Shown: positions 1 to 54,219 of the stretch, piece after piece
Layout: the number at the start of each line of letters is the position of its first letter
Position numbering within the stretch: position 1 is the first letter of the stretch
NCBI GenBank assembly: GCA_020348305.1
Contig: CP070746.1
Span: 5,798,489 to 5,852,707, forward strand
Source: Desulfobacterales bacterium
Lineage (GTDB): Bacteria; Desulfobacterota; Desulfobacteria; Desulfobacterales; JAHEIW01
Length of the DNA: 54,219 nucleotides
Direction of reading: 5' to 3'
Position numbers and translations under genes: made by a program
The notes under the pieces: generated by a model
Database searches by the model: none
What the model was told of the DNA's origin: nothing
What the model saw: only the letters and a program-made list of their open reading frames with translations

Positions 1-429
1 AGAAGGGTACTTGCGGGCCTTTCTGTTTTTTATCCTGCCCTGGGGAGTCGTGATTATGACTTGTGTGATAAATTGGGAATTTTGCCAAAGACTTTTTCTT
101 GCATGCGATCCTCCGCTCTTCCGTTGTCCCATACCACCACGAGATTAGAAACGATTACCCTGCTCAGACTCGGCCGAATACTTAATTTCATAAAATACCT
201 TCTGGACAAAAGAGAAATGATTCCGGAACCCATGCCACCGCCTGCCACCGTCGAAAATACCGATGACCGTATCGAAACAGGTAAACTGCTATTGCAACGC
301 TTTTTATACGACGGCAAAATACGGGGTGTAACTTCAAACGGCGATGTTTTTGAACATCATATTGCAATGGACCTGACGGAAAATTTCCTTGTTAGACTAA
401 AAACTATTCGCATACGCGGATGCGCATAA
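1..429 (+). CDS. C-terminal part of a probable radical SAM protein (5'-truncated by the window edge)
   Basis: The frame is open from the first base of the window to a TAA stop, so this is the 3' end of a gene that starts outside the window. The visible 142 residues include SVFYPALGSRDY, SSALPLSHTTTR and TITLLRLGRILNFIK. These resemble the C-terminal tails of B12-binding-type radical SAM proteins, where a TVTLLRLARILNF-like helix is common. The CxxxCxxC cluster motif would lie upstream and cannot be seen, so the family call is inference from pattern memory only. The gene converges on the LOG-family gene on the other strand, with about 80 bases between their stops. An antisense frame over the same bases has no recognisable content. 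Confidence 0.5.
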   Translation, partial: RRVLAGLSVFYPALGSRDYDLCDKLGILPKTFSCMRSSALPLSHTTTRLETITLLRLGRILNFIKYLLDKREMIPEPMPPPATVENTDDRIETGKLLLQRFLYDGKIRGVTSNGDVFEHHIAMDLTENFLVRLKTIRIRGCA

Positions 430-511
430 AAAGGTTGTTGCTGTTGGATCTATCGTTTTGATCGCGCTTTAACGCAATTTGAAAACGGCGTGTTGCAAAT
501 CCGCCATAAAC

Positions 512-2494
512 TTAAAACAACTGAAGTCGGTTACGATAAACGTTAATAACCACTTTCGGATCATCGGTGATGACGATATTTTCTTTTATCCAGGTGGGCA
601 CTCGACCACGGTCTATCATCTCGTCGAGTTGATTCTCTATACCACTCCAAAATCCGCCTTTGCCTTCTGTGTCGAATAAAATAACAGGGACCGGCTCTAA
701 TATATTCAGCTTCATATTACAAAGGGTGATACCCAGCTCTTCGAGCGATCCTAATCCGCCGATATTGAAAATCGGAAAAGACGCCACCTCAAACCATTTC
801 TGCCTGCTGTGACGACAGGTCGCTTGAAACACTTGACAAAAATCAACATCCGTCGTCATAGATTGATCGGTGATGTCTAGAAAATTCGCACCGGAGAGAA
901 TGCCGCGTTCCCGGGCAAGCAAATTGGCCTGTTCCATCACTCCGCTTCCGCCTCCGGTAACAATACCGATATGCTGTCCCCAAAATTCAATGAGGGCATC
1001 CATAAGTTTTCCCAGGCGGGTTTCGCCTTCATTGGAAAGCCGAATATTTGATCCATAAAAGGCAAACAGCATAGACTTATGAAAGTCAGCCTGCCTTTCG
1101 GGCAACACGAAGTAACCCTTGCCGTCACGCATCGTATGCACCATTAGACTGCTACTGAGCCCTGAAATCCAGTACACCTCAATGCCAAAGGCATGGTATT
1201 CTTGCAGGCGATTGTGGTCGAGCTGTGAAAGAAACGGACCACTTTCGCAGGAAGGTTCAAAGAAATACAGCGCGTCTAATTTCCTTTCGCAGGCTAAATT
1301 TATAATATCCCGGTGTTCGATGAGGTTCGGAAAGTACTTCATCACAAGCACGGCCGGACCATTTTTTATGGCAGCATCCAGTTTGGAGGTTGCATAAACA
1401 TGACTGCAGTCACTTTTTGATGAGTAATCACGCCTGGCCACCGCACACATCGCTTTTGTCACCTCGCAAGCCGTACCGGGACCGTTGGAAAAAATTTGAG
1501 GGTTGCTAAGCCGATTGTCACCATTATTAAATACAGCAATGGGTTTTTCTAAAAAGTGACACGTGGAGTGCTTAAAGTTGTCGAGTTGTTTTTCTAGGTT
1601 TCGCAATTCATCGTAGGCGTAATGGGTGTGGCCGTTGGCAAATTTTTTCACTTTGGCGCTATTTTTCGATTTCGCTGCGCAGTAAACCTTGGCGGAGATC
1701 AATGGATTTACAATGGGATGCTGGGTTTGGTTGACGATCTCAAGATAAATTCGAATACCCCTTGTTTTAATAGGGTCCAGGACCGTGGCCGGCAAATTCC
1801 TGCCAAGCTCAAAACCACTTTGTAACACAACATAGTGCTCATTGAGATACATGGAGCAGGTCGTTATCACGCCTTCGCCGCCGTCAATGGTCACCGCGGG
1901 TACATCTTTTTGAATTTGATACCGATTCAATAGTTCTCTGCCGTCTTCTCGCAATAAAATTCGGCCCAATGTATCTCTGTCCAGCGGTTCTCTCAGATCG
2001 CAAACGACTTTGTGTGGGGCGATAACGATACTGCCATCGGCGGAAATCGTTGTGGATGCCGGAAGCTTGAGTTCGGAGCGCTTAATTGCCGCAAGCACTT
2101 CATCCGAAGTCAGTAAAGCCTCGGGATCACAGAATACAAGCCGTCCCACAGGCATACCCAGGGTAAAAAAATCCCGTATTTCATTTAGACCCGGATAGCC
2201 TGGGATAACCGATGAAGCCACAAGCTTTAGGGTTACGGTATCGCCTTCGAGACCATCGGCAGATGGGGGCTCTGATTTTATTTGAACGCCAAGCCGTGCA
2301 ATCCTCGATCGCTCACTGAAAACAATATGTTCAGGTTGATGTTTTAATCGTTGATTTAATGGATCGCTCAGTCCAAATGTCGTCTCAAAGGCAATAGTTT
2401 TGGAATTTGAATCGTTGACCTTTGTTATAATTCCATCATTCGATTGTAATAAGCCGCGAAATATATGATTGTCCTTCAGGCTCTTTTGATCCAT
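512..2494 (-). CDS. LOG-family (lysine-decarboxylase-like Rossmann) protein with a long uncharacterised N-terminus
   Basis: The last ~190 of 660 residues form a LOG/TIGR00730-type nucleotide-binding fold. An opening strand FAFYGSNIRLS is followed by GGGSGVMEQANLLARERG near residue 510, an Arg-containing segment (CRHSRQKWFEV), and IGGLGSLEELG near residue 577, which matches the GGxGT/SxxE signature. In characterised LOG enzymes this fold cleaves the ribose-base bond of nucleoside 5'-monophosphates, as in cytokinin riboside phosphoribohydrolase. The substrate here is unknown. The first ~460 residues match no family I recognise and make the protein about three times the usual 180-250 residues. 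They contain an acidic beta-rich part and a second alpha/beta part (VLVMKYFPNLIEHRDIINLA, then ALYFFEPSC). No signal peptide or membrane segment is visible. The gene stands alone, with a weak AGG-type ribosome site. Confidence 0.85.
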   Translation of the reverse strand: MDQKSLKDNHIFRGLLQSNDGIITKVNDSNSKTIAFETTFGLSDPLNQRLKHQPEHIVFSERSRIARLGVQIKSEPPSADGLEGDTVTLKLVASSVIPGYPGLNEIRDFFTLGMPVGRLVFCDPEALLTSDEVLAAIKRSELKLPASTTISADGSIVIAPHKVVCDLREPLDRDTLGRILLREDGRELLNRYQIQKDVPAVTIDGGEGVITTCSMYLNEHYVVLQSGFELGRNLPATVLDPIKTRGIRIYLEIVNQTQHPIVNPLISAKVYCAAKSKNSAKVKKFANGHTHYAYDELRNLEKQLDNFKHSTCHFLEKPIAVFNNGDNRLSNPQIFSNGPGTACEVTKAMCAVARRDYSSKSDCSHVYATSKLDAAIKNGPAVLVMKYFPNLIEHRDIINLACERKLDALYFFEPSCESGPFLSQLDHNRLQEYHAFGIEVYWISGLSSSLMVHTMRDGKGYFVLPERQADFHKSMLFAFYGSNIRLSNEGETRLGKLMDALIEFWGQHIGIVTGGGSGVMEQANLLARERGILSGANFLDITDQSMTTDVDFCQVFQATCRHSRQKWFEVASFPIFNIGGLGSLEELGITLCNMKLNILEPVPVILFDTEGKGGFWSGIENQLDEMIDRGRVPTWIKENIVITDDPKVVINVYRNRLQLF

Positions 2495-2807
2495 GGATTA
2501 TACCTTTTGTCGCTCGAGATTCGTCGCTGATAATGTTAACAAAATGAGACAATCTCATGATACTCTGTTAAAAAGAAAAATAGACCGTCTCGCTTTTATA
2601 TCATCTAAAGATCGCATATTCAAACTATTACGGGGAATAGACTGGAAAGCTGTTAAAGAAACGGATTAGTATTCAAGATTTGCTTGGAAAGCCATAGACG
2701 CGTATTAAATCAAATAACGGAAAAAAGCAATAGTTTGGCGGTTGTGTTTTTCTGATCCAATGATTTTACGAAAATATGACAAACCTTTTTTTCGAATCGA
2801 ATGTTCC
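2495..2807. other. Intergenic AT-rich stretch
   Basis: No convincing gene is seen here. One short plus-strand frame (2544-2669, 41 codons, ending KAVKETD) has an ATG but no ribosome binding site and no recognisable product, so it is not called. The upstream region of the LOG gene must lie here, but no clear -35/-10 pair stands out. Confidence 0.4.
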
Positions 2808-3017
2808 CTAGTATCTTTGGTTATCTAACAATATATTTTCAATTATTTTCATCAACGAATTGTTGATGACGATCTCCTCACTAAAATTGCTCAGGTCCAT
2901 TTGAGCTAATTTTACATTATCGAGGACCCAACCAAAGCCTAAATTTTCAAAAAAGATTATGGTCTCCTTCACCATCATCCGATCATCCTTCGTTTTCAAT
3001 CTGCGCTGCTTACTCAT
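2808..3017 (-). CDS. Small hypothetical protein (69 residues)
   Basis: A short, mostly helical, charged protein. It begins MSKQRRLKTKDDR and contains EEIVINNSLMKIIENILL near its C-terminus. The upstream sequence has ACAGG directly before the ATG and GGGGG about 15 bases away, neither a clean ribosome site. It sits alone between divergently placed genes. I do not recognise a family. Coding status rests only on length and plausible amino-acid composition, so it may be spurious. Confidence 0.3.
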   Translation of the reverse strand: MSKQRRLKTKDDRMMVKETIIFFENLGFGWVLDNVKLAQMDLSNFSEEIVINNSLMKIIENILLDNQRY

Positions 3018-3239
3018 CCTGTATTTTTTCCATCCCCCAGATACTCAGCCAAAAATTTAAGTTATCGGTGCGGTCCAAAATTCATCGCAGAAAGCATAAA
3101 AATCATTTTGTATATTATATATCGTCACATTGACTGCTTACTTTAGAAATTATCCCGCGTTCCAAACTCGATGATTTTTATTTGACACGCTAGATATGAT
3201 CTTCTATTATTTTTCTATCAATTAATGGAATAGCTAAAG

Positions 3240-4124
3240 ATGATCATTTCCCAAGACGTCCCATCAGAGGCATGGAAAAACGAAAAGGCATCAAAAGGCC
3301 TCTTTGTCACCGATTTTGATGGAACATTACTCCGCTCTGATCGAACATTTGCTGAATCCGATCTCAAGGCATTAAACCAACTCGGTAAGCTGCATATCAC
3401 TCGGGTCATTGCAACTGGGCGTTCAATATTTTCTTTTAATACGGTCGCCGATTCAGGTTTGCCGATTGATTATGTCATCTTTTCAACCGGAGCAGGTGTG
3501 ATTCATTTTCCGAGTGGTCAAATCGTCAGAAAAGTAAGTCTTGAAGAAAGCGAGGTCAAACGCGCATTCAACCTCCTAATTGCGGCTAAACTCGACGTTA
3601 TGATTCACCGGCCGATACCTGAAAACCACAAGTTTGCTTATTATAGAGCCAACACCAAGAATAGCGATTTTGAAACACGCATAGCGCTTTACAAACCGTA
3701 TGCATTCCCGATGGCCCAAACTACGGATGGTTTCGGTCCGGCAACCCAGTTGCTGGCGGTGTTGCCACCTTCGCAAAACATAATGATCGTAAGTGACATC
3801 CGAAAAAAACTATCTGATTTTAACGTCATTCAGACCACATCCCCCTTAGATGGCACATCCACCTGGATTGAAATTTTTCCGGCAAACGTTTCAAAAAGTC
3901 TCACTGCTGCTTGGCTTGCTAAAGAGCTTGATATCGATCCTGATGACACATTGGCTCTGGGTAATGATTACAACGATTTGGACCTCCTGGAATGGTCCGC
4001 AACAAGCTTTGTTGTAGCCAACGCGCCGGATGAGTTGAAGACCCGATTTGCCGCAGTGGCTTCTAATAATAAGTGTGGTGTCGCTGAGGCAGTTGAGCGA
4101 TGGCTTGACAGAAAAGCCTTTTAG
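3240..4124 (+). CDS. HAD-superfamily hydrolase, Cof/phosphatase type
   Basis: A 294-residue HAD phosphatase of the Cof (IIB cap) type. Motif I is DFDGTLLRSD near residue 25, with the nucleophile Asp and the acid/base Asp two residues on. Motif II lies at VIATGRS. A motif III Lys sits in NVSKSLTAAWLAKEL, and motif IV is GNDYNDLDLLEW with the Mg-binding acidic residues. Family members dephosphorylate small phospho-sugars or cofactors in the cytosol, and the substrate cannot be read from sequence. The cap region (residues ~85-190) includes YYRANTKNSDFETR. The next gene, a cyclase, starts about 40 bases downstream on the same strand, so co-transcription is likely but no functional link is evident. 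Confidence 0.9.
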   Translation: MIISQDVPSEAWKNEKASKGLFVTDFDGTLLRSDRTFAESDLKALNQLGKLHITRVIATGRSIFSFNTVADSGLPIDYVIFSTGAGVIHFPSGQIVRKVSLEESEVKRAFNLLIAAKLDVMIHRPIPENHKFAYYRANTKNSDFETRIALYKPYAFPMAQTTDGFGPATQLLAVLPPSQNIMIVSDIRKKLSDFNVIQTTSPLDGTSTWIEIFPANVSKSLTAAWLAKELDIDPDDTLALGNDYNDLDLLEWSATSFVVANAPDELKTRFAAVASNNKCGVAEAVERWLDRKAF

Positions 4125-4163
4125 CCAACGTGGCTAACAAAACCAAATAGGAAGCTACAATGG

Positions 4164-5942
4164 ATGAAAGGGCCTTTAAATGTTGATATTCATTCATTAT
4201 TGAAAAGTTATACAATGAATCCAACCTTAGACGATAGCCGCTACGCTTACAACGATTCATGGTGGAACCCGCGTTTTCTAGTTCCAAGCATTGACAAAGA
4301 CTTTAGACTTCAGTTCGACGCGTCTGCACTTTCCAGCGCCCGGATAGTTTTAGGAATACTTATCTTTTTCTGGTGCGGTTTTGTCTGGTTTGACCAATTT
4401 CTGAGTCCCTCCTCAAAGTCCAGCGTTTTGGCGTTTCGTTTCGCCATAGTAACGCCGCTTTACCTGCTTTTGGGCGCTATTGCTTTCTCTAGAGTTGCTG
4501 CATCGTTCTATCAACCTTTGATTGTCCTCGTAGAGTCTTTGACGTTTGCGGCCCTTATTCGAGTTGTTGCGCTATACGACGATTTTGGATTCTTGGCAAA
4601 TCGGCTCGGTTTCGAGTTGTCTATGCTAAGTCAGGACGCCAAATTTATCTTCGTAATCATCTGGATCATAGTAGTGTTCGTCAGTTCACTTTCAGCCAGA
4701 ATAAGACCACAGGCGGTAGTGGTACTGTCTGCCATCTTGGTTTCCGCTGTGCTGACCACTATTAATGCTTTCAAGCCGTCTGCTGTTTTGGTTGCGCTTG
4801 CGGGGCCGTTTATCTTTGCATGCATTCCGGCTGTGTTTGCGGGTTCATTGATGATGCAGCGCCAGGCACTATCCAACTATCGTGCTACTAAACTACTCGA
4901 ACAAAGCTCGGAAGAGCTTGAAAAGTCATTAGAGCTACTCAAAACAATGTTCGGCCGCTACATCTCGACTGAAGTTATGAAGTCACTGCTGGAGGACCCC
5001 TCAGCGCTGGAATTAGGCGGGGAGAGGCGGAAGGTCACCATCATGATCACCGACCTGAGAGGCTTTAGCGCTCTTTCCGAGCGTCTCGAGCCGGAGCAAG
5101 TAGTTCAAATGCTGAACTCATACTTTGACGTCATGGTGGACGTGATCTTTCAGTACGACGGCACTATCAATGAGATCATTGGTGATGCATTGCTAGTTAT
5201 CTTTGGTGCGCCGCAAGAAATGCCGGACCGTGCTCAGCGGGCCATCGCTTGCGCCATAGCGATGCAGAATGCGATGGCAGAGGTAAACAACCAGAACCGT
5301 GCAGAGGGTCTGCCGGAGTTGGAGATGGGAATTGGCCTCAACGAGACCGAGGTGATTGTGGGTAACATCGGTACGAGCAAAAGAAGCAAATATGCAGTTG
5401 TCGGCAGCGGTGTTAACATGACCAGTCGCATCGAGTCTTATAGCGTGGGAGGTCAGATCCTCATTTCGGAATCCTTGCGCCTGGAAGCCGGAGAGATCTT
5501 ACGCATTGATTCGCAACAAGAAGTACTTCCCAAAGGAGCCGAAACACCGCTTAAGATTTACGAAGTCGGCGGCATCGCCGGATCGTACAACCTCGCTCTT
5601 GAGGGAACGGATCCGCCACTTGTCACCCTAATGCGTCAATTTCCTATTAACTATACGGTACTTGAAGGCAAAAAAGTTGGCAAAAAAGGACTTGAGGGCT
5701 CCGTATTTCGGCTTTCCAAAAAGTGTGCCCAGATCTTCTTGGATGGATCGCTTGAGGTGCTTACCAACCTCAAGATGAACTTGCAAGACGTTGATGAGAA
5801 ACTGTCGATGCAGGACTTCTACGGAAAGGTGGTCGAGCGCTCGCAGAAGGAAGATTTTTCTCATTTGGTTCGGTTTACCCTAATTCCGCCCGCAGTCGAT
5901 GCCTATTTCCAAGCGCTTTTAAAATATGCTGTGAAAAAATAA
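4164..5942 (+). CDS. Membrane class III adenylate/guanylate cyclase with PilZ-like C-terminal domain
   Basis: A 592-residue protein. Several hydrophobic segments between residues ~50 and 235 form a membrane domain, followed by a short coiled linker (EQSSEELEKSLELLKTM) and a class III cyclase domain at ~255-450. Metal-binding Asp residues are seen in MITDLRGFSALSE and IIGDALLVIFGAP. The transition-state Asn and Arg lie in GSGVNMTSRIES. At the purine-selecting positions the usual Lys (KxIGD) is Glu (NEIIGD), and the second position is Ala (YAVVG), unlike typical bacterial adenylate cyclases. The last ~120 residues look like a PilZ/DUF-type beta domain (VFRLSKKCAQIFLD). AGGAAG precedes the ATG at a suitable distance. 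The gene lies 36 bases before a bactofilin gene, with which it probably forms an operon. The product (cAMP or cGMP) is unresolved. Confidence 0.9.
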   Translation: MKGPLNVDIHSLLKSYTMNPTLDDSRYAYNDSWWNPRFLVPSIDKDFRLQFDASALSSARIVLGILIFFWCGFVWFDQFLSPSSKSSVLAFRFAIVTPLYLLLGAIAFSRVAASFYQPLIVLVESLTFAALIRVVALYDDFGFLANRLGFELSMLSQDAKFIFVIIWIIVVFVSSLSARIRPQAVVVLSAILVSAVLTTINAFKPSAVLVALAGPFIFACIPAVFAGSLMMQRQALSNYRATKLLEQSSEELEKSLELLKTMFGRYISTEVMKSLLEDPSALELGGERRKVTIMITDLRGFSALSERLEPEQVVQMLNSYFDVMVDVIFQYDGTINEIIGDALLVIFGAPQEMPDRAQRAIACAIAMQNAMAEVNNQNRAEGLPELEMGIGLNETEVIVGNIGTSKRSKYAVVGSGVNMTSRIESYSVGGQILISESLRLEAGEILRIDSQQEVLPKGAETPLKIYEVGGIAGSYNLALEGTDPPLVTLMRQFPINYTVLEGKKVGKKGLEGSVFRLSKKCAQIFLDGSLEVLTNLKMNLQDVDEKLSMQDFYGKVVERSQKEDFSHLVRFTLIPPAVDAYFQALLKYAVKK

Positions 5943-5978
5943 TCGCTGACTAGTTAATATTAATGTTGGAGAAGATCT

Positions 5979-6332
5979 ATGCAAAATGGAATTAAACAAG
6001 AAGAGAAAACGTCTATTAGCAGCTCCACCTCAATCGTTGGAAACATAAAGGCTGAAGAGAACTTGATCATAAACGGAGCACTGAAGGGCATCGTAGAAAT
6101 TGGAGATTATAACTTCTTTTTAGGCCCCAATGGAAGATTAGAGGGTGAGGTTCATGCACAAAACGTAAGAATCAGAGGTCATATGAAAGGAGAGATTAAA
6201 GCAAAAGGAAAAGTTGAAATTAACAAAGAGGCAGATTTTTCAGGAAAAATAAAAAGCAAAAGTATTTCTGTTGAAAAAGGTGCTTATTTCGATGCATATG
6301 TAGATTTGGGTCGAGAATCCCCCGGAACCTGA
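5979..6332 (+). CDS. Bactofilin (polymer-forming cytoskeletal protein)
   Basis: A 117-residue protein dominated by the short repeating beta-helix pattern of bactofilins. Successive rungs read SIVGNIKAEENLIINGALKG, EGEVHAQNVRIRGHMKGEIK and KGKVEINKEADFSGKIK. Both tails are short and disordered. Bactofilins polymerise without nucleotides on the inner face of the cytoplasmic membrane and organise cell-shape or motility proteins. GGAGAAG lies just upstream of the ATG. It follows the membrane cyclase closely. Whether the two interact is unknown, but a membrane cyclase beside a membrane-associated scaffold is a plausible pair. Confidence 0.92.
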   Translation: MQNGIKQEEKTSISSSTSIVGNIKAEENLIINGALKGIVEIGDYNFFLGPNGRLEGEVHAQNVRIRGHMKGEIKAKGKVEINKEADFSGKIKSKSISVEKGAYFDAYVDLGRESPGT

Positions 6333-6364
6333 ACTTTGGAAGAAACGTCATTTGAGAAACCAAT

Positions 6365-6540
6365 TCGACTGAGGACTTCGAGTGTCTTCGGCCCTGAGCA
6401 GTTCGGCCTTGAGGTTTCGACCCTGAGACCCAATCCGAAGGGCTCACTGCCGAAGGTCTCAGACCGAAGGGAACTCCCCGTCGCAGGCCGAAATCCGCAA
6501 CCCGCAGCCCGCATCACGTACCTCGCAACACGCAACATTG
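6365..6540. repeat. Intergenic repeat-rich stretch between convergent genes
   Basis: Between the bactofilin and aminotransferase stops lies GC-richer DNA made of short echoes. CTTCGGCC/CCGAAGG and GACCCTGAG/GGTCTCAGACC recur in opposite orientations. A tail of GCAACCCGCAGCCCGCA and CGCAACACGCAACA follows. The style resembles dispersed, non-coding repeats of deltaproteobacterial genomes. It could serve as a bidirectional hairpin terminator. No gene is seen. Confidence 0.45.
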
Positions 6541-6542
6541 GT

Positions 6543-7871
6543 TTATCCAACCACTTCCTTCACCGCTTCTTCAAAGATAGTTAAACATTCATCAATCTCA
6601 GCTGAGGTTACGTTAAGAGACGGACAAAAGCGTATACTGTTCTCGCCACATCCCAACAGCAACAATCCCTTTTCAAATGTTTTTTTAATGATCTGTGCTC
6701 GCCAATCGTCAGCCGGTTCTTTGGTTTCTCGATCCTTAACCAGCTCAACTCCCACCATCAAACCTTTTCCACGGACATCCCCCAAACAGACATATATTTT
6801 TTGCAAATGATGCAAACCGGCCATCAATCGTTTCCCTTGAATGGTTGCGTTTTGCATCAAATTTTTTTCAAGTAGATCAATGGTTGCCATTGCCGCCTGG
6901 CAGGAAAGGGGATTGCCGCCAAAGGTAGATGCGTGGGAACCTGCCTCCCAGTTCATGATATCCGCCGGAGCAATCATGGCGCCCAGCGGCAGCCCTGATG
7001 CGATACCCTTTGCGAGTGCCATAATATCCGCGTCAACGCCAAAATGTTCCATGGCAAACATCTTCCCGGTGCGCCCCATTCCGGATTGCACTTCATCCGC
7101 TACATAGAGAATGCCATATTTTCGGGCAATTTTATACATCTCCTTGTGAAAATCCGGCGGCGGCACAATGTATCCGCCTTCACCCTGAATGGGCTCGACA
7201 AAAATGGCAGCCACCTCTTCAGGAGGCACGGTGGTTCGAAACAAGGTGTCTTCAATCCAACGGACACAAAACAATTCGCATTGCGGATAACAAAGATTGT
7301 AGGCGCATCGATAACAATAGGCATAGGGAATATGGGTGATGCCGGGTACAAACGGATTATAATGTTTTTTTTGAACCGTTTTGCTGGCAGTAAGAGATAA
7401 GGCGCCCATGGTTCGCCCGTGAAAGCCGCCAAAGAACGCTATATTTAATTCCCGCTTGGTATGCCAGCGGGCCAGTTTAAATGAAGCCTCCACAGCTTCA
7501 GCGCCGGAGTTGCCAAAGTATGCGCGCTTTTTCCCCTTGCCCGGTGCCAGAGAGGCTAGTTTTTCAGCTAAAATAATCTGAGGCCTGTAATAAAAATCTG
7601 TTCCCGACATATGTAGCAGTTTTTCTGACTGAGCCTGAATGGCTTTAACAACCTGCGGATGGCAATGTCCGGTGGCATTGACGGCAATACCTGCGGTAAA
7701 ATCCAGAAAAATATTTCCGTCGACATCGTGAACCCAAAGCCCCTCAGCCTTTTCGACCACCAACGGATAAATTCGGGTATAAGATGGAGAAACATAAGAT
7801 TTATCAAGTTTTATCAATTTCTTTGCTACAGGGCCCGGAATCTCAGTTTTAATCTGTGCAGATTTTTTCAT
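6543..7871 (-). CDS. Class III PLP-dependent aminotransferase (acetylornithine / 4-aminobutyrate aminotransferase family)
   Basis: A cytosolic PLP enzyme of 442 residues. Family landmarks are FLDFTAGIAVNATGHCHP near the N-terminus, FGNSGAEAVEASFKLARW (phosphate-binding turn), FFGGFHGRTMGALSLT, EPIQGEGGYIVPP, DEVQSGMGRTGKMFA and ALAKGIASGLPLGA, which holds the Schiff-base Lys. The start at MKKSAQIK is chosen because GGAGGAAT lies immediately upstream, while a longer frame adds 24 unlikely residues. The family transfers an amino group from ornithine-, lysine- or GABA-like donors to 2-oxoglutarate. Substrate cannot be assigned: length and the extra Cys-rich insert (YAYCYRCAYNLCYPQCELF) fit the GABA/unknown-substrate branch better than ArgD. 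It is monocistronic as far as can be seen. Confidence 0.9.
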   Translation of the reverse strand: MKKSAQIKTEIPGPVAKKLIKLDKSYVSPSYTRIYPLVVEKAEGLWVHDVDGNIFLDFTAGIAVNATGHCHPQVVKAIQAQSEKLLHMSGTDFYYRPQIILAEKLASLAPGKGKKRAYFGNSGAEAVEASFKLARWHTKRELNIAFFGGFHGRTMGALSLTASKTVQKKHYNPFVPGITHIPYAYCYRCAYNLCYPQCELFCVRWIEDTLFRTTVPPEEVAAIFVEPIQGEGGYIVPPPDFHKEMYKIARKYGILYVADEVQSGMGRTGKMFAMEHFGVDADIMALAKGIASGLPLGAMIAPADIMNWEAGSHASTFGGNPLSCQAAMATIDLLEKNLMQNATIQGKRLMAGLHHLQKIYVCLGDVRGKGLMVGVELVKDRETKEPADDWRAQIIKKTFEKGLLLLGCGENSIRFCPSLNVTSAEIDECLTIFEEAVKEVVG

Positions 7872-8268
7872 TATTCCTCCCGAAATACTCCAGACGTTAC
7901 AGAATTCCCTAATAACAGTAGGATTCAAAACATTATTAAGCATAAATCAGAGGCATCCGATTCACTCGGAACAGATGTTTTATACCCTAATAACAACAGC
8001 TTATCTTCATTCTACAAAAACGTCAAGATTGTAAAACTTTTGTAAAATCTGCCTGCATGCGTTGACACGCATTTACTTATCTTTATAAAATTAAATAAAG
8101 AAAAGATTTTGGATTGAGGGTTTGGGAATTAAGGGATTGAGGAATTGGGGAATTGAGGGATTCTCGCAATTTCAAAATTCATTACCTTATTTGGGATTCG
8201 CCCTGTGACGAGACCTCGACAAGCTCTGCCGAATCGACTTTTGGTTAATTCAGACAAGGAGTTATTCT
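7872..8268. other. Divergent intergenic region upstream of aminotransferase and alpha-2-macroglobulin genes
   Basis: This stretch carries the two divergent promoters and a short low-complexity repeat, annotated separately. Near 8200 the text GACCTCGACAAGCTCTGCCGAATC resembles a dispersed intergenic motif. AAGGAG lies just upstream of the macroglobulin ATG. No additional gene is seen. Confidence 0.4.
8110..8164. repeat. Degenerate tandem repeat built from GGAATTGAGG/GGATTGAGG units
   Basis: Short units such as GGATTGAGG, GGGAATTAA, GGGATTGAGGAATTGG and GGAATTGAGG follow each other without spacers, seven or eight bases per unit. The block is non-coding. It is one of several low-complexity blocks of different unit sequence in this window. 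Confidence 0.7.
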
Positions 8269-11200
8269 ATGAAGCTAATTAAAACCGTATTTCTTCTATT
8301 GGTCCTGATACTCATTGCAACGCCTTCATTGGCAAATGCAAAAGAACATTCAACCATTCGCAAAAGAGCACAGCAAGCATACAACGACGGTAATTGGAAA
8401 GATGCCTATACGCTGTATCGGAAGTTGTGTTTGGAAGTCGAAAATGACCCCAAACAGGTGGGTTTGGATTTTACCCAGGCCTGGCAATGTCTACGTCAGC
8501 TAAAGCGCTTAAACGAGCTGGATGCATTTCGCGAACGAGTGATTGAACGGCATCGCAATAACTGGCACCTATTGCAGGCAGCAGCGCGAAGTTACATCCA
8601 GAATGCCCATTGGGGATTTATGATCGCCGGTGAATTCCATCGGGGCAGTCATCGTGGCGGGGGAAAATACGTCAATGCCATTCAGCACGATCGCGTGCGT
8701 GCCCTGCAGCTGATGAAACATGCCATGGATCTCACTGCAGACGAAAGCTCTAAATCTGAGGTAGCTTATTTCTGCCTTGAGTTCGCCCGGATCTTCATGC
8801 AGTACCGCGGTTATCATCAGGCCTGGCGTCTGCAGTATCTAACGGACCTATCGCAGCTGCCGGACTATGAGCCGGGTTATGGCTATGAATACGACCAACG
8901 ACTGCAGGGCGCACCGGTAGACGCTCAGGGGCGTCCCATATACCATCAGCTTCCCCAACGTTTTGACACCGCAAAATCCGATGGCGAACGCTGGCGATAC
9001 CTTTTAATGCGCGCTGTTCATATGGACCATCGCTTGGAAAATCAAGTGAAGTATGACTTTGCTGCATTCCATCACCAACAATTCGGCGTGCAGACGTTAT
9101 CATCCTATGGTGCCTTTTTCATAGGCCGCAAACCGATCGAAGAAGAAGAATTGCAAAACGATCAAAGCGGACCTTATGAGGTTCATACATTGGCTGACAT
9201 CGAGACGATCGCAAAATTAGCCGTCGGCGTGAGGCGTTTTCATCTTCCTGACGAGTTTAACTATATTAAACTTCTGAAGGAAATCGTTCAAACGCCGGAA
9301 ACCGGCTATGCGAATCAAGCAACACGGCTGTTGGCTCAGATCTATGAAAACCGCCGGCAATACGATCGAGCAGTCGACTTTTGGCAATTGTATAAAAACT
9401 ATCGTCGATCTGAAGCACAGCAGCACATTGACCAGATTATCAAAAGCTGGGGGGTTTTCGAACCTGTCGGCTCCCAACCATCCGGCCGCCATCCGACCGT
9501 TGAATATCGTTTCCGCAACGGTCAGCGCGTAAATTTCAGCGCGTACCGCGTCCGGGTGAACCAGGTTTTGCAGGATGTAAAAGCCTACATTCGGTCCAGC
9601 CCCTGGCGTTTGAATTGGAACAAAATAAATTTAAATAACATTGGATACCGCCTCGTTCATGAGAATCAAACCAGATATATCGGTAAAAAAGTAGCGGACT
9701 GGCAAATAGATCTGAAACCCGATGCAAGACATTGGGACAAACGTATCACCGTCAACCTACCCGAGGAGCTGAAACAGCCCGGCGCGTATCTTGTGCGGGC
9801 CAAAATAAATGAGGGTAACATCGCACGGATCATCATATGGGTCAGTGATACGCTCATTATCAAAATGCCGCTTAAAAAACAGGTACTTTACTATGTGGCC
9901 GATGCGGTTACCGGCAAACCTATTGCCAACGCCACGGTAAAATTTTTCGGCTATCGCACCCAGCGCATTAAATACACCAAGCGCTATCGCGTACGTCATA
10001 CCGGCTTTTCTCACCAAACCAATTCCGACGGTCTGCTGATTTTAGATCCGGATGAAATTAAAAAAGACCTGAGCTGGCTGGCAACGGTTACAACCGCTGA
10101 GGGCCGTCTGGCATTTCTGGGATTCTCCAATGTCTGGTATCCAAATTATTATGATCGCGATTACAATCAAATCAAAACAATCTTCATGACGGATCGACCG
10201 GTTTATCGTCCCGGCCAAAGGGTGCAATTCAAAGCCTGGGTCCGGCATGCAAAATACGATAAAAAAGATGTATCCCGCTATGCCGGGCAGAGCTTTACCG
10301 TGCGCATCCGCAATCCGAAAAATGAAGAGCTTTACACCCAGACAATTCGCGCTGATGAATACGGTGGATTGGTCGGCGAATTTGAGCTTCCTTCTGACGC
10401 GGCTTTAGGTGTCTACCATATATCTCATGGGTCGGGTATCGTATACGGCGGGCACACATTTCGGGTGGAAGAGTATAAAAAGCCCGAGTTCGAAGTGACA
10501 ATAGAGGCCCCGGGTGAGCCGGTGATGCTGGGCGAAAAAATAACCACCTTAATTAAGGCCAATTACTACTTCGGCGCTCCGGTGACCAAGGCTACCGTAA
10601 ATTACAGAGTCTTGAGAACCGAACACGACGGCCGCTGGTATCCGGCATTTTATTGGGATTGGTTTTATGGAACGGGATATTGGTGGTATGCCTATGATTA
10701 TCCATGGTACCCGGGTTGGCACGAATGGGGCACCAGGCGGCCGATGTGGACCTGGTGGCATCATTGGCCGCAACAACCGCCGGAAGTCGTTGCCGAAGGT
10801 GAAGTTCAGATCGGACCCGACGGAACAACCAAGGTTGTGATTGATACGGAGCTGGCTAAATTGATACACGGCGATACGGACCACCGCTATACCATCAGCG
10901 CGGAGGTCCGCGATCAATCCCGGCGAACCATTATGGGACAAGGGCAAGCTCTGGTAGCCCGCAAGCCTTTCAAGGTGTATGCCTGGGTGGATCGTGGATA
11001 TTATCGGGTGGGTGATACCATCCACGCCGGCTTCAAAGCCCAAGCCCTGGACCAAAAGCCGGTTCAAGGAACGGGTGTGCTGAAGCTGCTGCGCATCACG
11101 TATACGGATAATAAACCGGTGGAAACAGAAATGCAGCGGTGGTCTCTGGAGACGGACATCAATGGTCAGGCGAATATCCAGATTCAGGCCTCAAGCGCCG

Positions 11201-14200
11201 GTCAATATCGCCTATCCTATACCGTCACCGATGGCAACAAACATACGATTGAAGGCGGCTATATTTTCAGCGTCCGGGGTGCGGGCGACGATGGTTCGCA
11301 ATATCGTTTTGCAGAGATCGAATTGATCACCGACAAACGCGAGTATAAACCCGGCGACACGCTTCGACTGTTGATCAACACCGACTGCAAAGGTGCGGCG
11401 GTGGTGCTGTTTGTCCGACCTGCAAACGGGGTTTATTTACCGCCCAAAGTCATTCATATGACCGGCAAAAGCGCAGTGGAGGAGATTACCATCACGCAAA
11501 AAGACATGCCCAATCTTTTTGTGGAAGCCTTCACCGTCTATGATGCCAAGGTACACAGTGACTTGCGTGAAATTGTGGTACCGCCCGAAAAGCGGGTATT
11601 AACCGTCAAGGTCACACCTTCAAAAAGCGCATATCTGCCCGGGCAAAACGCCAAACTCAACATTCAACTCACCGATTACAATGGAGAGCCGTTTACAGGT
11701 ACGGCCGCCATCACCGTTTACGACCGTTCGGTCGAATACATCTCCGGTGGATCCAACGTGCCTGAAATTCGCAGTTTTTTCTGGAAATGGCGCCGTTCCC
11801 ACCATCCCCAAAAGGAGTCCAGCCTGGCGCGCCGGTCGTACAACCTTATAAAAAAGGGTGAAATTCCGATGCGAAATATCGGTGTTTTCGGCTATCTGAC
11901 AGAAACAACTGCTGAAGATCATCTCGCAAAAGATGAAACCGGAAAAGCAAAACGGGCCGCTGAATTTAAAGGCGCTGCACACTCCGATATGCAACCCGCT
12001 CCGGCAGAAGCGGAAGTGGCGCAGGAAGGATTAGCAAGCCAGGAACCACTCGCTCTCCGAAAGCTCACTAAAAAAGAGAAAGCCGGAAAACTTCCAACAC
12101 CCGGCGCACAAGACCTAGTGCAACCGACCGTGCGAACCCGGTTCGCCGATACGGCTTTCTGGGCCGGCACCGTGAATACCGACGAAAGCGGATTTGCCGA
12201 GGTGGATTTTGCGATGCCCGAAAATCTTACCGGCTGGAAAGTCAAGGTGTGGGCTATGGGCCACGGGACCAAAGTCGGAGAAGGTTCGGCAGATGTCATT
12301 ACCCGTAAGGACCTGATTCTACGCCTGCAGGCGCCGCGCTTCTTTATTGAAACAGACGAGGTCGTGCTCTCGGCCAACGTGCATAATTATTTAAAAAGCA
12401 AAAAATTGACCCAGGTACAGCTAGACATTCAAGGTGGATGCCTCGGACTGATGAAAGGAGAGCATGTCGAACAATCGGTTCGGGTCGATTCCAACGGTGA
12501 GAAGCGCGTAGATTGGCGGGTGAAGGTATTAAAGGAAGGCGAGGCCATTGTGCGCATGATCGCACGTACCGATGAAGAATCCGACGCGATGGAAATGCGC
12601 TTTCCGGTATATGTTCACGGCTTTGCCAAGCAAATTCCCAAAAGCGGTATGATTCGTCCCGATGAAACCAAAGCCGTTGTTTCCTTTAACGTACCTGCTG
12701 CACGTCGGGTAGATGAATCTCGGCTGGAGCTGCGGTATTCACCAACCCTGGCCGGCGCGATGGTGGATGCATTGCCGTATCTAACAAGCTATCCTTACGG
12801 ATGTACCGAGCAGACGCTCAATCGGTTTCTGCCGACGGTCATCACCCAGCATACCCTAAAGCAAATGGGCCTGGATTTAAAACAAATCAAAGACAAATTG
12901 ACCAATCTCAATGCTCAGGAAATCGGAGACGACCCACAACGCGCAAAGCGCTGGAAACGCTATGATCATAGTCCCGTGTTTGATGAAGAAACGGTTGCCG
13001 ATATGGTAAAAACGGGAATTAAACGACTGGCCGACATGCAGTTGTCCGACGGTGGTTGGGGCTGGTTTAGCGGATATAGCGAGCGATCCTATCCGCACAC
13101 CACCGCCTTGGTCGTTCACGGCCTGCAGATTGCGCGGGACTGCAATGTCACCCTTCCCGGCGGTATGCTGAAAGCCGGTGTGCGCTGGCTGAAAAACTAT
13201 CAGACCAAAGAACTGGCGCGTTTAAAGCGCTGGGATCAAGAACAGAAATACGGCAAGTCTCAGGCCGATAATTTGGACGCCTTTATCTATATGGTATTGG
13301 TGGATGCAAACTGCGAGCAGAAGAACATGCGCACCTACCTTTACCGAGACCGCAACACATTATCCGTTTATGCCAAGGCCATGTTTGGTATGGCCTTGCA
13401 CAAGATCGGCGATAGCGAAAAGCTGACAATGATGATCAGAAATATAGACCAGTACCTCGTTGAAGATGAGGAGAATCAAACTGCCTACCTGAATTTACCC
13501 AATAGCGGTTACTGGTGGTATTGGTACGGCTCAGAATACGAAGCCCATGGGTATTATCTAAAGCTTTTGTCACGCATAAAACCCGCAAGCAAAAAAGCGT
13601 CACGACTTGTCAAATATCTGCTCAACAACCGCAAGCACGCCACATATTGGAACAGTACGCGGGATACGGCCATCATTGTGGAAGCCTTTGCCGAGTATCT
13701 GGCTTCCAGTGGAGAAGATCGACCGGATTTAACGTTGGATGTCTATTTCGACGGCAAGAAGATGAAAACGGTCCGAATTACCCATGAAAATCTATTTACA
13801 TTTGACAACAAATTCATTCTCGAAGGTAAAGCGGTTACGAGCGGGGAGCACACATTGGAGATTGTCAGATCCGGTAGAGGTCCGGTGTATTTCAATGCCT
13901 ATCTGGACTACTTCACCCTTGAAGACTTCATCACCCGGGCAGGTCTTGAAATTAAGGCCCAACGCAAGGTCTATCGCTTAAGGCGAGTGGACAAGAAAAT
14001 TAAAGATGTGGGCTCTCACGGACAAGTTGTGGATCAAAAGGTGGAGGCGTATGAACGAGACATGCTGGAAAATTTTGCATCGGTTAAAAGCGGGGATTTG
14101 GTTGAAATTGAACTGGAAATAGAAAGCAAAAATGACTATGAATATCTCGTCTTTGAAGATCTGAAAGCCGCCGGATTTGAACCGGTGGAGGTACGCAGTG

Positions 14201-14418
14201 GTTATAATGGCAATGAATTAGGCGCTTATGTGGAATATCGCGACCAAAAGGTCTGTTTCTTTGTCCACCGACTGGCACGCGGTCGCCACAGTGTGAGCTA
14301 TCGGCTGCGAGCGGAAATACCCGGTAAATTCAGCGCCTTGCCTACCAAAGCGTACGCCATGTATGCCCCTGAACTGAAGGCCAATTCGGATGAGATCAAA
14401 CTCATTGTAACGGATTAG
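8269..14418 (+). CDS. Large secreted bacterial alpha-2-macroglobulin with thioester motif
   Basis: A 2049-residue protein with a Sec signal peptide (LLLVLILIATPSLANA, cleavage expected after ANA). No lipobox Cys is seen, so it is not an evident lipoprotein. Residues ~25-400 are helical and TPR-like. MG (macroglobulin) domains follow, for example YYVADAVTGKPIANATVKF and TDRPVYRPGQRVQFKAWVR. A likely bait region spans ~1170-1290 (Lys/Glu/Ala-rich, no fold). The thioester motif YPYGCTEQT has its Cys near 1512, inside the alpha/alpha toroid TED domain, and a receptor-binding-like domain ends the protein. In the family, bait cleavage exposes the thioester, which traps proteases in the periplasm. 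The protein is 400-500 residues longer than E. coli YfhM/YfaS. An aromatic-rich insertion occupies ~785-840. The usual partner gene pbpC is absent nearby. Confidence 0.93.
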   Translation: MKLIKTVFLLLVLILIATPSLANAKEHSTIRKRAQQAYNDGNWKDAYTLYRKLCLEVENDPKQVGLDFTQAWQCLRQLKRLNELDAFRERVIERHRNNWHLLQAAARSYIQNAHWGFMIAGEFHRGSHRGGGKYVNAIQHDRVRALQLMKHAMDLTADESSKSEVAYFCLEFARIFMQYRGYHQAWRLQYLTDLSQLPDYEPGYGYEYDQRLQGAPVDAQGRPIYHQLPQRFDTAKSDGERWRYLLMRAVHMDHRLENQVKYDFAAFHHQQFGVQTLSSYGAFFIGRKPIEEEELQNDQSGPYEVHTLADIETIAKLAVGVRRFHLPDEFNYIKLLKEIVQTPETGYANQATRLLAQIYENRRQYDRAVDFWQLYKNYRRSEAQQHIDQIIKSWGVFEPVGSQPSGRHPTVEYRFRNGQRVNFSAYRVRVNQVLQDVKAYIRSSPWRLNWNKINLNNIGYRLVHENQTRYIGKKVADWQIDLKPDARHWDKRITVNLPEELKQPGAYLVRAKINEGNIARIIIWVSDTLIIKMPLKKQVLYYVADAVTGKPIANATVKFFGYRTQRIKYTKRYRVRHTGFSHQTNSDGLLILDPDEIKKDLSWLATVTTAEGRLAFLGFSNVWYPNYYDRDYNQIKTIFMTDRPVYRPGQRVQFKAWVRHAKYDKKDVSRYAGQSFTVRIRNPKNEELYTQTIRADEYGGLVGEFELPSDAALGVYHISHGSGIVYGGHTFRVEEYKKPEFEVTIEAPGEPVMLGEKITTLIKANYYFGAPVTKATVNYRVLRTEHDGRWYPAFYWDWFYGTGYWWYAYDYPWYPGWHEWGTRRPMWTWWHHWPQQPPEVVAEGEVQIGPDGTTKVVIDTELAKLIHGDTDHRYTISAEVRDQSRRTIMGQGQALVARKPFKVYAWVDRGYYRVGDTIHAGFKAQALDQKPVQGTGVLKLLRITYTDNKPVETEMQRWSLETDINGQANIQIQASSAGQYRLSYTVTDGNKHTIEGGYIFSVRGAGDDGSQYRFAEIELITDKREYKPGDTLRLLINTDCKGAAVVLFVRPANGVYLPPKVIHMTGKSAVEEITITQKDMPNLFVEAFTVYDAKVHSDLREIVVPPEKRVLTVKVTPSKSAYLPGQNAKLNIQLTDYNGEPFTGTAAITVYDRSVEYISGGSNVPEIRSFFWKWRRSHHPQKESSLARRSYNLIKKGEIPMRNIGVFGYLTETTAEDHLAKDETGKAKRAAEFKGAAHSDMQPAPAEAEVAQEGLASQEPLALRKLTKKEKAGKLPTPGAQDLVQPTVRTRFADTAFWAGTVNTDESGFAEVDFAMPENLTGWKVKVWAMGHGTKVGEGSADVITRKDLILRLQAPRFFIETDEVVLSANVHNYLKSKKLTQVQLDIQGGCLGLMKGEHVEQSVRVDSNGEKRVDWRVKVLKEGEAIVRMIARTDEESDAMEMRFPVYVHGFAKQIPKSGMIRPDETKAVVSFNVPAARRVDESRLELRYSPTLAGAMVDALPYLTSYPYGCTEQTLNRFLPTVITQHTLKQMGLDLKQIKDKLTNLNAQEIGDDPQRAKRWKRYDHSPVFDEETVADMVKTGIKRLADMQLSDGGWGWFSGYSERSYPHTTALVVHGLQIARDCNVTLPGGMLKAGVRWLKNYQTKELARLKRWDQEQKYGKSQADNLDAFIYMVLVDANCEQKNMRTYLYRDRNTLSVYAKAMFGMALHKIGDSEKLTMMIRNIDQYLVEDEENQTAYLNLPNSGYWWYWYGSEYEAHGYYLKLLSRIKPASKKASRLVKYLLNNRKHATYWNSTRDTAIIVEAFAEYLASSGEDRPDLTLDVYFDGKKMKTVRITHENLFTFDNKFILEGKAVTSGEHTLEIVRSGRGPVYFNAYLDYFTLEDFITRAGLEIKAQRKVYRLRRVDKKIKDVGSHGQVVDQKVEAYERDMLENFASVKSGDLVEIELEIESKNDYEYLVFEDLKAAGFEPVEVRSGYNGNELGAYVEYRDQKVCFFVHRLARGRHSVSYRLRAEIPGKFSALPTKAYAMYAPELKANSDEIKLIVTD

Positions 14419-14436
14419 TAAAGCCAGTTGAAACCG

Positions 14437-14495
14437 TTCGGGGGTTCAGAGGTTCAGGCTTCAGCCCAGCCGCTGGCCCCCGAAGCGGCCAGCTT
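14437..14495. repeat. Dispersed GGTTCAG-type repeat with shared 17-bp core
   Basis: Units GGGGGTTCAGAGGTTCAGG lead into CAGCCCAGCCGCTGGCC (14462-14478). That 17-mer occurs again, exactly reverse-complemented, at 31142-31158 inside a similar GGGTTC block. Shared core plus shared flanking style shows a dispersed non-coding repeat family. Confidence 0.75.
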
Positions 14496-14530
14496 GATCG
14501 AATAGAAAACTTAACGGCATGAACTTTCCA

Positions 14531-14660
14531 TTTTCTGACAGGATCAACCAGTCTTCGCCCCGCCCCGGCGGGGCTTCGCCCTGGCAGGCAGGATGGACAG
14601 GATATAGCTATTATACCAACCCAAAAAAATCCTGATAATCCTGTAAATCCTGTCTAAATG
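14531..14660. repeat. Dispersed GACAGGAT/ATCCTGTC repeat element with internal hairpin
   Basis: GACAGGAT appears at 14537-14544 and 14596-14603, and its complement ATCCTGTC at 14647-14654 near the far edge. Between them lie a GCCCCGCC/GGCGGGGC hairpin (14557-14574) and a run of ATCCTGATAATCCTGTAA units. This arrangement is familiar from uncultured Desulfobacterota as a dispersed intergenic element. It carries no gene. It separates the macroglobulin gene from the NUDIX gene. Confidence 0.65.
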
Positions 14661-14811
14661 AATGATGTTTCATATGAGATGGTCAGAGGGTCAGAGCCTT
14701 ACCGTGTAAAATAGGGGGTTCTTCGGGAAATTTAACGAGGTGAACGTTGAAACTGCGAATAATTTGCTGTAAGTTCATCCCAATTGGGTTACATAATTTT
14801 GGTAAACATCA

Positions 14812-14830
14812 ATCTACAATATATGTAGAT
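14812..14830. promoter_or_regulatory. Dyad ATCTACA-N5-TGTAGAT just upstream of the NUDIX ribosome site
   Basis: A perfect 7+7 inverted repeat with a 5-base AT spacer ends 7 bases before the GAGGAG ribosome site of the NUDIX gene. It could be an operator for a dimeric repressor or a small mRNA hairpin. No matching second copy was noticed in the window. Confidence 0.4.
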
Positions 14831-14849
14831 CGATTTCGAGGAGATGAAT

Positions 14850-15395
14850 ATGTCGGCAAAGATAAACAAGCGTGTTTCCATATACAAAGGAATGGTATTT
14901 CAGTTGGTTTCTGAAAACATTACCCTAGAAAACGGGGTGACAACGGATATGGAATTTGTTCTTCACCCGGGGGCGGCAGCGATCGTGCCTATGCCGAATG
15001 AAACACAGGTGCTTTTAATTAACCAATACCGTCATCCGCTTCGAAAATTTATTTGGGAGATTCCTGCAGGGACACTAGACCCAGAAGAAAACGCTATCAG
15101 CTGTGCGCAAAGAGAATTGATCGAAGAAACAGGGTATTCAGCAAAAAAATGGGAGAAGTTAGGGGAAATTACGCCGGTTCCCGGATACTCGAATGAACAG
15201 ATTTATATTTTTCTAGCCACTGAAATGGAGCCTGCCGGACAAAACCTCGATGAAGACGAAATGCTGAATGTTCAGGAGGTTAAATTTGATGAAGCTTTAA
15301 ATATGATTCATCGAGGAGAAATTCAGGACGGCAAGACCATATCGGGTATTTTTCTGGCATACACATGGTTAAAGCAAAATAGTTCAACTTTTTAA
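14850..15395 (+). CDS. NUDIX hydrolase, ADP-ribose pyrophosphatase type
   Basis: A 181-residue cytosolic NUDIX enzyme. The full NUDIX box GX5EX7REUXEEXGU is present, from GTLDPEE through RELIEETGY, with the Mg-binding glutamates intact. The preceding INQYRHPLRKFIWEIPAG matches the ADP-ribose pyrophosphatase (NudF/YffH-like) branch, as does Pro-Gly-Tyr (PVPGYSNEQIYIF) after the box. Family members hydrolyse ADP-ribose to AMP and ribose-5-phosphate, or related sugar nucleotides. Two ATGs compete. The second is chosen because CGAGGAG lies 6 bases upstream of it, while the first overlaps that site. It converges on the PNPOx-like gene. A palindrome upstream may control it. Confidence 0.9.
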   Translation: MSAKINKRVSIYKGMVFQLVSENITLENGVTTDMEFVLHPGAAAIVPMPNETQVLLINQYRHPLRKFIWEIPAGTLDPEENAISCAQRELIEETGYSAKKWEKLGEITPVPGYSNEQIYIFLATEMEPAGQNLDEDEMLNVQEVKFDEALNMIHRGEIQDGKTISGIFLAYTWLKQNSSTF

Positions 15396-15464
15396 ATGAT
15401 CAGGTTGAGCGAATACTCAAGTCTATATTTTCGAATACATTTCTGACAAGCTCTAAAAATATTT

Positions 15465-15920
15465 TCAAACGGAATGCTTACCCGTCATGCTTGATATTTC
15501 GACTTTTATCACCAGGGTTTCTTTAACCGCAGCATCCGTAAACTTATAGACCTGATCGGCATACTGGGCCATAATAATTCCCAGCGCGCGGCGTTTTTCT
15601 TCCAAATCCTCCACAATAAAAGCTTCTCCAAATCCAATAACGCTGCGGTACTTCATCCCCCAATCACATCCTGTTTTGCCCGGTTTGACTTCGCTTCCGA
15701 TGTCAAATTCGAAACAGACATTGTTGTTTCGTTTTAAGATCTCACGTTTTTTGCCCTCTTTTGCGGAATGAAAATAGAGGGTGTTGTCCGTGTAACCGAA
15801 GCATAAAGGTACAATGTATGGTGAGTCTTCATCAGATAATGCTAAACGGCATACCAATGACTGTTGAATAATGGATTCCATATCGGCTTTATCGGTGATC
15901 TCTTTTTCGTTTCTTCTCAT
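15465..15920 (-). CDS. Pyridoxamine 5'-phosphate oxidase-fold flavoprotein
   Basis: A 151-residue protein with the split-barrel FMN-binding pattern. An N-terminal helix is followed by CRLALSDEDSPYIVPLCFGY, then TLYFHSAKEGKKREILKRNN (the usual FMN-phosphate-contacting strand and helix), NVCFEFDIG and YRSVIGFGEAFIVED. This arrangement is typical of small general PNPOx-like proteins (nitroimidazole-resistance NimA type) that bind FMN or F420 and reduce small molecules. A precise substrate cannot be given. It is a single gene on the minus strand with its own upstream region. AGGAAGG precedes the ATG. Confidence 0.88.
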   Translation of the reverse strand: MRRNEKEITDKADMESIIQQSLVCRLALSDEDSPYIVPLCFGYTDNTLYFHSAKEGKKREILKRNNNVCFEFDIGSEVKPGKTGCDWGMKYRSVIGFGEAFIVEDLEEKRRALGIIMAQYADQVYKFTDAAVKETLVIKVEISSMTGKHSV

Positions 15921-16015
15921 TATAAAACCTTCCTATATGAACTTCTCATTAAAAAAACGGATTGAATAAGTTCATAAATCTACACAGTGTTGTCAAGTAC
16001 ATTTTCAAAAATACG

Positions 16016-17407
16016 CTATGAAACAGGGGCAAATTTTCTGCGAGGTACTTCATCAGTTTGTAGCTGGCTTGACGTTTGGTGTTCCAACGCCGGGAGGACG
16101 GTAATGATACCGACAAAAAACCAGAAAGGCTCCATTATACGAACGATAATGAACGTATTTGCTCCAAGTGCATGAGCCAATAAGCCAATGTAACCGGCCA
16201 AAAAGCCGATGCATAGGCCTTTGAAATGGGGAGTCTTTACATTTTTTAAATTATTAAGAACTAATTTAAATATCGAAAATAGAAGATACATAAAAGCGAT
16301 AAAGCCTACGATACCTATTTCATTCAAAACTCTTGGATATTGTGCATCAACAAATAAATATCCGGTAACGCCATACCCAAGTATTGGATATTTCGACCAA
16401 TTTTTTAGTGCATCTCTCCAGCTCACCAGTCTGGCTGAGGTAGAAGTATCAAAGTGAATGTCGCCGATAGTTACCTGACCGGCTTCTTTAGGCTGTGTGA
16501 AAGTATAAAGAATTCTTTTCTTTACTGGAGTCGGCAAAAAAAGAGGACTCAATATAAATGAGATAATTAACAAGCCAAGTATGATAATTCGTCTTTTAGC
16601 CATAAACCCTAATGTCATACATGCCGGTACGAGTCCTAAATAGGAGGCCCTCGAATGAGTAAAAAGAAAGGGCGGAATAAGGACTATAATAAAGAATATG
16701 AGCAACTTTCTAACTTTTTGATCTTGAGCTTTGTTCAAAAGACCAGCAGCTATGCATCCAATAAATAGCAAGTATCCCCCTAAAGTATTCGGTTCGCCTG
16801 TTTCTCCCTCAAACGGTGCACTCACCCGATCGCCACCTGGAATCTGGAGAATACCAATTATTGCTGTAATAAAACAAGTTAAGAAGAGACAGAAGATAAA
16901 CCGCTTTACCTGCGCATAGTCTTTCACATGATTAATCATCATGAAAAAGACGATAAAATATTCAAAGTACTTCAATACAAATAAAGATCCGGTTTTCGCA
17001 TCTACGCGGCCTCCTATGATGCCGAGGCCAGTCGAAACGATACAGACCAGGATAAAGAGGAAAATTGCCTTATTTACCGGTGTTTTTAGAAAAAGGCCCA
17101 GCTCTTTATAAACCGCGTTCTTAGCAAACCAGCTAAGTCCAATGACAATCAACAGAAAGTCTTCAAAACGCAGTGTCACACCTCTACCAAGAGACGCCCC
17201 TGTTGTTTGGCCAACAGTTATCTCCGGGCTCAAAAGCATAGAAAAAATTAAAATGTAAAGGCCCCATTCTATATTTATGAATGATAGGATAAAGATAGCT
17301 AAGGTCAGCACTCCCCAAAACAAAATGGAAGGGGAATATTGGGGAATCAAGAAGCCTGTGAGAAGCGCTAGCAGCAAAAAAATAACAAATAGATATGGGA
17401 AACGCAT
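16016..17407 (-). CDS. O-antigen ligase / Wzy-type polysaccharide polymerase, multi-pass membrane protein
   Basis: A 463-residue, very hydrophobic protein with about ten to twelve membrane segments. A large periplasmic loop near residues 300-370 contains STSARLVSWRDALKNWSKYP followed by GYGVTGYLF and YPRVLNEIGIVGFIAF. Short R/H-containing motifs in that loop (FTHSRASYLG before it, then RxxxW and the ENE-like LNEIG) are characteristic of the Wzy_C/WaaL superfamily. These proteins transfer undecaprenyl-linked glycan at the outer face of the inner membrane. It is the last gene of the exopolysaccharide operon, after the Wzz/BY-kinase, which fits polymerisation or ligation. No good ribosome binding site precedes the ATG, so expression may depend on read-through from upstream. 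Confidence 0.88.
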   Translation of the reverse strand: MRFPYLFVIFLLLALLTGFLIPQYSPSILFWGVLTLAIFILSFINIEWGLYILIFSMLLSPEITVGQTTGASLGRGVTLRFEDFLLIVIGLSWFAKNAVYKELGLFLKTPVNKAIFLFILVCIVSTGLGIIGGRVDAKTGSLFVLKYFEYFIVFFMMINHVKDYAQVKRFIFCLFLTCFITAIIGILQIPGGDRVSAPFEGETGEPNTLGGYLLFIGCIAAGLLNKAQDQKVRKLLIFFIIVLIPPFLFTHSRASYLGLVPACMTLGFMAKRRIIILGLLIISFILSPLFLPTPVKKRILYTFTQPKEAGQVTIGDIHFDTSTSARLVSWRDALKNWSKYPILGYGVTGYLFVDAQYPRVLNEIGIVGFIAFMYLLFSIFKLVLNNLKNVKTPHFKGLCIGFLAGYIGLLAHALGANTFIIVRIMEPFWFFVGIITVLPALEHQTSSQLQTDEVPRRKFAPVS

Positions 17408-17646
17408 TGCTTTAACTAATATTATAGAGAAATATTCTAAAAAAAATTACCGCACCGTCTTGATTACCTAAATTTAAATTTCAAAAAGCAGTATAAATTA
17501 AACGAAAGGTAAGGGACCATGATTTGGACAAGAAGAGTTGCTTAAATAATAGAAGCCAAACCGGGATGAAATTCTTTAAATCTTGCCGGAAAATTACATC
17601 CAATAATCCGGCTCGCAGAAAAACCAGCCTGATGATCCAGAATACT
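17408..17646. other. Spacer between kinase and polymerase genes with a possible small hydrophobic reading frame
   Basis: A minus-strand frame ends at 17481 and runs back into the kinase gene. Its part beyond the kinase stop encodes a hydrophobic, aromatic segment (VWLLLFKQLFLSKSWSL). The only ATG lies 83 bases inside the kinase gene and lacks a ribosome site. It may be a remnant of a further gene or a small membrane peptide. I do not call a CDS. Confidence 0.3.
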
Positions 17647-19851
17647 TTACCGATGAATTTTGGATTTGTCGATTTTCTTAAATAGCGATTTGATATTATA
17701 TTCTTTATTGGATTTTGATTCGTGACCATAATAATAGGAGTGATATCTATAATATTCAGGCCCTTCTTCTGATTTTACATTGTTTAAAATCACGCCAACC
17801 AACTTGGCATTCACATTTTTAAGGTTCGATTTGACACGTTTCAATACCCCACGACCGATTTTGCCCACTTTGTAAACTAAAAACACACCGTCTACCAACG
17901 TCGCAATTTCAGAAGCATCTGCTACCGGTAAGATAGGAGGCGCATCAATAAAAATGAAATGATAATCCTGTTCGACTTTCTTCAAAAAATCTCCAAAGCG
18001 TGTAGAGCTTAATATTTCAGATGGGTTGGGGGGCTTCGTTCCGGCAGTAATAATATGAAGGTTATCCATGCCCGGATTTATGAGAATATTATCGATGCCA
18101 AAATCGCCCAGCATGACATCGGAGATCGTATTACATATTTCCTTCCATTGATAGTTTCCCAGGACATAGTCTGTGAGTCCCGGGCTTTCAGCCAACCCAA
18201 AGGTTTTATGGACGAGTGGTTTGCGCAAATCGGCGTCGATCAATAATACTTTATTTCCGCCCTGCGCCATAGTAAGCGCCAAATTGACAACGTTCAAGGT
18301 TTTACCTTCCTGAAGGAAGGAACTCGTGATTAAAAATACTTTGCCTTTTGTTTCCAGTCGCAAAAATTGCAGGTTGGTCCTTAAGGCCCGAAATGCTTCC
18401 GCCCCCATAGATTCTGGCTTAAAATGAGTCACAAGATCCCGCATTCTTGTTCTTGCCGGATCTCTTCGCTCCGTTCGCTCCTTCCTTTTATCATCATCTT
18501 GCAAAAAGGGGATAACGCCCAGCACCGGCACCTCTAACAGCTCTTCCACATCCTCAATGGTGCCCATTGAGGTATCAAACACTTCCACCAAAAAAGCAAA
18601 AACCAACCCAACAACAAATCCCATGGCAATTCCGGTGGTGATAATCATCAATTTGGAAGGGACATTATAAGGTTGGGTGGAGGGCACAGCCGGTTTGACA
18701 ATGGACACCTCTTCTACTTTACTGGATTCCTGGATCAATGTCTCCTGATACTTTTCCTTTAATTGGGAATACAGCGATGCCTGCAAATCAACTTCTCTTT
18801 GCAGACGGACCAGCTGCAGCGCTTTTTCGGGTAGACGCTGATTTTCTTCACGTAAACGGCCGATCTTTTCCAATAAATCTTTTTCACGGGCTTTATACGT
18901 TCTCAAGAGAGAATTGAGTTCTTTTTTCGTTTCCTGAATCACGGCCTGTATCTGGTCATCGATCTCTCTCACTTGAGGATGTTTCTCTGTTAGATTTATA
19001 AGTAATGTTCGCCGTTTTAAAAATAGTTCACTGAGCTTCGTCTTCAATCCATAAACCGGGGAATCCGGAGGAGCAGAAAGGAACATCCGTTTGAATTTTC
19101 CGGTCGTACCTTTTTTACCGTTATCAAGGTTACGCAATTGAGAAGCAACCTCTTCACTTTGGACTTTTACTTTCTCGTACTCTGTTTCAACGGCATTGAG
19201 CCTGTCCAACGTATTTTGAGTTTGCGCATCCAAGGAAATTAATGCATAACCTTCTTTAAAAGCCTGGAGTTCTCGTTCGGCGCCCTTCAAATTAACGGAA
19301 GTCAATCGCAGTTGTTCTTCAATAAAATTCTTGGTTTCAAATGTCTTTTTGTTTTTCTCATGGATGTTATATTCTCGATAAGCTTGCGCAACTGCATTGG
19401 CTGCCATGGTAGCTTCACGCGGATCTTGTGAAACGGCACGTATGTCGATGATATTGGTTCCCTCCTGGTGCTCCGCTTCAACCTTAGATTCCAGGCGCTC
19501 GATGACAGCCAAATACTTTCTGTTGTTTCGAATCGCCTCGGCCGAAAGATCCTTGGGTATCCATTCCAACAGTTTAGCTGCTTTAGCTAAAACCGGAAAA
19601 CTCTTAATAATGTATGCACGGGTTTCCATATTTTCCCATTGAAGCCAATACGGGCCTGTCAAATAAGAGGCCATCTGCGCGGATCTGTCGATTTTAATTG
19701 CTGCAGTGGCTTTATAAAGCGGAACCGGCTCCTTAAATTTGGCGAATCCATAACTACAAATCGCAACCAGCACGACCATAAATATGATCGAGGCTTTTCG
19801 TTTTCGAATAATTCTCCAATAATCTCTGAGATCTACATCGTATTGCGCCAT
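17647..19851 (-). CDS. Polysaccharide co-polymerase / tyrosine autokinase (Wzz + BY-kinase)
   Basis: A 734-residue inner-membrane protein. A Wzz domain starts at residue ~5 (DLRDYWRIIRKRKASIIFMV, first membrane helix). A long periplasmic coiled coil (~150-400) is closed by a Pro-containing second helix (KLMIITTGIAMGFVVGLVFA). A cytosolic BY-kinase follows: Walker A SSFLQEGKTLNVVNLA near 510, Walker A' VLLIDADLRKP, and Walker B FIFIDAPPILPVADA. The C-terminal tail ends in a tyrosine cluster (YYRYHSYYYGHE), the autophosphorylation site in this family. Such proteins set polysaccharide chain length and gate export with the outer-membrane SLBB protein, encoded directly upstream (47 bases apart). 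The Walker A reads QEGKT where GEGKS/T is usual, a mild variation. Confidence 0.93.
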   Translation of the reverse strand: MAQYDVDLRDYWRIIRKRKASIIFMVVLVAICSYGFAKFKEPVPLYKATAAIKIDRSAQMASYLTGPYWLQWENMETRAYIIKSFPVLAKAAKLLEWIPKDLSAEAIRNNRKYLAVIERLESKVEAEHQEGTNIIDIRAVSQDPREATMAANAVAQAYREYNIHEKNKKTFETKNFIEEQLRLTSVNLKGAERELQAFKEGYALISLDAQTQNTLDRLNAVETEYEKVKVQSEEVASQLRNLDNGKKGTTGKFKRMFLSAPPDSPVYGLKTKLSELFLKRRTLLINLTEKHPQVREIDDQIQAVIQETKKELNSLLRTYKAREKDLLEKIGRLREENQRLPEKALQLVRLQREVDLQASLYSQLKEKYQETLIQESSKVEEVSIVKPAVPSTQPYNVPSKLMIITTGIAMGFVVGLVFAFLVEVFDTSMGTIEDVEELLEVPVLGVIPFLQDDDKRKERTERRDPARTRMRDLVTHFKPESMGAEAFRALRTNLQFLRLETKGKVFLITSSFLQEGKTLNVVNLALTMAQGGNKVLLIDADLRKPLVHKTFGLAESPGLTDYVLGNYQWKEICNTISDVMLGDFGIDNILINPGMDNLHIITAGTKPPNPSEILSSTRFGDFLKKVEQDYHFIFIDAPPILPVADASEIATLVDGVFLVYKVGKIGRGVLKRVKSNLKNVNAKLVGVILNNVKSEEGPEYYRYHSYYYGHESKSNKEYNIKSLFKKIDKSKIHR

Positions 19852-19898
19852 AGCTGAAACCTATTTAGAATATTCACACAGTCGAATCATCACTTGCG

Positions 19899-22148
19899 TC
19901 AATCATTACTTTTCACCACATCAACAGCGTCATCCCAATCTTTGACGACACGGGCCGGCCAAATTAGCAGTTCAAGCAGCGGTCGGATACGTTTTGCAAA
20001 AAGGTTGATTTCTCCGAAACCGCTTCGCGGAACATAGACCAGATCACCGCTGGCAAGGATAATATTTTGCGATTGATCGCCCTCTTCAATCAAACGGTCA
20101 AGATTTGTTGAGATGATTTCGGGCCGAGTGGGATCGCCCCGGACGACTTTTGTGTTCCTTGTGGCAGCAAAAGCAGTCGCTCCACCGGCTTCGGCGATGG
20201 CATCAAACAATCGCATTTCTGAACTGATATACTCGTATGCTCCCGGTTTTTCCACTTCGCCGAATACATAAATTCGATTTCCCTTTTTATCAAAAGTAGG
20301 TACAAACACGACGTCACCATCATCTATAATAAAATCCTGTTCAGGATCTCCCTTATGTATGGCGGCAAAGAGATCTAAAGAAATGGACCGACCGTTTTTT
20401 CGGCGAATACTGATATTTTTTAAATCAGCATCCTTCGAAGGTCCTCCCGCTTGGGTGAGCACTTCCAACAGGGTGGTCTTGCCGCTAAGTTTGTATTTAC
20501 CAGGTCCTGTACCCGCATAGCCCTTATAGATGATAGCCCCGAGCAAGGTTACAACTTTACTGTTATATTCTTTTACCACCACATCGATGCGTGGTTTTCT
20601 AACATATTCTCCAATTTTTTTGGTAAGCCGATCATCCAATTGTGAGGGTGTAAGGCCATCGATCGGGAGGTCTTCCACGAAACCAAAGGAGATTTTTCCA
20701 TCCTGTCGAACCAATATCTCCTCTTTCTTCGGTTCGTTACCCTTCCAGGAAGTAATTTCAAGAACATCCCCCGGTCCAATCTTATATTCCGCCCTTCCGT
20801 TGACAGTAGCAAATACATTATTTTCTAAGGGTGCTTCCAAGACAGCCAGTCGATTTTTGTCGGCAATTTGTTCAATATCCATGTTTTTTGGAGTGAGTGA
20901 AGCGTCCGGTTTACCCTGCCAAATTTTAATCCCCTCTCCGGAACTGGCTGCACAAATTTCCGGAGAACCATCGTTATTCAAATCGGCAAGCACCATTTCA
21001 TAATATGTTCCGGTAGATGGAAATTGCCCTTCGACAAGTTTCCACAAATTTTTTCCTAAATTCTGCCAGGCTAAAATGCCCCTCTGATTAATCGAGCTTG
21101 CTACTAGATCAACAGCACCATCGCCGTCCAAGTCAACGGGGAGTGCCGTCCAGAAACTATCCCCGGCTATTCTGGTATATTCTTTTTCGACGGCTTTGTA
21201 TGTTTGAGGTTGCGCTTGGACCCTACGCTTCAAATGGTCTGCAGGACTCTTTATTCTTTGGAATCGGCCTTTTCCATCTCCCAGAAAAATCTTGGTATTG
21301 GCCCTGTAAGCGCCCACCAATATATCCAAATTCTCGTCCGCATCCACATCTCCGATTTTAATACCGTAGAAACTGCCTTGACTTATCTGGTAGGCAGCCG
21401 ACCAATGGCCCGCGCCATCTCCCAGCCATACACGCAAGGCACCATAGGTACCCCAGCCCGCACCCACTAAATCCAACTTCCGATCACCATTGAAATCGGC
21501 CAGCGCCACATCCATGTATTTTCCGGTAACGGTGGGTCCGGACTCTTTAAGCCAGCCGCCTTTTCCATCCCCCAGCCAAATCTGAATACCAGCCTGGGTT
21601 TCGGATGTGGAATTTGCGGCAATGATATCAAAGTGTCCGTCTCCGTTTACATCTCCGGTTTTCACGCTCTGGTAGGTATTAATTTCTATGGGACCTTTTG
21701 TATTTTTCCATTTGCGATCGGATTGGTTGATCCATACTCGGATTCCGGAGGTTTCTCTTTGGAGCGTAAAAACAATATCGTTCAGTCCGTCTTCATTGAA
21801 ATCTGCCACCGCAACTGAGCGCACATCGCCTTTAACCGGCAGAATTTGCGGTTCGGAAATACCGCCCCGTCCATCGCCGTAATTGATAGTAACCATTCCG
21901 GGGGTTGAGGCCCCGCCGACGACATCCAGATAACCATCATTATCCAAATCCTCTACGGCCACCGCATAAAAGTTGCCGGCTGATGCCAAACCATCAGACT
22001 TGGATTTGATCACCGGATTTTCATAACGTTTGTCTTGGGCACATCCGAAGGCAATCAGTGCGACGCAGCCTGCGAAAAGCAATCCGTTTTTTAAAAGCGG
22101 TATACTCTTTCGCTTTTTTGCCTGTTCAATAATATGGTGCATTTTCAT
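19899..22148 (-). CDS. Polysaccharide export lipoprotein (Wza-like, SLBB) fused to N-terminal VCBS/FG-GAP repeats
   Basis: A 749-residue lipoprotein: the N-terminal hydrophobic stretch ends VALIAFGCAQD, with a lipobox-like Cys near residue 37. Residues ~55-410 carry at least seven FG-GAP/VCBS units with calcium-binding DxDxDG loops, for example AVEDLDNDGYLDVVGG, ADFNEDGLNDIVF and DLDGDGAVDLVASS. From ~450 a polysaccharide-export domain begins (YKIGPGDVLEITSWKG), followed by two SLBB-type domains (VVTLLGAIIYKGYAG and IYVFGEVEKPGAYEY). The C-terminal half is what Wza/GfcE-like outer-membrane export channels look like. The seven-bladed propeller in front is not part of standard Wza and probably faces the periplasm or surface. 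The gene overlaps the upstream ATPase gene by 4 bases. Confidence 0.9.
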   Translation of the reverse strand: MKMHHIIEQAKKRKSIPLLKNGLLFAGCVALIAFGCAQDKRYENPVIKSKSDGLASAGNFYAVAVEDLDNDGYLDVVGGASTPGMVTINYGDGRGGISEPQILPVKGDVRSVAVADFNEDGLNDIVFTLQRETSGIRVWINQSDRKWKNTKGPIEINTYQSVKTGDVNGDGHFDIIAANSTSETQAGIQIWLGDGKGGWLKESGPTVTGKYMDVALADFNGDRKLDLVGAGWGTYGALRVWLGDGAGHWSAAYQISQGSFYGIKIGDVDADENLDILVGAYRANTKIFLGDGKGRFQRIKSPADHLKRRVQAQPQTYKAVEKEYTRIAGDSFWTALPVDLDGDGAVDLVASSINQRGILAWQNLGKNLWKLVEGQFPSTGTYYEMVLADLNNDGSPEICAASSGEGIKIWQGKPDASLTPKNMDIEQIADKNRLAVLEAPLENNVFATVNGRAEYKIGPGDVLEITSWKGNEPKKEEILVRQDGKISFGFVEDLPIDGLTPSQLDDRLTKKIGEYVRKPRIDVVVKEYNSKVVTLLGAIIYKGYAGTGPGKYKLSGKTTLLEVLTQAGGPSKDADLKNISIRRKNGRSISLDLFAAIHKGDPEQDFIIDDGDVVFVPTFDKKGNRIYVFGEVEKPGAYEYISSEMRLFDAIAEAGGATAFAATRNTKVVRGDPTRPEIISTNLDRLIEEGDQSQNIILASGDLVYVPRSGFGEINLFAKRIRPLLELLIWPARVVKDWDDAVDVVKSND

Positions 22149-22951
22149 GATCCTAAATCCTCGATGGCATCTTCTACAATTTTGCTATCAATAATTTTGG
22201 CCTTGCGCATCAATCCGATGAGCAAGCACCGATCACACAAATTGTTTGTCCGCAACGGAATACCGCCGGAGTATTCGTAGATGAGACCAATCGCTTCTTT
22301 AGAAAATATTCCCCGGGAAGCGCCGGCACTTTTTAATCGAAATAGAACATAGCGTAAAGTGTCTTTACTATCTAAGGGATCCAGATTGAACATTATGCTG
22401 ATCCTTTCCTTCAGCGGTTGGAGTTCCGTAATATTTTTTAGCAACGGCGGTTGGCCGAGTAAAATCAGAGTAATCAGAAATTCATCATCATGCTGCATGT
22501 TGAGCAGCATTCTTAACTCATCCAAGGTGGCCCGATTCCCAATCACATGGGCTTCATCGACGGCCAGCACCGTGCTGACTCCTTGCTGGGCATTCTGAAA
22601 TAGTAATTTTTGGAGTCGATCGAGCAGCACCGTTTTAGAGCCATTCGTGTTTTCCAAATTATCACCTAATTTTATTAAAATGGCTTTGATGAGATCGGTC
22701 GGTTGTAAGGCGGGATTTGATATGGTCTTGAGCTGAAATAAATCTTTATTGAGATAGCATTTTAAGGCTTTGGTAATGGTGGTTTTTCCGCAGCCAACCT
22801 CACCCGTGAGCATGGCAACCCCTTTGTGGTACTCGATGGCATACAATAACCGGCGCAGGGCTTCCTCATGCTGAGGTGATCTGAAAAAAATCTCACGACT
22901 CGGTACATTGCCAAAAGGTGCTTTTGCAAGACCCCAATGCTCTAAATACAT
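22145..22951 (-). CDS. ExeA/GspA-like AAA ATPase of exopolysaccharide loci
   Basis: A 268-residue cytosolic AAA-type ATPase. It opens MYLEHWGLAKAPFGNVPS, the hallmark start of the ExeA family. Walker A is GEVGCGKTT at residues 50-58, Walker B is VLAVDEAHVI, and a sensor-type RI motif occurs at LKERISIMFNL. Similar genes accompany exosortase/PEP-CTERM exopolysaccharide operons, where their role is unproven but may be assembly of the export machinery. Here it lacks the C-terminal peptidoglycan-binding domain of true ExeA. GAGGG precedes the ATG. It overlaps the export lipoprotein gene by ATGA, implying coupled translation. Confidence 0.9.
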   Translation of the reverse strand: MYLEHWGLAKAPFGNVPSREIFFRSPQHEEALRRLLYAIEYHKGVAMLTGEVGCGKTTITKALKCYLNKDLFQLKTISNPALQPTDLIKAILIKLGDNLENTNGSKTVLLDRLQKLLFQNAQQGVSTVLAVDEAHVIGNRATLDELRMLLNMQHDDEFLITLILLGQPPLLKNITELQPLKERISIMFNLDPLDSKDTLRYVLFRLKSAGASRGIFSKEAIGLIYEYSGGIPLRTNNLCDRCLLIGLMRKAKIIDSKIVEDAIEDLGS

Positions 22952-23035
22952 AATAACACCCTCTTCCTATGCATGGATGAGGTTACTTTCTAATGCAAGC
23001 AAAATAATTTAGACATATTATTATAAACAAATATG

Positions 23036-24148
23036 TCAGGTTTTCGAAAGTTGCCGAATTTCATCATCCGTAACCGAATCAACAATATGCAAAAGCGGAT
23101 CTTCCGGTAAGGCAACAATTCTGTCTGTTAATACCTTCTGTTTCTGAGAGTCGTAAACGATCCGAACTTTCGGCCGCATGGGCTGGTCCGGATAGGTTTC
23201 AATTACCTTACCAATAGCCTCGGAGTTTAGTCGAACATAGCTATCCATCGGAAAAAGCGTAAAGGTGCTCAAAAGCGCTCTAAGGTGTTTCCGTTGAAAA
23301 CGATTTTTGCTGGTGTTTATGATTTTTGTTACAGCTGCGAAAGGCGTTAATTTTTCGCGTTGAGGCCTGGAATGGATCAAAGTTTCATAGACGTCCAATA
23401 GTCCAAGGATCTGTGCATACTCGTGAATCTCGTCGGCTGTTAAACCTCTGGGGTATCCTGTCCCGTCAATCCTTTCATAAACCTGGGCGGCACATTCGGT
23501 TAGGTACGCATATTCATGACCAAACGATTGTAAGATCTTATTGCTATAATTCGGACGTTGCCTAAAAATTTTGATTTCGTCTTTACTGAGCCTTTTTTGT
23601 TTGTAGATGATATGATCCGGAATTGCCGCCGTGCCAATATCATGGAGCAGGCCGGCGAGTCCGATTTCAATTTGCTGATCCAAACTGAAGCTAAGGTATT
23701 TCGTCAGCTTAATCCCATAAATGGCAACATTGACGCCATGATGGGAAACAAATTTATTACGGTCATCCGCATGCAAGGACATGATGAATAACGGATCCGG
23801 AGAAGGATTCACTTCGGCGATTTCGCGAATAATCTGAAGCCCTTTTTCAAGGGAAAATTTTTGGCGATTTCTGACTGCACCCAGTACCTGATTCAAATAA
23901 TCCAACGCTTCATGATAGAGAAACTTTCTGCTTTCATCAGGGGCTGATCGAAGGCTTGCTTTGCCGTTCTTTTCCAGGTCTGTGGCCAGCTCGACAAAAC
24001 TTAATTTTGATTTTTTCTTGACGCCTTGATGGCCTACTCGTTGAGGATCTACTTTAATATTTCTGAACTGCACCACGCCGAAAGCTCCTTTGATTCCCAT
24101 CTCTGGTATATCTTTTTTTTGAAGATTCCTTTTTATCCAAGGTTCCAT
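23036..24148 (-). CDS. HD-GYP-type protein with degenerate metal-binding residues
   Basis: A ~370-residue protein with an HD-GYP fold in its second half. The landmarks are FVSHHGVNVAIYG, GLLHDIGTAAIPDHII (the HD pair near residue 170), YERIDGTGYPRGL (GYP motif) and GLLDVYETL. Intact HD-GYP enzymes hydrolyse cyclic di-GMP using two or three metals. Here the His of the RxHP motif is replaced (FRQRPNYSNKIL), and the HHE before DGxGYP reads VYE, so three expected ligands are missing. The protein may bind rather than cleave c-di-GMP. The N-terminal ~120 residues are unassigned. Starts are uncertain: the ATG used here lies inside the 3' end of the upstream transferase gene, and an ATG at 24100 is an alternative. 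Its place in the operon suggests control of glycan export. Confidence 0.85.
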   Translation of the reverse strand: MEPWIKRNLQKKDIPEMGIKGAFGVVQFRNIKVDPQRVGHQGVKKKSKLSFVELATDLEKNGKASLRSAPDESRKFLYHEALDYLNQVLGAVRNRQKFSLEKGLQIIREIAEVNPSPDPLFIMSLHADDRNKFVSHHGVNVAIYGIKLTKYLSFSLDQQIEIGLAGLLHDIGTAAIPDHIIYKQKRLSKDEIKIFRQRPNYSNKILQSFGHEYAYLTECAAQVYERIDGTGYPRGLTADEIHEYAQILGLLDVYETLIHSRPQREKLTPFAAVTKIINTSKNRFQRKHLRALLSTFTLFPMDSYVRLNSEAIGKVIETYPDQPMRPKVRIVYDSQKQKVLTDRIVALPEDPLLHIVDSVTDDEIRQLSKT

Positions 24149-25373
24149 TCGCAAAACGACCGCGTCTTTCCAGTATGGTGATCAACACAACAATAATCGA
24201 TGCTTGGATGATTAACAACAGCGCATTACCAGAGCTTGCATTGCGAAGTACGACGGCACTGGTACCCAGACAAAAACACAGAAGATAAATAAACAACACG
24301 CTTTTCTTTTTTCCACCTAGTGCGTTTGCCAAACGATGATGCAGGTGGTCCCGGCCCACGTATTCGATCCATTGTTTGAAATTCAGCACTTTTCCGGTCA
24401 GAATCCGTTCAACGGTAATATGCACCATGTCGAAGATGAAGATCCAAAAAATCAGAATAGGAGATACCAGGGCCACGACCGGCTTACCTTCGGCCCAATC
24501 TCCATAAACCGCAATGCACGCCAACACAAAACCGATAACCATACTGCCGGCATCTCCCAGAAAAATCCCGGCACTCCCGTTAGGCCTGAAATTAAACGGC
24601 AAAAATCCAAGACAACTCCCCATCATAGCCACCGCAACCCATCCTAAAAAGGGCTGGTTCGTCTGAAAGGCCACCACACCCAAGAAAAACGAAACCAGTG
24701 CGCCCAAGCCCGCAGCCAAACCATCCATACCATCAAAAAAGTTCATGGCATTTGTGATGCCGATGATCCAAACCACGGTCAAAACGGCATTGCCCATCTG
24801 AGCGATGATTCCTAAATTATCCGGAATAACCCGCAATATGATTCCGCTGCAGATGACCAGCAGCGTAGATAGGACTTGGGTAATGAGTTTTATGCCTGCT
24901 GAAATCTCTTTGATGTCATCGATCACGCCAACACCAAATAATATTATCGCTGCAATCAGTATCGCGCCAAGCTCCATGGAAAAAATACCGTTGATTAAAA
25001 GTGCAACCAAAAAGCCGATGAATACAGCCGCCCCACCAAGCAGCGGGGTGGCATCCTGATGAAGTTTTCTTCCATGCGGACGATCAAGTATGCCGAATTT
25101 GCGGGCTACCCAGGAAAAAAAAGGGCTTAGGCAAAATGACAATGCTAAAGAAACCGACATTACATGTGCCCATCGCCATCCGGAGGTTGCAAAAAATTTA
25201 CACGTCACAGGCATCAAAAGACCACAGGTCAAGAGAACCATCAGTAGATATAGGGACCAGTTCAGACCGAGAAGCCCTGAGGGTTTTTCTGCCCTTTCAT
25301 CCAAATGGTCGATAACAATCGAAATCGGCGTTTTCTCTGACACCAAATTGTTTGCCACTGTTGTGTGTTTCAT
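24054..25373 (-). CDS. MraY/WecA-family undecaprenyl-phosphate sugar-1-phosphate transferase
   Basis: A 439-residue multi-pass membrane protein with ~11 helices. Family motifs are present: GRKLHQDATPLLGGAAVF (cytosolic loop 1), GVIDDIKEISAGIK (DD motif), AMNFFDGMDGLAAGLGALV (catalytic NxxNxxDGxDGL type), FLGDAGSM and RDHLHHRLANAL (His loop of polyprenyl-phosphate GlcNAc transferases). The family attaches a sugar-1-phosphate to undecaprenyl phosphate and starts glycan assembly. It is the first gene of the exopolysaccharide operon read leftward. The ~35-residue hydrophilic tail (KKESSKKRYTRDGNQ) overlaps the start of the HD-GYP gene, an unusually long overlap. An extra hydrophobic N-terminal helix (LNWSLYLLMVLLTCGLLM) precedes the core. 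Confidence 0.92.
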   Translation of the reverse strand: MKHTTVANNLVSEKTPISIVIDHLDERAEKPSGLLGLNWSLYLLMVLLTCGLLMPVTCKFFATSGWRWAHVMSVSLALSFCLSPFFSWVARKFGILDRPHGRKLHQDATPLLGGAAVFIGFLVALLINGIFSMELGAILIAAIILFGVGVIDDIKEISAGIKLITQVLSTLLVICSGIILRVIPDNLGIIAQMGNAVLTVVWIIGITNAMNFFDGMDGLAAGLGALVSFFLGVVAFQTNQPFLGWVAVAMMGSCLGFLPFNFRPNGSAGIFLGDAGSMVIGFVLACIAVYGDWAEGKPVVALVSPILIFWIFIFDMVHITVERILTGKVLNFKQWIEYVGRDHLHHRLANALGGKKKSVLFIYLLCFCLGTSAVVLRNASSGNALLLIIQASIIVVLITILERRGRFANGTLDKKESSKKRYTRDGNQRSFRRGAVQKY

Positions 25374-25746
25374 TCCAAAAATTTAATCCGCAGATTTTTC
25401 CGATTGCACCGATAACTGATTCTTGCTAACTTTTGGATTTTGTACAATATTACTTAAAAGAAGATATAGAAAACCATGTGTAAATGATGCACATATTATG
25501 CCATCAGCCAGGAAGGCATTGAAGCGTATAACTAATTAATATTATTAAAAATAGGCATGAATCTAATATAGGTAGGAATTTTTGCTGCTGTCAACAATGT
25601 GGCAATATTAGTCTCAATTGTCATTTTTATGGCAGTTGTCGAATCGTTCAAGGACAAAAATGTTTTGATTTAGAATACTTAGTGCTCTTATTCGTAATTG
25701 CAGTAACGTATTAACGGAAATATTTTTTCACCACAGAGACACTATT
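25374..25746. other. AT-rich intergenic region upstream of the exopolysaccharide operon
   Basis: It separates the DegT aminotransferase stop from the MraY-like start, both on the minus strand, so it should hold the promoter for the operon. I looked for GG-N10-GC (sigma-54) and TTGACA/TATAAT pairs and saw none that convinced. No gene or strong hairpin is seen. Confidence 0.4.
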
Positions 25747-26805
25747 TTAAGCGCCTACAATGGCTTCGATGACCCGCTGAACTTCCTGATCTGAAAGTGA
25801 TGGATAAATTGGAATGGAAAGTGATGTCCGCCAGGTGTTATCGGTAATTGGGTACCCCGTAAGCTTTAAGCAGTGATGAAGCGGCAAATAGATAGGCCGA
25901 GCACATCCAATGCCTTTTTGCACGAGCTTAGTGATCAATAGTTGGATATCGGTGTTTAAGCCGACGACAAATCGGTAATAGATGTGAGCGGGATCATCGG
26001 CAGGGAGCCTTAGGCTCAAGGATTGAAATGCCCTAAAATACTTTTGGGCGATGGTCCTGCGTCGCTGAATAAAGGCGTCCAGCTTGGCGAATTGCGCCAA
26101 TCCGACGGCCGCCTGGATGTCCGTCATCTTATAATTAAAGCGGGTTTCATACCGATCCTTTTGATCATATGCTTTGAGGTCCTTTATTCGGTTTGCCAGC
26201 TTTTTGGAGTTGCAGATGACCATTCCGCCTTCCCCACAGGTTATCACCTTGGTGGCATAAAATGAAAAGATGCACGCATCACCAAAGGCGCCCAGCGGTT
26301 TGTTACCGAAGTTGCCTCCCACCGATTGGGCACAGTCTTCGATAATGGGCACATTCAGCGCCAACAGCTTATCCAGATCGGCTGTCAAGCCGAACAAATG
26401 GGGAACGATAATCGCTCTGGTGCGGCGGGTCAGACGTTTTTTGACATCACCTGGATCGATATTATACGTTGCGGGATCTATTTCGGCGAATATCGGTGCA
26501 GCCTCCACATAGCGAACGGCATTGAGCAACGCCGCGCACACATAACTGGGCATGATCACCTCATGATTGGATCCGATCCCCATAGCCAACAGCGTCAGAT
26601 GCAACGCTGCCGTTCCCGAGCTTGTGGCAACCGCATATTTGGTATCCATTTTGCGGGCAAACGCGTCTTCGAATTCCTTTACCACTTGCCCTTCTGCAAT
26701 ATGGCCGGATTCAATAACAGCCGCAGCCGCTGTGATCTCCTCCGGACCCAAGGTCGGCCTCGAGTGTGGAATGAATTTTGGGTTCAATCTGTTATTAATA
26801 TCCAC
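25747..26805 (-). CDS. DegT/DnrJ/EryC1/StrS-family PLP sugar aminotransferase
   Basis: A 352-residue cytosolic aminotransferase. Evidence is the opening IPHSRPTLGPEEITAAAAVI, the cofactor-binding GTAALHLTLLA, PVFAEIDP-like text (APIFAEIDPATYNID), the Asp-binding IIEDCAQSVGG, and FSFYATKVITCGEGGMV, where the Lys forms the PLP Schiff base. It also has FNYKMTDIQAAVGLAQ. The family converts keto-sugar nucleotides to amino-sugar nucleotides for surface glycans. It lies next to a PIG-L deacetylase (66 bases apart) and a WbqC gene on the same strand, suggesting a small set for making a modified amino sugar. Substrate stereochemistry cannot be read from sequence. Confidence 0.92.
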   Translation of the reverse strand: MDINNRLNPKFIPHSRPTLGPEEITAAAAVIESGHIAEGQVVKEFEDAFARKMDTKYAVATSSGTAALHLTLLAMGIGSNHEVIMPSYVCAALLNAVRYVEAAPIFAEIDPATYNIDPGDVKKRLTRRTRAIIVPHLFGLTADLDKLLALNVPIIEDCAQSVGGNFGNKPLGAFGDACIFSFYATKVITCGEGGMVICNSKKLANRIKDLKAYDQKDRYETRFNYKMTDIQAAVGLAQFAKLDAFIQRRRTIAQKYFRAFQSLSLRLPADDPAHIYYRFVVGLNTDIQLLITKLVQKGIGCARPIYLPLHHCLKLTGYPITDNTWRTSLSIPIYPSLSDQEVQRVIEAIVGA

Positions 26806-26871
26806 AATGATTTTTCAGCTTGAATCGCAATGATCACTTGTTTTAGATGTCTAAATAGGCGCCTACTCAGA

Positions 26872-27495
26872 TTAGATGTTGATGAAAAGTCGAAGCGAAT
26901 GGAAAGCCTCTGCAAATTTGACCCTGCCCTGAATGCCTCGAAAGTTTGCACTTGACCGGGCAACTTCGACGATAGAGAGATCCTCAATGTTGGTTTTCAT
27001 CACCTGGGATCGATGGGCTTTGAGTGCTTGTATTTTCTTATCGAGGCTGTCGGCAATATCCACAAACACATGGGGCTTAAAATTTTGGGTAGTGGGCACC
27101 TCGAAGAACAACACATTTCGAATATAGCGCGTTGCGGACATAATGGCCTGGGCAAGGTGCCGGTGGTCCTGGTGGGTGTCGTCCGGAAAGTTGCAGAAAA
27201 TAAAATCCGGCTTTACATCTTTGATGACATCTTCGATTTTGCCGATCAGCTCTTTATCCACAATAAGATGGGTATCTTCATAGCCACCCCAGTAGATATC
27301 CGCGGCGCCCATAATTTCTTTGGAATCCATTTGCTCTGCCACTCGGGTAGCGGTTTGGGCACCAAATCCACCTTGCGTCATAACCAGCAAGAATAAACGG
27401 TGACCTTTCTGGGTGTATTTGATCAACGTACCGCCGCAGCCGACCTCAATGTCATCCGGATGGGCACCGATTGCCAGAATGTTGACTTTATCCAT
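26872..27495 (-). CDS. PIG-L/LmbE-family N-deacetylase
   Basis: A 207-residue zinc-dependent deacetylase of the GlcNAc-PI de-N-acetylase fold. The zinc and catalytic motif AIGAHPDDIEVGCGG lies at the N-terminus, with the second zinc motif region at FPDDTHQDHRHLAQA. The family removes N-acetyl groups from GlcNAc-containing substrates such as sugar nucleotides or lipid-linked sugars. The start MDKVNILAIG is chosen because GAGGGG lies 7 bases upstream. A longer frame adds eleven residues without support. Between an aminotransferase and WbqC, it probably exposes an amino group on a glycan precursor. Confidence 0.9.
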   Translation of the reverse strand: MDKVNILAIGAHPDDIEVGCGGTLIKYTQKGHRLFLLVMTQGGFGAQTATRVAEQMDSKEIMGAADIYWGGYEDTHLIVDKELIGKIEDVIKDVKPDFIFCNFPDDTHQDHRHLAQAIMSATRYIRNVLFFEVPTTQNFKPHVFVDIADSLDKKIQALKAHRSQVMKTNIEDLSIVEVARSSANFRGIQGRVKFAEAFHSLRLFINI

Positions 27496-27714
27496 ATAAT
27501 TCCCCTCAATCAATTTCGACGTCATCAAAAATGCTGCTTTTTATTCACCTTACAGATTGGAAAAAGTTAACCATTTCCGGAGTAATGAATTATTGCAGTA
27601 CTGGCGTACCGGAAACAATGGAGGAGTTACTACGAAATTCAAAAAGTACTCGACATGAAATGCATTCTCTCCGTCCGCAATACTAAGTCGTGGCTGGAAG
27701 CCACTCCCACATAT

Positions 27715-28401
27715 TCATGGATTCGCTTCCCAAATTTTATCCATGCTCTGCGGCCCACAGTTGAAGAGCAAATCCACAATCGACAGATGGGACTGAAACT
27801 GATTGAAGCGCTGCGGATAAACCGGGTGCTTGAATTCTTGAATGACCACCTTAATCCCGTGCTCTTCAAATCGTCCCAGATCCATATATTTTATACCATC
27901 CTGCCCGGACAGATACGTATCCGCCCCGACCGCTTTGCAAATATCCACTAACCGATCGGAAGGATCATCGCTTAGCATTAAACTTGAGGCCAGCATCGTC
28001 GGTTTGCTGTGAAGATTTAGAAACTCTCTGAGACGTTCAATTAAAAATACATTTAAGTCGGATAATAGCACCCAGTTTTCAGAAAAAAAATCTTTAAAAT
28101 GGGCTATATAATCGTTAAAATATGATGCCTTGCTGTAATTCGTGGTGAATGCCTGAAGATGCTTCTTTTTCCACTTCACCACATTATTGATTTCAACTTC
28201 ATTGATTTTTTGGGGAAAGCGGTACTGAACGGGAACGGTTATCCATTGCCAGCTTTGAGCGGTTTTAATTCGGTTGCGATTTTGCCATTCGTTTTTCTTA
28301 TACTGAACGTTATCCAAATAACAAAAAACGTCTGCTTTGCTCATCTTATCGAAATAGCCGAGCCATGGAAGATACTGAGGTTGATGAATTGCGACAATCA
28401 A
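27715..28401 (-). CDS. WbqC-family protein (probable TTG start)
   Basis: A ~228-residue protein with the WbqC hallmark IVAIHQPQYLPWLGYFDKM at its N-terminus, then NVQYKKNEWQNRNRIKT, WITVPVQ and QDGIKYMDLGRFEEHGIKV. WbqC proteins occur in O-antigen and exopolysaccharide clusters. They are thought to belong to N-acyl or amidating steps on sugars, but the reaction is not established. No ATG precedes the conserved motif. I place the start at TTG because family members begin with M(K)IAIHQPxYLPW and GGAG lies about 10 bases upstream. The frame stays open 46 codons further upstream, but those codons run through an inverted-repeat element and encode Pro/Arg-rich text unlike the family. Confidence 0.85.
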   Translation of the reverse strand: MIVAIHQPQYLPWLGYFDKMSKADVFCYLDNVQYKKNEWQNRNRIKTAQSWQWITVPVQYRFPQKINEVEINNVVKWKKKHLQAFTTNYSKASYFNDYIAHFKDFFSENWVLLSDLNVFLIERLREFLNLHSKPTMLASSLMLSDDPSDRLVDICKAVGADTYLSGQDGIKYMDLGRFEEHGIKVVIQEFKHPVYPQRFNQFQSHLSIVDLLFNCGPQSMDKIWEANP

Positions 28402-28445
28402 TCTGGGTCTGCTCCAAGATCTCTTAGAAGTCGGGCGGGCCTCTG

Positions 28446-28610
28446 CAGGCTGTCCAACAACCCTTGCAATTCCACGAATAGCCCTGCCCCTTGACGAGGG
28501 AGGGTTTGGGTGGGGGTGATAAAATTGGTGAGAAATCAAGATCTTATCTGACCACCCTCCCCTTAATCCCCTCCCATCAAGGGAGGGAAAACGAGTTGTT
28601 GGACAGCCTG
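28446..28610. repeat. MITE-like 165-bp element with 16-bp terminal inverted repeats
   Basis: CAGGCTGTCCAACAAC (28446-28461) is exactly complementary to GTTGTTGGACAGCCTG (28595-28610). Inside, CCCCTTGACGAGGGAGGG and CCCTCCCATCAAGGG are nearly complementary, and GGGTGGGGGTG pairs with CACCCTCCCC, so the whole element can fold into a long imperfect hairpin. It carries no transposase frame. It sits 45 bases upstream of the WbqC start and may have separated that gene from an older promoter. Confidence 0.75.
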
Positions 28611-28954
28611 TCTGTGTCCGCCTGATTTGGTCGGTACTGAGGCCGCTCCGACTTAGGTCAAAGCATTAAAATTATGGGCCTTAACAAACAACTCACCTCA
28701 GAAAATCGAAAAGCTATCATTGATTGAATAAAATATATCATACACCATATGCTTTATCAAATTTCCAAAATTTGCCGAGGATTCTTCTCTTGACTCTTTA
28801 GACCAAATACGAAAAGATTAATCATTACAAAAAATTTGCAACCGTTTCAGAGCTTCAGGGTTCACGGGTTCAGTGTTTAGAGGTTCGGGGTTCACGTCAA
28901 CTCTGAACCTGTGAACAATTAGGGGAGAAAGGAAATCCTGAACAACGAACCTCT
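28611..28954. other. Intergenic region with a GGTTC-type repeat block
   Basis: The first 230 bases are AT-rich with no gene. From about 28853 to 28950 a loose repeat of CAGGGTTCACGGGTTCAG and its complement CTGAACCTGTGAAC appears, of the same style as the blocks near 14440 and 31120. AGGGGAGAAAGGAAA at 28921 may serve as a ribosome site or leader for the following gene, but it lies ~20 bases from the GTG. No terminator was identified. Confidence 0.5.
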
Positions 28955-30490
28955 GTGAATGTCTACCTTAAACGACTTAAGAAACGAATGACCGGTTCTC
29001 AAAAATCTCATTTCTTCCATCCCGCTGTTTTACTTCTCCTGGGCCTGATAACCGCCCAAGTCATCGCAACCATCCAGGTCTATTTATCCAATCTGAATCT
29101 ATATGCCGCAGTGAAGGTCATAACCGATACGGGTTACCTTGCGGTACCCAATCAAAATATCATGCCCAAGCTTAAAGAATTTGCTCCGGCCTTTTACGGA
29201 GGGATATTTTTCAGTCTGAGTATCGGTGCGGGAATATCGCTAGCCTCCTTAGCGGCGGCGTGGACGTGGGATCGTATTCTTGTCCGGAATAAGCATGTGC
29301 TGATACTCTATTTGTTGTTTTGGTTGGGATTGATTTTGTTTTTAATCGCAAGCGGATTTAGCCTGTTTGTCACGCTATATATCTTAGCTATTCCTTTGAT
29401 TGTCTTTTGGGCCACCATCAAAATTCTATCAAAACGGAGTCAACCTGATAACAACCGCTATTTTCTAATTCATCTGATTCCGGTAGTCGTTCTGGCTATT
29501 TTTTGGTCCACCCAATACGACCGTTATCTTTTCTTGGACTTAAGGGATTATCTCCTTTTTTCCAATCCGATTGGCAAAAAGGTCACCGATTTCTACTACA
29601 CCTATACCCTTTATGCGGCCGAAGCGTTCAAATCGTTAAATCAAAAAACCCTCAAGACCTGCAGACTCACAAATTTTTCTGAAAAGAACCTTGCCCGGCT
29701 TATTGAGCGCAAGTTAATATATTTTGATTATCTCCCGGTTGATACCGATGAATCGATTGACTTAAAAATCATTCAAAGCAGCGATTATCTTGTTTTTGAA
29801 AATCATGGTCGAAAGATTTTAAAAATCACGGCAAACGATTTCCTCTCAAAGACAAGAGTTACATTAAACCGGTTTTCTAGACAAACCGATCGTTTTGTTA
29901 ACTTTCGAAAACTCACTTTCCTTTGCGTGGTATTCGGCTATCCGCTCACGTTGTATATTTTATTTCATGCACTTTTCTGGGTCATCACCCGCTTATTTGT
30001 AGATTACCGAAAAGCCGCAGTAATATCCTCGATCGTATGTCTAGTAATTAGCCTTCTTATACTCGTTGCCTTTTTGCTTTCCAGAAGTCCAAAGATTGAA
30101 GAACACGAGTTAACAAAAAATCTCAACTCCGATCGCTGGCAAACACGTGTGTCAGCACTCAGATTCATTGAAGAAAAAAAAATCGAAATCAGTCAACTTA
30201 AAGACTATTCTAAAATTGCGACGAGTTTACATATACCTGAGCGTTATTGGTTTGTAAAAGTGCTGGCCAACAGTCGGGAACCTGAAACGTTCGGAGCAAT
30301 TTTAGAATTGTTGAATGATTCCAACATTAATGTGGTATCCATGGCCTACTCGGCTTTGGCTCAGCGAAAAGATCCTCGTGCCGTTAAAGAGATTCTTGAG
30401 CGAATTAAGATTTCAGATAACTGGTACAGCCAGCTATACGCTTATAAAGCCCTAAGAGCCCTGGGATGGAGACAAAAAAGATTACGCTGA
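28955..30490 (+). CDS. Multi-pass membrane protein with C-terminal HEAT-like repeats
   Basis: A 511-residue protein of unknown function. Hydrophobic segments lie near residues 25-45, 85-105, 118-160, 175-190, 325-350 and 355-385. The cytosolic or periplasmic tail (~395-511) contains alpha-helical units with the HEAT pattern (NLNSDRWQTRVSALRFIEE, then AILELLNDSNINVVSMAYSA and DPRAVKEILERI). HEAT repeats usually bind protein partners. Start choice is uncertain: GTG lies within a GAACCTCTGTGAA repeat unit, while the first in-frame ATG is 33 bases further on (MTGSQKSHF). The last 25 bases overlap the CPBP protease gene, implying coupled translation and perhaps a joint membrane function. I do not recognise a named family. 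Confidence 0.75.
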   Translation: MNVYLKRLKKRMTGSQKSHFFHPAVLLLLGLITAQVIATIQVYLSNLNLYAAVKVITDTGYLAVPNQNIMPKLKEFAPAFYGGIFFSLSIGAGISLASLAAAWTWDRILVRNKHVLILYLLFWLGLILFLIASGFSLFVTLYILAIPLIVFWATIKILSKRSQPDNNRYFLIHLIPVVVLAIFWSTQYDRYLFLDLRDYLLFSNPIGKKVTDFYYTYTLYAAEAFKSLNQKTLKTCRLTNFSEKNLARLIERKLIYFDYLPVDTDESIDLKIIQSSDYLVFENHGRKILKITANDFLSKTRVTLNRFSRQTDRFVNFRKLTFLCVVFGYPLTLYILFHALFWVITRLFVDYRKAAVISSIVCLVISLLILVAFLLSRSPKIEEHELTKNLNSDRWQTRVSALRFIEEKKIEISQLKDYSKIATSLHIPERYWFVKVLANSREPETFGAILELLNDSNINVVSMAYSALAQRKDPRAVKEILERIKISDNWYSQLYAYKALRALGWRQKRLR

Positions 30491-31110
30491 ATACGCTTGT
30501 GTTTTCTGCTGCAGCGGTAGTTTCAATTGAATTGGCGGCTAGAGTTGCAATTTCACAAGGTGGTTTACCGCCATTAATTGGGCTAGGACTAGCACGTCTG
30601 GTTCAAATCTGTTTCATGCTGATGTTTATTCGACTCCGGGAAAAGAATTTTGATTCTATCGGGATTGCTCCAGCAAATATTTCAGCGGGACTGAAAAAAG
30701 GCGTGATCTGGTCTCTTTGTTTTGGCCTTGCCGTAGGCTTGCTTTTTATCATTTTCTTGTTTTCCGGGATTAACGTGCTCGAGCTTTTTCAAACATCAAT
30801 TCCCTTCAGTCATAAAAATATTTTTCTTTTCTTTTCTGTCGGAGCCGTAATTGGACCAATAGCCGAGGAAATCTTCTTCAGGGGCATCATCTATGGTTTC
30901 TTCAGGCAATCGGGCTTTACAATAGCTCTGATTTTAAGCACCGCACTATTTGCTTTTCCTCACCTGGCGGGTCCCGGCATCCCCCTCACCCAAGTGGTCG
31001 GAGGCCTCTTGTTTGCAGTGGCCTATGAGGTAGAAAAAAATCTAATCGTTCCTATCGTTATCCACTCGCTGGGAAATCTAGCTATATTTAGCCTTTCTTT
31101 TATTGCATAA
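30466..31110 (+). CDS. CPBP-family intramembrane glutamic endopeptidase
   Basis: A 214-residue integral membrane protein with six or seven helices. The CPBP/Rce1 motifs are visible: motif 1 IAEEIFFRGIIYGFFRQ (EExxxR), motif 2 LFAFPHLAG (FxxxH-like), and motif 3 VIHSLGNLAIF (HxxxN). In Rce1 these residues form the glutamate-activated water site for CAAX proteolysis. Bacterial relatives serve in bacteriocin immunity, peptide maturation or unknown roles. It overlaps the upstream HEAT-repeat membrane gene by 25 bases, so the two are one unit. It is 1.5 kb from the end of the RiPP cassette but on the other strand, so a link to peptide processing is only speculative. Confidence 0.9.
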   Translation: METKKITLNTLVFSAAAVVSIELAARVAISQGGLPPLIGLGLARLVQICFMLMFIRLREKNFDSIGIAPANISAGLKKGVIWSLCFGLAVGLLFIIFLFSGINVLELFQTSIPFSHKNIFLFFSVGAVIGPIAEEIFFRGIIYGFFRQSGFTIALILSTALFAFPHLAGPGIPLTQVVGGLLFAVAYEVEKNLIVPIVIHSLGNLAIFSLSFIA

Positions 31111-31116
31111 GTACCG

Positions 31117-31206
31117 TTCTGGGTTCTGGGTTCTGGGTTCAGGCCAGCGGCTGGGCTGAACCCTGAACCCTGAACCTATGAACCCAGAACCCAGAACCTG
31201 TGAACG
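31117..31206. repeat. Hairpin-forming tandem GGGTTCT/GAACCC repeat block
   Basis: The left half is tandem TTCTGGG units. The middle is GGCCAGCGGCTGGGCTG (31142-31158). The right half is tandem GAACCCT, then GAACCCA units, complementary to the left half. The block can fold into a long hairpin. Its central 17-mer is the exact reverse complement of 14462-14478, marking both as members of one dispersed family. It could act as a terminator after the CPBP gene. Confidence 0.8.
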
Positions 31207-31453
31207 CTTGCTAGCAGTATTACTCCATCTGATATATACCCATCATATTGAATACGCTTATACGCCTAAATCCGCGTGGCTTGGGAGGTTTCCGTTGACT
31301 TCTGACAGAATTTTTTTTATACTTAATCGAAATAACTACCAATGCTATTTCAAGTCAATTACTGCCCCTAAAAGGGAGGGGGCTCTATCAATTATTTTTC
31401 TCACCAGGCGCAGAGCTTGCAAAGATTGATTTTTTTTTGTAGATCGAGTAGAC
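31207..31453. other. Leader region of the OmpA-like gene
   Basis: Non-coding as far as seen. A plus-strand frame that begins in the repeat block and crosses this region encodes an unlikely peptide and is not called. A promoter for the OmpA-like gene should be here. Only a weak GAG ribosome site precedes its ATG. Confidence 0.35.
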
Positions 31454-32569
31454 ATGCTAAAACATTTTAAAATAGTTATCTTCGTTACTGTGATCTTATT
31501 TCTCTTCCCGGGCCTATTGTTGGCAGATCTCATAGTACTAAAAAATGGAGATAAGCTTTACGGAAAAATTCAAAACAGATATTTTTCGCTCGATTCGCCA
31601 TATGGCAAAATTGTTATCAAATACGATTTTATCAAAAAGCTTACCCTCGATGAAAACAAACCGGCTGCCGTTTGGTTTCAATCAATAAACAATGATATAT
31701 TTAGCGGCATTTTATTAATAGACGAAGTGCAAATACGTTTAGATAACGGCCAACAGAAATCCATCAACACTAACAAGATTGAAAGGATAAGAATTGACAG
31801 CCGGGACTCAAGCTATAAGATTACGACTGCCATCTTTACGATGAAAAATACCGATAAATTTTCAGGTAAGTTACTCACTGCCGATTTAACGATTAAGTCC
31901 GGTTATCTGGAAAAGCTCATCCGGAGTGAAACGATAACGCGAATTGAGATGAATTCCGGCGAACAGGGCGATGTAAGAATTCTTTTAAACAGCGGAGATA
32001 TTATAACCGGCAAACTGTTGGAACAACAATTCCAGGTTGCCCCCGATGTAATCGGCCAATTAACAATTGACAAATCCAAGCTAAGCTCCATTCAGTTTAA
32101 TGCACAAAAAATGGTACTCAACGAATATATCAAGCTGTCTCAATCTGAATTGGATTCAGACGGGGATGGTATTGCAAATCACCTGGATAAATGTCCGCAA
32201 ACGCCCAAAGGCATTCCGGTAGATGCTCGGGGCTGCATGGCGATGAAAGACATACTCTTCGATTTCGATAAATTCAATCTTCGCGGAGAATATTATTCGG
32301 TTCTGTATAAAGTTGTTTCTACATTGATGAAAAATTCATCCCTCAACGTCGAAATCAAGGGGCATACCGACAACATCGGTACCGCTGAGTATAATCAGAA
32401 TCTGTCTGAATCCCGCGCCCTAGAGGTCAAATGGTATTTGATAAATAAGGGAGTTGATAAGGAACGGATTTCAACAATCGGATACGGGTATACAAAAAAT
32501 AAAGCTTCCAACGACACCGCCGCCGGTCGGACGCTAAACCGCAGAGCCGAGATTTTGATCATGGAGTAA
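31454..32569 (+). CDS. OmpA-family protein with N-terminal beta repeats and a thrombospondin-3-like linker
   Basis: A 371-residue exported protein with signal peptide FKIVIFVTVILFLFPGLLLA. Residues ~25-225 contain four similar beta units (LKNGDKLYGKIQ, INNDIFSGILL, MKNTDKFSGKLLT, LNSGDIITGKLLEQ). A calcium-binding thrombospondin type 3 segment follows (SDGDGIANHLDKCPQTPKG). The C-terminal OmpA domain (~265-371) carries DILFDFDKFNLR, the peptidoglycan-contacting EIKGHTDNIGTAEYNQNLSE with its Asp, and the later Arg in LNRRAEI. Such proteins anchor the outer membrane to peptidoglycan. The N-terminal repeats replace the usual eight-stranded barrel and suggest a periplasmic adaptor. It converges on the ABC exporter gene of the RiPP cassette, 30 bases away. 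Confidence 0.88.
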   Translation: MLKHFKIVIFVTVILFLFPGLLLADLIVLKNGDKLYGKIQNRYFSLDSPYGKIVIKYDFIKKLTLDENKPAAVWFQSINNDIFSGILLIDEVQIRLDNGQQKSINTNKIERIRIDSRDSSYKITTAIFTMKNTDKFSGKLLTADLTIKSGYLEKLIRSETITRIEMNSGEQGDVRILLNSGDIITGKLLEQQFQVAPDVIGQLTIDKSKLSSIQFNAQKMVLNEYIKLSQSELDSDGDGIANHLDKCPQTPKGIPVDARGCMAMKDILFDFDKFNLRGEYYSVLYKVVSTLMKNSSLNVEIKGHTDNIGTAEYNQNLSESRALEVKWYLINKGVDKERISTIGYGYTKNKASNDTAAGRTLNRRAEILIME

Positions 32570-32599
32570 AATGATTTCGGATTGCGGATTTAGTTCTAT

Positions 32600-34450
32600 T
32601 TATTTGCTGCTATTTGAAAATATAGGCTCTTTGTCCGAAATAGATTGCTGATAAGTTGCTATCGACTGGTAGTAATCATTGGCGTTTAAAAGAGATTGAT
32701 GGGTCCCGCCGTCAACGAGTCGATTTCCATTTATCAAAAGAATTCTATCCATCTGCCGGATAGTCGAGAGACGGTGTGTGGCGACAAATAATGTTTTTTG
32801 TCGAACCGCATCGGGAATCGCCTCAAAGATTGACTTTTCCATTTGGCTGTCCAAAGCGGCGGTGGGCTCATCCAAGATCAGTATGTCCGGATCCTTGATC
32901 AAAGCCCGGGCGATCGCAATCCGTTGTTTTTGCCCTTCAGATAGCTTAACGCCCTTTTCCCCGATATTCGTCTCATAGCCCTTCGGCAGGGTTTTGATAA
33001 CGTCATGCATACCGGCAACGCGCGCAGCTTTTTCGACCATGTTCGTATCCGCATCAGGTATTCCGTAGCGGAGATTCTCGATGATGGTACCGTCCAGAAG
33101 CCGCGGTTGTTGGGAAACATATCCGATGCGCTGCCGCAATGAACTTACATCGCAATCTGAAGCCGGCAGACCATCAAAATAAATCTCTCCTGCCGTGGGG
33201 CGGTAAAAGCGTAAGATTATACTTATCAGGGTTGTCTTGCCTACACCGCTGCCCCCAACAATTGCAACCTTTTCACCGGGTTTGATATGAAGACTAACAT
33301 CTTTGAGCACAGGTTCGCAGCCGTTGTAGGCAAAAGAAACATCCTTGAATTCAATTTCACCAATCAACCTTTCAACCTTACAACCGGAACCCATGTTTTC
33401 TTCGGGAATGATGTCAAAAAGCGCCGACACACGCTCCAGGGCTGCCAGGGCCTTCTGAAGTTGCAGGTTTGCCGAAGCCAAAAATTGTGCCGGACCAAAC
33501 ACATAGGCCAAATAGGCTTGATAAGCCAGTAGGGATCCCAACGTCCACTGACCTTTAATCACCCAAAAAGCGCCGACTGCTAAAACGACGGCACGGGCCA
33601 TTCCGGGCACGGAATTGATCGCTAAATTAGCCAATGAGACCACGCTGGTTTGTTCCAACGAGACTTGAAAAACCTTCTTCAACGCATTCATCAATCCTTT
33701 TTGGGTTCGATCCTCCGTAGCGTAAGCTTTGATCAACGGTGCTTCAGAAAGTGTCTCCTGGAAACGGCTTGAGATCTTCGCTTTTTGCTCCATGCTCTGA
33801 TGGCTTAAGATGTGAATTTTGCCGGAAAAAAAGCGAATACAGTATCCAATACCCGGCAAGAGGATTAAAACAGTAATCGATAGCCGCCACTCCAAATAAA
33901 ACAATAGGCCGATGCCGCCAGCAAAGCGTATGATATTGCTGATGACATGTATCATTGTGCAGGAAAAAAACCAGCGGATTCCCTCGACATCTGTTGTAAG
34001 ACGTGACATCAAGTAACCGGTCTGATTGTCGTCGAAAAATGACTTGGGAAAACGCAGCACACGGGCAATCAGATCCTGATGAATGTCAAGGGTGATGCGC
34101 CGCTCAAAGCGGGCAAAATAAAAGTCCTCTAAAACGCGCAAAAGTTTTTCGGCTGCTAAAAAGCCGATCAGCAGGACAATAGCGCTGGCCAGAAGTTCTA
34201 GTTGGCGTCCCAAGATGACCTCGTCGATCAGATAGCGGGTGATCAAAGGCGGCGGAAAACCGCATAGGGAAGCCAAAATAATAAGCCAAAAACCGACCAG
34301 TCCCTTGCGCCAGTGGCGCTGGTAGTAAGGTTGGAGTTTTTTCAGATTGCCCCTGGTACTGCCATAGCCGCCGGTACCCACGATACGGTCTGCGGGCAGT
34401 TTGCGCGCAAGGCCTCGTTTTAAATATGTAAACCAGCTATTTATCACCAT
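32600..34450 (-). CDS. ABC exporter (fused permease and ATPase), last gene of the RiPP cassette
   Basis: A 616-residue half-transporter. The N-terminal ~350 residues carry six membrane helices of the ABC_membrane type. The ATPase follows: Walker A GGSGVGKTT, Q-loop YVSQQPRLLDG, signature LSEGQKQRIAIARAL, Walker B ILILDEPTAALDS and H-loop ATHRLS. No C39 peptidase domain precedes the membrane domain, so it cannot cleave leaders itself. That fits the separate S26-type peptidase three genes upstream. The ATG follows the nucleotidyltransferase stop directly (TAGATG), so translation is coupled. Family members export lipids, drugs or peptides. Context points to the mature cassette peptide as cargo, which is inference. 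Confidence 0.9.
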   Translation of the reverse strand: MVINSWFTYLKRGLARKLPADRIVGTGGYGSTRGNLKKLQPYYQRHWRKGLVGFWLIILASLCGFPPPLITRYLIDEVILGRQLELLASAIVLLIGFLAAEKLLRVLEDFYFARFERRITLDIHQDLIARVLRFPKSFFDDNQTGYLMSRLTTDVEGIRWFFSCTMIHVISNIIRFAGGIGLLFYLEWRLSITVLILLPGIGYCIRFFSGKIHILSHQSMEQKAKISSRFQETLSEAPLIKAYATEDRTQKGLMNALKKVFQVSLEQTSVVSLANLAINSVPGMARAVVLAVGAFWVIKGQWTLGSLLAYQAYLAYVFGPAQFLASANLQLQKALAALERVSALFDIIPEENMGSGCKVERLIGEIEFKDVSFAYNGCEPVLKDVSLHIKPGEKVAIVGGSGVGKTTLISIILRFYRPTAGEIYFDGLPASDCDVSSLRQRIGYVSQQPRLLDGTIIENLRYGIPDADTNMVEKAARVAGMHDVIKTLPKGYETNIGEKGVKLSEGQKQRIAIARALIKDPDILILDEPTAALDSQMEKSIFEAIPDAVRQKTLFVATHRLSTIRQMDRILLINGNRLVDGGTHQSLLNANDYYQSIATYQQSISDKEPIFSNSSK

Positions 34451-35722
34451 CTATACCTGTTGTCCGGATGCACGAATCCGTTTCATGACAAGTTCCACAA
34501 ACCATCTACGCCAGCGGCGGACGTAGGAGAGGGGAAGCAGCCAATTGCGCGATGGCGGGTAGCACATGCGCACCATCTGCGGATGCGGAAAAAGAAGACG
34601 AAACAAAGAGCTCGCCATCGCCGATACTCCCCCAGGTCGTTTCAGGTAGCGCCGCAGCAAAACGCCTGCCCAATGCGACCTGCTTGAGTGGGACCACGTC
34701 ATTCGTTCGTCCGCTGTGGGTCGGGGCCAGCTGTTGAAGTTTCTAAATCCATCTGGCAGCCGCAGCCCGGTCCACACCAGAGCCATTTTCAGACAGTGTT
34801 CCACAGCCAGGCGGGCCCTCCAGGTAACGCTCCTATCTGGCAACACCTCCCAATCTTCGGGTATACGAAGGCCGCGGGCGAGCAAGGCAATGTCGTAAAT
34901 CCAGACAAGGCGAATATCTCGCCGATGAATCAGGGCTAAGTGAATGGCCGCATGAATGAGGGCATCCACGGGGTGCATCGTCTCAAAAGCCAGGTCAGAT
35001 TTCTCAACCGTGCTGGCTCGCCGGAAAAGGTCCTCCAACCTACCCCCACCACAGTCTTTGAAAAAAGGGTGCAGCTCCCAATGCACCCAGTGGAGATCTA
35101 CAGGGAGGTTGTCTTTCGGGTGCTTTTTGTGAACGTATTCCTCCTCCCGAAAAAAATCTCTGGTGACCTCGAACCTCTTGCCCAGGCAACCGTAACCCAG
35201 ATCTTCGAGGATTTTTCGGGCCTTCCTAGTCTGCTTCGGAAGCACCAGCAGATCCAAGTCACTGCCGGGCCTCAATGCAGGATCGGGATAAACAGAAAAG
35301 CCCAGAGCAGGGCCCCTCAACACCAAGAATCGAACCCCTTCCGTTTTAAACGCATCCAGAATTTCTCCGAGTTGCCTCTCCAGACGCAGAGAGCGAACAC
35401 GGCTTTCATGAAACGTCCTCCTTAACTGGCGGTTAACTTCTCCCGGTGGAAGGCATTCCTGCGGCAAGGAACCGATGCGCCAATAAAGCAGCGGGGCGAT
35501 CCAATGGGGCTTTAGCAGAGCAAAGAAATCATGCCATTGATCAGCAGTTGCCGCCGGAGCTATAGGAATCTCATTGCTTAGCAGTGACCCAATATAGGTT
35601 AGGATATTGGATGGGAGTTTGAAAAGCGCATTCCTCGGCTCACCGCAAAGCTTGAAATCGGGATGATTGCCGTACCACAGCTCTTTCAAGGATGAGGTTT
35701 TCAAGGAGATCTGGTCATTCAT
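34451..35722 (-). CDS. PF14907-type nucleotidyltransferase family protein in RiPP cassette
   Basis: A 423-residue protein with the minimal nucleotidyltransferase signature: VLRGPALGFSVYP followed by RPGSDLDLLVLPKQTRKA, where SDLDLLV holds the metal-binding Asp pair. It then has a third carboxylate region (PVDLHWVHWEL) and a helical C-terminal half. This is the layout of the family encoded in lasso-peptide clusters such as PadeN beside an HPr-kinase-like enzyme. In such clusters it is linked to modification of the phosphorylated peptide, though the chemistry is not fully settled. The start MNDQISLK is chosen because its ATG overlaps the peptidase stop (ATGA). A longer frame would add 18 residues inside the upstream gene. 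Its partner here would be the ScmC-like HprK homologue two genes upstream. Confidence 0.82.
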   Translation of the reverse strand: MNDQISLKTSSLKELWYGNHPDFKLCGEPRNALFKLPSNILTYIGSLLSNEIPIAPAATADQWHDFFALLKPHWIAPLLYWRIGSLPQECLPPGEVNRQLRRTFHESRVRSLRLERQLGEILDAFKTEGVRFLVLRGPALGFSVYPDPALRPGSDLDLLVLPKQTRKARKILEDLGYGCLGKRFEVTRDFFREEEYVHKKHPKDNLPVDLHWVHWELHPFFKDCGGGRLEDLFRRASTVEKSDLAFETMHPVDALIHAAIHLALIHRRDIRLVWIYDIALLARGLRIPEDWEVLPDRSVTWRARLAVEHCLKMALVWTGLRLPDGFRNFNSWPRPTADERMTWSHSSRSHWAGVLLRRYLKRPGGVSAMASSLFRLLFPHPQMVRMCYPPSRNWLLPLSYVRRWRRWFVELVMKRIRASGQQV

Positions 35723-36423
35723 GAGACACTCATTTTTTTCTGTGTGACAACGGTCGACTGATTCCGATCTAGCCACACTTTGGACGGATTGTCCGGCAGA
35801 TCCGCCTCATCCACAAACAGCCGAAAAGGAAACTGAATATTCCATTGACATCGGCGGCCATCGTATCGACCCACGACTCTCCTGCCTACCAGCAATTGAA
35901 GCTTAACCTGTCCGGCGATTTTAAAAATAGCGACACGGGGGCTGAAGTGCAAAGGTAACAGGCCCGATACCAAGCCCCGGCAACCGGCACCGCGATAAAG
36001 GGGATGTAACACAGGTCTAACTGCACGAACCAGGACACGTCGCCATCGATTTTTACGGGCCAATAGCCGCCCGACCCAACCTCCGGCGATTTTGCGATAC
36101 TGCCGGCCGCGCCATGCCGCCACTACCTGGCCAAGGATGTGGCCTGGGTCCAGAAGCCATGGATCGCAGGCGTTGCTGTTTTCACCACGCGTGCGAACGC
36201 CCCGTGGCGTTACGCAAACGACACGATGCACCACAGGCGTTTTTTGCCCGGGCGGTAAGCAAAATATTACGTCTCCGACCTGTATGCGCCTCTCGATATA
36301 GGGCCTGACCTGCAGTAGGTCCTGCTCCCCGAGAATTGGTTTCATGCTGGACCCAGCGAGCCCGCAGCAGAAAACACCCTTGGTTTTCTCATCTATTAGG
36401 TTAAAAAATGGTCCTATGTCCAT
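35719..36423 (-). CDS. S26-type (signal-peptidase-like) serine peptidase of RiPP cassette
   Basis: A 234-residue protein whose first ~110 residues match the S24/S26 catalytic core. AGSSMKPIL holds the nucleophile Ser, GDVIFCLPPG is the box before the general base, and PVVHRVVCVTP puts His where bacterial LepB has Lys. Ser/His usage is that of the archaeal/eukaryotic (S26B) branch. RTRGENSNACDPWLLDPGHI then matches the GDN-like box. No N-terminal membrane anchor is seen, unlike LepB. The remaining ~120 residues are Arg-rich and unassigned. In a cassette lacking a C39 or S9 peptidase, this is the best candidate for leader removal from the Cys/Gly-rich precursor. It starts 47 bases after the ScmC-like gene and overlaps the next gene by 4. 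Confidence 0.78.
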   Translation of the reverse strand: MDIGPFFNLIDEKTKGVFCCGLAGSSMKPILGEQDLLQVRPYIERRIQVGDVIFCLPPGQKTPVVHRVVCVTPRGVRTRGENSNACDPWLLDPGHILGQVVAAWRGRQYRKIAGGWVGRLLARKNRWRRVLVRAVRPVLHPLYRGAGCRGLVSGLLPLHFSPRVAIFKIAGQVKLQLLVGRRVVGRYDGRRCQWNIQFPFRLFVDEADLPDNPSKVWLDRNQSTVVTQKKMSVS

Positions 36424-36470
36424 ATCATTGGGCTTTGTATACGCGAGTCATGAACCTCACTGCCCGATTT

Positions 36471-37448
36471 TCATTGATTCTTGCAGCAGCAAGCGATCGC
36501 TCGCTCGATCTCATGCCAGAAGCAGCCGTTGAGGCTTAACTTCAGACGATAGACGGGAACAGCTTCGACTAACGCGCAGACGTTATTGAATCGTTCCGTA
36601 CGGAGGACGCGGAGTTCATCTTTCCTCAGTCCATGGGACATTGCCAAATAAGCCTGTTCTGCCGACTCAGTGAGCAGACCGATTGTCTTTCCGGCACCCA
36701 TGCTTTCCACGCGGTCTATGTTCGCCTTGTTCAAGAAGAAGATACCACTCAGGGGTACAGCATATTGCACATCCCAGCTACCGCCTGAGCCGCCAGATAA
36801 AAAAGCACTCCAGGTGGGCCAGGGGTGGGCCCAGTATACCCCCTGCTCGTCACGTATAATCAGGGTTGCGTCATCACACAGTGAGCGCCACGGATATGGA
36901 AGTCGTCGACTTGCGGTTGTCTTACCCCCTCCTCCCGGACCAGCCAAAATCACGCCGTATCCGTTCTTTTCTGCCAGAGCACCGTGCAGGAGAAATCCAC
37001 CTCGCGGCTGAGCATCGGCGCCAATCACCAGCGAAAGTTGCATGAGCTGCAAGACAAACAGGTCACTGCTTGTGACAGGGCTTAAGAAACAGGACATGAC
37101 GCCTGTACGAGCCTGCCGTAAGGCAAAACATAGGGCTGTTAATGGCGCTTTGTCACAGGCATATGAAGGGTACGATTGGGGACTGCCGGACAGTATGTTT
37201 GGTAACCGGCAATGCCCAAGTGATTTTCCGTCGTGGCTGTCCACACGCACAATCAATCGACGATCGGAACGGCAGAGCACTCTGAGTTGCATCGCCTGCC
37301 TGAGACCCGAGACGATGGCGGCTGCCTGCTCATCTGCGGCTGCAAAGCTCCACGTGGTCCCATCTGCCAGACCCAGACCAATGTCCGCTTCCGAACCGGA
37401 GCAAATTTCACTGCTCATTGGCATCCCCAGCTGCTGGACAACATTCAC
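36471..37448 (-). CDS. scmC: ScmC-like SynChlorMet cassette protein (HPr-kinase-related P-loop)
   Basis: A 325-residue protein with an HprK-like core. A His strand (GGFLLHGALAEKN) leads into the P-loop GVILAGPGGGGKTTASRRLP (GPGGGGKT at ~170-177), then SLCDDATLI, which matches the paired Asp of HprK. The later segment PLSGIFFLNK is the strand after the cap. HprK-type enzymes phosphorylate Ser/Thr, and relatives in RiPP clusters phosphorylate the peptide. The GTG start is chosen because GGAGG lies 8 bases upstream and the start falls 4 bases after the precursor stop. A frame open to 37700 exists but its extra 84 codons overlap the precursor gene and read as low-complexity Pro/Gly text. Assignment to ScmC is from cassette context plus fold. 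It was not verified against a profile. Confidence 0.8.
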   Translation of the reverse strand: MNVVQQLGMPMSSEICSGSEADIGLGLADGTTWSFAAADEQAAAIVSGLRQAMQLRVLCRSDRRLIVRVDSHDGKSLGHCRLPNILSGSPQSYPSYACDKAPLTALCFALRQARTGVMSCFLSPVTSSDLFVLQLMQLSLVIGADAQPRGGFLLHGALAEKNGYGVILAGPGGGGKTTASRRLPYPWRSLCDDATLIIRDEQGVYWAHPWPTWSAFLSGGSGGSWDVQYAVPLSGIFFLNKANIDRVESMGAGKTIGLLTESAEQAYLAMSHGLRKDELRVLRTERFNNVCALVEAVPVYRLKLSLNGCFWHEIERAIACCCKNQ

Positions 37449-37452
37449 CCGA

Positions 37453-37743
37453 TCATCCTCCGGGACCGGACGGACCGTTATTACATTCATTAGCGGCGCC
37501 ACTTCCGGTATCGCACTCCCGCCCGATGGCGCCGACCCCGGTCCTGCACCTTGGTCCACTGGCGCTTGTCCCTGTTCGGCAATTAGCATGTGCGGCACTG
37601 CCATCATTACACGACTGACCAGCCGCTGTGGCTGTTTGGCCGAGAGGGATCGCAACCGGGGCCTCATAGATCCGCTTTTCATTGGCCAACAAGGCGCCAT
37701 GTTCGTTAAATATTTTTGTGCGCGTGTCTTTCTGAATCGTCAT
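37453..37743 (-). CDS. Candidate RiPP precursor: 96-residue Cys/Gly-rich peptide with five CxxG units
   Basis: The peptide begins MTIQKDTRTKIFNEHG. A charged leader (~1-42, including NEKRIYEAPV) is followed by a core rich in Gly, Ala, Ser, Thr and Asn. Cys residues occur at 45, 55, 66, 77 and 87, spaced 10-11, each opening a unit: CNDG, CRTG, CRTG, CDTG and CNNG. It ends PSGPGG. Gene signals are strong. GGAGG lies 7 bases before the ATG, the ATG overlaps the radical SAM stop (TGATG), and the next gene starts 4 bases after its stop with its own GGAGG. Leader plus repeating core next to a PqqD homologue and two SPASM radical SAM enzymes is the classic RiPP layout. The modification is not known; thioether or C-C crosslinks at Cys or within CxxG units are possible. 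Confidence 0.82.
   Translation of the reverse strand: MTIQKDTRTKIFNEHGALLANEKRIYEAPVAIPLGQTATAAGQSCNDGSAAHANCRTGTSASGPRCRTGVGAIGRECDTGSGAANECNNGPSGPGG
37457..37461 (-). promoter_or_regulatory. Ribosome binding site GGAGG deciding the GTG start of the ScmC-like gene
   Basis: GGAGG lies 8 bases before GTG and spans the last two Gly codons of the precursor. It supports starting the HprK-related gene after the precursor rather than at the upstream ATGs at 37490 or 37700. Confidence 0.7.
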
Positions 37744-38870
37744 CAAACAACCTCCACAAGGTCATTCCACGCTAGTTGTGATACGTTGCTTTTCAAATTC
37801 TCCAAACGTGTCTTCGGAAACAGGCCGGCCTCCTGTGCCTGCTCACAGAACCAGAAGGGTGCCCAGATGTTTCTGCTCCGGTAATAGTTCTGGGCAATAC
37901 AGCTCCCCAGGCAACGACCTTTCATGACACATCCGGCACAGATGCCCTCAAAACGATGGGGAAGTCCCTCGCGAAGTTCCCGCAGCACCGGTGTGTGGTT
38001 CCAGACCTGCGCCAGATGATCCGTGGCGGCGTGGCCGAAGACAAGATCCGACACGGTCTCACCTATTCCACACAGGGCGTAGGATCCATCAGCCAGAACG
38101 CCGAGTATATCCAGAATTCCGCAAACCCCGCAGCCGTTCCCATGGGTGCCGAACATGTTGCCTAAAGGACGGAATGCCGGTGGGTGACCGTAGTAAAGCC
38201 GTAACGGTGTCGTATCTGCAAGAGCAGTCTCCGCCCATCTTCCTAAATCAACAAGCTCTTCAATGGTCAGTGCCTCTCCGCTCTCGTGCAGCCGTTGTCC
38301 TCTAGCCGTTGGCTGGACAAGGTTAAACTTGACCGATCCGGCACCCAGTGACTCAGCCAGACGGACGAGAGCCTCCATCTGATCTTTGTTATGCCGCATG
38401 ATCGTCATGATGAGTTGAGGATTGAGTCCGGTCTGCACCAGATTACGGATACCCCCAAGCGCGGCGTCGAAGCACCCCGGTACACCTCGAACCCACTCGT
38501 GGGTTTCCGCATCCGTACCGTCCAGGCTGACGGAGACAAAGGGATTTTTGCAGGCAGCCATTTTCGCGGTTAGCTCAGGCGTACACAGCACGCCATTGGT
38601 CTCAACCGTGAGACGGAGGTCTTCTGTCCGAATGAACTCCAACATCTCCTGAATTTGCGGATGCAGAAGCGGCTCGCCCCCCGTCAATTTGACCCCGCTC
38701 AGTCCGAGCGGTTTTGCCTGTTGAATGATCGATCGAAAAAGTTCGAGGTCCAGCGCAGGATGCGATCGCGCCTCGGTCCGGTAGCTGGGCGCAATCCAGC
38801 AGTGGCGACACCGCAGGTTGCAGTCGGCGGATAGGTAGAAATAGATTTGTTTTAACGGACCACTCAACAC
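37743..38870 (-). CDS. scmF: Radical SAM/SPASM protein, ScmF-like
   Basis: A ~375-residue radical SAM enzyme. From the GTG start, the SAM/[4Fe-4S] motif is CNLRCRHC at 17-24, preceded by IYFYLSAD. LTGGEPLLHP supplies the GGEP motif and VSVSLDGTD a later core strand. A SPASM region with auxiliary-cluster Cys residues lies at GNGCGVCGILDIL, ALCGIG, GICAGCVMKGRCLGSCIAQN and FWFCEQA. SPASM enzymes make C-C, C-S or C-O crosslinks in peptides. The GTG is preferred because AGAGGA lies ~10 bases upstream and it falls at the ScmE stop. A TTG 57 bases earlier is possible but lacks a ribosome site. The E/F labels follow gene order and N-terminal style and should be checked against TIGR04250/TIGR04251. 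Confidence 0.85.
   Translation of the reverse strand: MLSGPLKQIYFYLSADCNLRCRHCWIAPSYRTEARSHPALDLELFRSIIQQAKPLGLSGVKLTGGEPLLHPQIQEMLEFIRTEDLRLTVETNGVLCTPELTAKMAACKNPFVSVSLDGTDAETHEWVRGVPGCFDAALGGIRNLVQTGLNPQLIMTIMRHNKDQMEALVRLAESLGAGSVKFNLVQPTARGQRLHESGEALTIEELVDLGRWAETALADTTPLRLYYGHPPAFRPLGNMFGTHGNGCGVCGILDILGVLADGSYALCGIGETVSDLVFGHAATDHLAQVWNHTPVLRELREGLPHRFEGICAGCVMKGRCLGSCIAQNYYRSRNIWAPFWFCEQAQEAGLFPKTRLENLKSNVSQLAWNDLVEVV
37751..37755 (-). promoter_or_regulatory. Ribosome binding site GGAGG of the candidate precursor gene
   Basis: GGAGG lies 7 bases before the ATG of the small Cys/Gly-rich gene and inside the 3' end of the radical SAM gene. It decides the start of the precursor and shows that the small frame is translated in its own right. 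Confidence 0.8.
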
Positions 38871-39982
38871 GCCAACAGTTCCTCTTCCGGCAATCTTCCT
38901 CCCTCCTCCAGGAATCGTCTCAGACAAGCGTCGGGACTTGGATGATTCTCTTCACCGAGGAGGGTATATGCAAGCGCCGGACAGTTGCCGGTGCAATAGG
39001 GGATGTAATCGCAGCCCTGGCAAAATTCAAAATCACTCAAGGCAATATCCCTGCGCTCCCTGATACGCCTGAGTTCAGCATGGTTCTGCCAGACTTCCCG
39101 CAGATCGTCCCGGTTAATCCGCCCCAGCTCGATATGGCTCATTTGCTGGCAGGGAACCATGACGCCATCGGCTCGCACAGCTAGCGTGTTCAATGGCCCC
39201 CCGCACCCTGTCAGATACCCCCGTCCCGGAATGTTGGGTCGCCCTTCCCTGCGGGCTTCCTCCATCTCCATCCAGATCTTACCTTCGGCCAGCGGGCCCG
39301 CCGTTGCGCTGATGCGCCCATTGTATTTTTTTCTGAGTCTCAGAAGGGTCTTCATCGCAAGTGCACGCTCTTCCATCGTGAGCTGCACCTGCTCGGAATG
39401 CTGCCGGCAGAGACCCATAAACGAAGCGGCGTTGGTCGAAAAACTGTGTAGACCGACCTCTTCCAAAAGCAGCCTGGCAACTCCTTCAAGATCCTTTACA
39501 TTTCTCCGATGGATCGTGACCCGAACTGAAACCGAAACACCGTGTTTACTGAGAGACATGATTCCGTCCATCGTGCGTTCAAAATTTCCATTGCCCCGGC
39601 AGGCGTCGTGGGTGGCCGGCATTGAGCCATCGATAGAGACCTGAACTCCGTCACAGCGGCCGGTTTCAGCAACAAAGGCTGCCATTTCATCGGTGATCAA
39701 GGTTCCATTACTCAAGATGGTGAATCGCATCCGGTTGCGGACGATCCCATGGATGAGTTGCCTCAAATCTTGCCGGCAAATGGGCTCTCCACCCTCAAGT
39801 ATTACCTGCATGACGGCGCAGTCACTTAACTCTTCGAAAAACCGGAGCCATTCTTCGGTGGCAAGATCTTGATCGACATCTCCGGCACTACCAAAATGAC
39901 TGCAATACGCACACCGCAGATTACAGCGGCTGGTGATCGCCAGATCCACCGATCTTGGAGTACGGATGACTTTCATGCTCAC
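38864..39982 (-). CDS. scmE: Radical SAM/SPASM protein, ScmE-like
   Basis: A 372-residue radical SAM enzyme. The SAM-cluster motif CNLRCAYC sits at 20-27 after RTPRSVDLAITSR. VILEGGEPICRQDL is the GGEP motif and VQVSIDGSM a core strand. The SPASM region carries Cys at LTGCGGPLNTLAV, VPCQQMSH, FCQGCDYIPYCTGNCPA and DACLRR, enough for two auxiliary [4Fe-4S] clusters. The N-terminus is too short for a separate RRE domain, so it should depend on the PqqD-like protein for leader recognition. GTG is taken as start: GGAAGGA lies just upstream, one base after the scmD stop. An ATG two codons later is equivalent. It shares only fold-level similarity with the ScmF-like enzyme, so the pair probably performs different steps. 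Confidence 0.85.
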   Translation of the reverse strand: MSMKVIRTPRSVDLAITSRCNLRCAYCSHFGSAGDVDQDLATEEWLRFFEELSDCAVMQVILEGGEPICRQDLRQLIHGIVRNRMRFTILSNGTLITDEMAAFVAETGRCDGVQVSIDGSMPATHDACRGNGNFERTMDGIMSLSKHGVSVSVRVTIHRRNVKDLEGVARLLLEEVGLHSFSTNAASFMGLCRQHSEQVQLTMEERALAMKTLLRLRKKYNGRISATAGPLAEGKIWMEMEEARREGRPNIPGRGYLTGCGGPLNTLAVRADGVMVPCQQMSHIELGRINRDDLREVWQNHAELRRIRERRDIALSDFEFCQGCDYIPYCTGNCPALAYTLLGEENHPSPDACLRRFLEEGGRLPEEELLAC

Positions 39983-39983
39983 T

Positions 39984-40271
39984 TCAATCCTTCCGAATCT
40001 CGTATCCGACTAAACCTTGTTCACTCAGGTTCAGAATGAAGTCGTTTAAATGTTGCTCCGCCTCTTTAGGGACGTCTTCGCAGTTCGCTTGAAGCGTGTT
40101 TAAGATGTCTTCAACGGTGCGGTTCCCGTCCAGACATTTCCATACGAACACGCCGGTTGGATTGAGCCCGAAGGCATTGCCCGTATCAGGATCGAAGAGA
40201 ACGGCCCAGTCATCGAACTCTTCCCTCAGCACCACCAAAGGATTGGCGATGGGCATATCGTTTTCCGGCAT
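39984..40271 (-). CDS. scmD: PqqD-family RiPP recognition protein, ScmD-like
   Basis: A 95-residue PqqD/RRE protein. Typical strands and helices are LREEFDDWAVLFDPDTG, AFGLNPTGVFVWKCLDG (the N-x-x-G-x-x-x-W/L-x-x-L-D-G hallmark), RTVEDILNTLQANCEDV and a long C-terminal helix. PqqD proteins bind the leader peptide and deliver it to the radical SAM enzymes. It is the first gene of the cassette. The start MPENDMPI is chosen because AAGGAG lies 9 bases upstream. A longer frame adds 22 residues without support. Stop and next start are one base apart, so translation of the whole cassette appears coupled from here. Confidence 0.88.
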   Translation of the reverse strand: MPENDMPIANPLVVLREEFDDWAVLFDPDTGNAFGLNPTGVFVWKCLDGNRTVEDILNTLQANCEDVPKEAEQHLNDFILNLSEQGLVGYEIRKD

Positions 40272-40700
40272 AACTGACTTCTCCTTCTTTCCGCTAGACT
40301 GGCTACCAAAATTGGCAACGTGCAAACCTATCCACAAGGTTCTGCCCGTGTCCCATACTTATTTATATCATCGGCACTATTTGGGATGCATCAAAATCGG
40401 AAGTATTTATTGAAATCTCAATTAATTATGCAAATTTTGTACCATCAAAAGATTCTATAAATTTTCTTATATGTGTTGGATTTTGCCTGGCAAGAAACGC
40501 ATAATTATGGTCAGGGCGACAATTTTTTGTCGATGTGAATGTCAAATTTAGCATCAAGACGGTGAAGAAAGTAGCCGCCATGTGAGGTCACTTCAAATGC
40601 CGTTCTAGTTCAAACAGGACAATCGCGGGTATGCCTATATCATTTGGTGCGTTTGCTAACAGTTTTTTTTGCAACATTTCCTATTCCTTTAAAATAATAA
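40272..40700. other. AT-rich region upstream of the RiPP cassette, with possible decayed coding text
   Basis: The cassette promoter should lie here. Read leftward, TATAAAT near 40363-40369 could be a -10 box, but no well-spaced -35 is seen, and AGG-N11-TTGC further down is too poor for a sigma-54 site. On the minus strand near 40590-40655 a stop-flanked frame reads IGIPAIVLFELERHLK, like a PIN-domain fragment, and another reads HGGYFLHRLDAKFDIHIDKK. Both end at stops and look like remnants. The sharp drop in GC at the cassette edge is visible by eye. Confidence 0.4.
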
Positions 40701-40728
40701 AAAATCCAGGCCTCTGGGCCTGGATTTT
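40701..40728 (-). terminator. Strong intrinsic terminator (12-bp stem, A/T flanks)
   Basis: AAAATCCAGGCC and GGCCTGGATTTT form a perfect 12-bp stem around TCTG, followed on both strands by A/T runs. It lies 21 bases after the stop of the coiled-coil response-regulator-like gene. It isolates that gene from the RiPP cassette downstream and may work in both directions. Confidence 0.9.
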
Positions 40729-40748
40729 TTATTATAGGCCAAATATAA

Positions 40749-43094
40749 TTATTTCTTGGATTTACGAACTAAAAGATCGGCGATCTGACACTCAAAATCT
40801 AGACGGGTTTTTTCGTGAGCGCGTTTTTCTTCAGCAAGTTTTTCAGCAGCTTTCTGAGCATCTTCGGCCGCCGCTTGTTTGAGGGCCTTAATTTCAGCAT
40901 CTTTTTTTTCTCTTATCTTAGCCATTTCAGAAGCGTAACTTACATCCAACTCATGAAGGCCGTCCTTATATTTTTTATCGAATGCTTCAAGATCCTTTTT
41001 ATGTAGTTTTCCTTCATCCCACAATTTTTTCTGAAGTTCTTCAACGGCTAAGGTTAGCCGGGTAATTTCTTCTTCATGATCCTCTTTCAACTGTCCGATA
41101 ACTTCTTTGTGCTCTTGCTGGATTTTTTTTATTTCGTCTTGGGGATCGGTTTTTTCAGCTTTTTTAGGTTCGGCTTTTTCTTCTTGGATCTGCTTTTTAA
41201 GACGCTCTACTTCTGCGCGATGCTGATTCTCTATCTCCTTTATGGCGGATAAATTTTCGTTCTTTAAACGGTTAAATTCCGATTCAAATTGCTTTTGGGC
41301 GTCATCTAAGGCCGATTTGTGTTTAGCCATTTCAAAAGCGTGGCCTTGTTTCGAGCTCGATTTCAGCTCATCATATTCACGCTGTAGTCTTTCAAGTTCT
41401 TGTTGTGATTCGGTCTTAGCTGCTGAAATCGCTTCAGTTTTTTCTGTCTGAAGTTGGTCCTTAAGGTTCCCGATTTCAGAGCGATATTCTACTTCCACTC
41501 GTTTTAAAGTGGCCTCATGATCTTTGATTACCGCTTCGATTTTGGTGTCAACACCATTTTGTGCCTCAACAATTGCAGATTTTAGTTCAGCGATTTCATC
41601 AGCATGTTCTTGTTTTAATTTCGAGACGAACTCGTCATGCTCACGGTTAATTTTTTTGATTTCTTTCTGCAACTCGGCTTTGGCGAGTGCTTCGGAACGT
41701 TCTTTTTCAATCTGCTTTTTTAAAGAATCGACTTCTTTTTGATGTTCATCTTTTATCTTCTGAAGCGATGCTTGATAATCAGATTGCAATTGTTCTAATT
41801 TGACTTCAAATTGTTGGATTTCTTTATAGTTATTTGATGTCAATTGAGCGATTTCGTCCGCATGTTGCGCCCTGAGTTCGGCGACGCGGGCCTCATACTC
41901 ATTATGAATATTTTTCAGCTCTTTTTGAATTTCGGCTTGCAGGTTGGCTTGCTTTTTATCTTTTTCCTCTTGTATTTGCTTTTTTAATGAATCAATTGTG
42001 GTCTTGTGCTTTTCTTCGATCTTTTCTAAATCAGCACGATGCTCAGCCTTAAACTCGTCGATTTTTGAATCATAACGCTTTCTGGACTCTTCAAATGCAG
42101 TATTGAGTTTGGCCAACTCAGCCTGTGCGGCTTCATGGCCCAAGGATAGCTCTGCTTCACGAGATTTTTTTTGATCTATCTCGGTTTGAACGCTTAATAG
42201 GCGTTTTGCCAGTTCCCTGAGTCTCTCTTCGTTGACAACGAGTTTGTGCTGGCTGTCATTTAATTGTTTTTTTAGACGCCCAATCTCTTTTTCCTTACGA
42301 CTGGCAGCTTGCCGCAAACTCAAATAATCGCTTGAAAATGGAGAACTTCTCGCTTGTCGAAGGGCTTCCTCAAGCTGCTCGCGCAATTGGTTGATTTCTC
42401 TTTCCTGTTCAAGCAGACGATGTTCAAGCTCATTGTAGTTTTCCCAATCATCCTTAAGCAGGTTGTCTATCGAAAATTTTGTTTGGGCTGAGTCCAAATG
42501 GGCATCCTCTGATGAATCATCAATAACCTTGTCAAAAACTTCCCGAAGCCAGGATGGTACATCATCTTGGTCTGCGCCTAAATGATTGTTATCGAAATTT
42601 AATGCATCTTTATCGACATCAACGGATTCTGTGTTGAGTCCACCATTGGATGTGAATGGTTCATTGTCTGAATCGGTTGCGTCACTGCCGGGGGAGGAAA
42701 TGTGCTTATCGTTTGTACTTAATCCGATAAGACTGTCGATTTTTTCATAGAGTTGCTCGGAAGAAAGTTCATGTTTTTTAAGATAGGCATCTGCGTGGTA
42801 TCGATGCTTGTTATGCAACTCCATCTCAGACTTGGGGAGGCTTGCTGTGACAAGAATGACAGGAATTTGGCTGCCGCCTGCCTTTTTGATTTTGCTGCAA
42901 AGTGCGAGCCTAGATTTATCCGAATTTTCAACAGCGACAAAAACTGCATCAGGACGGATAGCCCTGACCATTCGCACACTGTCTTCGTCGGATTCTACCA
43001 ACTGAGTTTCAAATCCATAAGGTGCCAAAATATCACGCACCGTTTCAAGAAACGCATTGTCATTATCGATGACCAAAACCCGACGTTTGGCCAT
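40749..43094 (-). CDS. FrzS/AglZ-like protein: N-terminal pseudo-receiver domain plus long coiled coil
   Basis: A 781-residue protein. Residues ~1-125 have the receiver fold: RRVLVIDNDNAFLETVRDIL with the acidic pair, VILVTASLP and the conserved Lys in DAYLKKHEL. The phospho-acceptor position reads FVAVENSDKS, with Glu instead of Asp, so normal phosphorylation is unlikely. An acidic, Asn/Asp-rich linker (~130-220) follows, then a coiled coil of >500 residues (heptads such as LKKQIQEEKDKKQANLQ, repeated with EHADEIAELK). This is the plan of Myxococcus FrzS and AglZ, which localise to cell poles or adhesion complexes in type IV pilus or gliding motility. A single gene with a strong terminator, it lies near a PilZ gene and two unknown paralogues. 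Its role in motility here is inference. Confidence 0.85.
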   Translation of the reverse strand: MAKRRVLVIDNDNAFLETVRDILAPYGFETQLVESDEDSVRMVRAIRPDAVFVAVENSDKSRLALCSKIKKAGGSQIPVILVTASLPKSEMELHNKHRYHADAYLKKHELSSEQLYEKIDSLIGLSTNDKHISSPGSDATDSDNEPFTSNGGLNTESVDVDKDALNFDNNHLGADQDDVPSWLREVFDKVIDDSSEDAHLDSAQTKFSIDNLLKDDWENYNELEHRLLEQEREINQLREQLEEALRQARSSPFSSDYLSLRQAASRKEKEIGRLKKQLNDSQHKLVVNEERLRELAKRLLSVQTEIDQKKSREAELSLGHEAAQAELAKLNTAFEESRKRYDSKIDEFKAEHRADLEKIEEKHKTTIDSLKKQIQEEKDKKQANLQAEIQKELKNIHNEYEARVAELRAQHADEIAQLTSNNYKEIQQFEVKLEQLQSDYQASLQKIKDEHQKEVDSLKKQIEKERSEALAKAELQKEIKKINREHDEFVSKLKQEHADEIAELKSAIVEAQNGVDTKIEAVIKDHEATLKRVEVEYRSEIGNLKDQLQTEKTEAISAAKTESQQELERLQREYDELKSSSKQGHAFEMAKHKSALDDAQKQFESEFNRLKNENLSAIKEIENQHRAEVERLKKQIQEEKAEPKKAEKTDPQDEIKKIQQEHKEVIGQLKEDHEEEITRLTLAVEELQKKLWDEGKLHKKDLEAFDKKYKDGLHELDVSYASEMAKIREKKDAEIKALKQAAAEDAQKAAEKLAEEKRAHEKTRLDFECQIADLLVRKSKK

Positions 43095-43175
43095 AATTTC
43101 ACTCCTTTAGGACACACTGCGCCACCACGTTCCACACTATACAATGATGATTGAACAGACTGAATAAAATTCCGG

Positions 43176-43394
43176 TCATGTCAGTTTCTGAATAATGTTG
43201 TCCATCATTTCAATTTCGGCCTGTTTCGATTTAAGATAGCTAGGAATCGTTGCGCGATACATTCTACATGCCTTTAGCAGAATCTCCTTTTCGGCCGTAT
43301 TCAAATCCAAAGACCGTACAGACGCATCACCGGGCCGACTGTTTAAAATTTTTGAGTTATTCGAATCAGAAACGTTAATCTGAATGACTCCCAA
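43176..43394 (-). CDS. Small hypothetical protein (about 72 residues, TTG start)
   Basis: Read leftward from a TTG, the frame gives a short Ser/Asn-rich N-terminus and a helical, charged second half (LDLNTAEKEILLKACRMYRA, later EIEMMDNIIQKL). The second half has the look of a real helical hairpin. No clear ribosome binding site precedes the TTG, so the true start may be internal. It lies upstream of the coiled-coil gene on the same strand, 81 bases away, and could be co-transcribed. No family is recognised. Confidence 0.45.
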   Translation of the reverse strand: MGVIQINVSDSNNSKILNSRPGDASVRSLDLNTAEKEILLKACRMYRATIPSYLKSKQAEIEMMDNIIQKLT

Positions 43395-43572
43395 TGATAA
43401 AAAATTTTATTCGACTCAGGACGAACCCATATGATTGCTCTGGAAAGAAAACCCAAACCTCATTGGATTGCAAGGAAGTGAATTACGTAACTATAGGACT
43501 CAATTCCTGAGATTTGGGTCTTCTGCCTGTGCCAATTAATTTTTGAACTCAAATACGGTTACAAGTAACTTT

Positions 43573-44424
43573 TTAGCCCTTTGTAGTCGTTTGGGCTCCC
43601 GCCGGTGCCCCCGATGTTGGTGCCGCTGGTGGTCTTTCAGCCTTGGGTGGAGCAGACGGCTCTTTTTTCTCTTGTGGTGGTGCAGCAGCGGTTTTCGATT
43701 CACTTACAGTCGTCTCGGGACGTGGACGTTTTTGATCTGCCGTCACTTTTTCGCGCTTTCGAGGCGTAATTTCTTTGCGCCCATCGATGGTCACCAGAAG
43801 AACCGGTGGAATGACGTCTTCCATTTTTTTGCGATTATCGAAAAAGGCATTTCGGATGTTGGAGGCGTGAATGGCAATTTCTTCCATGTCCGCATTGCCG
43901 CTGTCCTCCAAATCAGAAATCTTATCCATTATTTCAAGAATGATTCTATTCAGCGGATCGTCTTGGCCCTTTTCCTTGTCCAGGTGTTTTCCCATCGCGT
44001 TGAGGTTGGCGATGGTGAGCGGATAAATTCGATAGCCATCCCTCGGTGAACTGTAAACCGACTGGAGCACGCCAAGAATAACGGAAAGGTTCTTGGAATA
44101 GATGCCTCCTTTATGCCATTTTGTCATCATGCCAAAAATTCGGTTAACAATATAGGCATTGGGTTGCACCGCTGAAAGCAGCAAAAACGGATCGCGCTCA
44201 CCGATAAGGGCATCAATCACCCAATGGTTCTCGATTTCAAGGATTTTTAAAAAAAGTGCGCAATTTTCGGGGGTAATCCCAACTGTACTTAGAAAATTGG
44301 CATACGTAATGGCGGCTTCAACCGCTTCGGTTGTTCTGCATTGAAAGACGCCATGCAAAAGCTGGATTTCGATATCACCAATTTTTTCTTCCGTCCAATT
44401 TTCGTTATATTCATAAAATGTCAT
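43573..44424 (-). CDS. Unknown protein, paralogue of its upstream neighbour, with Pro/Ala-rich tail
   Basis: A 283-residue cytosolic-looking protein with no signal peptide or membrane helix. Residues ~30-210 are clearly homologous to the next gene: LFLKILEIENHWVIDALIGE, DPFLLLSAVQPNAYIVNR, VYSSPRDGYRIYPLTIANL and NAFFDNRKKMEDVIPPVLLV each have close matches there. The last ~70 residues are disordered and rich in Pro, Ala, Lys and Glu (KKEPSAPPKAERPPAAP), and are absent from the paralogue. AAGGAGG precedes the ATG. I do not recognise the family. The helical pattern and context beside motility-like and PilZ proteins suggest a regulatory or scaffolding role, without proof. Confidence 0.8.
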   Translation of the reverse strand: MTFYEYNENWTEEKIGDIEIQLLHGVFQCRTTEAVEAAITYANFLSTVGITPENCALFLKILEIENHWVIDALIGERDPFLLLSAVQPNAYIVNRIFGMMTKWHKGGIYSKNLSVILGVLQSVYSSPRDGYRIYPLTIANLNAMGKHLDKEKGQDDPLNRIILEIMDKISDLEDSGNADMEEIAIHASNIRNAFFDNRKKMEDVIPPVLLVTIDGRKEITPRKREKVTADQKRPRPETTVSESKTAAAPPQEKKEPSAPPKAERPPAAPTSGAPAGAQTTTKG

Positions 44425-44457
44425 AGTATCCTCCTTAATAGGTTGCCGGGAGTAATG

Positions 44458-45153
44458 TTAACCTGTAAAAAGATAATTCGGTGCAACTTCTTCTTCGAGA
44501 TAATCTCCTCGAACAATGAGCACCTGAGGAATTATGTCTTCCAGCATCTTTGTGTTGTCAAAAAAGGCGGTCCTTATCTTGAGGGCTTGTCTGGCCACCT
44601 GTTCCATATTGTCATCTAACCGAAGTCCTTCAAGGCTTCCAATTTTTTCGAGAATATCCAACATACATCTGTTTCTGGGCTCGTCTTGGCCGCCTTCCTG
44701 CTCTAAGTGCTTCCCGAGGTTGTCGATATCCGATATCGTCAACGGGTAAATTTTGTATCCGTCTCTTGGCGAACTGTAGGCGTTTTGGAGAACTCCCAAT
44801 ACAATGGCAAGCGTTTTCGGATAAATGCCTCCCGGACGCCATCTGGTCAGTAATTGAAAGCATCTGGATACAAGGTAATTGTTGGGCGGAATTGTTGAAA
44901 GCAGCAAGAAGGGGTCATTTTCACCAATCAATTCATCCAATACCCAGTGGTTTTCAATTTCCAGCATCTTCAAGAACAACGGATAATTTTCGGAAGTCAA
45001 TCCGGACTTCCTGAGAAATTGGGCATAGCTGACACATGCCTCAACAGATTCAACAGTGCGTGCAGACATTAATTGATGAAGTACTCTGCTCTCCGTCATC
45101 GGAATTGATTCTTTTGCATCCTGCAGGGTTGTTTCATTTTCTTCTTTTGCCAT
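44458..45153 (-). CDS. Unknown protein, paralogue of its downstream neighbour
   Basis: A 231-residue protein sharing most of its length with the following gene. Matching blocks are LFLKMLEIENHWVLDELIGE, DPFLLLSTIPPNNYLVSR, LGVLQNAYSSPRDGYKIYPL and FFDNTKMLEDIIPQVLIV. Invariant text such as EIENHWV, SSPRDGY and YPLTI marks the likely functional core. The start MAKEENETT is chosen for the AGGAAAG upstream. A longer frame adds 30 unsupported residues. The two genes are 33 bases apart and plainly arose by tandem duplication. No known domain is recognised. Confidence 0.8.
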   Translation of the reverse strand: MAKEENETTLQDAKESIPMTESRVLHQLMSARTVESVEACVSYAQFLRKSGLTSENYPLFLKMLEIENHWVLDELIGENDPFLLLSTIPPNNYLVSRCFQLLTRWRPGGIYPKTLAIVLGVLQNAYSSPRDGYKIYPLTISDIDNLGKHLEQEGGQDEPRNRCMLDILEKIGSLEGLRLDDNMEQVARQALKIRTAFFDNTKMLEDIIPQVLIVRGDYLEEEVAPNYLFTG

Positions 45154-45654
45154 GATTCTTTCCTTTCCTTGATTTATTTCCAAAGATTTAAAGTTGAAAA
45201 ATATTTGATATGGCCTCGGGTCGCCATTTTCAGGCGATGTCATACTTTCTATGTTTGTCGGATATCAGGTGTCGATTTGTGTATCTGAATAGAAGTATCG
45301 ATTTTCGGATCTGAATTATAGAAGTATTCAAATTGATGTCGCTGTAGAACTTATCGAAATTATAACATTTTGTTAAAAAAGTATCAAGAAAATCATCCGA
45401 CCATATTCTTTGGTTTTCTATATTATCGGCTGGATTTCATTGAACTTTAGATAAAAAAAAGTGGAATTTATCAATTAAAGTAAAGTTTTCGCGCAGCGTG
45501 TCGATAACGTATTTAGTCTCTTTACAAAATCGAGCGAATCCTCCTCAATTGAGCCGAGCTCAATGAAGGGACACGTGTGCCGTAGTTAAATTTCGACATA
45601 AAAAGCCGGGGCCTTTGGGGCCAAATTCTCTACTTCTGAGAAAATATATCGGAC
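45154..45654. other. AT-rich divergent intergenic region
   Basis: It separates the paralogue pair from the plus-strand cNMP/PilZ gene and must hold both promoters. A short GGCC-TTTGG-GGCC hairpin lies at 45609-45622 upstream of the plus-strand gene. I compared the area with a c-di-GMP (GEMM) riboswitch and did not find the conserved core. No gene is seen. Confidence 0.4.
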
Positions 45655-46785
45655 ATGAATAATCTTCAAATCGACATTGCCGAGCAAATTACCAGTGGTT
45701 TTGTCACCATTGATTCCGTAGAAGATTTCGAAAGGCTTCTCAAACGATTTCCCGATGATCCCGCCCTTCATCGGACTTTTTCGGATTTGCTCATCAAAAA
45801 CAATTTACCCAATGCCGCTGCCGTATCCTACGGCAAGGCGGCCGGACTTTATCTCAAATCCGGTCAATTACTTCAGGCGTTGGTTTCAAAAATTTTGCAA
45901 TGTGAGCTTTATTCGCCTTCCTATAATGAAGCGCAACGTTTTTTCTTAACGTTACGGCAAAATAGCTACCCTGATTCCCCCATAAAACATTTTTTTAATA
46001 AACTTTCAAATCCCGAACTTTTAGCCCTTATGCAAAACGCAGAAATTGTTCAATTGCCTGTTGGTCAAATAGTAAAAAAGGTAGGGTATAATTAAAATGA
46101 TCTTTATTTCGTCGTTTCAGGCACCTTAAAACAAACAATCTATACGCCTTTTAAACGAAAGGGGAAAACTGTTTATAGTAAATCGAATTTTTATTTAACC
46201 GAAAACGACTTTTTTGGAGATATTTACCCATTTGAGAAGAAAAAAGTATCACTATCACACATTCAAACGATCACGCTAGTAGAATTGGTTAAGATATCCA
46301 AACCGATACTCACAAAAGCTTGCAGAAAATATCCTAATGTCAAACGCGGATTGGCAGCTCTCTTTGAATTCCAATCCGATCCCAACAAAAGAGAGTATTT
46401 GCTAAAGAACCGTCAGGGCCTAAGACATCCAATGGTAAGAAAAATGACCCTAGAGATCTATCCGGAAGCCTCCGTCAACTACCCTCTCATTCTGGAAGGG
46501 TATTCCAGGGATATTTCAATTGGAGGAACCTGTGTTGTTCTGAATGCAAAAGATGTACATGTATCAAAAAGTATCGCCTCTTTTCACAAGACTATTAAAC
46601 ACGCAAAAATCAATATGAATTTTCCAAGAGAGGGGCTCGAGCTCAAAGTTTCAGGAAAAATTATCTGGACCCAGGAAGTTTCGTTTAGAGGCGAAAGGAC
46701 ATTAGCGTTGGGCATTCATTTTCAAAATTTATCGCCTAGATTACGCGGCATGCTGTTTGTTTTCGCTGAGGGCTCAAGTAATTAA
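45655..46785 (+). pseudogene. TPR-like / cNMP-binding / PilZ protein gene interrupted by one in-frame TAA
   Basis: The same reading frame runs for 377 codons with a single TAA at 46093-46095. Before it lie an N-terminal helical TPR-like part (LLKRFPDDPALHRTFSDLLI) and the start of a cyclic-nucleotide-binding domain (IVQLPVGQIVKKVGYN). Directly after it the domain goes on as NDLYFVVSGTLKQ and DFFGDIYPF. A PilZ domain (~250-370) then follows, with RHPMVRKMTLEI, DISIGGTCVVL and LGIHFQNLS. The stop falls in the loop where relatives have GDxGDxLYF, so one base change from GAA, CAA or AAA explains it. A downstream ATG-less restart would lose the cNMP core. Either the gene is dead, the stop is read through, or it is an assembly error. 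Intact, it would link a cyclic nucleotide to c-di-GMP output. Confidence 0.8.
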
Positions 46786-46792
46786 CTGATAC

Positions 46793-46820
46793 CCCCATTG
46801 AGCGCAAACGCTCAATGGGG
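46793..46820. terminator. 12-bp hairpin between convergent genes
   Basis: CCCCATTGAGCG and CGCTCAATGGGG pair perfectly around CAAA. The hairpin lies 8 bases after the stop of the cNMP/PilZ gene and ~50 bases after the stop of the facing glycosyltransferase operon. The T-run is weak on both sides, so efficiency is uncertain. Confidence 0.75.
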
Positions 46821-46873
46821 TATTTAGTCGTTATCCGTTATTCGTTAATTGAATTTTTGCTGTGGGCCAAATA

Positions 46874-48199
46874 TTATTTCATACTGGTTTTCTGAGCATC
46901 GGTGGATGATCGAGATGTTGTTGGCTTGCGTCGCATGGGTTGATCCGTGATGGCGGAGGAATACGGATGAATCCATTCTTCTGTGCTGAGACCTGGGGCG
47001 ATGGCCTTTGGCTGAACAGCTTTTTGGAGTGAAAAAATGAGCTTTTCGTAGAGATGATCCAGTTTTTCAACCATCGCTTCCAGACTAAACCGGCGACAAT
47101 ACAATCTTCCCGCCGCTCCCATTTTTTTTGCTTCCGACGGATTGTTTACAAACCATAAGATAGCTTCGGCCAAGGCTTGCTCGTCACCCGGCGGCACCAA
47201 CAGCCCTGTTTTTTGATCTTTAACTAAATCCGGAATTCCGCCTACCCTACTGGCTACAATAGGTTTTCCGGCGGCCATGGCCTCAACCAGCACACGACCC
47301 ATACCTTCATTGAGAGACGGCAGCACAAAAATATCAAAAATCTGCATAATTTCTGAGATATCATCACGCCACCCCAAGAAATGAACTCTACCATATGCAT
47401 TTAATTGAAGTGTTAGAGCTCGCAAATCTACGTCCAAATTGCCTTTGCCGACAAACACCAAGGAGGTATCCGGATGTTCCTTCCAAACTTTTGGCATCGC
47501 TTGCAACAGGTGCATCGGGCCTTTGATGGGCAGCAGCCAGCCGACGAATCCGATCAGCAATCCGTTTGGCAGCAGTCCCAACGATTGCTTTTTTTCAATG
47601 GCATTGACCGGGGCTGAAACATAACAACGGGTGTCCACCCCACTGTGAATGGTTAGCAGGTTTTTCGCTCGGCCCACAGCCAGATTGACATAATCTTGCT
47701 TTTCCCCCTCAGTCAACGCGATAATTCGATTCGTAATGGAAGCGAACCATTTTTCGATCCAAAGAAAAATCTTGGATGTTTGGGGATTAAAATGGCCGTA
47801 AAAAACATGGCCGTGAGGGGTATGAATAATAATGGGAACACAGGCCAACTTCGCTGCCAAGCGGCCCAGGATACCAGCCTTGGAAGAATGCGTGTGAACA
47901 ATAGCCGGTTTTTCTTTTACTATTAGCCATATCAAAAATAATATTGTGCGAATGTCTTTGGCCGGATGGATTCGACGCAAAAGCGAAGAAATGCATATGA
48001 ACCTGACGCCGCTTTGCTTGGCTTCATCAATGGCCTTTTTGACGCTGCGCTTCTCTGAATCCGTCATATGCGATTCCAGAGAAGGGCCGTGCACTAAAAC
48101 CATCTCGTATTTTGAGCTCAATTCCCGGCAGGTCAACAGGGTGTTTTGAGCAGATCCGCCCATGTCCAGGCGCGTGATGATGTGAAGAATTTTTTTCAA
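46874..48199 (-). CDS. Glycosyltransferase family 4 (GT-B)
   Basis: A 441-residue cytosolic retaining glycosyltransferase. MKKILHIITRLDMGGSAQNT shows the N-terminal Rossmann start with the donor-side GG, HTHSSKAGILGRLAAKLA follows, and the GT4 donor site is FVLPSLNEGMGRVLVEAMAAGKPIVA (E-x7-E pattern). The C-terminal ~45 residues are basic and disordered. It probably adds a hexose or similar sugar to a lipid-linked glycan at the inner membrane. It is the last gene of the tight minus-strand glycan operon and overlaps the methyltransferase gene by ATGA. Confidence 0.92.
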   Translation of the reverse strand: MKKILHIITRLDMGGSAQNTLLTCRELSSKYEMVLVHGPSLESHMTDSEKRSVKKAIDEAKQSGVRFICISSLLRRIHPAKDIRTILFLIWLIVKEKPAIVHTHSSKAGILGRLAAKLACVPIIIHTPHGHVFYGHFNPQTSKIFLWIEKWFASITNRIIALTEGEKQDYVNLAVGRAKNLLTIHSGVDTRCYVSAPVNAIEKKQSLGLLPNGLLIGFVGWLLPIKGPMHLLQAMPKVWKEHPDTSLVFVGKGNLDVDLRALTLQLNAYGRVHFLGWRDDISEIMQIFDIFVLPSLNEGMGRVLVEAMAAGKPIVASRVGGIPDLVKDQKTGLLVPPGDEQALAEAILWFVNNPSEAKKMGAAGRLYCRRFSLEAMVEKLDHLYEKLIFSLQKAVQPKAIAPGLSTEEWIHPYSSAITDQPMRRKPTTSRSSTDAQKTSMK

Positions 48200-49080
48200 C
48201 GAAGAGTATCTTCTTTCTCAGGTTTTTCGGCCCAGATCAAAAGAGATGGACCGATTATCCATTTTTTTCTGCTCAAGCCAAAAATAGCCTTCGAGAATAA
48301 ATTTGTAAGATGCTTTAAGATCTTTACCAGCCCCGTTATTGTGACGTGGCCGTATGGGTCGCCAATTGTCAGAGGAGAATTGGTAATTTGAATATTTGTA
48401 AATCCCAACCGGGATAATAAAGTATCTATGGATTTAGAATTAAAGCAGTAGGGATGAAAAACCGAAGGGTATTTTATTCCCAATTTTCGGCCGATAGCTT
48501 TGAATGGCAGGTATGCATAGTAAACAAATTTTTGAAACAAGACATTTCGAACCCTTATACCAAGAATTCCTCCATTTCTTAATATTCGGTAACATTCTTT
48601 TAGCTCGCGGGAAGGATCATCAACCATTAACAAAACATCCCACAAAGTTATCGCACCAAAAAAATCGTCAGGATAGCGTGCTTCTTTCAACCTGCCATGA
48701 AAGACGTTTTCGGTTGCCAGTCTTTGCTTTGCTTCATTTGCCAATGTATTGGTCAATTCTGCTCCATATACTTGCCATCCAAATTTATTTGCCAATTCAA
48801 GAAAATAGCCCGAGCCACATCCTATATCCAAAATGGACCAATTTTTTTTATCAATCGAAGTTGAAAGATAATCCATCACATACTTAAAAAAGAAAAATTT
48901 TGAGGATGCAACACGGGACCGCGGATCATCATTTTGGTAATGTCCCACAATGCTCGATTTTGTGGCAGCCCTTTTATCCCGAGATTGAAATAAAAGACCG
49001 CAGCTTTGGCAGCTAAAAAAATCTTCAAACCCGAGCGGCTGACATTTTAAATTATCTGAGAGGCAACAAACACAATGCAT
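48196..49080 (-). CDS. Class I SAM-dependent methyltransferase with N-terminal zinc-finger-like motif
   Basis: A 294-residue protein. The N-terminus carries two CxxC pairs (CVCC and CQSCGLLFQSR), as in sugar C-methyltransferases with a small metal-binding module. Motif I of the methyltransferase fold is SILDIGCGSGYFLELA, then FGAITLWDVLLMVDDP, motif IV-like, and YRILRNGGILGIRV. It probably methylates a sugar or glycan intermediate in this operon. The last ~60 residues are hydrophobic and basic (LTNLFSKAIFGLSRKK). It overlaps the following glycosyltransferase gene by 4 bases. Confidence 0.9.
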   Translation of the reverse strand: MHCVCCLSDNLKCQPLGFEDFFSCQSCGLLFQSRDKRAATKSSIVGHYQNDDPRSRVASSKFFFFKYVMDYLSTSIDKKNWSILDIGCGSGYFLELANKFGWQVYGAELTNTLANEAKQRLATENVFHGRLKEARYPDDFFGAITLWDVLLMVDDPSRELKECYRILRNGGILGIRVRNVLFQKFVYYAYLPFKAIGRKLGIKYPSVFHPYCFNSKSIDTLLSRLGFTNIQITNSPLTIGDPYGHVTITGLVKILKHLTNLFSKAIFGLSRKKWIIGPSLLIWAEKPEKEDTLR

Positions 49081-49155
49081 AATTAAATTGGATTCGGTCT
49101 TCGTCTAGTTAAATTACACTTTATTTTGATTTCGCTATGAAATTTACTAAAATAG

Positions 49156-50391
49156 CTAATTCAAGCGCGCATCGCGGCCAGCAATAACGTCCACTATTAT
49201 TGATTTAAATTGTCGAATATGTCTTTGCCACGCATAATTTTTCTGTGCAAAGTCGCGGCAGCTGCATCTTAGTTCATTATATTTTGTTTCATTCTTAAAA
49301 TATCTCTTTACGGCAGACTGTATTCCTCGGGCCATCGCATGCGGGGTGGCATTTTTGAAAAGAAAGTTCCGATTAAAATTAGCTAATATTTCTTCGGTTG
49401 CTCCAATCGGTGTACCTAGTACTGGCGTGCCGCACGCCAGCGATTCAGGTGTCACCAGACCGAACCCTTCAAGTTTGCGCGTTGGCAAAATAAAAAAATC
49501 AGCAGCGCAATAATACAATGGTAAACTTTCCGACGAGACAAACCCCGTCAATTTAATATCAGCGGTCAGTCGATATTCCTGGATCAGCAGTTCCAGTTTT
49601 CTCCTTTCGGGTCCTTCACCGACAATGGTGAGATAGATTTTCAAACTATTCTTCTTGATTATATCGATAGCTTTAATAAGATTATCCAACCCCATGCGCG
49701 ATTCTAAATTGCGCACAGTTAAAAGATGAATATGCTCCCGGGGAAAACCTAACTCCTCTTTTAGCCGGCTGCGATCAGACACAGGTACAAACCGTTCAAG
49801 ATCGACTCCCCCGGGATTTACAACGATGCTGTCGGCTGAAATGTCATAGGTATCCACGATCAAATTTTTCATATAGTGGCTCAGGACCACAATTTTGTTC
49901 GACCTTTTCAGGCAGTATCTTTCAATAAACCAGCGGGCTTTTGCGGGTATGGCATTTCTCAGCCGGCTTTTTTGCTCGTTGAGGAGCAAATATTCCTGAT
50001 GGGTAGGCGAATGGAAAACATGTATGACGGGCATATTCTTGAGCTTCCCCGAAATCAGCAGAGAGAAATAGGCGAATGGATGATGACACACGGCGGCGTC
50101 AAAAAATTTGTCTTGAGTAAAAGATTTAAATAGCCTCGATGTTTCTTTGAAAAGAGAACCAAAGAATTTGAAAACATTATCCGGCGATGCACTGTAGCAG
50201 GCTTCTTTAACATTCTGGTCTAAGTTTCTATGCACCGTCGGCACAGACCCATTCTGGCGCGTAATTGCGAAAACATTCATTCCGGTTCGCGCCAATCCCA
50301 GCGCCTGGTTGCACAAAACCTGTTCAGAACCGCTGCTCGGGCTCTTCAAGGCAACATCCGCCACAAACAAAATTTTTGTAATTGATTTCAA
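49156..50391 (-). CDS. Glycosyltransferase family 4 (GT-B)
   Basis: A 411-residue glycosyltransferase. It opens KILFVADVALKSPSSGSEQV, the usual GT4 N-terminal start. Mid-protein it has NPGGVDLERFVPVSDRSRLK and LLTVRNLESRMGLDNLIKA. The donor-binding motif is FILPTRKLEGFGLVTPESLA (E-x7-E: EGFGLVTPE). It acts at the cytosolic face on lipid-linked sugars. It overlaps the upstream ChbG/HpnK gene by 4 bases and is followed by a 75-base gap before the methyltransferase gene. Sugar donor unknown. Confidence 0.92.
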   Translation of the reverse strand: MKSITKILFVADVALKSPSSGSEQVLCNQALGLARTGMNVFAITRQNGSVPTVHRNLDQNVKEACYSASPDNVFKFFGSLFKETSRLFKSFTQDKFFDAAVCHHPFAYFSLLISGKLKNMPVIHVFHSPTHQEYLLLNEQKSRLRNAIPAKARWFIERYCLKRSNKIVVLSHYMKNLIVDTYDISADSIVVNPGGVDLERFVPVSDRSRLKEELGFPREHIHLLTVRNLESRMGLDNLIKAIDIIKKNSLKIYLTIVGEGPERRKLELLIQEYRLTADIKLTGFVSSESLPLYYCAADFFILPTRKLEGFGLVTPESLACGTPVLGTPIGATEEILANFNRNFLFKNATPHAMARGIQSAVKRYFKNETKYNELRCSCRDFAQKNYAWQRHIRQFKSIIVDVIAGRDARLN

Positions 50392-51263
50392 TGCCGCACG
50401 AATCGGTAAGAGGCTGCTTTGAAACCGAATTCTTCAGCCAATTTTATGAGTGATAGGCGGGAGAGTACTTTGCGTTCCTGCGCCTTAATGCAGGCATCAG
50501 CAAAAATATGCTTCAATCTGGGTGTTACATGCGCCGGGTGAACCATAAACTCGGTCGTCCCGGCAGGGGCCGAATTGATCAGATCCGAATAATGTCGGCA
50601 CTCTATCCGTGAGGGAAAAGGAATATAATCGTGAATACTCATAAATGTGTCCGGCGTCACAATTCCATGTACGGATTCGTCTGATAATCTCAGGGTTAGC
50701 CAATTTAACAGCAGTTTTTTTATCAGAAACTTTAAACCTTTCAACCTTATCGTAGGAACCACAAATCCATAGGATACCCACGGCACTCTTAACGGAAGCG
50801 CCATTTTGCGAGCATAATTTGAAGCAATTCTGAAAACGGAGGGAAACATATGGATATGATGGTGACTGTCAATATGGGTCATTTGCAGGCCCCAATCATT
50901 AAATTTGTTGAACTGAGCAACAAACTCTTTTTTCAAATCACTCAAACTGATTCTCCCCATCATAATTTTCTTTTCAAACTGGGCCCGGGTATGAAAGCTT
51001 CCGGAACCATCGACTAATGATGGGATTTCATTTGGTGAACTTATCGGCTTTCCCTGGGTTAGGTTGAAATGCAACCCGACCCCCAGGAAAGGGTGCTGTC
51101 TGGCAAGATTCACTGCGTCTTGCGCACCTTCTGTGTTTACCATCAAGGTGGTGCTTGTAATTGAGCCGGACGCAAAGCACTCGATTATCCCTTGATTTAC
51201 TTCAGGTAAAAGACCAAAATCATCAGCATTGACAATGAGCAATTTTTTAGGAAGATTTCCCAT
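50388..51263 (-). CDS. ChbG/HpnK (YdjC-fold) carbohydrate deacetylase
   Basis: A 291-residue deacetylase. The metal site is built from LLIVNADDFGLLPEVNQGII (Asp pair) and THIDSHHHIHMFPSVF (His residues). FLGVGLHFNLTQGKPIS gives a further conserved His. The family removes acetyl groups from chitobiose, hopanoid-linked GlcNAc or surface glycans. In this operon it is a likely partner of the formyltransferase immediately upstream: one frees an amino group and the other acylates it. The two genes overlap by 17 bases. The C-terminal ~60 residues lack known motifs. Confidence 0.9.
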   Translation of the reverse strand: MGNLPKKLLIVNADDFGLLPEVNQGIIECFASGSITSTTLMVNTEGAQDAVNLARQHPFLGVGLHFNLTQGKPISSPNEIPSLVDGSGSFHTRAQFEKKIMMGRISLSDLKKEFVAQFNKFNDWGLQMTHIDSHHHIHMFPSVFRIASNYARKMALPLRVPWVSYGFVVPTIRLKGLKFLIKKLLLNWLTLRLSDESVHGIVTPDTFMSIHDYIPFPSRIECRHYSDLINSAPAGTTEFMVHPAHVTPRLKHIFADACIKAQERKVLSRLSLIKLAEEFGFKAASYRFVRH

Positions 51264-52041
51264 ATACTTGGTGCATCATTCTGCGGCGAAGTTCTCGGCG
51301 CTGCGCAGACGTCGGCCAGGAAAAATATGTTCGCCGGCCCAAATCCTGGGCAGTGCCGCAGAAATCGCCATTTTCGAATCTTTCGACGGTTTCCACCATC
51401 AGCTGAGAACCTATATCGTTGGCCTTGGCGGTAAGAGAACTTAAATCATCATCCGCAGTTACCGGTATCGTTCTCTGGGAAAGAATATCACCGGTATCCA
51501 GCCCTTCTGCTAAATAGTGCACGGTTACGCCGATCTCTTTTTCTCCATAATATAAAGCCCAGAATATTGAATCCAATCCGGCATATAGGGGCAATTTGCT
51601 GGTGTGAAAATTAACCGCTGCCTTTGCCGGCGTGTTTAGTATATGCCCTTTGATAATTCGGGTGTTGGCGCTAATCAGTATATCCGGTTGAAGGGTTTGC
51701 AGAATGTGTTTACTCGATGCGGAATTGTGGTCGTCCACCAAATAAAAAGGTATGCTATGCTCCCTGCAAAATTCTTTCAAAAAATCCTTATTGCCCCCTA
51801 CAAAACCCTTCAAAAATTCCAGGGCTCGCGCAATAAGGAAAGGATATCCATGCAGCCGTAATGATTTCTTAAAAAAATTGTAAGTCCCTTTGTTCAACAG
51901 GATGCTGCTCCTTTTTTCAGCAACCACTCCGACGACCTTTTTTTTTGACAAAACGAGCGCTTTGAGAATTTTCTCTCCCGAAGGTCGACCTGTTCGGGTT
52001 AACAATACGATTCGCAATGTATCCCTATAGCTATTTCTCAT
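51247..52041 (-). CDS. Formyltransferase-fold protein (sugar N-formyltransferase-like)
   Basis: A 264-residue protein with the formyltransferase catalytic triad: Asn in PDILISANTRIIKG, His in AAVNFHTSKLPLYAG, and Asp in YLAEGLDTGDILSQR. The HxSxLP and LDTGDIL texts match Fmt/ArnA-type enzymes. These use N10-formyl-tetrahydrofolate to formylate an amino group. The C-terminal anticodon-binding domain of Fmt is missing, so a sugar or small-molecule acceptor fits better. It sits between a GT2 gene and the deacetylase gene and overlaps the latter. PEP-CTERM-type glycan operons often contain this gene. Confidence 0.88.
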   Translation of the reverse strand: MRNSYRDTLRIVLLTRTGRPSGEKILKALVLSKKKVVGVVAEKRSSILLNKGTYNFFKKSLRLHGYPFLIARALEFLKGFVGGNKDFLKEFCREHSIPFYLVDDHNSASSKHILQTLQPDILISANTRIIKGHILNTPAKAAVNFHTSKLPLYAGLDSIFWALYYGEKEIGVTVHYLAEGLDTGDILSQRTIPVTADDDLSSLTAKANDIGSQLMVETVERFENGDFCGTAQDLGRRTYFSWPTSAQRRELRRRMMHQVYGKSS

Positions 52042-52069
52042 CTTTTTGATTTCTAAGTAATAAAATTGG

Positions 52070-53008
52070 TCAAGCCTGTCCTAAATCCCGAAAACGGATA
52101 TACCCCCACCCGAATCCCAAAGCATACGCAATATAGACGGATATATAAATCCAACGGCCCTTTAACAGATTCACCAACATGTTTTGAGCATACCTGACGG
52201 CACGGAGATAAAATGGCCTCTTCTCCACAAAACTACTCACATGCGTATCCGGTGTTTCAATTAGCCACTGTGGAAAAAATTTGTTACAATATGCCGCCTG
52301 CTTACCGTTCCGGAAAAACTGCTTCACCAATTTTTTGAAGGTAGCAGGAGGCAAATGAGAATAAAACGCTCCCGGCACCACAACAACTTTATACCCTTCA
52401 CGTCTGAATTTCATTCTCAGGTAGGGGTCCAAACCTCGTGGTATTAATTCGTTTTCTCCGCCAACCTTTAAAAAGATATCCTTTCTAATCATCAGCAAGG
52501 GGTGCTCGGCCAAGTCTGATTCAGTAACCTCAGTCACCTCTGGTGTCGACCGGCGAGGAATTTCTTTTATCACCCGCTGGACGAAAAGAGGTGCGCTTTT
52601 GGGAATTATATTTATTCCGCCGGCCATTCCGATGGCTTGGTCATCCTTAAGAACCCGAATCAATTTTTCTATGGAATCCCGATTCATAAGTCGCGTATCA
52701 TCATCAAGCGTTAGGAGATACTTTCCTCTGGCGATGTCAACGCCTGAATTAATGGCTCTTCCCTGTCTTGGATCCCCCGTAATAATAATTGTTTCAAAAT
52801 TCCGGTAAGTTTGTTCGCTAAGCTGCTCCAATAGAGATGGAAAATATCCGTCTCGATAACCATCCGCGGTCGGAATAATCACTGAAATCTCAGGCAAGTT
52901 TTCTAATTTTGCTGATTTGGAATCGATGACTTTGATTGTGCGGTTCGGGGGGATTCCATGGTCATTGCGGTGAAGAACAAACTTTCGACCGGTATTCATT
53001 GATATCAT
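52070..53008 (-). CDS. Glycosyltransferase family 2 (GT-A)
   Basis: A 312-residue enzyme. EISVIIPTADGYRDGYFPSL is the nucleotide-binding start, GRAINSGVDIARGKYLLTLD leads into the metal-binding DDD (LLTLDDDTRL), and LIPRGLDPYLRMKFRREGYK holds the catalytic-base region with a (E/D)D-like motif shifted from standard. A hydrophobic segment at the C-terminus (YISVYIAYALGFGWGYIRF) suggests membrane association. It would add a sugar to the lipid-linked chain. It lies 30 bases after the asparagine synthase gene and 28 before the formyltransferase gene. Confidence 0.9.
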   Translation of the reverse strand: MISMNTGRKFVLHRNDHGIPPNRTIKVIDSKSAKLENLPEISVIIPTADGYRDGYFPSLLEQLSEQTYRNFETIIITGDPRQGRAINSGVDIARGKYLLTLDDDTRLMNRDSIEKLIRVLKDDQAIGMAGGINIIPKSAPLFVQRVIKEIPRRSTPEVTEVTESDLAEHPLLMIRKDIFLKVGGENELIPRGLDPYLRMKFRREGYKVVVVPGAFYSHLPPATFKKLVKQFFRNGKQAAYCNKFFPQWLIETPDTHVSSFVEKRPFYLRAVRYAQNMLVNLLKGRWIYISVYIAYALGFGWGYIRFRDLGQA

Positions 53009-53038
53009 CTAAATTGTGAACCCGTTTTATCAAATTGT

Positions 53039-54219
53039 TTATTGAACCATATCCTGCAGTGACATATTGGGTACTGTTTCTATTTTATCATCCAGGTAAA
53101 GCCGTGCCCATAGCTCGAAGATGACCAGGCTCCAAATTCGATGGCCAAACTCCTGTCGGCTGTATTGATGTTCTTCCAACATCCATTTTAAATAATTTTT
53201 ATTAAACAAATCTCTTGTTTCCAAAGATTTGCTTAACAATATATTGCGGGCCAAAGTGCCCAGACCGTTGCGAAGCCATGCAGATATTGGAATGGTAAAG
53301 CCCTGCTTTCTTGGTTTTAAATTCTTTTTCGGTAGATAGGGTGCAAAAGTTTTCTTTAAAATGTATTTAGAAGTTAAACCTCTTATCTTATATTCGAAGG
53401 GGATCCTTGCCGAAAATTCAACCAATTCCCTGTCCAGAAAAGGGACGCGAACCTCCAATCCGTGAGCCATGCTCATGCGGTCGACTTTGAACAGACAATC
53501 ATCCGGCAGATATGCCATGGTTTCGAAATAAAGCATCTTTTCGCGCTCATCCACCGTCTGCGCCAATTTGAAAAGATCTCTCTGATAATCAACGGCATTA
53601 AAATCATTTAATTCAGATTTCAAATGGTCTGAGTAAAGCGCCTGCCTGAAAGAATTTGAAACAGTGGTACGCCGTTGAAATCCTGTTTCGGGATCGGGGT
53701 TCATATCATGCAAAAATCGTAAAAATTTCGAACCCAAATCCTTACCATACTCATTCTGAAGACTCATCTGACCCGAAAAAATTCCATTAATAGCTTTTCG
53801 GAAAAATTTTGGAAATGCATTGTAAGCCACCTGATATTGATGGCGCCGGGTCCACTCATAGCCGCCGAACAACTCATCGCCCCCATCGCCGGAAAGAACG
53901 GCTTTAACATTTTCTCTAGCAAATTTGGAGACATAATAAGTGGGAATAATGGAATTATCAAAAAAGGGTTCATCCAAATACCACATTAATTCAGGCAAAA
54001 TGCCGGTCATATCAGGATGGATTCTCAATTCCCTGTGGTTTGTTCCATAACAATCCGCCACTGCTGCGGCATAGTCCAGTTCGTCTTTGCCGCCGCCGGT
54101 ATAACCAAGTGAGAAAGTGTTGACGATATTACCCCCGACCGCATCCATCAAGGCCACGATGATGCTGGAATCAATCCCACCGCTGAGAAATGCACCTAAC
54201 GGAACATCGCTGACTAAAT
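53039..54219 (-). CDS. Asparagine synthase-like amidotransferase, C-terminal part (truncated by the window edge)
   Basis: The frame is open to the window edge. At the very start of the visible part lies VPLGAFLSGGIDSSIIVALM, the ATP-pyrophosphatase loop SGGIDSS. KAVLSGDGGDELFGGYEWTR follows, and PDDCLFKVDRMSMAHGLEVR with VPFLDRELVEF matches the AsnB C-terminal domain. The N-terminal glutaminase (Cys) domain is outside the window. In glycan operons such proteins are thought to amidate a sugar acid rather than make asparagine, as in exosortase-associated amidotransferases. It appears to be the first gene seen of the tight minus-strand operon. Confidence 0.92.
   Translation of the reverse strand, partial: LVSDVPLGAFLSGGIDSSIIVALMDAVGGNIVNTFSLGYTGGGKDELDYAAAVADCYGTNHRELRIHPDMTGILPELMWYLDEPFFDNSIIPTYYVSKFARENVKAVLSGDGGDELFGGYEWTRRHQYQVAYNAFPKFFRKAINGIFSGQMSLQNEYGKDLGSKFLRFLHDMNPDPETGFQRRTTVSNSFRQALYSDHLKSELNDFNAVDYQRDLFKLAQTVDEREKMLYFETMAYLPDDCLFKVDRMSMAHGLEVRVPFLDRELVEFSARIPFEYKIRGLTSKYILKKTFAPYLPKKNLKPRKQGFTIPISAWLRNGLGTLARNILLSKSLETRDLFNKNYLKWMLEEHQYSRQEFGHRIWSLVIFELWARLYLDDKIETVPNMSLQDMVQ

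Follow-up and report, generated by a model that had tools for sequence, protein, structure and literature searches.

A SynChlorMet cassette in a Desulfobacterales bacterium that resembles linear polyphosphorylated and lasso peptide pathways and carries paired radical SAM/SPASM genes

The DNA analyzed here (the window) is a stretch of 54,219 nucleotides of contig CP070746.1 from a Desulfobacterales bacterium. Its minus strand carries, from 32600 to 40271, eight genes in the order ScmD, ScmE, ScmF, precursor, ScmC, S26-like peptidase, PF14907 protein and ABC exporter (Table 1). An earlier sequence-only reading had put these eight genes in this place, strand and order; all are present, and ScmC, ScmD, ScmE and ScmF score above their NCBIfam cut-offs. 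It had also described the gene joins as 1-base gaps, overlaps or short gaps, and the sequence shows overlaps or short gaps. The ScmD stop ends at 39984, one base from the ScmE GTG at 39982, and the ScmF stop and ScmA start have a single base in common (TGATG, 37743). ScmA overlaps ScmC (stop at 37453, likely ATG start at 37490), 47 bases separate ScmC from the S26-like gene, the latter overlaps the PF14907 gene through ATGA at 35722, and the end of the PF14907 gene (34451) directly abuts the start of the ABC gene (34450). The ORF finder probably set the starts of ScmC (37700), the PF14907 gene (35776) and ScmF (38927) too far upstream. A Shine-Dalgarno-like AGAAGGAG precedes the ScmD ATG. Based on the joins, the eight genes appear to form one operon. 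A promoter scan gave no excess over shuffled sequence (10 vs 8.4), and terminator-like sites (17 vs 10.5 in shuffles) are mostly intragenic.

Table 1. Genes of the cassette, with positions in the window
Feature	Position	Strand	Basis
ScmD, discrete RiPP recognition element (PqqD/lasso-B1-like)	39984..40271	-	TIGR04248, PF05402
ScmE, radical SAM/SPASM enzyme	38864..39982	-	TIGR04250
ScmF, second radical SAM/SPASM enzyme	37743..38927	-	TIGR04251; real start probably downstream of 38927
ScmA-like precursor, 96 aa	37453..37743	-	Sequence; TIGR04252 below cut-off
ScmC, HprK-like kinase, proposed precursor phosphorylation	36471..37490	-	TIGR04249; H, K, D, D; AF2 model
S26B-like (SEC11/SipW-type) serine peptidase, proposed leader peptidase	35719..36423	-	TIGR02228 sub-threshold; SEC11C profile match
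PF14907 nucleotidyltransferase-fold protein, proposed to act on phosphorylated peptide	34451..35722	-	PF14907; DxD + R; AF2 model
MsbA-like ABC exporter, without C39 peptidase domain	32600..34450	-	PF00664 + PF00005

The G+C content is ~52-57% over 34-40 kb, compared with roughly 39-44% to each side, and the sharp shift at the operon edges would fit acquisition of the cassette in one piece. The only strong scmE of the genome and its only PF14907 gene lie in this cassette, and a search for a second ScmA copy elsewhere in the genome returned nothing above noise. The operon is flanked by XrtA-type exopolysaccharide genes (16-25 kb) and by glycosyltransferases (47-53 kb).

Five models of the SynChlorMet (SCM) system, TIGR04248-TIGR04252 of NCBIfam, were found and cover ScmA, ScmC, ScmD, ScmE and ScmF, all recognizable here; none matched the S26B-like peptidase, the PF14907 protein or the exporter. 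ScmD matches TIGR04248 at 124 bits (cut-off 100) and PF05402 at 64 bits. It is closest to the recognition elements (RREs) of lasso peptides and of linear polyphosphorylated peptides (LPP) whose structures were solved with their leaders: with the ScmD family profile, the lasso protein TbiB1 (5v1u) and LppB (9x8z) rank before PqqD. In LppB, Asn33 and Phe74 hold the leader Pro and Asp70 bonds the leader Tyr (PMC13381572). The first two align with the near-invariant Asn40 and the invariant Phe81 of ScmD, and the position of Asp70, which is not strictly conserved in ScmD, is His77 in the window. ScmE and ScmF score 636 and 615 bits against TIGR04250 and TIGR04251 (cut-off 400 for each), and in both the CX3CX2C motif and seven SPASM cysteines are invariant (43 and 41 homologues, respectively). 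The closest solved structure to ScmE is the sactipeptide enzyme SkfB (9e-20), with a further match to 5wgg, a structure that contains a radical SAM peptide enzyme. The top PDB match of ScmF, cytosylglucuronate decarboxylase, is a non-peptide enzyme.

ScmC scores 184 bits against TIGR04249 (cut-off 125). Its AF2 model (pLDDT 83) matches the PEPCK/HprK fold, and its family profile matches HprK at 1.6e-5. With few or no exceptions, the aligned homologues keep its His, Lys, Asp and Asp, a motif that lasso-peptide kinases require (PMC9266682). The S26-like protein is sub-threshold in NCBIfam and Pfam (TIGR02228, 35 bits), and its family profile finds SEC11C as the best solved relative (3e-16). Ser, His and Asp, the residue types essential in LppS (PMC13381572), are invariant among its homologues. 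The PF14907 protein scores 159 bits, over the Pfam cut-off, with DxD and R invariant in the family, and its AF2 model (overall pLDDT 71) matches the nucleotidyltransferases MenT1, LnuA and ANT(2''). In the exporter, ABC_membrane (PF00664) and ABC_tran (PF00005) both exceed their Pfam cut-offs. The NCBIfam/Pfam profile search gave no peptidase domain match for this protein, and we therefore ruled out a C39 domain of the exporter as the leader protease.

The ScmA-like precursor scores 23.2 bits against TIGR04252, below the cut-off of 35. Nevertheless, the full model (1-49) is covered at the expected position, and precursor homologues in 32 other loci support its identity as ScmA. In the window the leader KRIYEAPVAIPLG is followed by five cysteine repeats, CNDGSAAHAN, CRTGTSASGPR, CRTGVGAIGRE, CDTGSGAANE and CNNG... 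The precursors have in common a [YW]ExPxLxxL leader followed by tandem repeats of ~10 residues opening C-x-x-G. Among the 7306 ORFs of scm loci, 42 show this pattern, vs 2.05 per shuffle. Leader and repeats are common to 45 ORFs in all; these were collected for their similarity to the precursor of the window, and their common features are thus partly selected for. The leader Tyr/Trp occurs in 45/45, Pro three residues further in 44/45 and Leu at +8 in 36/45, while Leu, Val, Ile, Ala or Phe is most frequent at +5. After the leader motif comes an Ala/Gly-rich stretch, and the first Cys usually lies 17-21 residues past the Tyr. Core cysteines, of which there are 2 to 14 per precursor, are spaced by 10 residues 100 times, 11 residues 56 times, 9 residues 19 times and 12 residues 17 times. 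Gly occupies C+3 in 230 of 276 repeats (44/45 first repeats and 186/231 later ones). The residue at C+4 is Ser in 26/45 first repeats, compared with 35/231 of those that follow (Fisher 8e-9, with the kinship of the sequences ignored). As a candidate acceptor in the core, no residue other than Gly, Ser or Ala is conserved. Some loci contain several precursors; one of them, L049, has at least six, together with three ScmC genes.

ScmE relatives came from two sources, 395 genomes belonging to the same phylum as the window and a scan of a wider contig set. Desulfobacterales, Syntrophobacterales, Aminicenantes, Chlorobiaceae, Omnitrophota and a Planctomycetia bin are among the named records of the latter. 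All ORFs of the collected loci were searched with profiles built on the proteins of the window, and the counts cover the 30 scm loci, the window left out, that span 11 kb or more. ScmC was found in 26 and a precursor in 24; the S26-like gene was present in 21, PF14907 in 19 and a strong ABC match in 13. The claim of the sequence-only reading that peptidase, nucleotidyltransferase and exporter extend the core is supported: at least one accompanies the core in 25 loci and at least two in 17, but they are not universal, being absent near scm in L043, L053, L068, L069 and L073 and elsewhere in the genome in L099 and L100. The absence of a gene is weak evidence, since several of the loci lie on short contigs or in metagenome bins. 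The opposite prospect, that the extras never co-occur with the core in other genomes, fails decisively, as 11 of the 30 loci have all three.

Within about 12 kb of scmE, PF14907 was found in 16 of 23 scm genomes vs 0.18 expected by chance (Poisson 4e-26), usually as the sole full-length copy in the genome. In a 198-genome sample it was present in 12/12 genomes where scmE-like hits reached 200 bits vs 41/186 others (Fisher 5e-8). A profile search found the S26-like family in 18 of the 23 scm genomes, in most of them as a single strong copy within the cassette. Moreover, ScmC is fused to the S26-like protein in L075, L076 and L077 (ScmC first; the latter two are of one genus and were counted as one event) and in L081 (S26 first), and S26-PF14907 fusions occur in L042 and L064. 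Chance adjacency of the three extra genes is ruled out by the placement statistics and the fusions. Wzc, Wza or an XrtA ATPase lies within the flanks of 8 of the 30 loci, and a link of the cassette to the cell surface is plausible. Clustering of unassigned ORFs for recurrent additional cassette genes yielded mainly antisense shadow ORFs and exopolysaccharide genes. Two related systems (L102, L103) have more distant radical SAM genes, so the radical SAM combination may be broader than scm.

A close parallel is with LPP, described in Bacillota in 2026, whose lppAKBSDN set consists of precursor, HprK-like kinase, RRE, SpI-like leader peptidase, exporter and NTP transferase (PMC13381572). In that study the kinase adds polyphosphate to core Ser3, the peptidase uses Ser-His-Asp and depends on the RRE, the RRE binds YxxP, and LPP clusters also occur among capsule genes (PMC13381572). 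The scm cassette has an RRE, an HprK-like kinase, an archaeal-type signal peptidase I, an NTP transferase and an MsbA-like exporter, along with a YxxP leader and nearby polysaccharide genes. However, the LPP leader reads YxxPxVLxHQxIxFETxxS / Px9Fx[T/A], whereas scm leaders keep YxxP with Ala, not Phe, commonest at the Phe position. LPP products are linear and the core set has no ring or crosslink enzyme, in contrast to the two radical SAM/SPASM genes and Cys-repeat cores of scm, and the scm hosts seen are not Bacillota. The terms radical SAM and Desulfo are absent from the main text of PMC13381572. Judged by its gene content, the scm cassette would work like an LPP pathway but falls outside LPP as described there, because its leader lacks the Phe motif and its core is expected to undergo radical SAM modification.

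Phosphorylated and glycosylated lasso peptides such as paeninodin and pseudomycoidin (PMC9266682) likewise combine a YxxP/WxxP leader and discrete RRE with an H-K-D-D kinase, a nucleotidyltransferase and an exporter. Macrolactam synthetase and B2 protease are not among the eight genes, which have radical SAM enzymes in their place, and a lasso peptide is therefore ruled out; an Asn_synthase gene lies 13 kb from the operon, among glycosyltransferases. Sactipeptides and ranthipeptides, such as SKF, have a Cys-containing core and radical SAM enzymes with SPASM-type auxiliary-cluster cysteines, but scm differs in its two paired enzymes, discrete RRE, kinase and nucleotidyltransferase. Literature searches with the SynChlorMet name or model numbers, in a coverage that mostly leaves out subscription journals, and with the combination of radical SAM, HprK and signal peptidase in RiPPs returned nothing relevant.

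Repeated genetic linkage, conserved catalytic residues and a common leader motif are observed directly. We consider it likely that the cassette is a RiPP pathway in which two radical SAM/SPASM enzymes have been added to an LPP chassis, because of the linkage and enrichment, the fusions, the conservation of leader and Cys repeats and the enrichment of Ser in the first repeat. The H-K-D-D and Ser-His-Asp residues, the complete SPASM Cys sets and the SkfB match argue for the same reading, as do the proximity of ScmD to lasso and LPP RREs and the tested roles of the LPP A, K, B, S, D and N proteins. Judging from its family and the motif, ScmD would bind [YW]xxPxL in the ScmA leader. ScmE and ScmF would act on the tandem C-x-x-G repeats, where the likeliest change is a bond between Cys sulfur and a nearby carbon, and ScmC would phosphorylate a Ser, probably the one right after the first C-x-x-G. 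The S26B-like peptidase is predicted to remove the leader within the small-residue (Ala/Gly) stretch before the first repeat, and the ABC exporter would carry the finished product out. The weakest step is that of the PF14907 protein, which may add a nucleotide- or sugar-type group onto the phosphate; LppN deletion had no visible effect (PMC13381572), and this step is therefore uncertain even in LPP. The most likely product is thus an exported thioether-crosslinked repeat peptide, cut by the S26-like enzyme and bearing a phosphate on the first-repeat Ser, its chemistry deduced from the genes. The full biosynthesis-to-export pathway proposed by the sequence-only reading is likewise something we infer from gene anatomy; the lasso/LPP-type leader, the Cys repeats and the LPP parallel add to it a likely mechanism.

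SPASM enzymes catalyze many different reactions. A substantial minority chance goes to a non-thioether change, such as epimerization, carbon-carbon links or decarboxylation, with the cysteines free or metal-binding; the decarboxylase match of ScmF and the lack of a conserved acceptor beyond Gly, Ser and Ala point this way, whereas the regular Cys repeats, the sole constant reactive residue, and the ScmE matches to SkfB and the 5wgg enzyme point to thioethers. This is a variant of the radical SAM/LPP-chassis pathway, compatible with its other steps. It is unlikely that the cassette is simply sactipeptide- or ranthipeptide-like, with ScmC and PF14907 serving regulation or self-protection (HprK-like sensing; a toxin- or resistance-like nucleotidyltransferase) and not the peptide. 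ScmC is only distantly HprK-like (20.7 bits to TIGR04352), and the matches of the PF14907 model include MenT toxins and antibiotic adenylyltransferases, but the ScmC-S26 and S26-PF14907 fusions, the ScmA-ScmC pairs repeated within L049 and the action of such kinases on peptides in LPP and lasso pathways speak against it. Exopolysaccharide genes on both sides of the operon, and PF14907 in genomes without scm, would fit the S26-like, PF14907 and ABC genes belonging to a neighboring exopolysaccharide island and lying beside the core by chance. Yet most scm loci have the extras with exopolysaccharide genes out of reach, and the co-localization in 16 of 23 genomes, the S26-ScmC fusions and the sharp G+C change at the operon edges make this highly improbable; as a general account it is excluded by the statistics of random placement, and it is close to refuted.

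More speculatively, and with rather more doubt than belief, the cassette could define a new RiPP class, a modular tandem-repeat peptide crosslinked by paired radical SAM enzymes, phosphorylated, PF14907-capped and possibly coupled to nucleotide or sugar units that would go into the surface polysaccharide made by the neighboring genes.

The genes of SynChlorMet have been named, but we found no description of a pathway for them. An LPP/lasso-type chassis combined with radical SAM enzymes gives each scm gene a testable job, and the analysis singles out a predicted leader motif, cleavage region and phosphorylation site as targets. The range of core cysteines among the precursors provides a natural series for iterative radical SAM modification. 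Finally, the parallel with LPP and lasso pathways indicates that one recognition-kinase-peptidase-exporter module recurs with varied core chemistries and in several phyla.

One scm locus outside the window (L049 5481-12272) holds at least six different ScmA precursors together with three genes for the HprK-like kinase ScmC, some of these genes being arranged as ScmA-ScmC pairs. In genome G031 (L099 12733-13282 and L068) the cassette lies in two pieces, with ScmD-ScmE at 46 kb and, at ~371 kb, ScmA, ScmC, S26, ABC and PF14907 behind a radical SAM fragment, and the split looks as if the break occurred inside scmF. Two further loci (L102 1-12117 and L103 7298-11895), which combine radical SAM genes with genes of the RRE, S26-like and PF14907 types and score lower than scm, are diverged sister systems. 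A small satellite locus (L100 2932-5236) consists of an RRE, a Cys-repeat precursor and a PF14907 gene without radical SAM genes, and its genome also carries an scm locus elsewhere, separate from the satellite.

Within the window, a 2049-residue ORF (8269-14415) had no match in an NCBIfam search at 1e-8. The pairing of an FG-GAP repeat region with a Wza-like export protein looks uncommon.

Exopolysaccharide genes in the window
Feature	Position	Remark
XrtA/PEP-CTERM-type exopolysaccharide genes	16019-25373	Wzy_C, Wzc-like, Wza-like, XrtA-type ATPase, HD domain, WecA-like
Wza-like polysaccharide export protein	19902-22148	FG-GAP repeat region at N-terminal side

Given that G+C content is ~52-57% over most of the operon versus roughly 39-44% in both flanks, and that the edges of this shift lie close to the operon's ends (window 33000-40300), the operon was probably gained as a unit.

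Follow-up and report, generated by a model that had tools for sequence, protein, structure and literature searches.

The window (the whole stretch of DNA analysed here, 54,219 nucleotides long) carries on its minus strand an operon of eight genes, in the order ScmD–ScmE–ScmF–ScmA–ScmC–S26–NT–ABC, which, judging from the protein families it encodes, is a "SynChlorMet" (SCM) cassette of the RiPP type. The first gene (39984..40271) encodes ScmD, a PqqD-like leader-binding (RRE) protein that matched TIGR04248 with 123.9 bits (cut-off 100) as well as PF05402, and whose second-ranking models in the profile search were the PqqD chaperones of lasso clusters; its ATG at 40271 is preceded by AGGAG, within a reading frame open to 40337. 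Clustered with ScmD are the radical SAM/SPASM peptide maturase ScmE (38864..39982; TIGR04250, 635.7 bits, cut-off 400) and a second such maturase, ScmF (37743..38870; TIGR04251, 615.2 bits, cut-off 400), all three exceeding the curated NCBIfam cut-offs. ScmF likely starts at the GTG at 38870, its frame reaching 38927.

The precursor gene scmA (37453..37743, 96 residues) is followed after 5 bases by scmC (36471..37448), which has a GTG start and its own Shine-Dalgarno-like sequence and encodes an HprK-like P-loop kinase (TIGR04249, 184.1 bits, cut-off 125). Between this gene and that of the PF14907 nucleotidyltransferase (NT; 34451..35722, 159.4 bits, cut-off 31.2), which are therefore not adjacent, lies the gene for an S26-type peptidase of 234 residues (35719..36423), whose matches to TIGR02228 (E 1e-8) and to the NiSOD protease model TIGR02754 (E 7e-7) are both below cut-off. 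The ATG of the NT gene at 35722 overlaps the S26 stop codon as ATGA, in a frame extending to 35776, and its own stop codon (TAG) abuts the ATG of an MsbA-type ABC exporter (32600..34450; PF00664 and PF00005), for which the Pfam profile search listed no C39 peptidase domain. None of the SCM-named NCBIfam models matched the S26 peptidase, the PF14907 enzyme or the exporter. The first-pass annotation had placed an HprK-like kinase and a nucleotidyltransferase within a radical SAM cassette, and the two matches (184 bits to TIGR04249, 159 bits to PF14907) in an operon with two radical SAM enzymes bear this out.

The ScmA precursor and its predicted maturation

The leader of the window ScmA closes with YEAPVAIPLGQTATAAG and is followed by five CxxG units and a C-terminal GPSGPGG. 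This precursor reached 23.2 bits against TIGR04252 (cut-off 35), and it matched a family built for this purpose from 50 cassette precursors with an E value of 2e-18. Among these homologues, a lasso-like [YW]xxP motif is found in the leader of 44 of 50, CxxG occurs in 88% of 280 units, and successive cysteines are spaced by 10–11 residues in 173 of the 241 intervals. As described earlier for this precursor, its units contain Ser/Thr and it ends in Pro-Gly-Gly. However, no Ser/Thr is conserved across the ScmA proteins as a phospho-acceptor, since no unit position exceeds 37% S+T, and thus the site of the kinase cannot be read off ScmA. Likewise, an Asp/Glu acceptor is not conserved in the units, where these residues make up 0-11% depending on the position.

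In the favoured reading, ScmD would recognize ScmA through its YxxP leader and hand the precursor to ScmE and ScmF. The targets of these two enzymes would be the repeated Cys-xx-Gly-xx-Ala/Pro units, into which they would most likely introduce Cys thioether cross-links. ScmE possesses the CX3CX2C cysteines (C20, C24, C27) and seven SPASM cysteines (C260, C278, C321, C324, C330, C334 and C353), all of them invariant in 19 homologues. The S26-type protein is a candidate leader peptidase by its sequence: its catalytic residues are kept in all homologues scored (Ser in GxSM, 25/25; His in HR, 24/24; Asp in TxGD/E...D, 24/24), and it lacks a transmembrane segment, its maximum 19-residue hydropathy being below 1.6. 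Cleavage would take place after a small-x-Gly site, a motif present ahead of the first Cys in 27 of 34 precursors versus 13.3 after shuffling. The host AxA signal-peptidase site is not enriched in S26-bearing loci (17 versus 14.3 shuffled), and the AYA-type tail belongs mostly to precursors from loci without a clear S26 gene. Finally, the ABC protein would export the finished product.

The proposal that the kinase and the nucleotidyltransferase modify the peptide end, as in lasso clusters, is not indicated by these data, given that only 3 of the 50 ScmA homologues have a C-terminal Ser. The RRE type, the leader motif and the enzyme pair are common to both kinds of cluster, and could point to a strict lasso module, with a C-terminal phosphate and cap as in paeninodin and pseudomycoidin to which a radical SAM step was added. 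Nevertheless, this is very improbable: besides the scarcity of Ser-terminated precursors and the PGG end of the window ScmA, the Pfam search of the eight cassette proteins revealed neither the B2 transglutaminase-type protease nor the asparagine-synthetase-type cyclase of lasso clusters, and ScmC falls outside the lasso kinases in the tree described below.

The kinase and the nucleotidyltransferase

Alignment of ScmC with lasso kinases and HprK showed that all of them share the same His-Lys-Asp-Asp tetrad, formed in ScmC by H155, K176, D192 and D193. The match to TIGR04249 spans positions 100-291 of the 292 of the profile, and the best PDB match of the ScmC profile corresponded to HprK structures (1jb1, E 1.1e-6). 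The AF2 model, with pLDDT >90 across the kinase core, retrieved HprK and PEPCK at E 1e-5 with Foldseek, superimposed on PEPCK with a Z of 11.7 (rmsd 5.3 over 235 residues) and, in VIA-align, gave PEPCK structures a rank equal to any other. None of the Pfam kinase models, PF07475 included, matched ScmC; the IRGLGI-type HprK signature is also absent from the alignment, its place being taken by a private HPxPTWS motif. These last two features, as well as the high rank of PEPCK, might suggest that ScmC, albeit a P-loop protein, is inactive or has a role other than that of a kinase, such as an ATP-driven precursor chaperone. We regard this as improbable, because the H, K, D and D that, according to PMC9266682, are all required for catalysis in lasso kinases are kept in the ScmC homologues (H 41/41, K 41/41, DD 40–41/41).

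In the kinase tree, a 99/99 branch splits off 40 ScmC rows, leaving outside 10 lasso-cluster kinases and 8 HprK proteins. ScmC is therefore a clade of its own, distinct from both true HprK and the lasso kinases, and for this reason its substrate may differ. The HprK-related kinase A family (TIGR04352), which is rare in the phylum, was rejected as the family of ScmC (20.7 bits, cut-off 200), and no PF07475 gene was found in the window's genome at a threshold of E 1e-20. Since a tblastn search of plasmids with ScmC yielded no match at E 0.01, the lasso clusters used for comparison were located through the NT; in paeninodin-type clusters, the pair of kinase and NT genes could be read directly from the sequence.

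As for the NT, its DxD motif (D144/D146) and R140 are invariant in 26 of 26 homologues. A profile search of the PDB with the NT alignment gave no match at E 0.1, so the folds were compared instead, and the AF2 model was found to resemble MenT1, ANT(2'')-Ia and LnuA. In the PF14907 tree, the enzymes of SCM and lasso clusters interleave; those of the Bacilli lasso clusters, from Paenibacillus and Priestia, form a 100/100 pair that excludes the window NT, which groups with the enzymes of loci L034, L039 and L041. Membership of a PadeN group, set beforehand as a test, hence fails in the strict sense of the paeninodin-type clade, although lasso and SCM enzymes are mixed in the wider tree. The name "PadeN" does not appear in the available parts of PMC9266682 and PMC8498205, where the characterized lasso NT is PsmN, of pseudomycoidin, an enzyme that attaches a nucleotide or a hexose to the phosphate, and where PadeK is reported to phosphorylate the C-terminal Ser of the lasso precursor. 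By analogy, we infer that the ScmA peptide is the substrate of both cassette enzymes: ScmC would phosphorylate its Ser/Thr residues, and the PF14907 enzyme would then cap the phosphate with a nucleotide or hexose, as PsmN does.

Recurrence of the cassette and its interpretation

The SCM gene set recurs in Desulfobacterota, Chlorobiaceae, Aminicenantes, Omnitrophota, Brocadiaceae and methanogens. Across 395 genomes of the phylum, PF14907 is found in 20 of 21 genomes with ScmE versus 68 of 374 without it (Fisher p 2.5e-13 for genome-wide co-occurrence), and thus the pairing of kinase and NT with the cassette is not due to chance. The corresponding value for ScmC and ScmE is p 2.5e-22, and 16 of the 18 ScmC-bearing genomes also hold ScmE. 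The 6.97-Mb genome of the window has a single PF14907 gene and a single ScmC gene, those of the cassette. When only ScmE loci flanked by 6 kb or more on either side were considered (n = 22), ScmC was present in 17, NT in 12, S26 in 10 and the ABC exporter in 9, with ScmC and NT together in 11. The absence of NT from 10 of these loci and of S26 from 12, which contig ends and split clusters explain in some cases, indicates that neither is obligatory. In turn, the 68 genomes with PF14907 and no ScmE imply that this family has other roles. Exopolysaccharide genes adjoin the window operon and several SCM relatives and, at locus L163, PF14907 enzymes lie next to such genes with SCM absent.

HPr kinase is a regulatory protein kinase. 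This fact, the exopolysaccharide genes just mentioned, at L163 included, and the want of a conserved acceptor Ser/Thr in ScmA would also suit a scenario in which ScmC and NT serve the cassette with targets other than ScmA; for instance, ScmC might modify a carrier, a radical SAM enzyme or ScmD as a regulatory switch, and NT a glycan or glycan carrier. We consider it rather unlikely, as scmC starts right behind scmA with a Shine-Dalgarno-like sequence of its own, ScmC is nearly confined to genomes with ScmE, and the closest enzymes of known function, PadeK and PsmK, have lasso peptides, either precursor or product, as their substrates. All in all, we hold with slightly better than even confidence that the cassette makes a radical-SAM RiPP that ScmC phosphorylates and the NT caps, with cleavage by the S26 peptidase and export through the ABC protein. 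A broader proposal, possible although put forward only tentatively, is that SCM represents a RiPP class whose radical-SAM cross-linked CxxG repeats also receive a phosphate and a nucleotide or sugar-phosphate cap from a kinase/NT module that has been exchanged with the lasso pathways; because the operon and several relatives adjoin exopolysaccharide genes, the capped phosphate may link the peptide to a surface polysaccharide or allow their co-export.

The combination had been deemed unusual. As a gene set it is not unique to the window, being recurrent and already catalogued (NCBIfam TIGR04248–04252), although no published account of the cassette or its function was found in the searched literature, nor any report of radical-SAM cross-linking joined to phosphorylation or phospho-glycosylation on one RiPP, as would occur here if the model were correct. 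In that case, a cassette of many anaerobic bacteria and methanogens known by model names would gain a testable biochemical pathway, the lasso kinase/NT module would prove portable between RiPP classes, and the PF14907 family would be opened to study outside lasso peptides.

Comparison with known systems

With respect to the catalogued SCM set (TIGR04248-TIGR04252), ScmD, ScmE, ScmF and ScmC of the window lie over the cut-offs, whereas its ScmA matches weakly, below the threshold; in those models ScmC is labelled merely as a conserved protein. The window shares with phosphorylated lasso clusters a PqqD-type RRE, the [YW]xxP leader, an HprK-like kinase with the H-K-D-D tetrad, a PF14907 NT and an ABC exporter. 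In contrast, the B2 protease and the cyclase give way to an S26 peptidase together with a pair of SPASM radical SAM enzymes, the core is a Cys-rich repeat, a C-terminal Ser is not conserved, and the kinase sits in a separate clade. The proposed likeness to the lasso pair is therefore real but modular: it holds for the intact tetrad, the PF14907 family, the leader and the interleaved NTs, and not for ScmC, kept outside the PadeK group by the 99/99 branch. ScmC has the catalytic tetrad and the fold in common with HprK (PF07475), from which it differs by its missing Pfam match and signature motif and by its own clade. As regards sactipeptide and ranthipeptide maturases (AlbA, PapB, QhpD-type), their SPASM domain has seven auxiliary cysteines, as in ScmE. 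PapA is made of six Cys-x3-Asp units with one Cys each (PMC9413430), and ScmA likewise has one Cys per repeated unit, although it lacks the conserved Asp/Glu acceptor. A further feature that sets the cassette apart from those systems is its additional kinase/NT module.

An eight-gene SynChlorMet operon and its variants

Eight genes follow one another closely on the window's minus strand, in the order ScmD-ScmE-ScmF-ScmA-ScmC-S26-NT-ABC, and this cluster is a SynChlorMet (SCM) cassette. Its identity follows from the fact that the PqqD-like ScmD (39984–40271, open frame to 40337; 123.9 bits), the SPASM radical SAM maturases ScmE (38864–39982; 635.7 bits) and ScmF (37743–38870; 615.2 bits), and ScmC (36471–37448, GTG start; 184.1 bits) all exceed their NCBIfam cut-offs, and that the precursor ScmA (37453–37743), though scoring 23.2 bits against a model cut-off of 35, is a clear member of the ScmA family rebuilt in this analysis. 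They are followed by an S26-like peptidase (35719–36423), a PF14907 nucleotidyltransferase (NT; 34451–35722, 159 bits to PF14907) and an ABC exporter (32600–34450). The GTG of ScmC lies 5 bases past the ScmA stop, with GGAGG upstream; the S26 stop and the NT start overlap in ATGA, and the NT stop runs straight into the ABC start as TAGATG. The first-pass annotation had described a kinase and nucleotidyltransferase pair within a radical SAM cassette; both genes are indeed present, in the same operon as ScmE and ScmF, and the segment assigned to them (34451–37448) takes in three genes, ScmC, S26 and NT.

The same annotation expected the combined chemistry to be unusual; the gene combination itself is catalogued and recurs, and so is no isolated case. 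Among 47 distinct ScmE loci, the 22 flanked on each side by 6 kb or more were used for gene counts, and they contained ScmD (22), ScmF (21), ScmA (17), ScmC (17), NT (12), S26 (10) and ABC (9), with ScmC and NT together in 11. Of 395 genomes of the phylum, 21 contain ScmE; 18 have a strong ScmC match, 16 of them together with ScmE, and PF14907 occurs in 88, including 20 of the 21 ScmE genomes (Fisher p for co-occurrence with ScmE, uncorrected for relatedness, 2.5e-22 for ScmC and 2.5e-13 for PF14907). NCBIfam gives ScmC no functional name, and among the papers searched none uses the name SynChlorMet, cites the SCM TIGR accessions or mentions both ScmE and ScmF.

In one genome, G031, the cassette is split: ScmD-ScmE lie at 46 kb and the rest about 320 kb apart, at 368–373 kb (L157 6031-11282, G031:C1), where a truncated ScmF fragment (130 aa) lies with ScmA, ScmC, S26, ABC and NT. 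This looks like a rearrangement inside scmF; kinase and NT stay together. A second subtype (L033, L035, L045, L046, L052, L121), with ScmD-ScmE apart from ScmF/ScmC/ScmD copies, mostly lacks a clear S26 gene and has long, many-Cys cores and AYA-type leader ends replacing small-x-Gly. At L160 6640-9312 (G042:C222), a ScmC-like kinase, a ScmD-like RRE protein and NT occur with ScmE and ScmF absent from the 16 kb read, possibly a kinase/NT module devoid of radical SAM enzymes.

About 4 kb from the operon, also on the minus strand, lies an exopolysaccharide biosynthesis and export cluster (16016–28539) encoding Wzy, Wzz/BY-kinase (a tyrosine kinase), SLBB export with FG-GAP repeats, an ExeA-like ATPase, HD-GYP, WecA-like, DegT, PIG-L and WbqC. 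Of 46 SCM loci, 9 contain relatives of these genes, as against none of the 48 radical SAM loci taken as controls (p 0.001). This association is only a lead, because the query proteins come from the window's phylum and bias against the controls. As separate observations, L133, L143 and L147 have their lasso clusters among glycosyltransferases, and in L159 1-8078, of another family, the window's WbqC, PIG-L, DegT and WecA-like block directly adjoins NT, S26, ScmC and ScmA.

The kinase and the nucleotidyltransferase

Among 41 ScmC homologues from cassette loci, the His before the P-loop and the P-loop Lys are invariant, the Asp-Asp pair is kept in 40 and 41, and a private HPxPTWS motif follows it in most. 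This tetrad aligns column for column with eight true HprK proteins and 10 lasso-type cluster kinases, two of which have Glu-Asp replacing Asp-Asp. The best PDB match of the ScmC profile is HprK (1jb1, E 1.1e-6), and the AF2 model (core pLDDT >90) has matches in both known branches of the fold, HprK and PEPCK. In the tree, ScmC forms a single clade (99/99), separate from lasso kinases and HprK. Because of the tetrad, profile match, predicted fold and separate clade, ScmC is classed as an HprK-like kinase that forms a distinct subfamily, and not as a PadeK, the paeninodin lasso kinase. No ordinary PF07475 HprK was found in the window's genome at E 1e-20. ScmC open frames reach 465-492 aa in L129 6255-7649 and L130 3717-5192, versus 325 aa in the window, and may include an extra domain or fusion.

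The NT keeps its DxD motif in 26/26 homologues, and its predicted model matches ANT(2'')-Ia, LnuA and MenT1 (for the latter, Z 14.9, rmsd 3.2 over 184 residues). In a tree of SCM members and seven lasso-cluster NTs, the two sets interleave, well-supported branches forcing at least three changes, the pattern that repeated exchange between SCM and lasso clusters would give. The window NT groups with L034, L039 and L041, outside the paeninodin-type pair. The Pade-group membership envisaged earlier is supported for neither enzyme.

Precursors and the proposed pathway

ScmA cores consist of tandem units, with Cys-x-x-Gly in 88% of 280 units, followed by -x-x-Ala/Pro (Ala/Pro 62%), and a Cys spacing of 10–11 in 173 of 241 intervals; each core holds two to fourteen Cys (five in the window). 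Ser plus Thr reach 36–37% at unit positions +2, +4 and +5, the highest, and no unit position has an invariant Ser/Thr. Since only 3 of 50 ScmA end in Ser, the suggested modification of the peptide end is not supported. At loci with an S26 gene, small-x-Gly precedes the first core Cys in 27 of 34 precursors (13.3 expected after shuffling, the observed level being reached in 0/500 shuffles), resembling in sequence the signal-peptidase –3/–1 rule. Because of this resemblance, and because the S26 protein, which has no transmembrane segment, keeps the catalytic Ser, His and Asp, it fits as a candidate leader peptidase. In L034, L036, L062 and L122 a single cluster encodes between two and six ScmA-like precursors whose cores differ, which suggests one maturation set serving several peptides.

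The operon combines conserved catalytic residues, folds and associations. In the proposed pathway, ScmD would present ScmA, ScmE and ScmF would modify its CxxG units, ScmC would phosphorylate the peptide, NT would cap the phosphate, S26 would take off the leader and ABC would export the product. As judgements, ScmC is probably an active kinase, ScmA is somewhat favored as its substrate, and the action of NT on a phosphopeptide is an evenly balanced proposal.

Comparison with known peptide systems

PapA (PMC9413430) has Cys-x3-Asp units, whereas ScmA units have no conserved acidic acceptor. For lasso pathways, PMC9266682 and PMC8498205 describe PadeK and PsmK as phosphorylating a C-terminal Ser, and PsmN as adding hexoses in vivo to the C-terminal Ser phosphate; His-Lys-Asp-Asp are, according to PMC9266682, exactly the residues needed by lasso kinases. 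On a Paenibacillus plasmid NT and an asparagine-synthetase-type cyclase come first, then a precursor whose last residue is Ser, and after it kinase, PqqD and B2. A Priestia plasmid carries cyclase, a precursor annotated as paeninodin-family with FES as its last residues, kinase, PqqD, B2 and ABC, its NT lying elsewhere on the same plasmid, apart from the lasso cluster. RefSeq lists this Priestia lasso kinase (L139 3974-4909, Priestia aryabhattai pB2.3) under the name 'aldolase', evidently in error. Lasso leaders such as WKKPELEVL (Priestia) and WQAPVVEAL (Paenibacillus) find their counterpart in ScmA leaders such as YEPPRLFDL and YEKPVLIGL, [YW]xxP being present in 44 of 50, and the second-best NCBIfam models of ScmD are lasso PqqD chaperones. 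The lasso parallel drawn at first pass is thereby borne out in the aligned kinase tetrad, the interleaved nucleotidyltransferases, the leaders and ScmD.

Follow-up and report, generated by a model that had tools for sequence, protein, structure and literature searches.

The 96-residue frame at positions 37453–37743 (minus strand) of the window, i.e., the whole 54,219-nucleotide stretch of Desulfobacterales DNA analyzed here, is almost certainly the precursor gene, scmA, of a SynChlorMet (SCM) operon of eight genes, as its sequence and surroundings indicate. The assignment draws on the translation, with its five CxxG units, on the coupling to the neighboring genes, on a match to the NCBIfam model TIGR04252, and on 68 further homologues from SCM loci. 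The initial annotation had proposed this frame as the precursor of the cassette, and the proposal is borne out by homologous frames elsewhere and by the presence of ScmC, ScmD, ScmE, and ScmF above their curated cut-offs in one operon. The sequences themselves establish the operon, the fusions between its genes, and a precursor family with its motifs.

Coding Evidence for scmA

Read from 37743 to 37453 on the minus strand, the frame translates as MTIQKDTRTKIFNEHGALLANEKRIYEAPVAIPLGQTATAAGQSCNDGSAAHANCRTGTSASGPRCRTGVGAIGRECDTGSGAANECNNGPSGPGG followed by a stop codon (96 aa); the plus strand over 37453–37743 reads differently, and scmA belongs to the minus strand, which the initial annotation leaves unstated. 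The cysteines at positions 45, 55, 66, 77, and 87 all lie in CxxG units (5/5). The start codon overlaps the ScmF stop by one base, the A of TGATG, and has a GGAGG upstream; the junction with ScmC reads TGA-TCGG-GTG. The CxxG cysteines, the GGAGG, the TGATG overlap, and the gap of four bases, all reported when the frame was first described, were confirmed. Five CxxG units were reached in 8 of 200,000 shuffles of scmA's own residues, and among the 345 window frames of at least 40 aa, scmA alone has at least four.

No stop codon interrupts the ScmC frame across the scmA region (36471–37700), which leaves room for the view that scmA is a chance product inside an upstream extension of scmC. The synonymous-codon score, compared over the three sense frames, is nevertheless best in the scmA frame (8.0), against -7.1 in the frame of the overlapping upstream ScmC extension and 2.0 in the other. 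In the precursors of two close relatives (loci L058 and L061, 82% identical), dN is 0.10 and dS 0.88 in the ScmA frame, an excess of silent changes that vanishes in shifted frames; most other close precursor pairs point in the same direction, and the ScmA frame is, judging by these substitutions, under purifying selection. Moreover, ScmC relatives have their starts downstream of ScmA. Conservation therefore does not extend to the longer ScmC frame, contrary to a possibility raised in the initial annotation, and many homologous ScmA frames sit away from ScmC. An accident of the extended scmC frame is ruled out by the ScmC starts, the codon score, and dN/dS, and we consider it extremely improbable.

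The ScmA Family and Its Distribution

The only family match of the frame is TIGR04252, "SCM_precur_ScmA", which describes the same type of cassette and aligns end to end (model positions 1–49 of 49) with scmA residues 26–74 at E 5.4e-5. The cassette and its precursor family are therefore already named, and we rejected the earlier reading that the precursor was unknown, together with the statement that the family descriptions identify none. However, the window copy differs from TIGR04252 in the five CxxG units of its 96-residue precursor and in its score of 23.3 bits, below the curated cut-off of 35, so that the model misses it. Its place in the cassette and its homologous leader and CxxG core assign the frame to the ScmA role, and we treat it as a diverged homologue, not as a member of TIGR04252 confirmed by the model. 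This is not peculiar to the window: at its cut-off the model matches 0 of 39 ScmF-bearing genomes, and thus leaves their precursors unnamed, and at E 0.01 it matches 15 of 65 ScmA homologues.

To place the frame among its relatives, SCM loci were gathered in two ways, by searching the phylum and class of the window for ScmF and by scanning genome contigs for ScmE, giving a set of 81 with three duplicates removed. The bacterial loci come from Desulfobacterota-type genomes, Chlorobi, Nitrospirae, Omnitrophota, Aminicenantes, Chloroflexi, Lentisphaeria, Brocadiaceae, and others, and the archaeal ones from methanogenic archaea. An ScmA profile, built first from ten hand-picked seeds and then widened, recovered 69 ScmA-like precursors in 59 of the 81 ScmE/ScmF loci, whereas 37 control loci with other radical-SAM enzymes yielded none (E<0.05); two extra precursors picked by eye, in L106 and L160, bring the number of loci to 61 of 81. 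Most other cassettes carry a homologous short frame, with this leader and CxxG repeats, at the corresponding position or close by, as the comparison suggested in the initial annotation had anticipated, and in three genomes (G157, G291, and G087) precursor and cassette lie on separate contigs.

Whole-genome searches with the profile matched 35 of the 39 ScmF-bearing genomes, many of which were in the training set. Among 389 genomes of the class, 20 matched at E 1e-6, seven of them outside the training set (G434, G448, G472, G485, G544, G563, and G644), and in all seven an ScmF-, ScmC-, or ScmD-like gene stands beside the match. The frame of one of these (locus L186, from G434) was found by the alignment profile and was not re-found by the local one. 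The kinase, peptidase, or transporter went undetected in some SCM loci, but these are often short contigs, as many SCM loci are, and such absences mean little.

The distribution of the cassette appears patchy even within a genus: G600, which is 84% complete and belongs to the same genus as G000, gave no match to ScmF or the precursor, and queries with the flanking genes for an empty-site comparison returned no usable syntenic match in it. As a separate observation, the cassette of locus L041 holds two Cys-rich precursors, ScmC in two copies, and a 567-aa frame (L041:4370-6073) between ScmE and ScmF.

The Operon and Its Enzymes

All eight genes lie on the minus strand, in the order ScmD, ScmE, ScmF, ScmA, ScmC, signal peptidase I-like (SpI-like) peptidase, NTP_transf_5, and ABC exporter. 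Two of them encode radical SAM/SPASM enzymes, namely scmF (37743–38927; TIGR04251, 615 bits, cut-off 400) and scmE (38864–39982; TIGR04250, 636 bits, cut-off 400). The alignment-invariant cysteines of ScmE, at 260, 278, 321, 324, 330, 334, and 353, fit a full SPASM domain, and its nearest solved sequence is SkfB (6efn). Upstream lies scmD (39984–40337; TIGR04248, 124 bits, cut-off 100), a discrete PqqD-type RRE whose best-scoring relative among solved structures is TbiB1, a lasso RRE (5v1u/5v1v, E 6e-6); the start that it has in common with its relatives probably corresponds to the ATG at 40274.

Downstream of scmA, scmC (36471–37448, GTG start; TIGR04249, 184 bits, cut-off 125) encodes a kinase-like protein of the HprK/PEPCK fold, with a Walker A sequence GPGGGGKTT, a CDD motif, and invariant residues H155, K176, D192, and D193. 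Its profile finds HprK as the best among solved sequences (E 0.004), and a Foldseek search with its predicted model (pLDDT 82) places PEPCKs closest and HprK second. The next gene (35719–36423) encodes an archaeal-type SpI-like protein, the predicted leader peptidase, which matches TIGR02228 at E 1e-8, below the cut-off, as such proteins do in most loci scanned; Ser26, His66, and Asp87 are invariant in its alignment. It is followed by an NTP_transf_5 nucleotidyltransferase (34451–35776; PF14907, E 1.6e-46), for which a role in phosphate tailoring is predicted, and by an MsbA-like ABC exporter (32600–34450; PF00664 and PF00005, with MsbA families near E 1e-120). In other loci some of these genes are fused: ScmC and the SpI-like peptidase are joined, in both orders, in L047, L058, L060, L061, L092, and L103, and peptidase and nucleotidyltransferase in L056, L067, and L097.

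An exopolysaccharide locus of the XrtA/PEP-CTERM type flanks the cassette (window 16016–28539 and 46874–48199), with genes for an O-antigen ligase-like protein, a Wzc-like tyrosine kinase, an export protein, an XrtA-associated ATPase, a WecA-like enzyme, and a glycosyltransferase. Relatives of the Wzz, Wza, and ATPase genes occur in 12 of 55 SCM loci of at least 10 kb versus 0 of 35 controls, which recalls the link with capsules seen for the linear polyphosphorylated peptides (LPPs) discussed below. Two adjacent genes elsewhere in the window (43573–44424 and 44458–45243) look by eye like tandem paralogues, and the latter has no NCBIfam match.

Anatomy of the Precursor

The ScmA family has a common plan, i.e., a YExP leader, an [AG]x[GA] site, and then C-x-x-G-[S/G/T]-x-[A/P] repeats. 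In the window, the leader carries YEAP (Tyr26–Pro29, 37657–37668, minus strand), a predicted RRE-binding motif of the YxxP type. The form [Y/W/F]xxP is present in 68 of 69 members, the remaining one having Ser for Pro, and the first position is Tyr in 58 of 69; the same motif class is found in lasso, PQQ, and LPP leaders (PMC13381572, PMC12710340). The leader is indeed charged, as was said of it at the outset, but it is better described as an RRE-binding YxxP leader of the lasso/PQQ/LPP type that ends in a signal-peptidase-like AxG.

This end, Ala40-Ala41-Gly42 (37618–37626, minus strand), is the predicted cleavage site, with the cut before Gln43. Of the 69 members, 47 have an [AG]x[GA] ending at most three residues from the first CxxG Cys; 2000 shuffles gave 15 such members on average and never more than 28. 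The leader, charged and without a hydrophobic segment, led us to reject a reading of "AxGxC" as a lipoprotein signal. A subfamily of precursors with AYA or AHA leader ends (L043, L056, L057, L059, L066, L078, and L079) has a classical signal-peptidase-like site and many Cys, and in several of these loci the SpI gene went undetected.

The core, from Cys45 to Gly96 (37456–37611, minus strand), consists of the five CxxG units. Over the 69 precursors, 212 of 307 Cys-Cys intervals are 10 or 11 residues long, and of the 374 Cys that could be scored, 86% have Gly at +3; that each unit receives one modification, as initially suggested, is plausible. Ser49 (37597–37599, minus strand), at +4 of the first Cys, is the predicted phosphorylation site. 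Ser occupies this position in 37 of 69 first units versus 50 of 254 later ones (54% vs 20%), with a Fisher p of 8e-8 that is indicative only, since the sequences are related and relatedness was not corrected for; about half of the precursors have no Ser at +4 of the first unit.

Proposed Maturation Pathway and Its Alternatives

Every chemical step of the pathway that follows is one that we infer. Two literatures provide the framework. LPPs were reported from Bacillota, and in Paenibacillus alginolyticus a Ser of the core, close to where the leader is cut, receives a phosphate from an HprK-like kinase, and an SpI-like peptidase, assisted by the RRE, removes the leader (PMC13381572). The complete LPP core set, i.e., RRE, HprK-like kinase, SpI-like peptidase, NTP transferase, and MsbA-like exporter, is present in the window, and for this reason SCM can be read as an LPP-like line to which two SPASM enzymes have been added. 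LPP also resembles the window's cassette in having a discrete RRE, in its YxxP leader, and in the frequent proximity of its loci to polysaccharide loci (PMC13381572). Unlike the LPPs, SCM is found in archaea, in Desulfobacterota-type genomes, and in others, and of the LPP leader motif YxxPxVLxHQxIxFETxxS, ScmA has the YxxP part and no FETxxS stretch; the LPP paper makes no mention of radical SAM (PMC13381572). The second framework is streptosactin, a type II unnested sactipeptide with a Cys31-Gly34 Calpha thioether, which has in common with SCM a SPASM radical-SAM maturase and the exact CxxG spacing, but differs in its single radical-SAM enzyme and 14-residue product (PMC8172795); no kinase or SpI peptidase is described for it, and the SCM thioethers are predicted ones.

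Phosphorylated lasso peptides, such as paeninodin and pseudomycoidin, are a further point of comparison. They resemble SCM in their [Y/W]xxP leader, B1 RRE, HprK-like kinase, and nucleotidyltransferase, and differ in that the kinase targets the C-terminal Ser; moreover, neither a lasso cyclase nor a B2 leader protease is present among the eight cassette proteins (the seven scanned neighbors and ScmA). In pseudomycoidin, PsmN, a nucleotidyltransferase related to that of the cassette, adds a hexose to the phosphorylated Ser (PMC9266682). The open-licence literature searched yielded no SCM product or enzyme activity, and no paper on SynChlorMet or Scm by name or TIGR number.

In the proposed pathway, ScmD, as a lasso B1/PqqD-type RRE, would hold the YEAP motif of the leader, a step that we consider highly likely given a YxxP leader and a lasso-like RRE. 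The two SPASM enzymes, ScmE and ScmF, would then act repeatedly along the CxxG units; a precursor role with radical-SAM action on these units, whatever the bond, is nearly as likely. For the bond, the streptosactin spacing, identical to CxxG, offers a candidate: the sulfur of Cys(i) would be joined to the Calpha of Gly(i+3), giving the window core up to five small unnested rings at -2 Da each, up to -10 Da in total, an analogy to which we give slightly less than even chances. ScmC, as an HprK-like kinase, may well phosphorylate the core, with the balance of probability modestly in favor; that the target is Ser49, after the first unit, is a somewhat weaker proposition, just short of even. The nucleotidyltransferase would decorate the Ser49 phosphate. 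The SpI-like Ser/His peptidase probably cuts after Ala-Ala-Gly42, because the AxG/AxA site is enriched and the peptidase has invariant Ser, His, and Asp, and the MsbA-like transporter would export the core.

The chemistry on the cysteines admits other readings, both of which have to be weighed against the Cys-Gly(i+3) thioether. Known cyclophanes have aromatic residues as their acceptors, and CxxxD ranthipeptides have Asp/Glu. The radical-SAM enzymes could link Cys elsewhere, at Cbeta or Cgamma as in ranthipeptides or to Ala/Pro at +6, or could carry out a non-thioether change of the epimerization type. Ala or Pro at +6 of 61% of Cys could serve as acceptor in place of Gly +3, whose role may be limited to a turn. 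ScmE and ScmF also match numerous SPASM families that differ in their chemistry, including the ranthipeptide enzyme PapB and the PQQ enzyme PqqE; the presence of two radical-SAM enzymes itself suggests a second chemistry beyond the thioether model. Nevertheless, Ala, Pro, Val, Asp, and Gly all occur at +6, an odd range for a single acceptor, and +3 is almost invariably Gly, while the cores are poor in aromatic residues and in Asp/Glu. This reading, which keeps the same precursor role for scmA, is a serious but somewhat less probable contender. The other reading, a Cys-rich secreted peptide with disulfides or bound metal on which the radical-SAM enzymes act elsewhere, would agree with the plentiful and evenly spaced Cys and Gly, but odd Cys counts (3, 5, 7, 9, or 11) outnumber even ones (42 of 69 precursors), which disfavors pairwise disulfides, and in the operon, with its two SPASM enzymes, we noticed no gene for an oxidoreductase; we regard this reading as unlikely.

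Implications

The motif set described here, i.e., YExP leader, AxG site, and CxxG repeats, provides a usable definition of the precursor, with dozens of examples from bacterial phyla and archaea, and makes the SCM product directly testable. If the thioether prediction holds, the streptosactin precedent gives a simple expectation for mass, namely a loss of 2 Da per unit, and the match to the LPP gene set supplies working hypotheses for ScmC and for the unnamed peptidase, nucleotidyltransferase, and exporter genes. Tentatively, and with the chances somewhat against it, SCM cassettes may form an undescribed class of RiPPs in which linear chains of small Cys-Gly(i+3) thioether rings and a phosphorylated, possibly glycosylated, Ser are built on the LPP line. 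If this were true, the product would have one ring per CxxG unit and a modified Ser at the first unit, made by two radical-SAM enzymes and an LPP assembly line common to archaea and bacteria.
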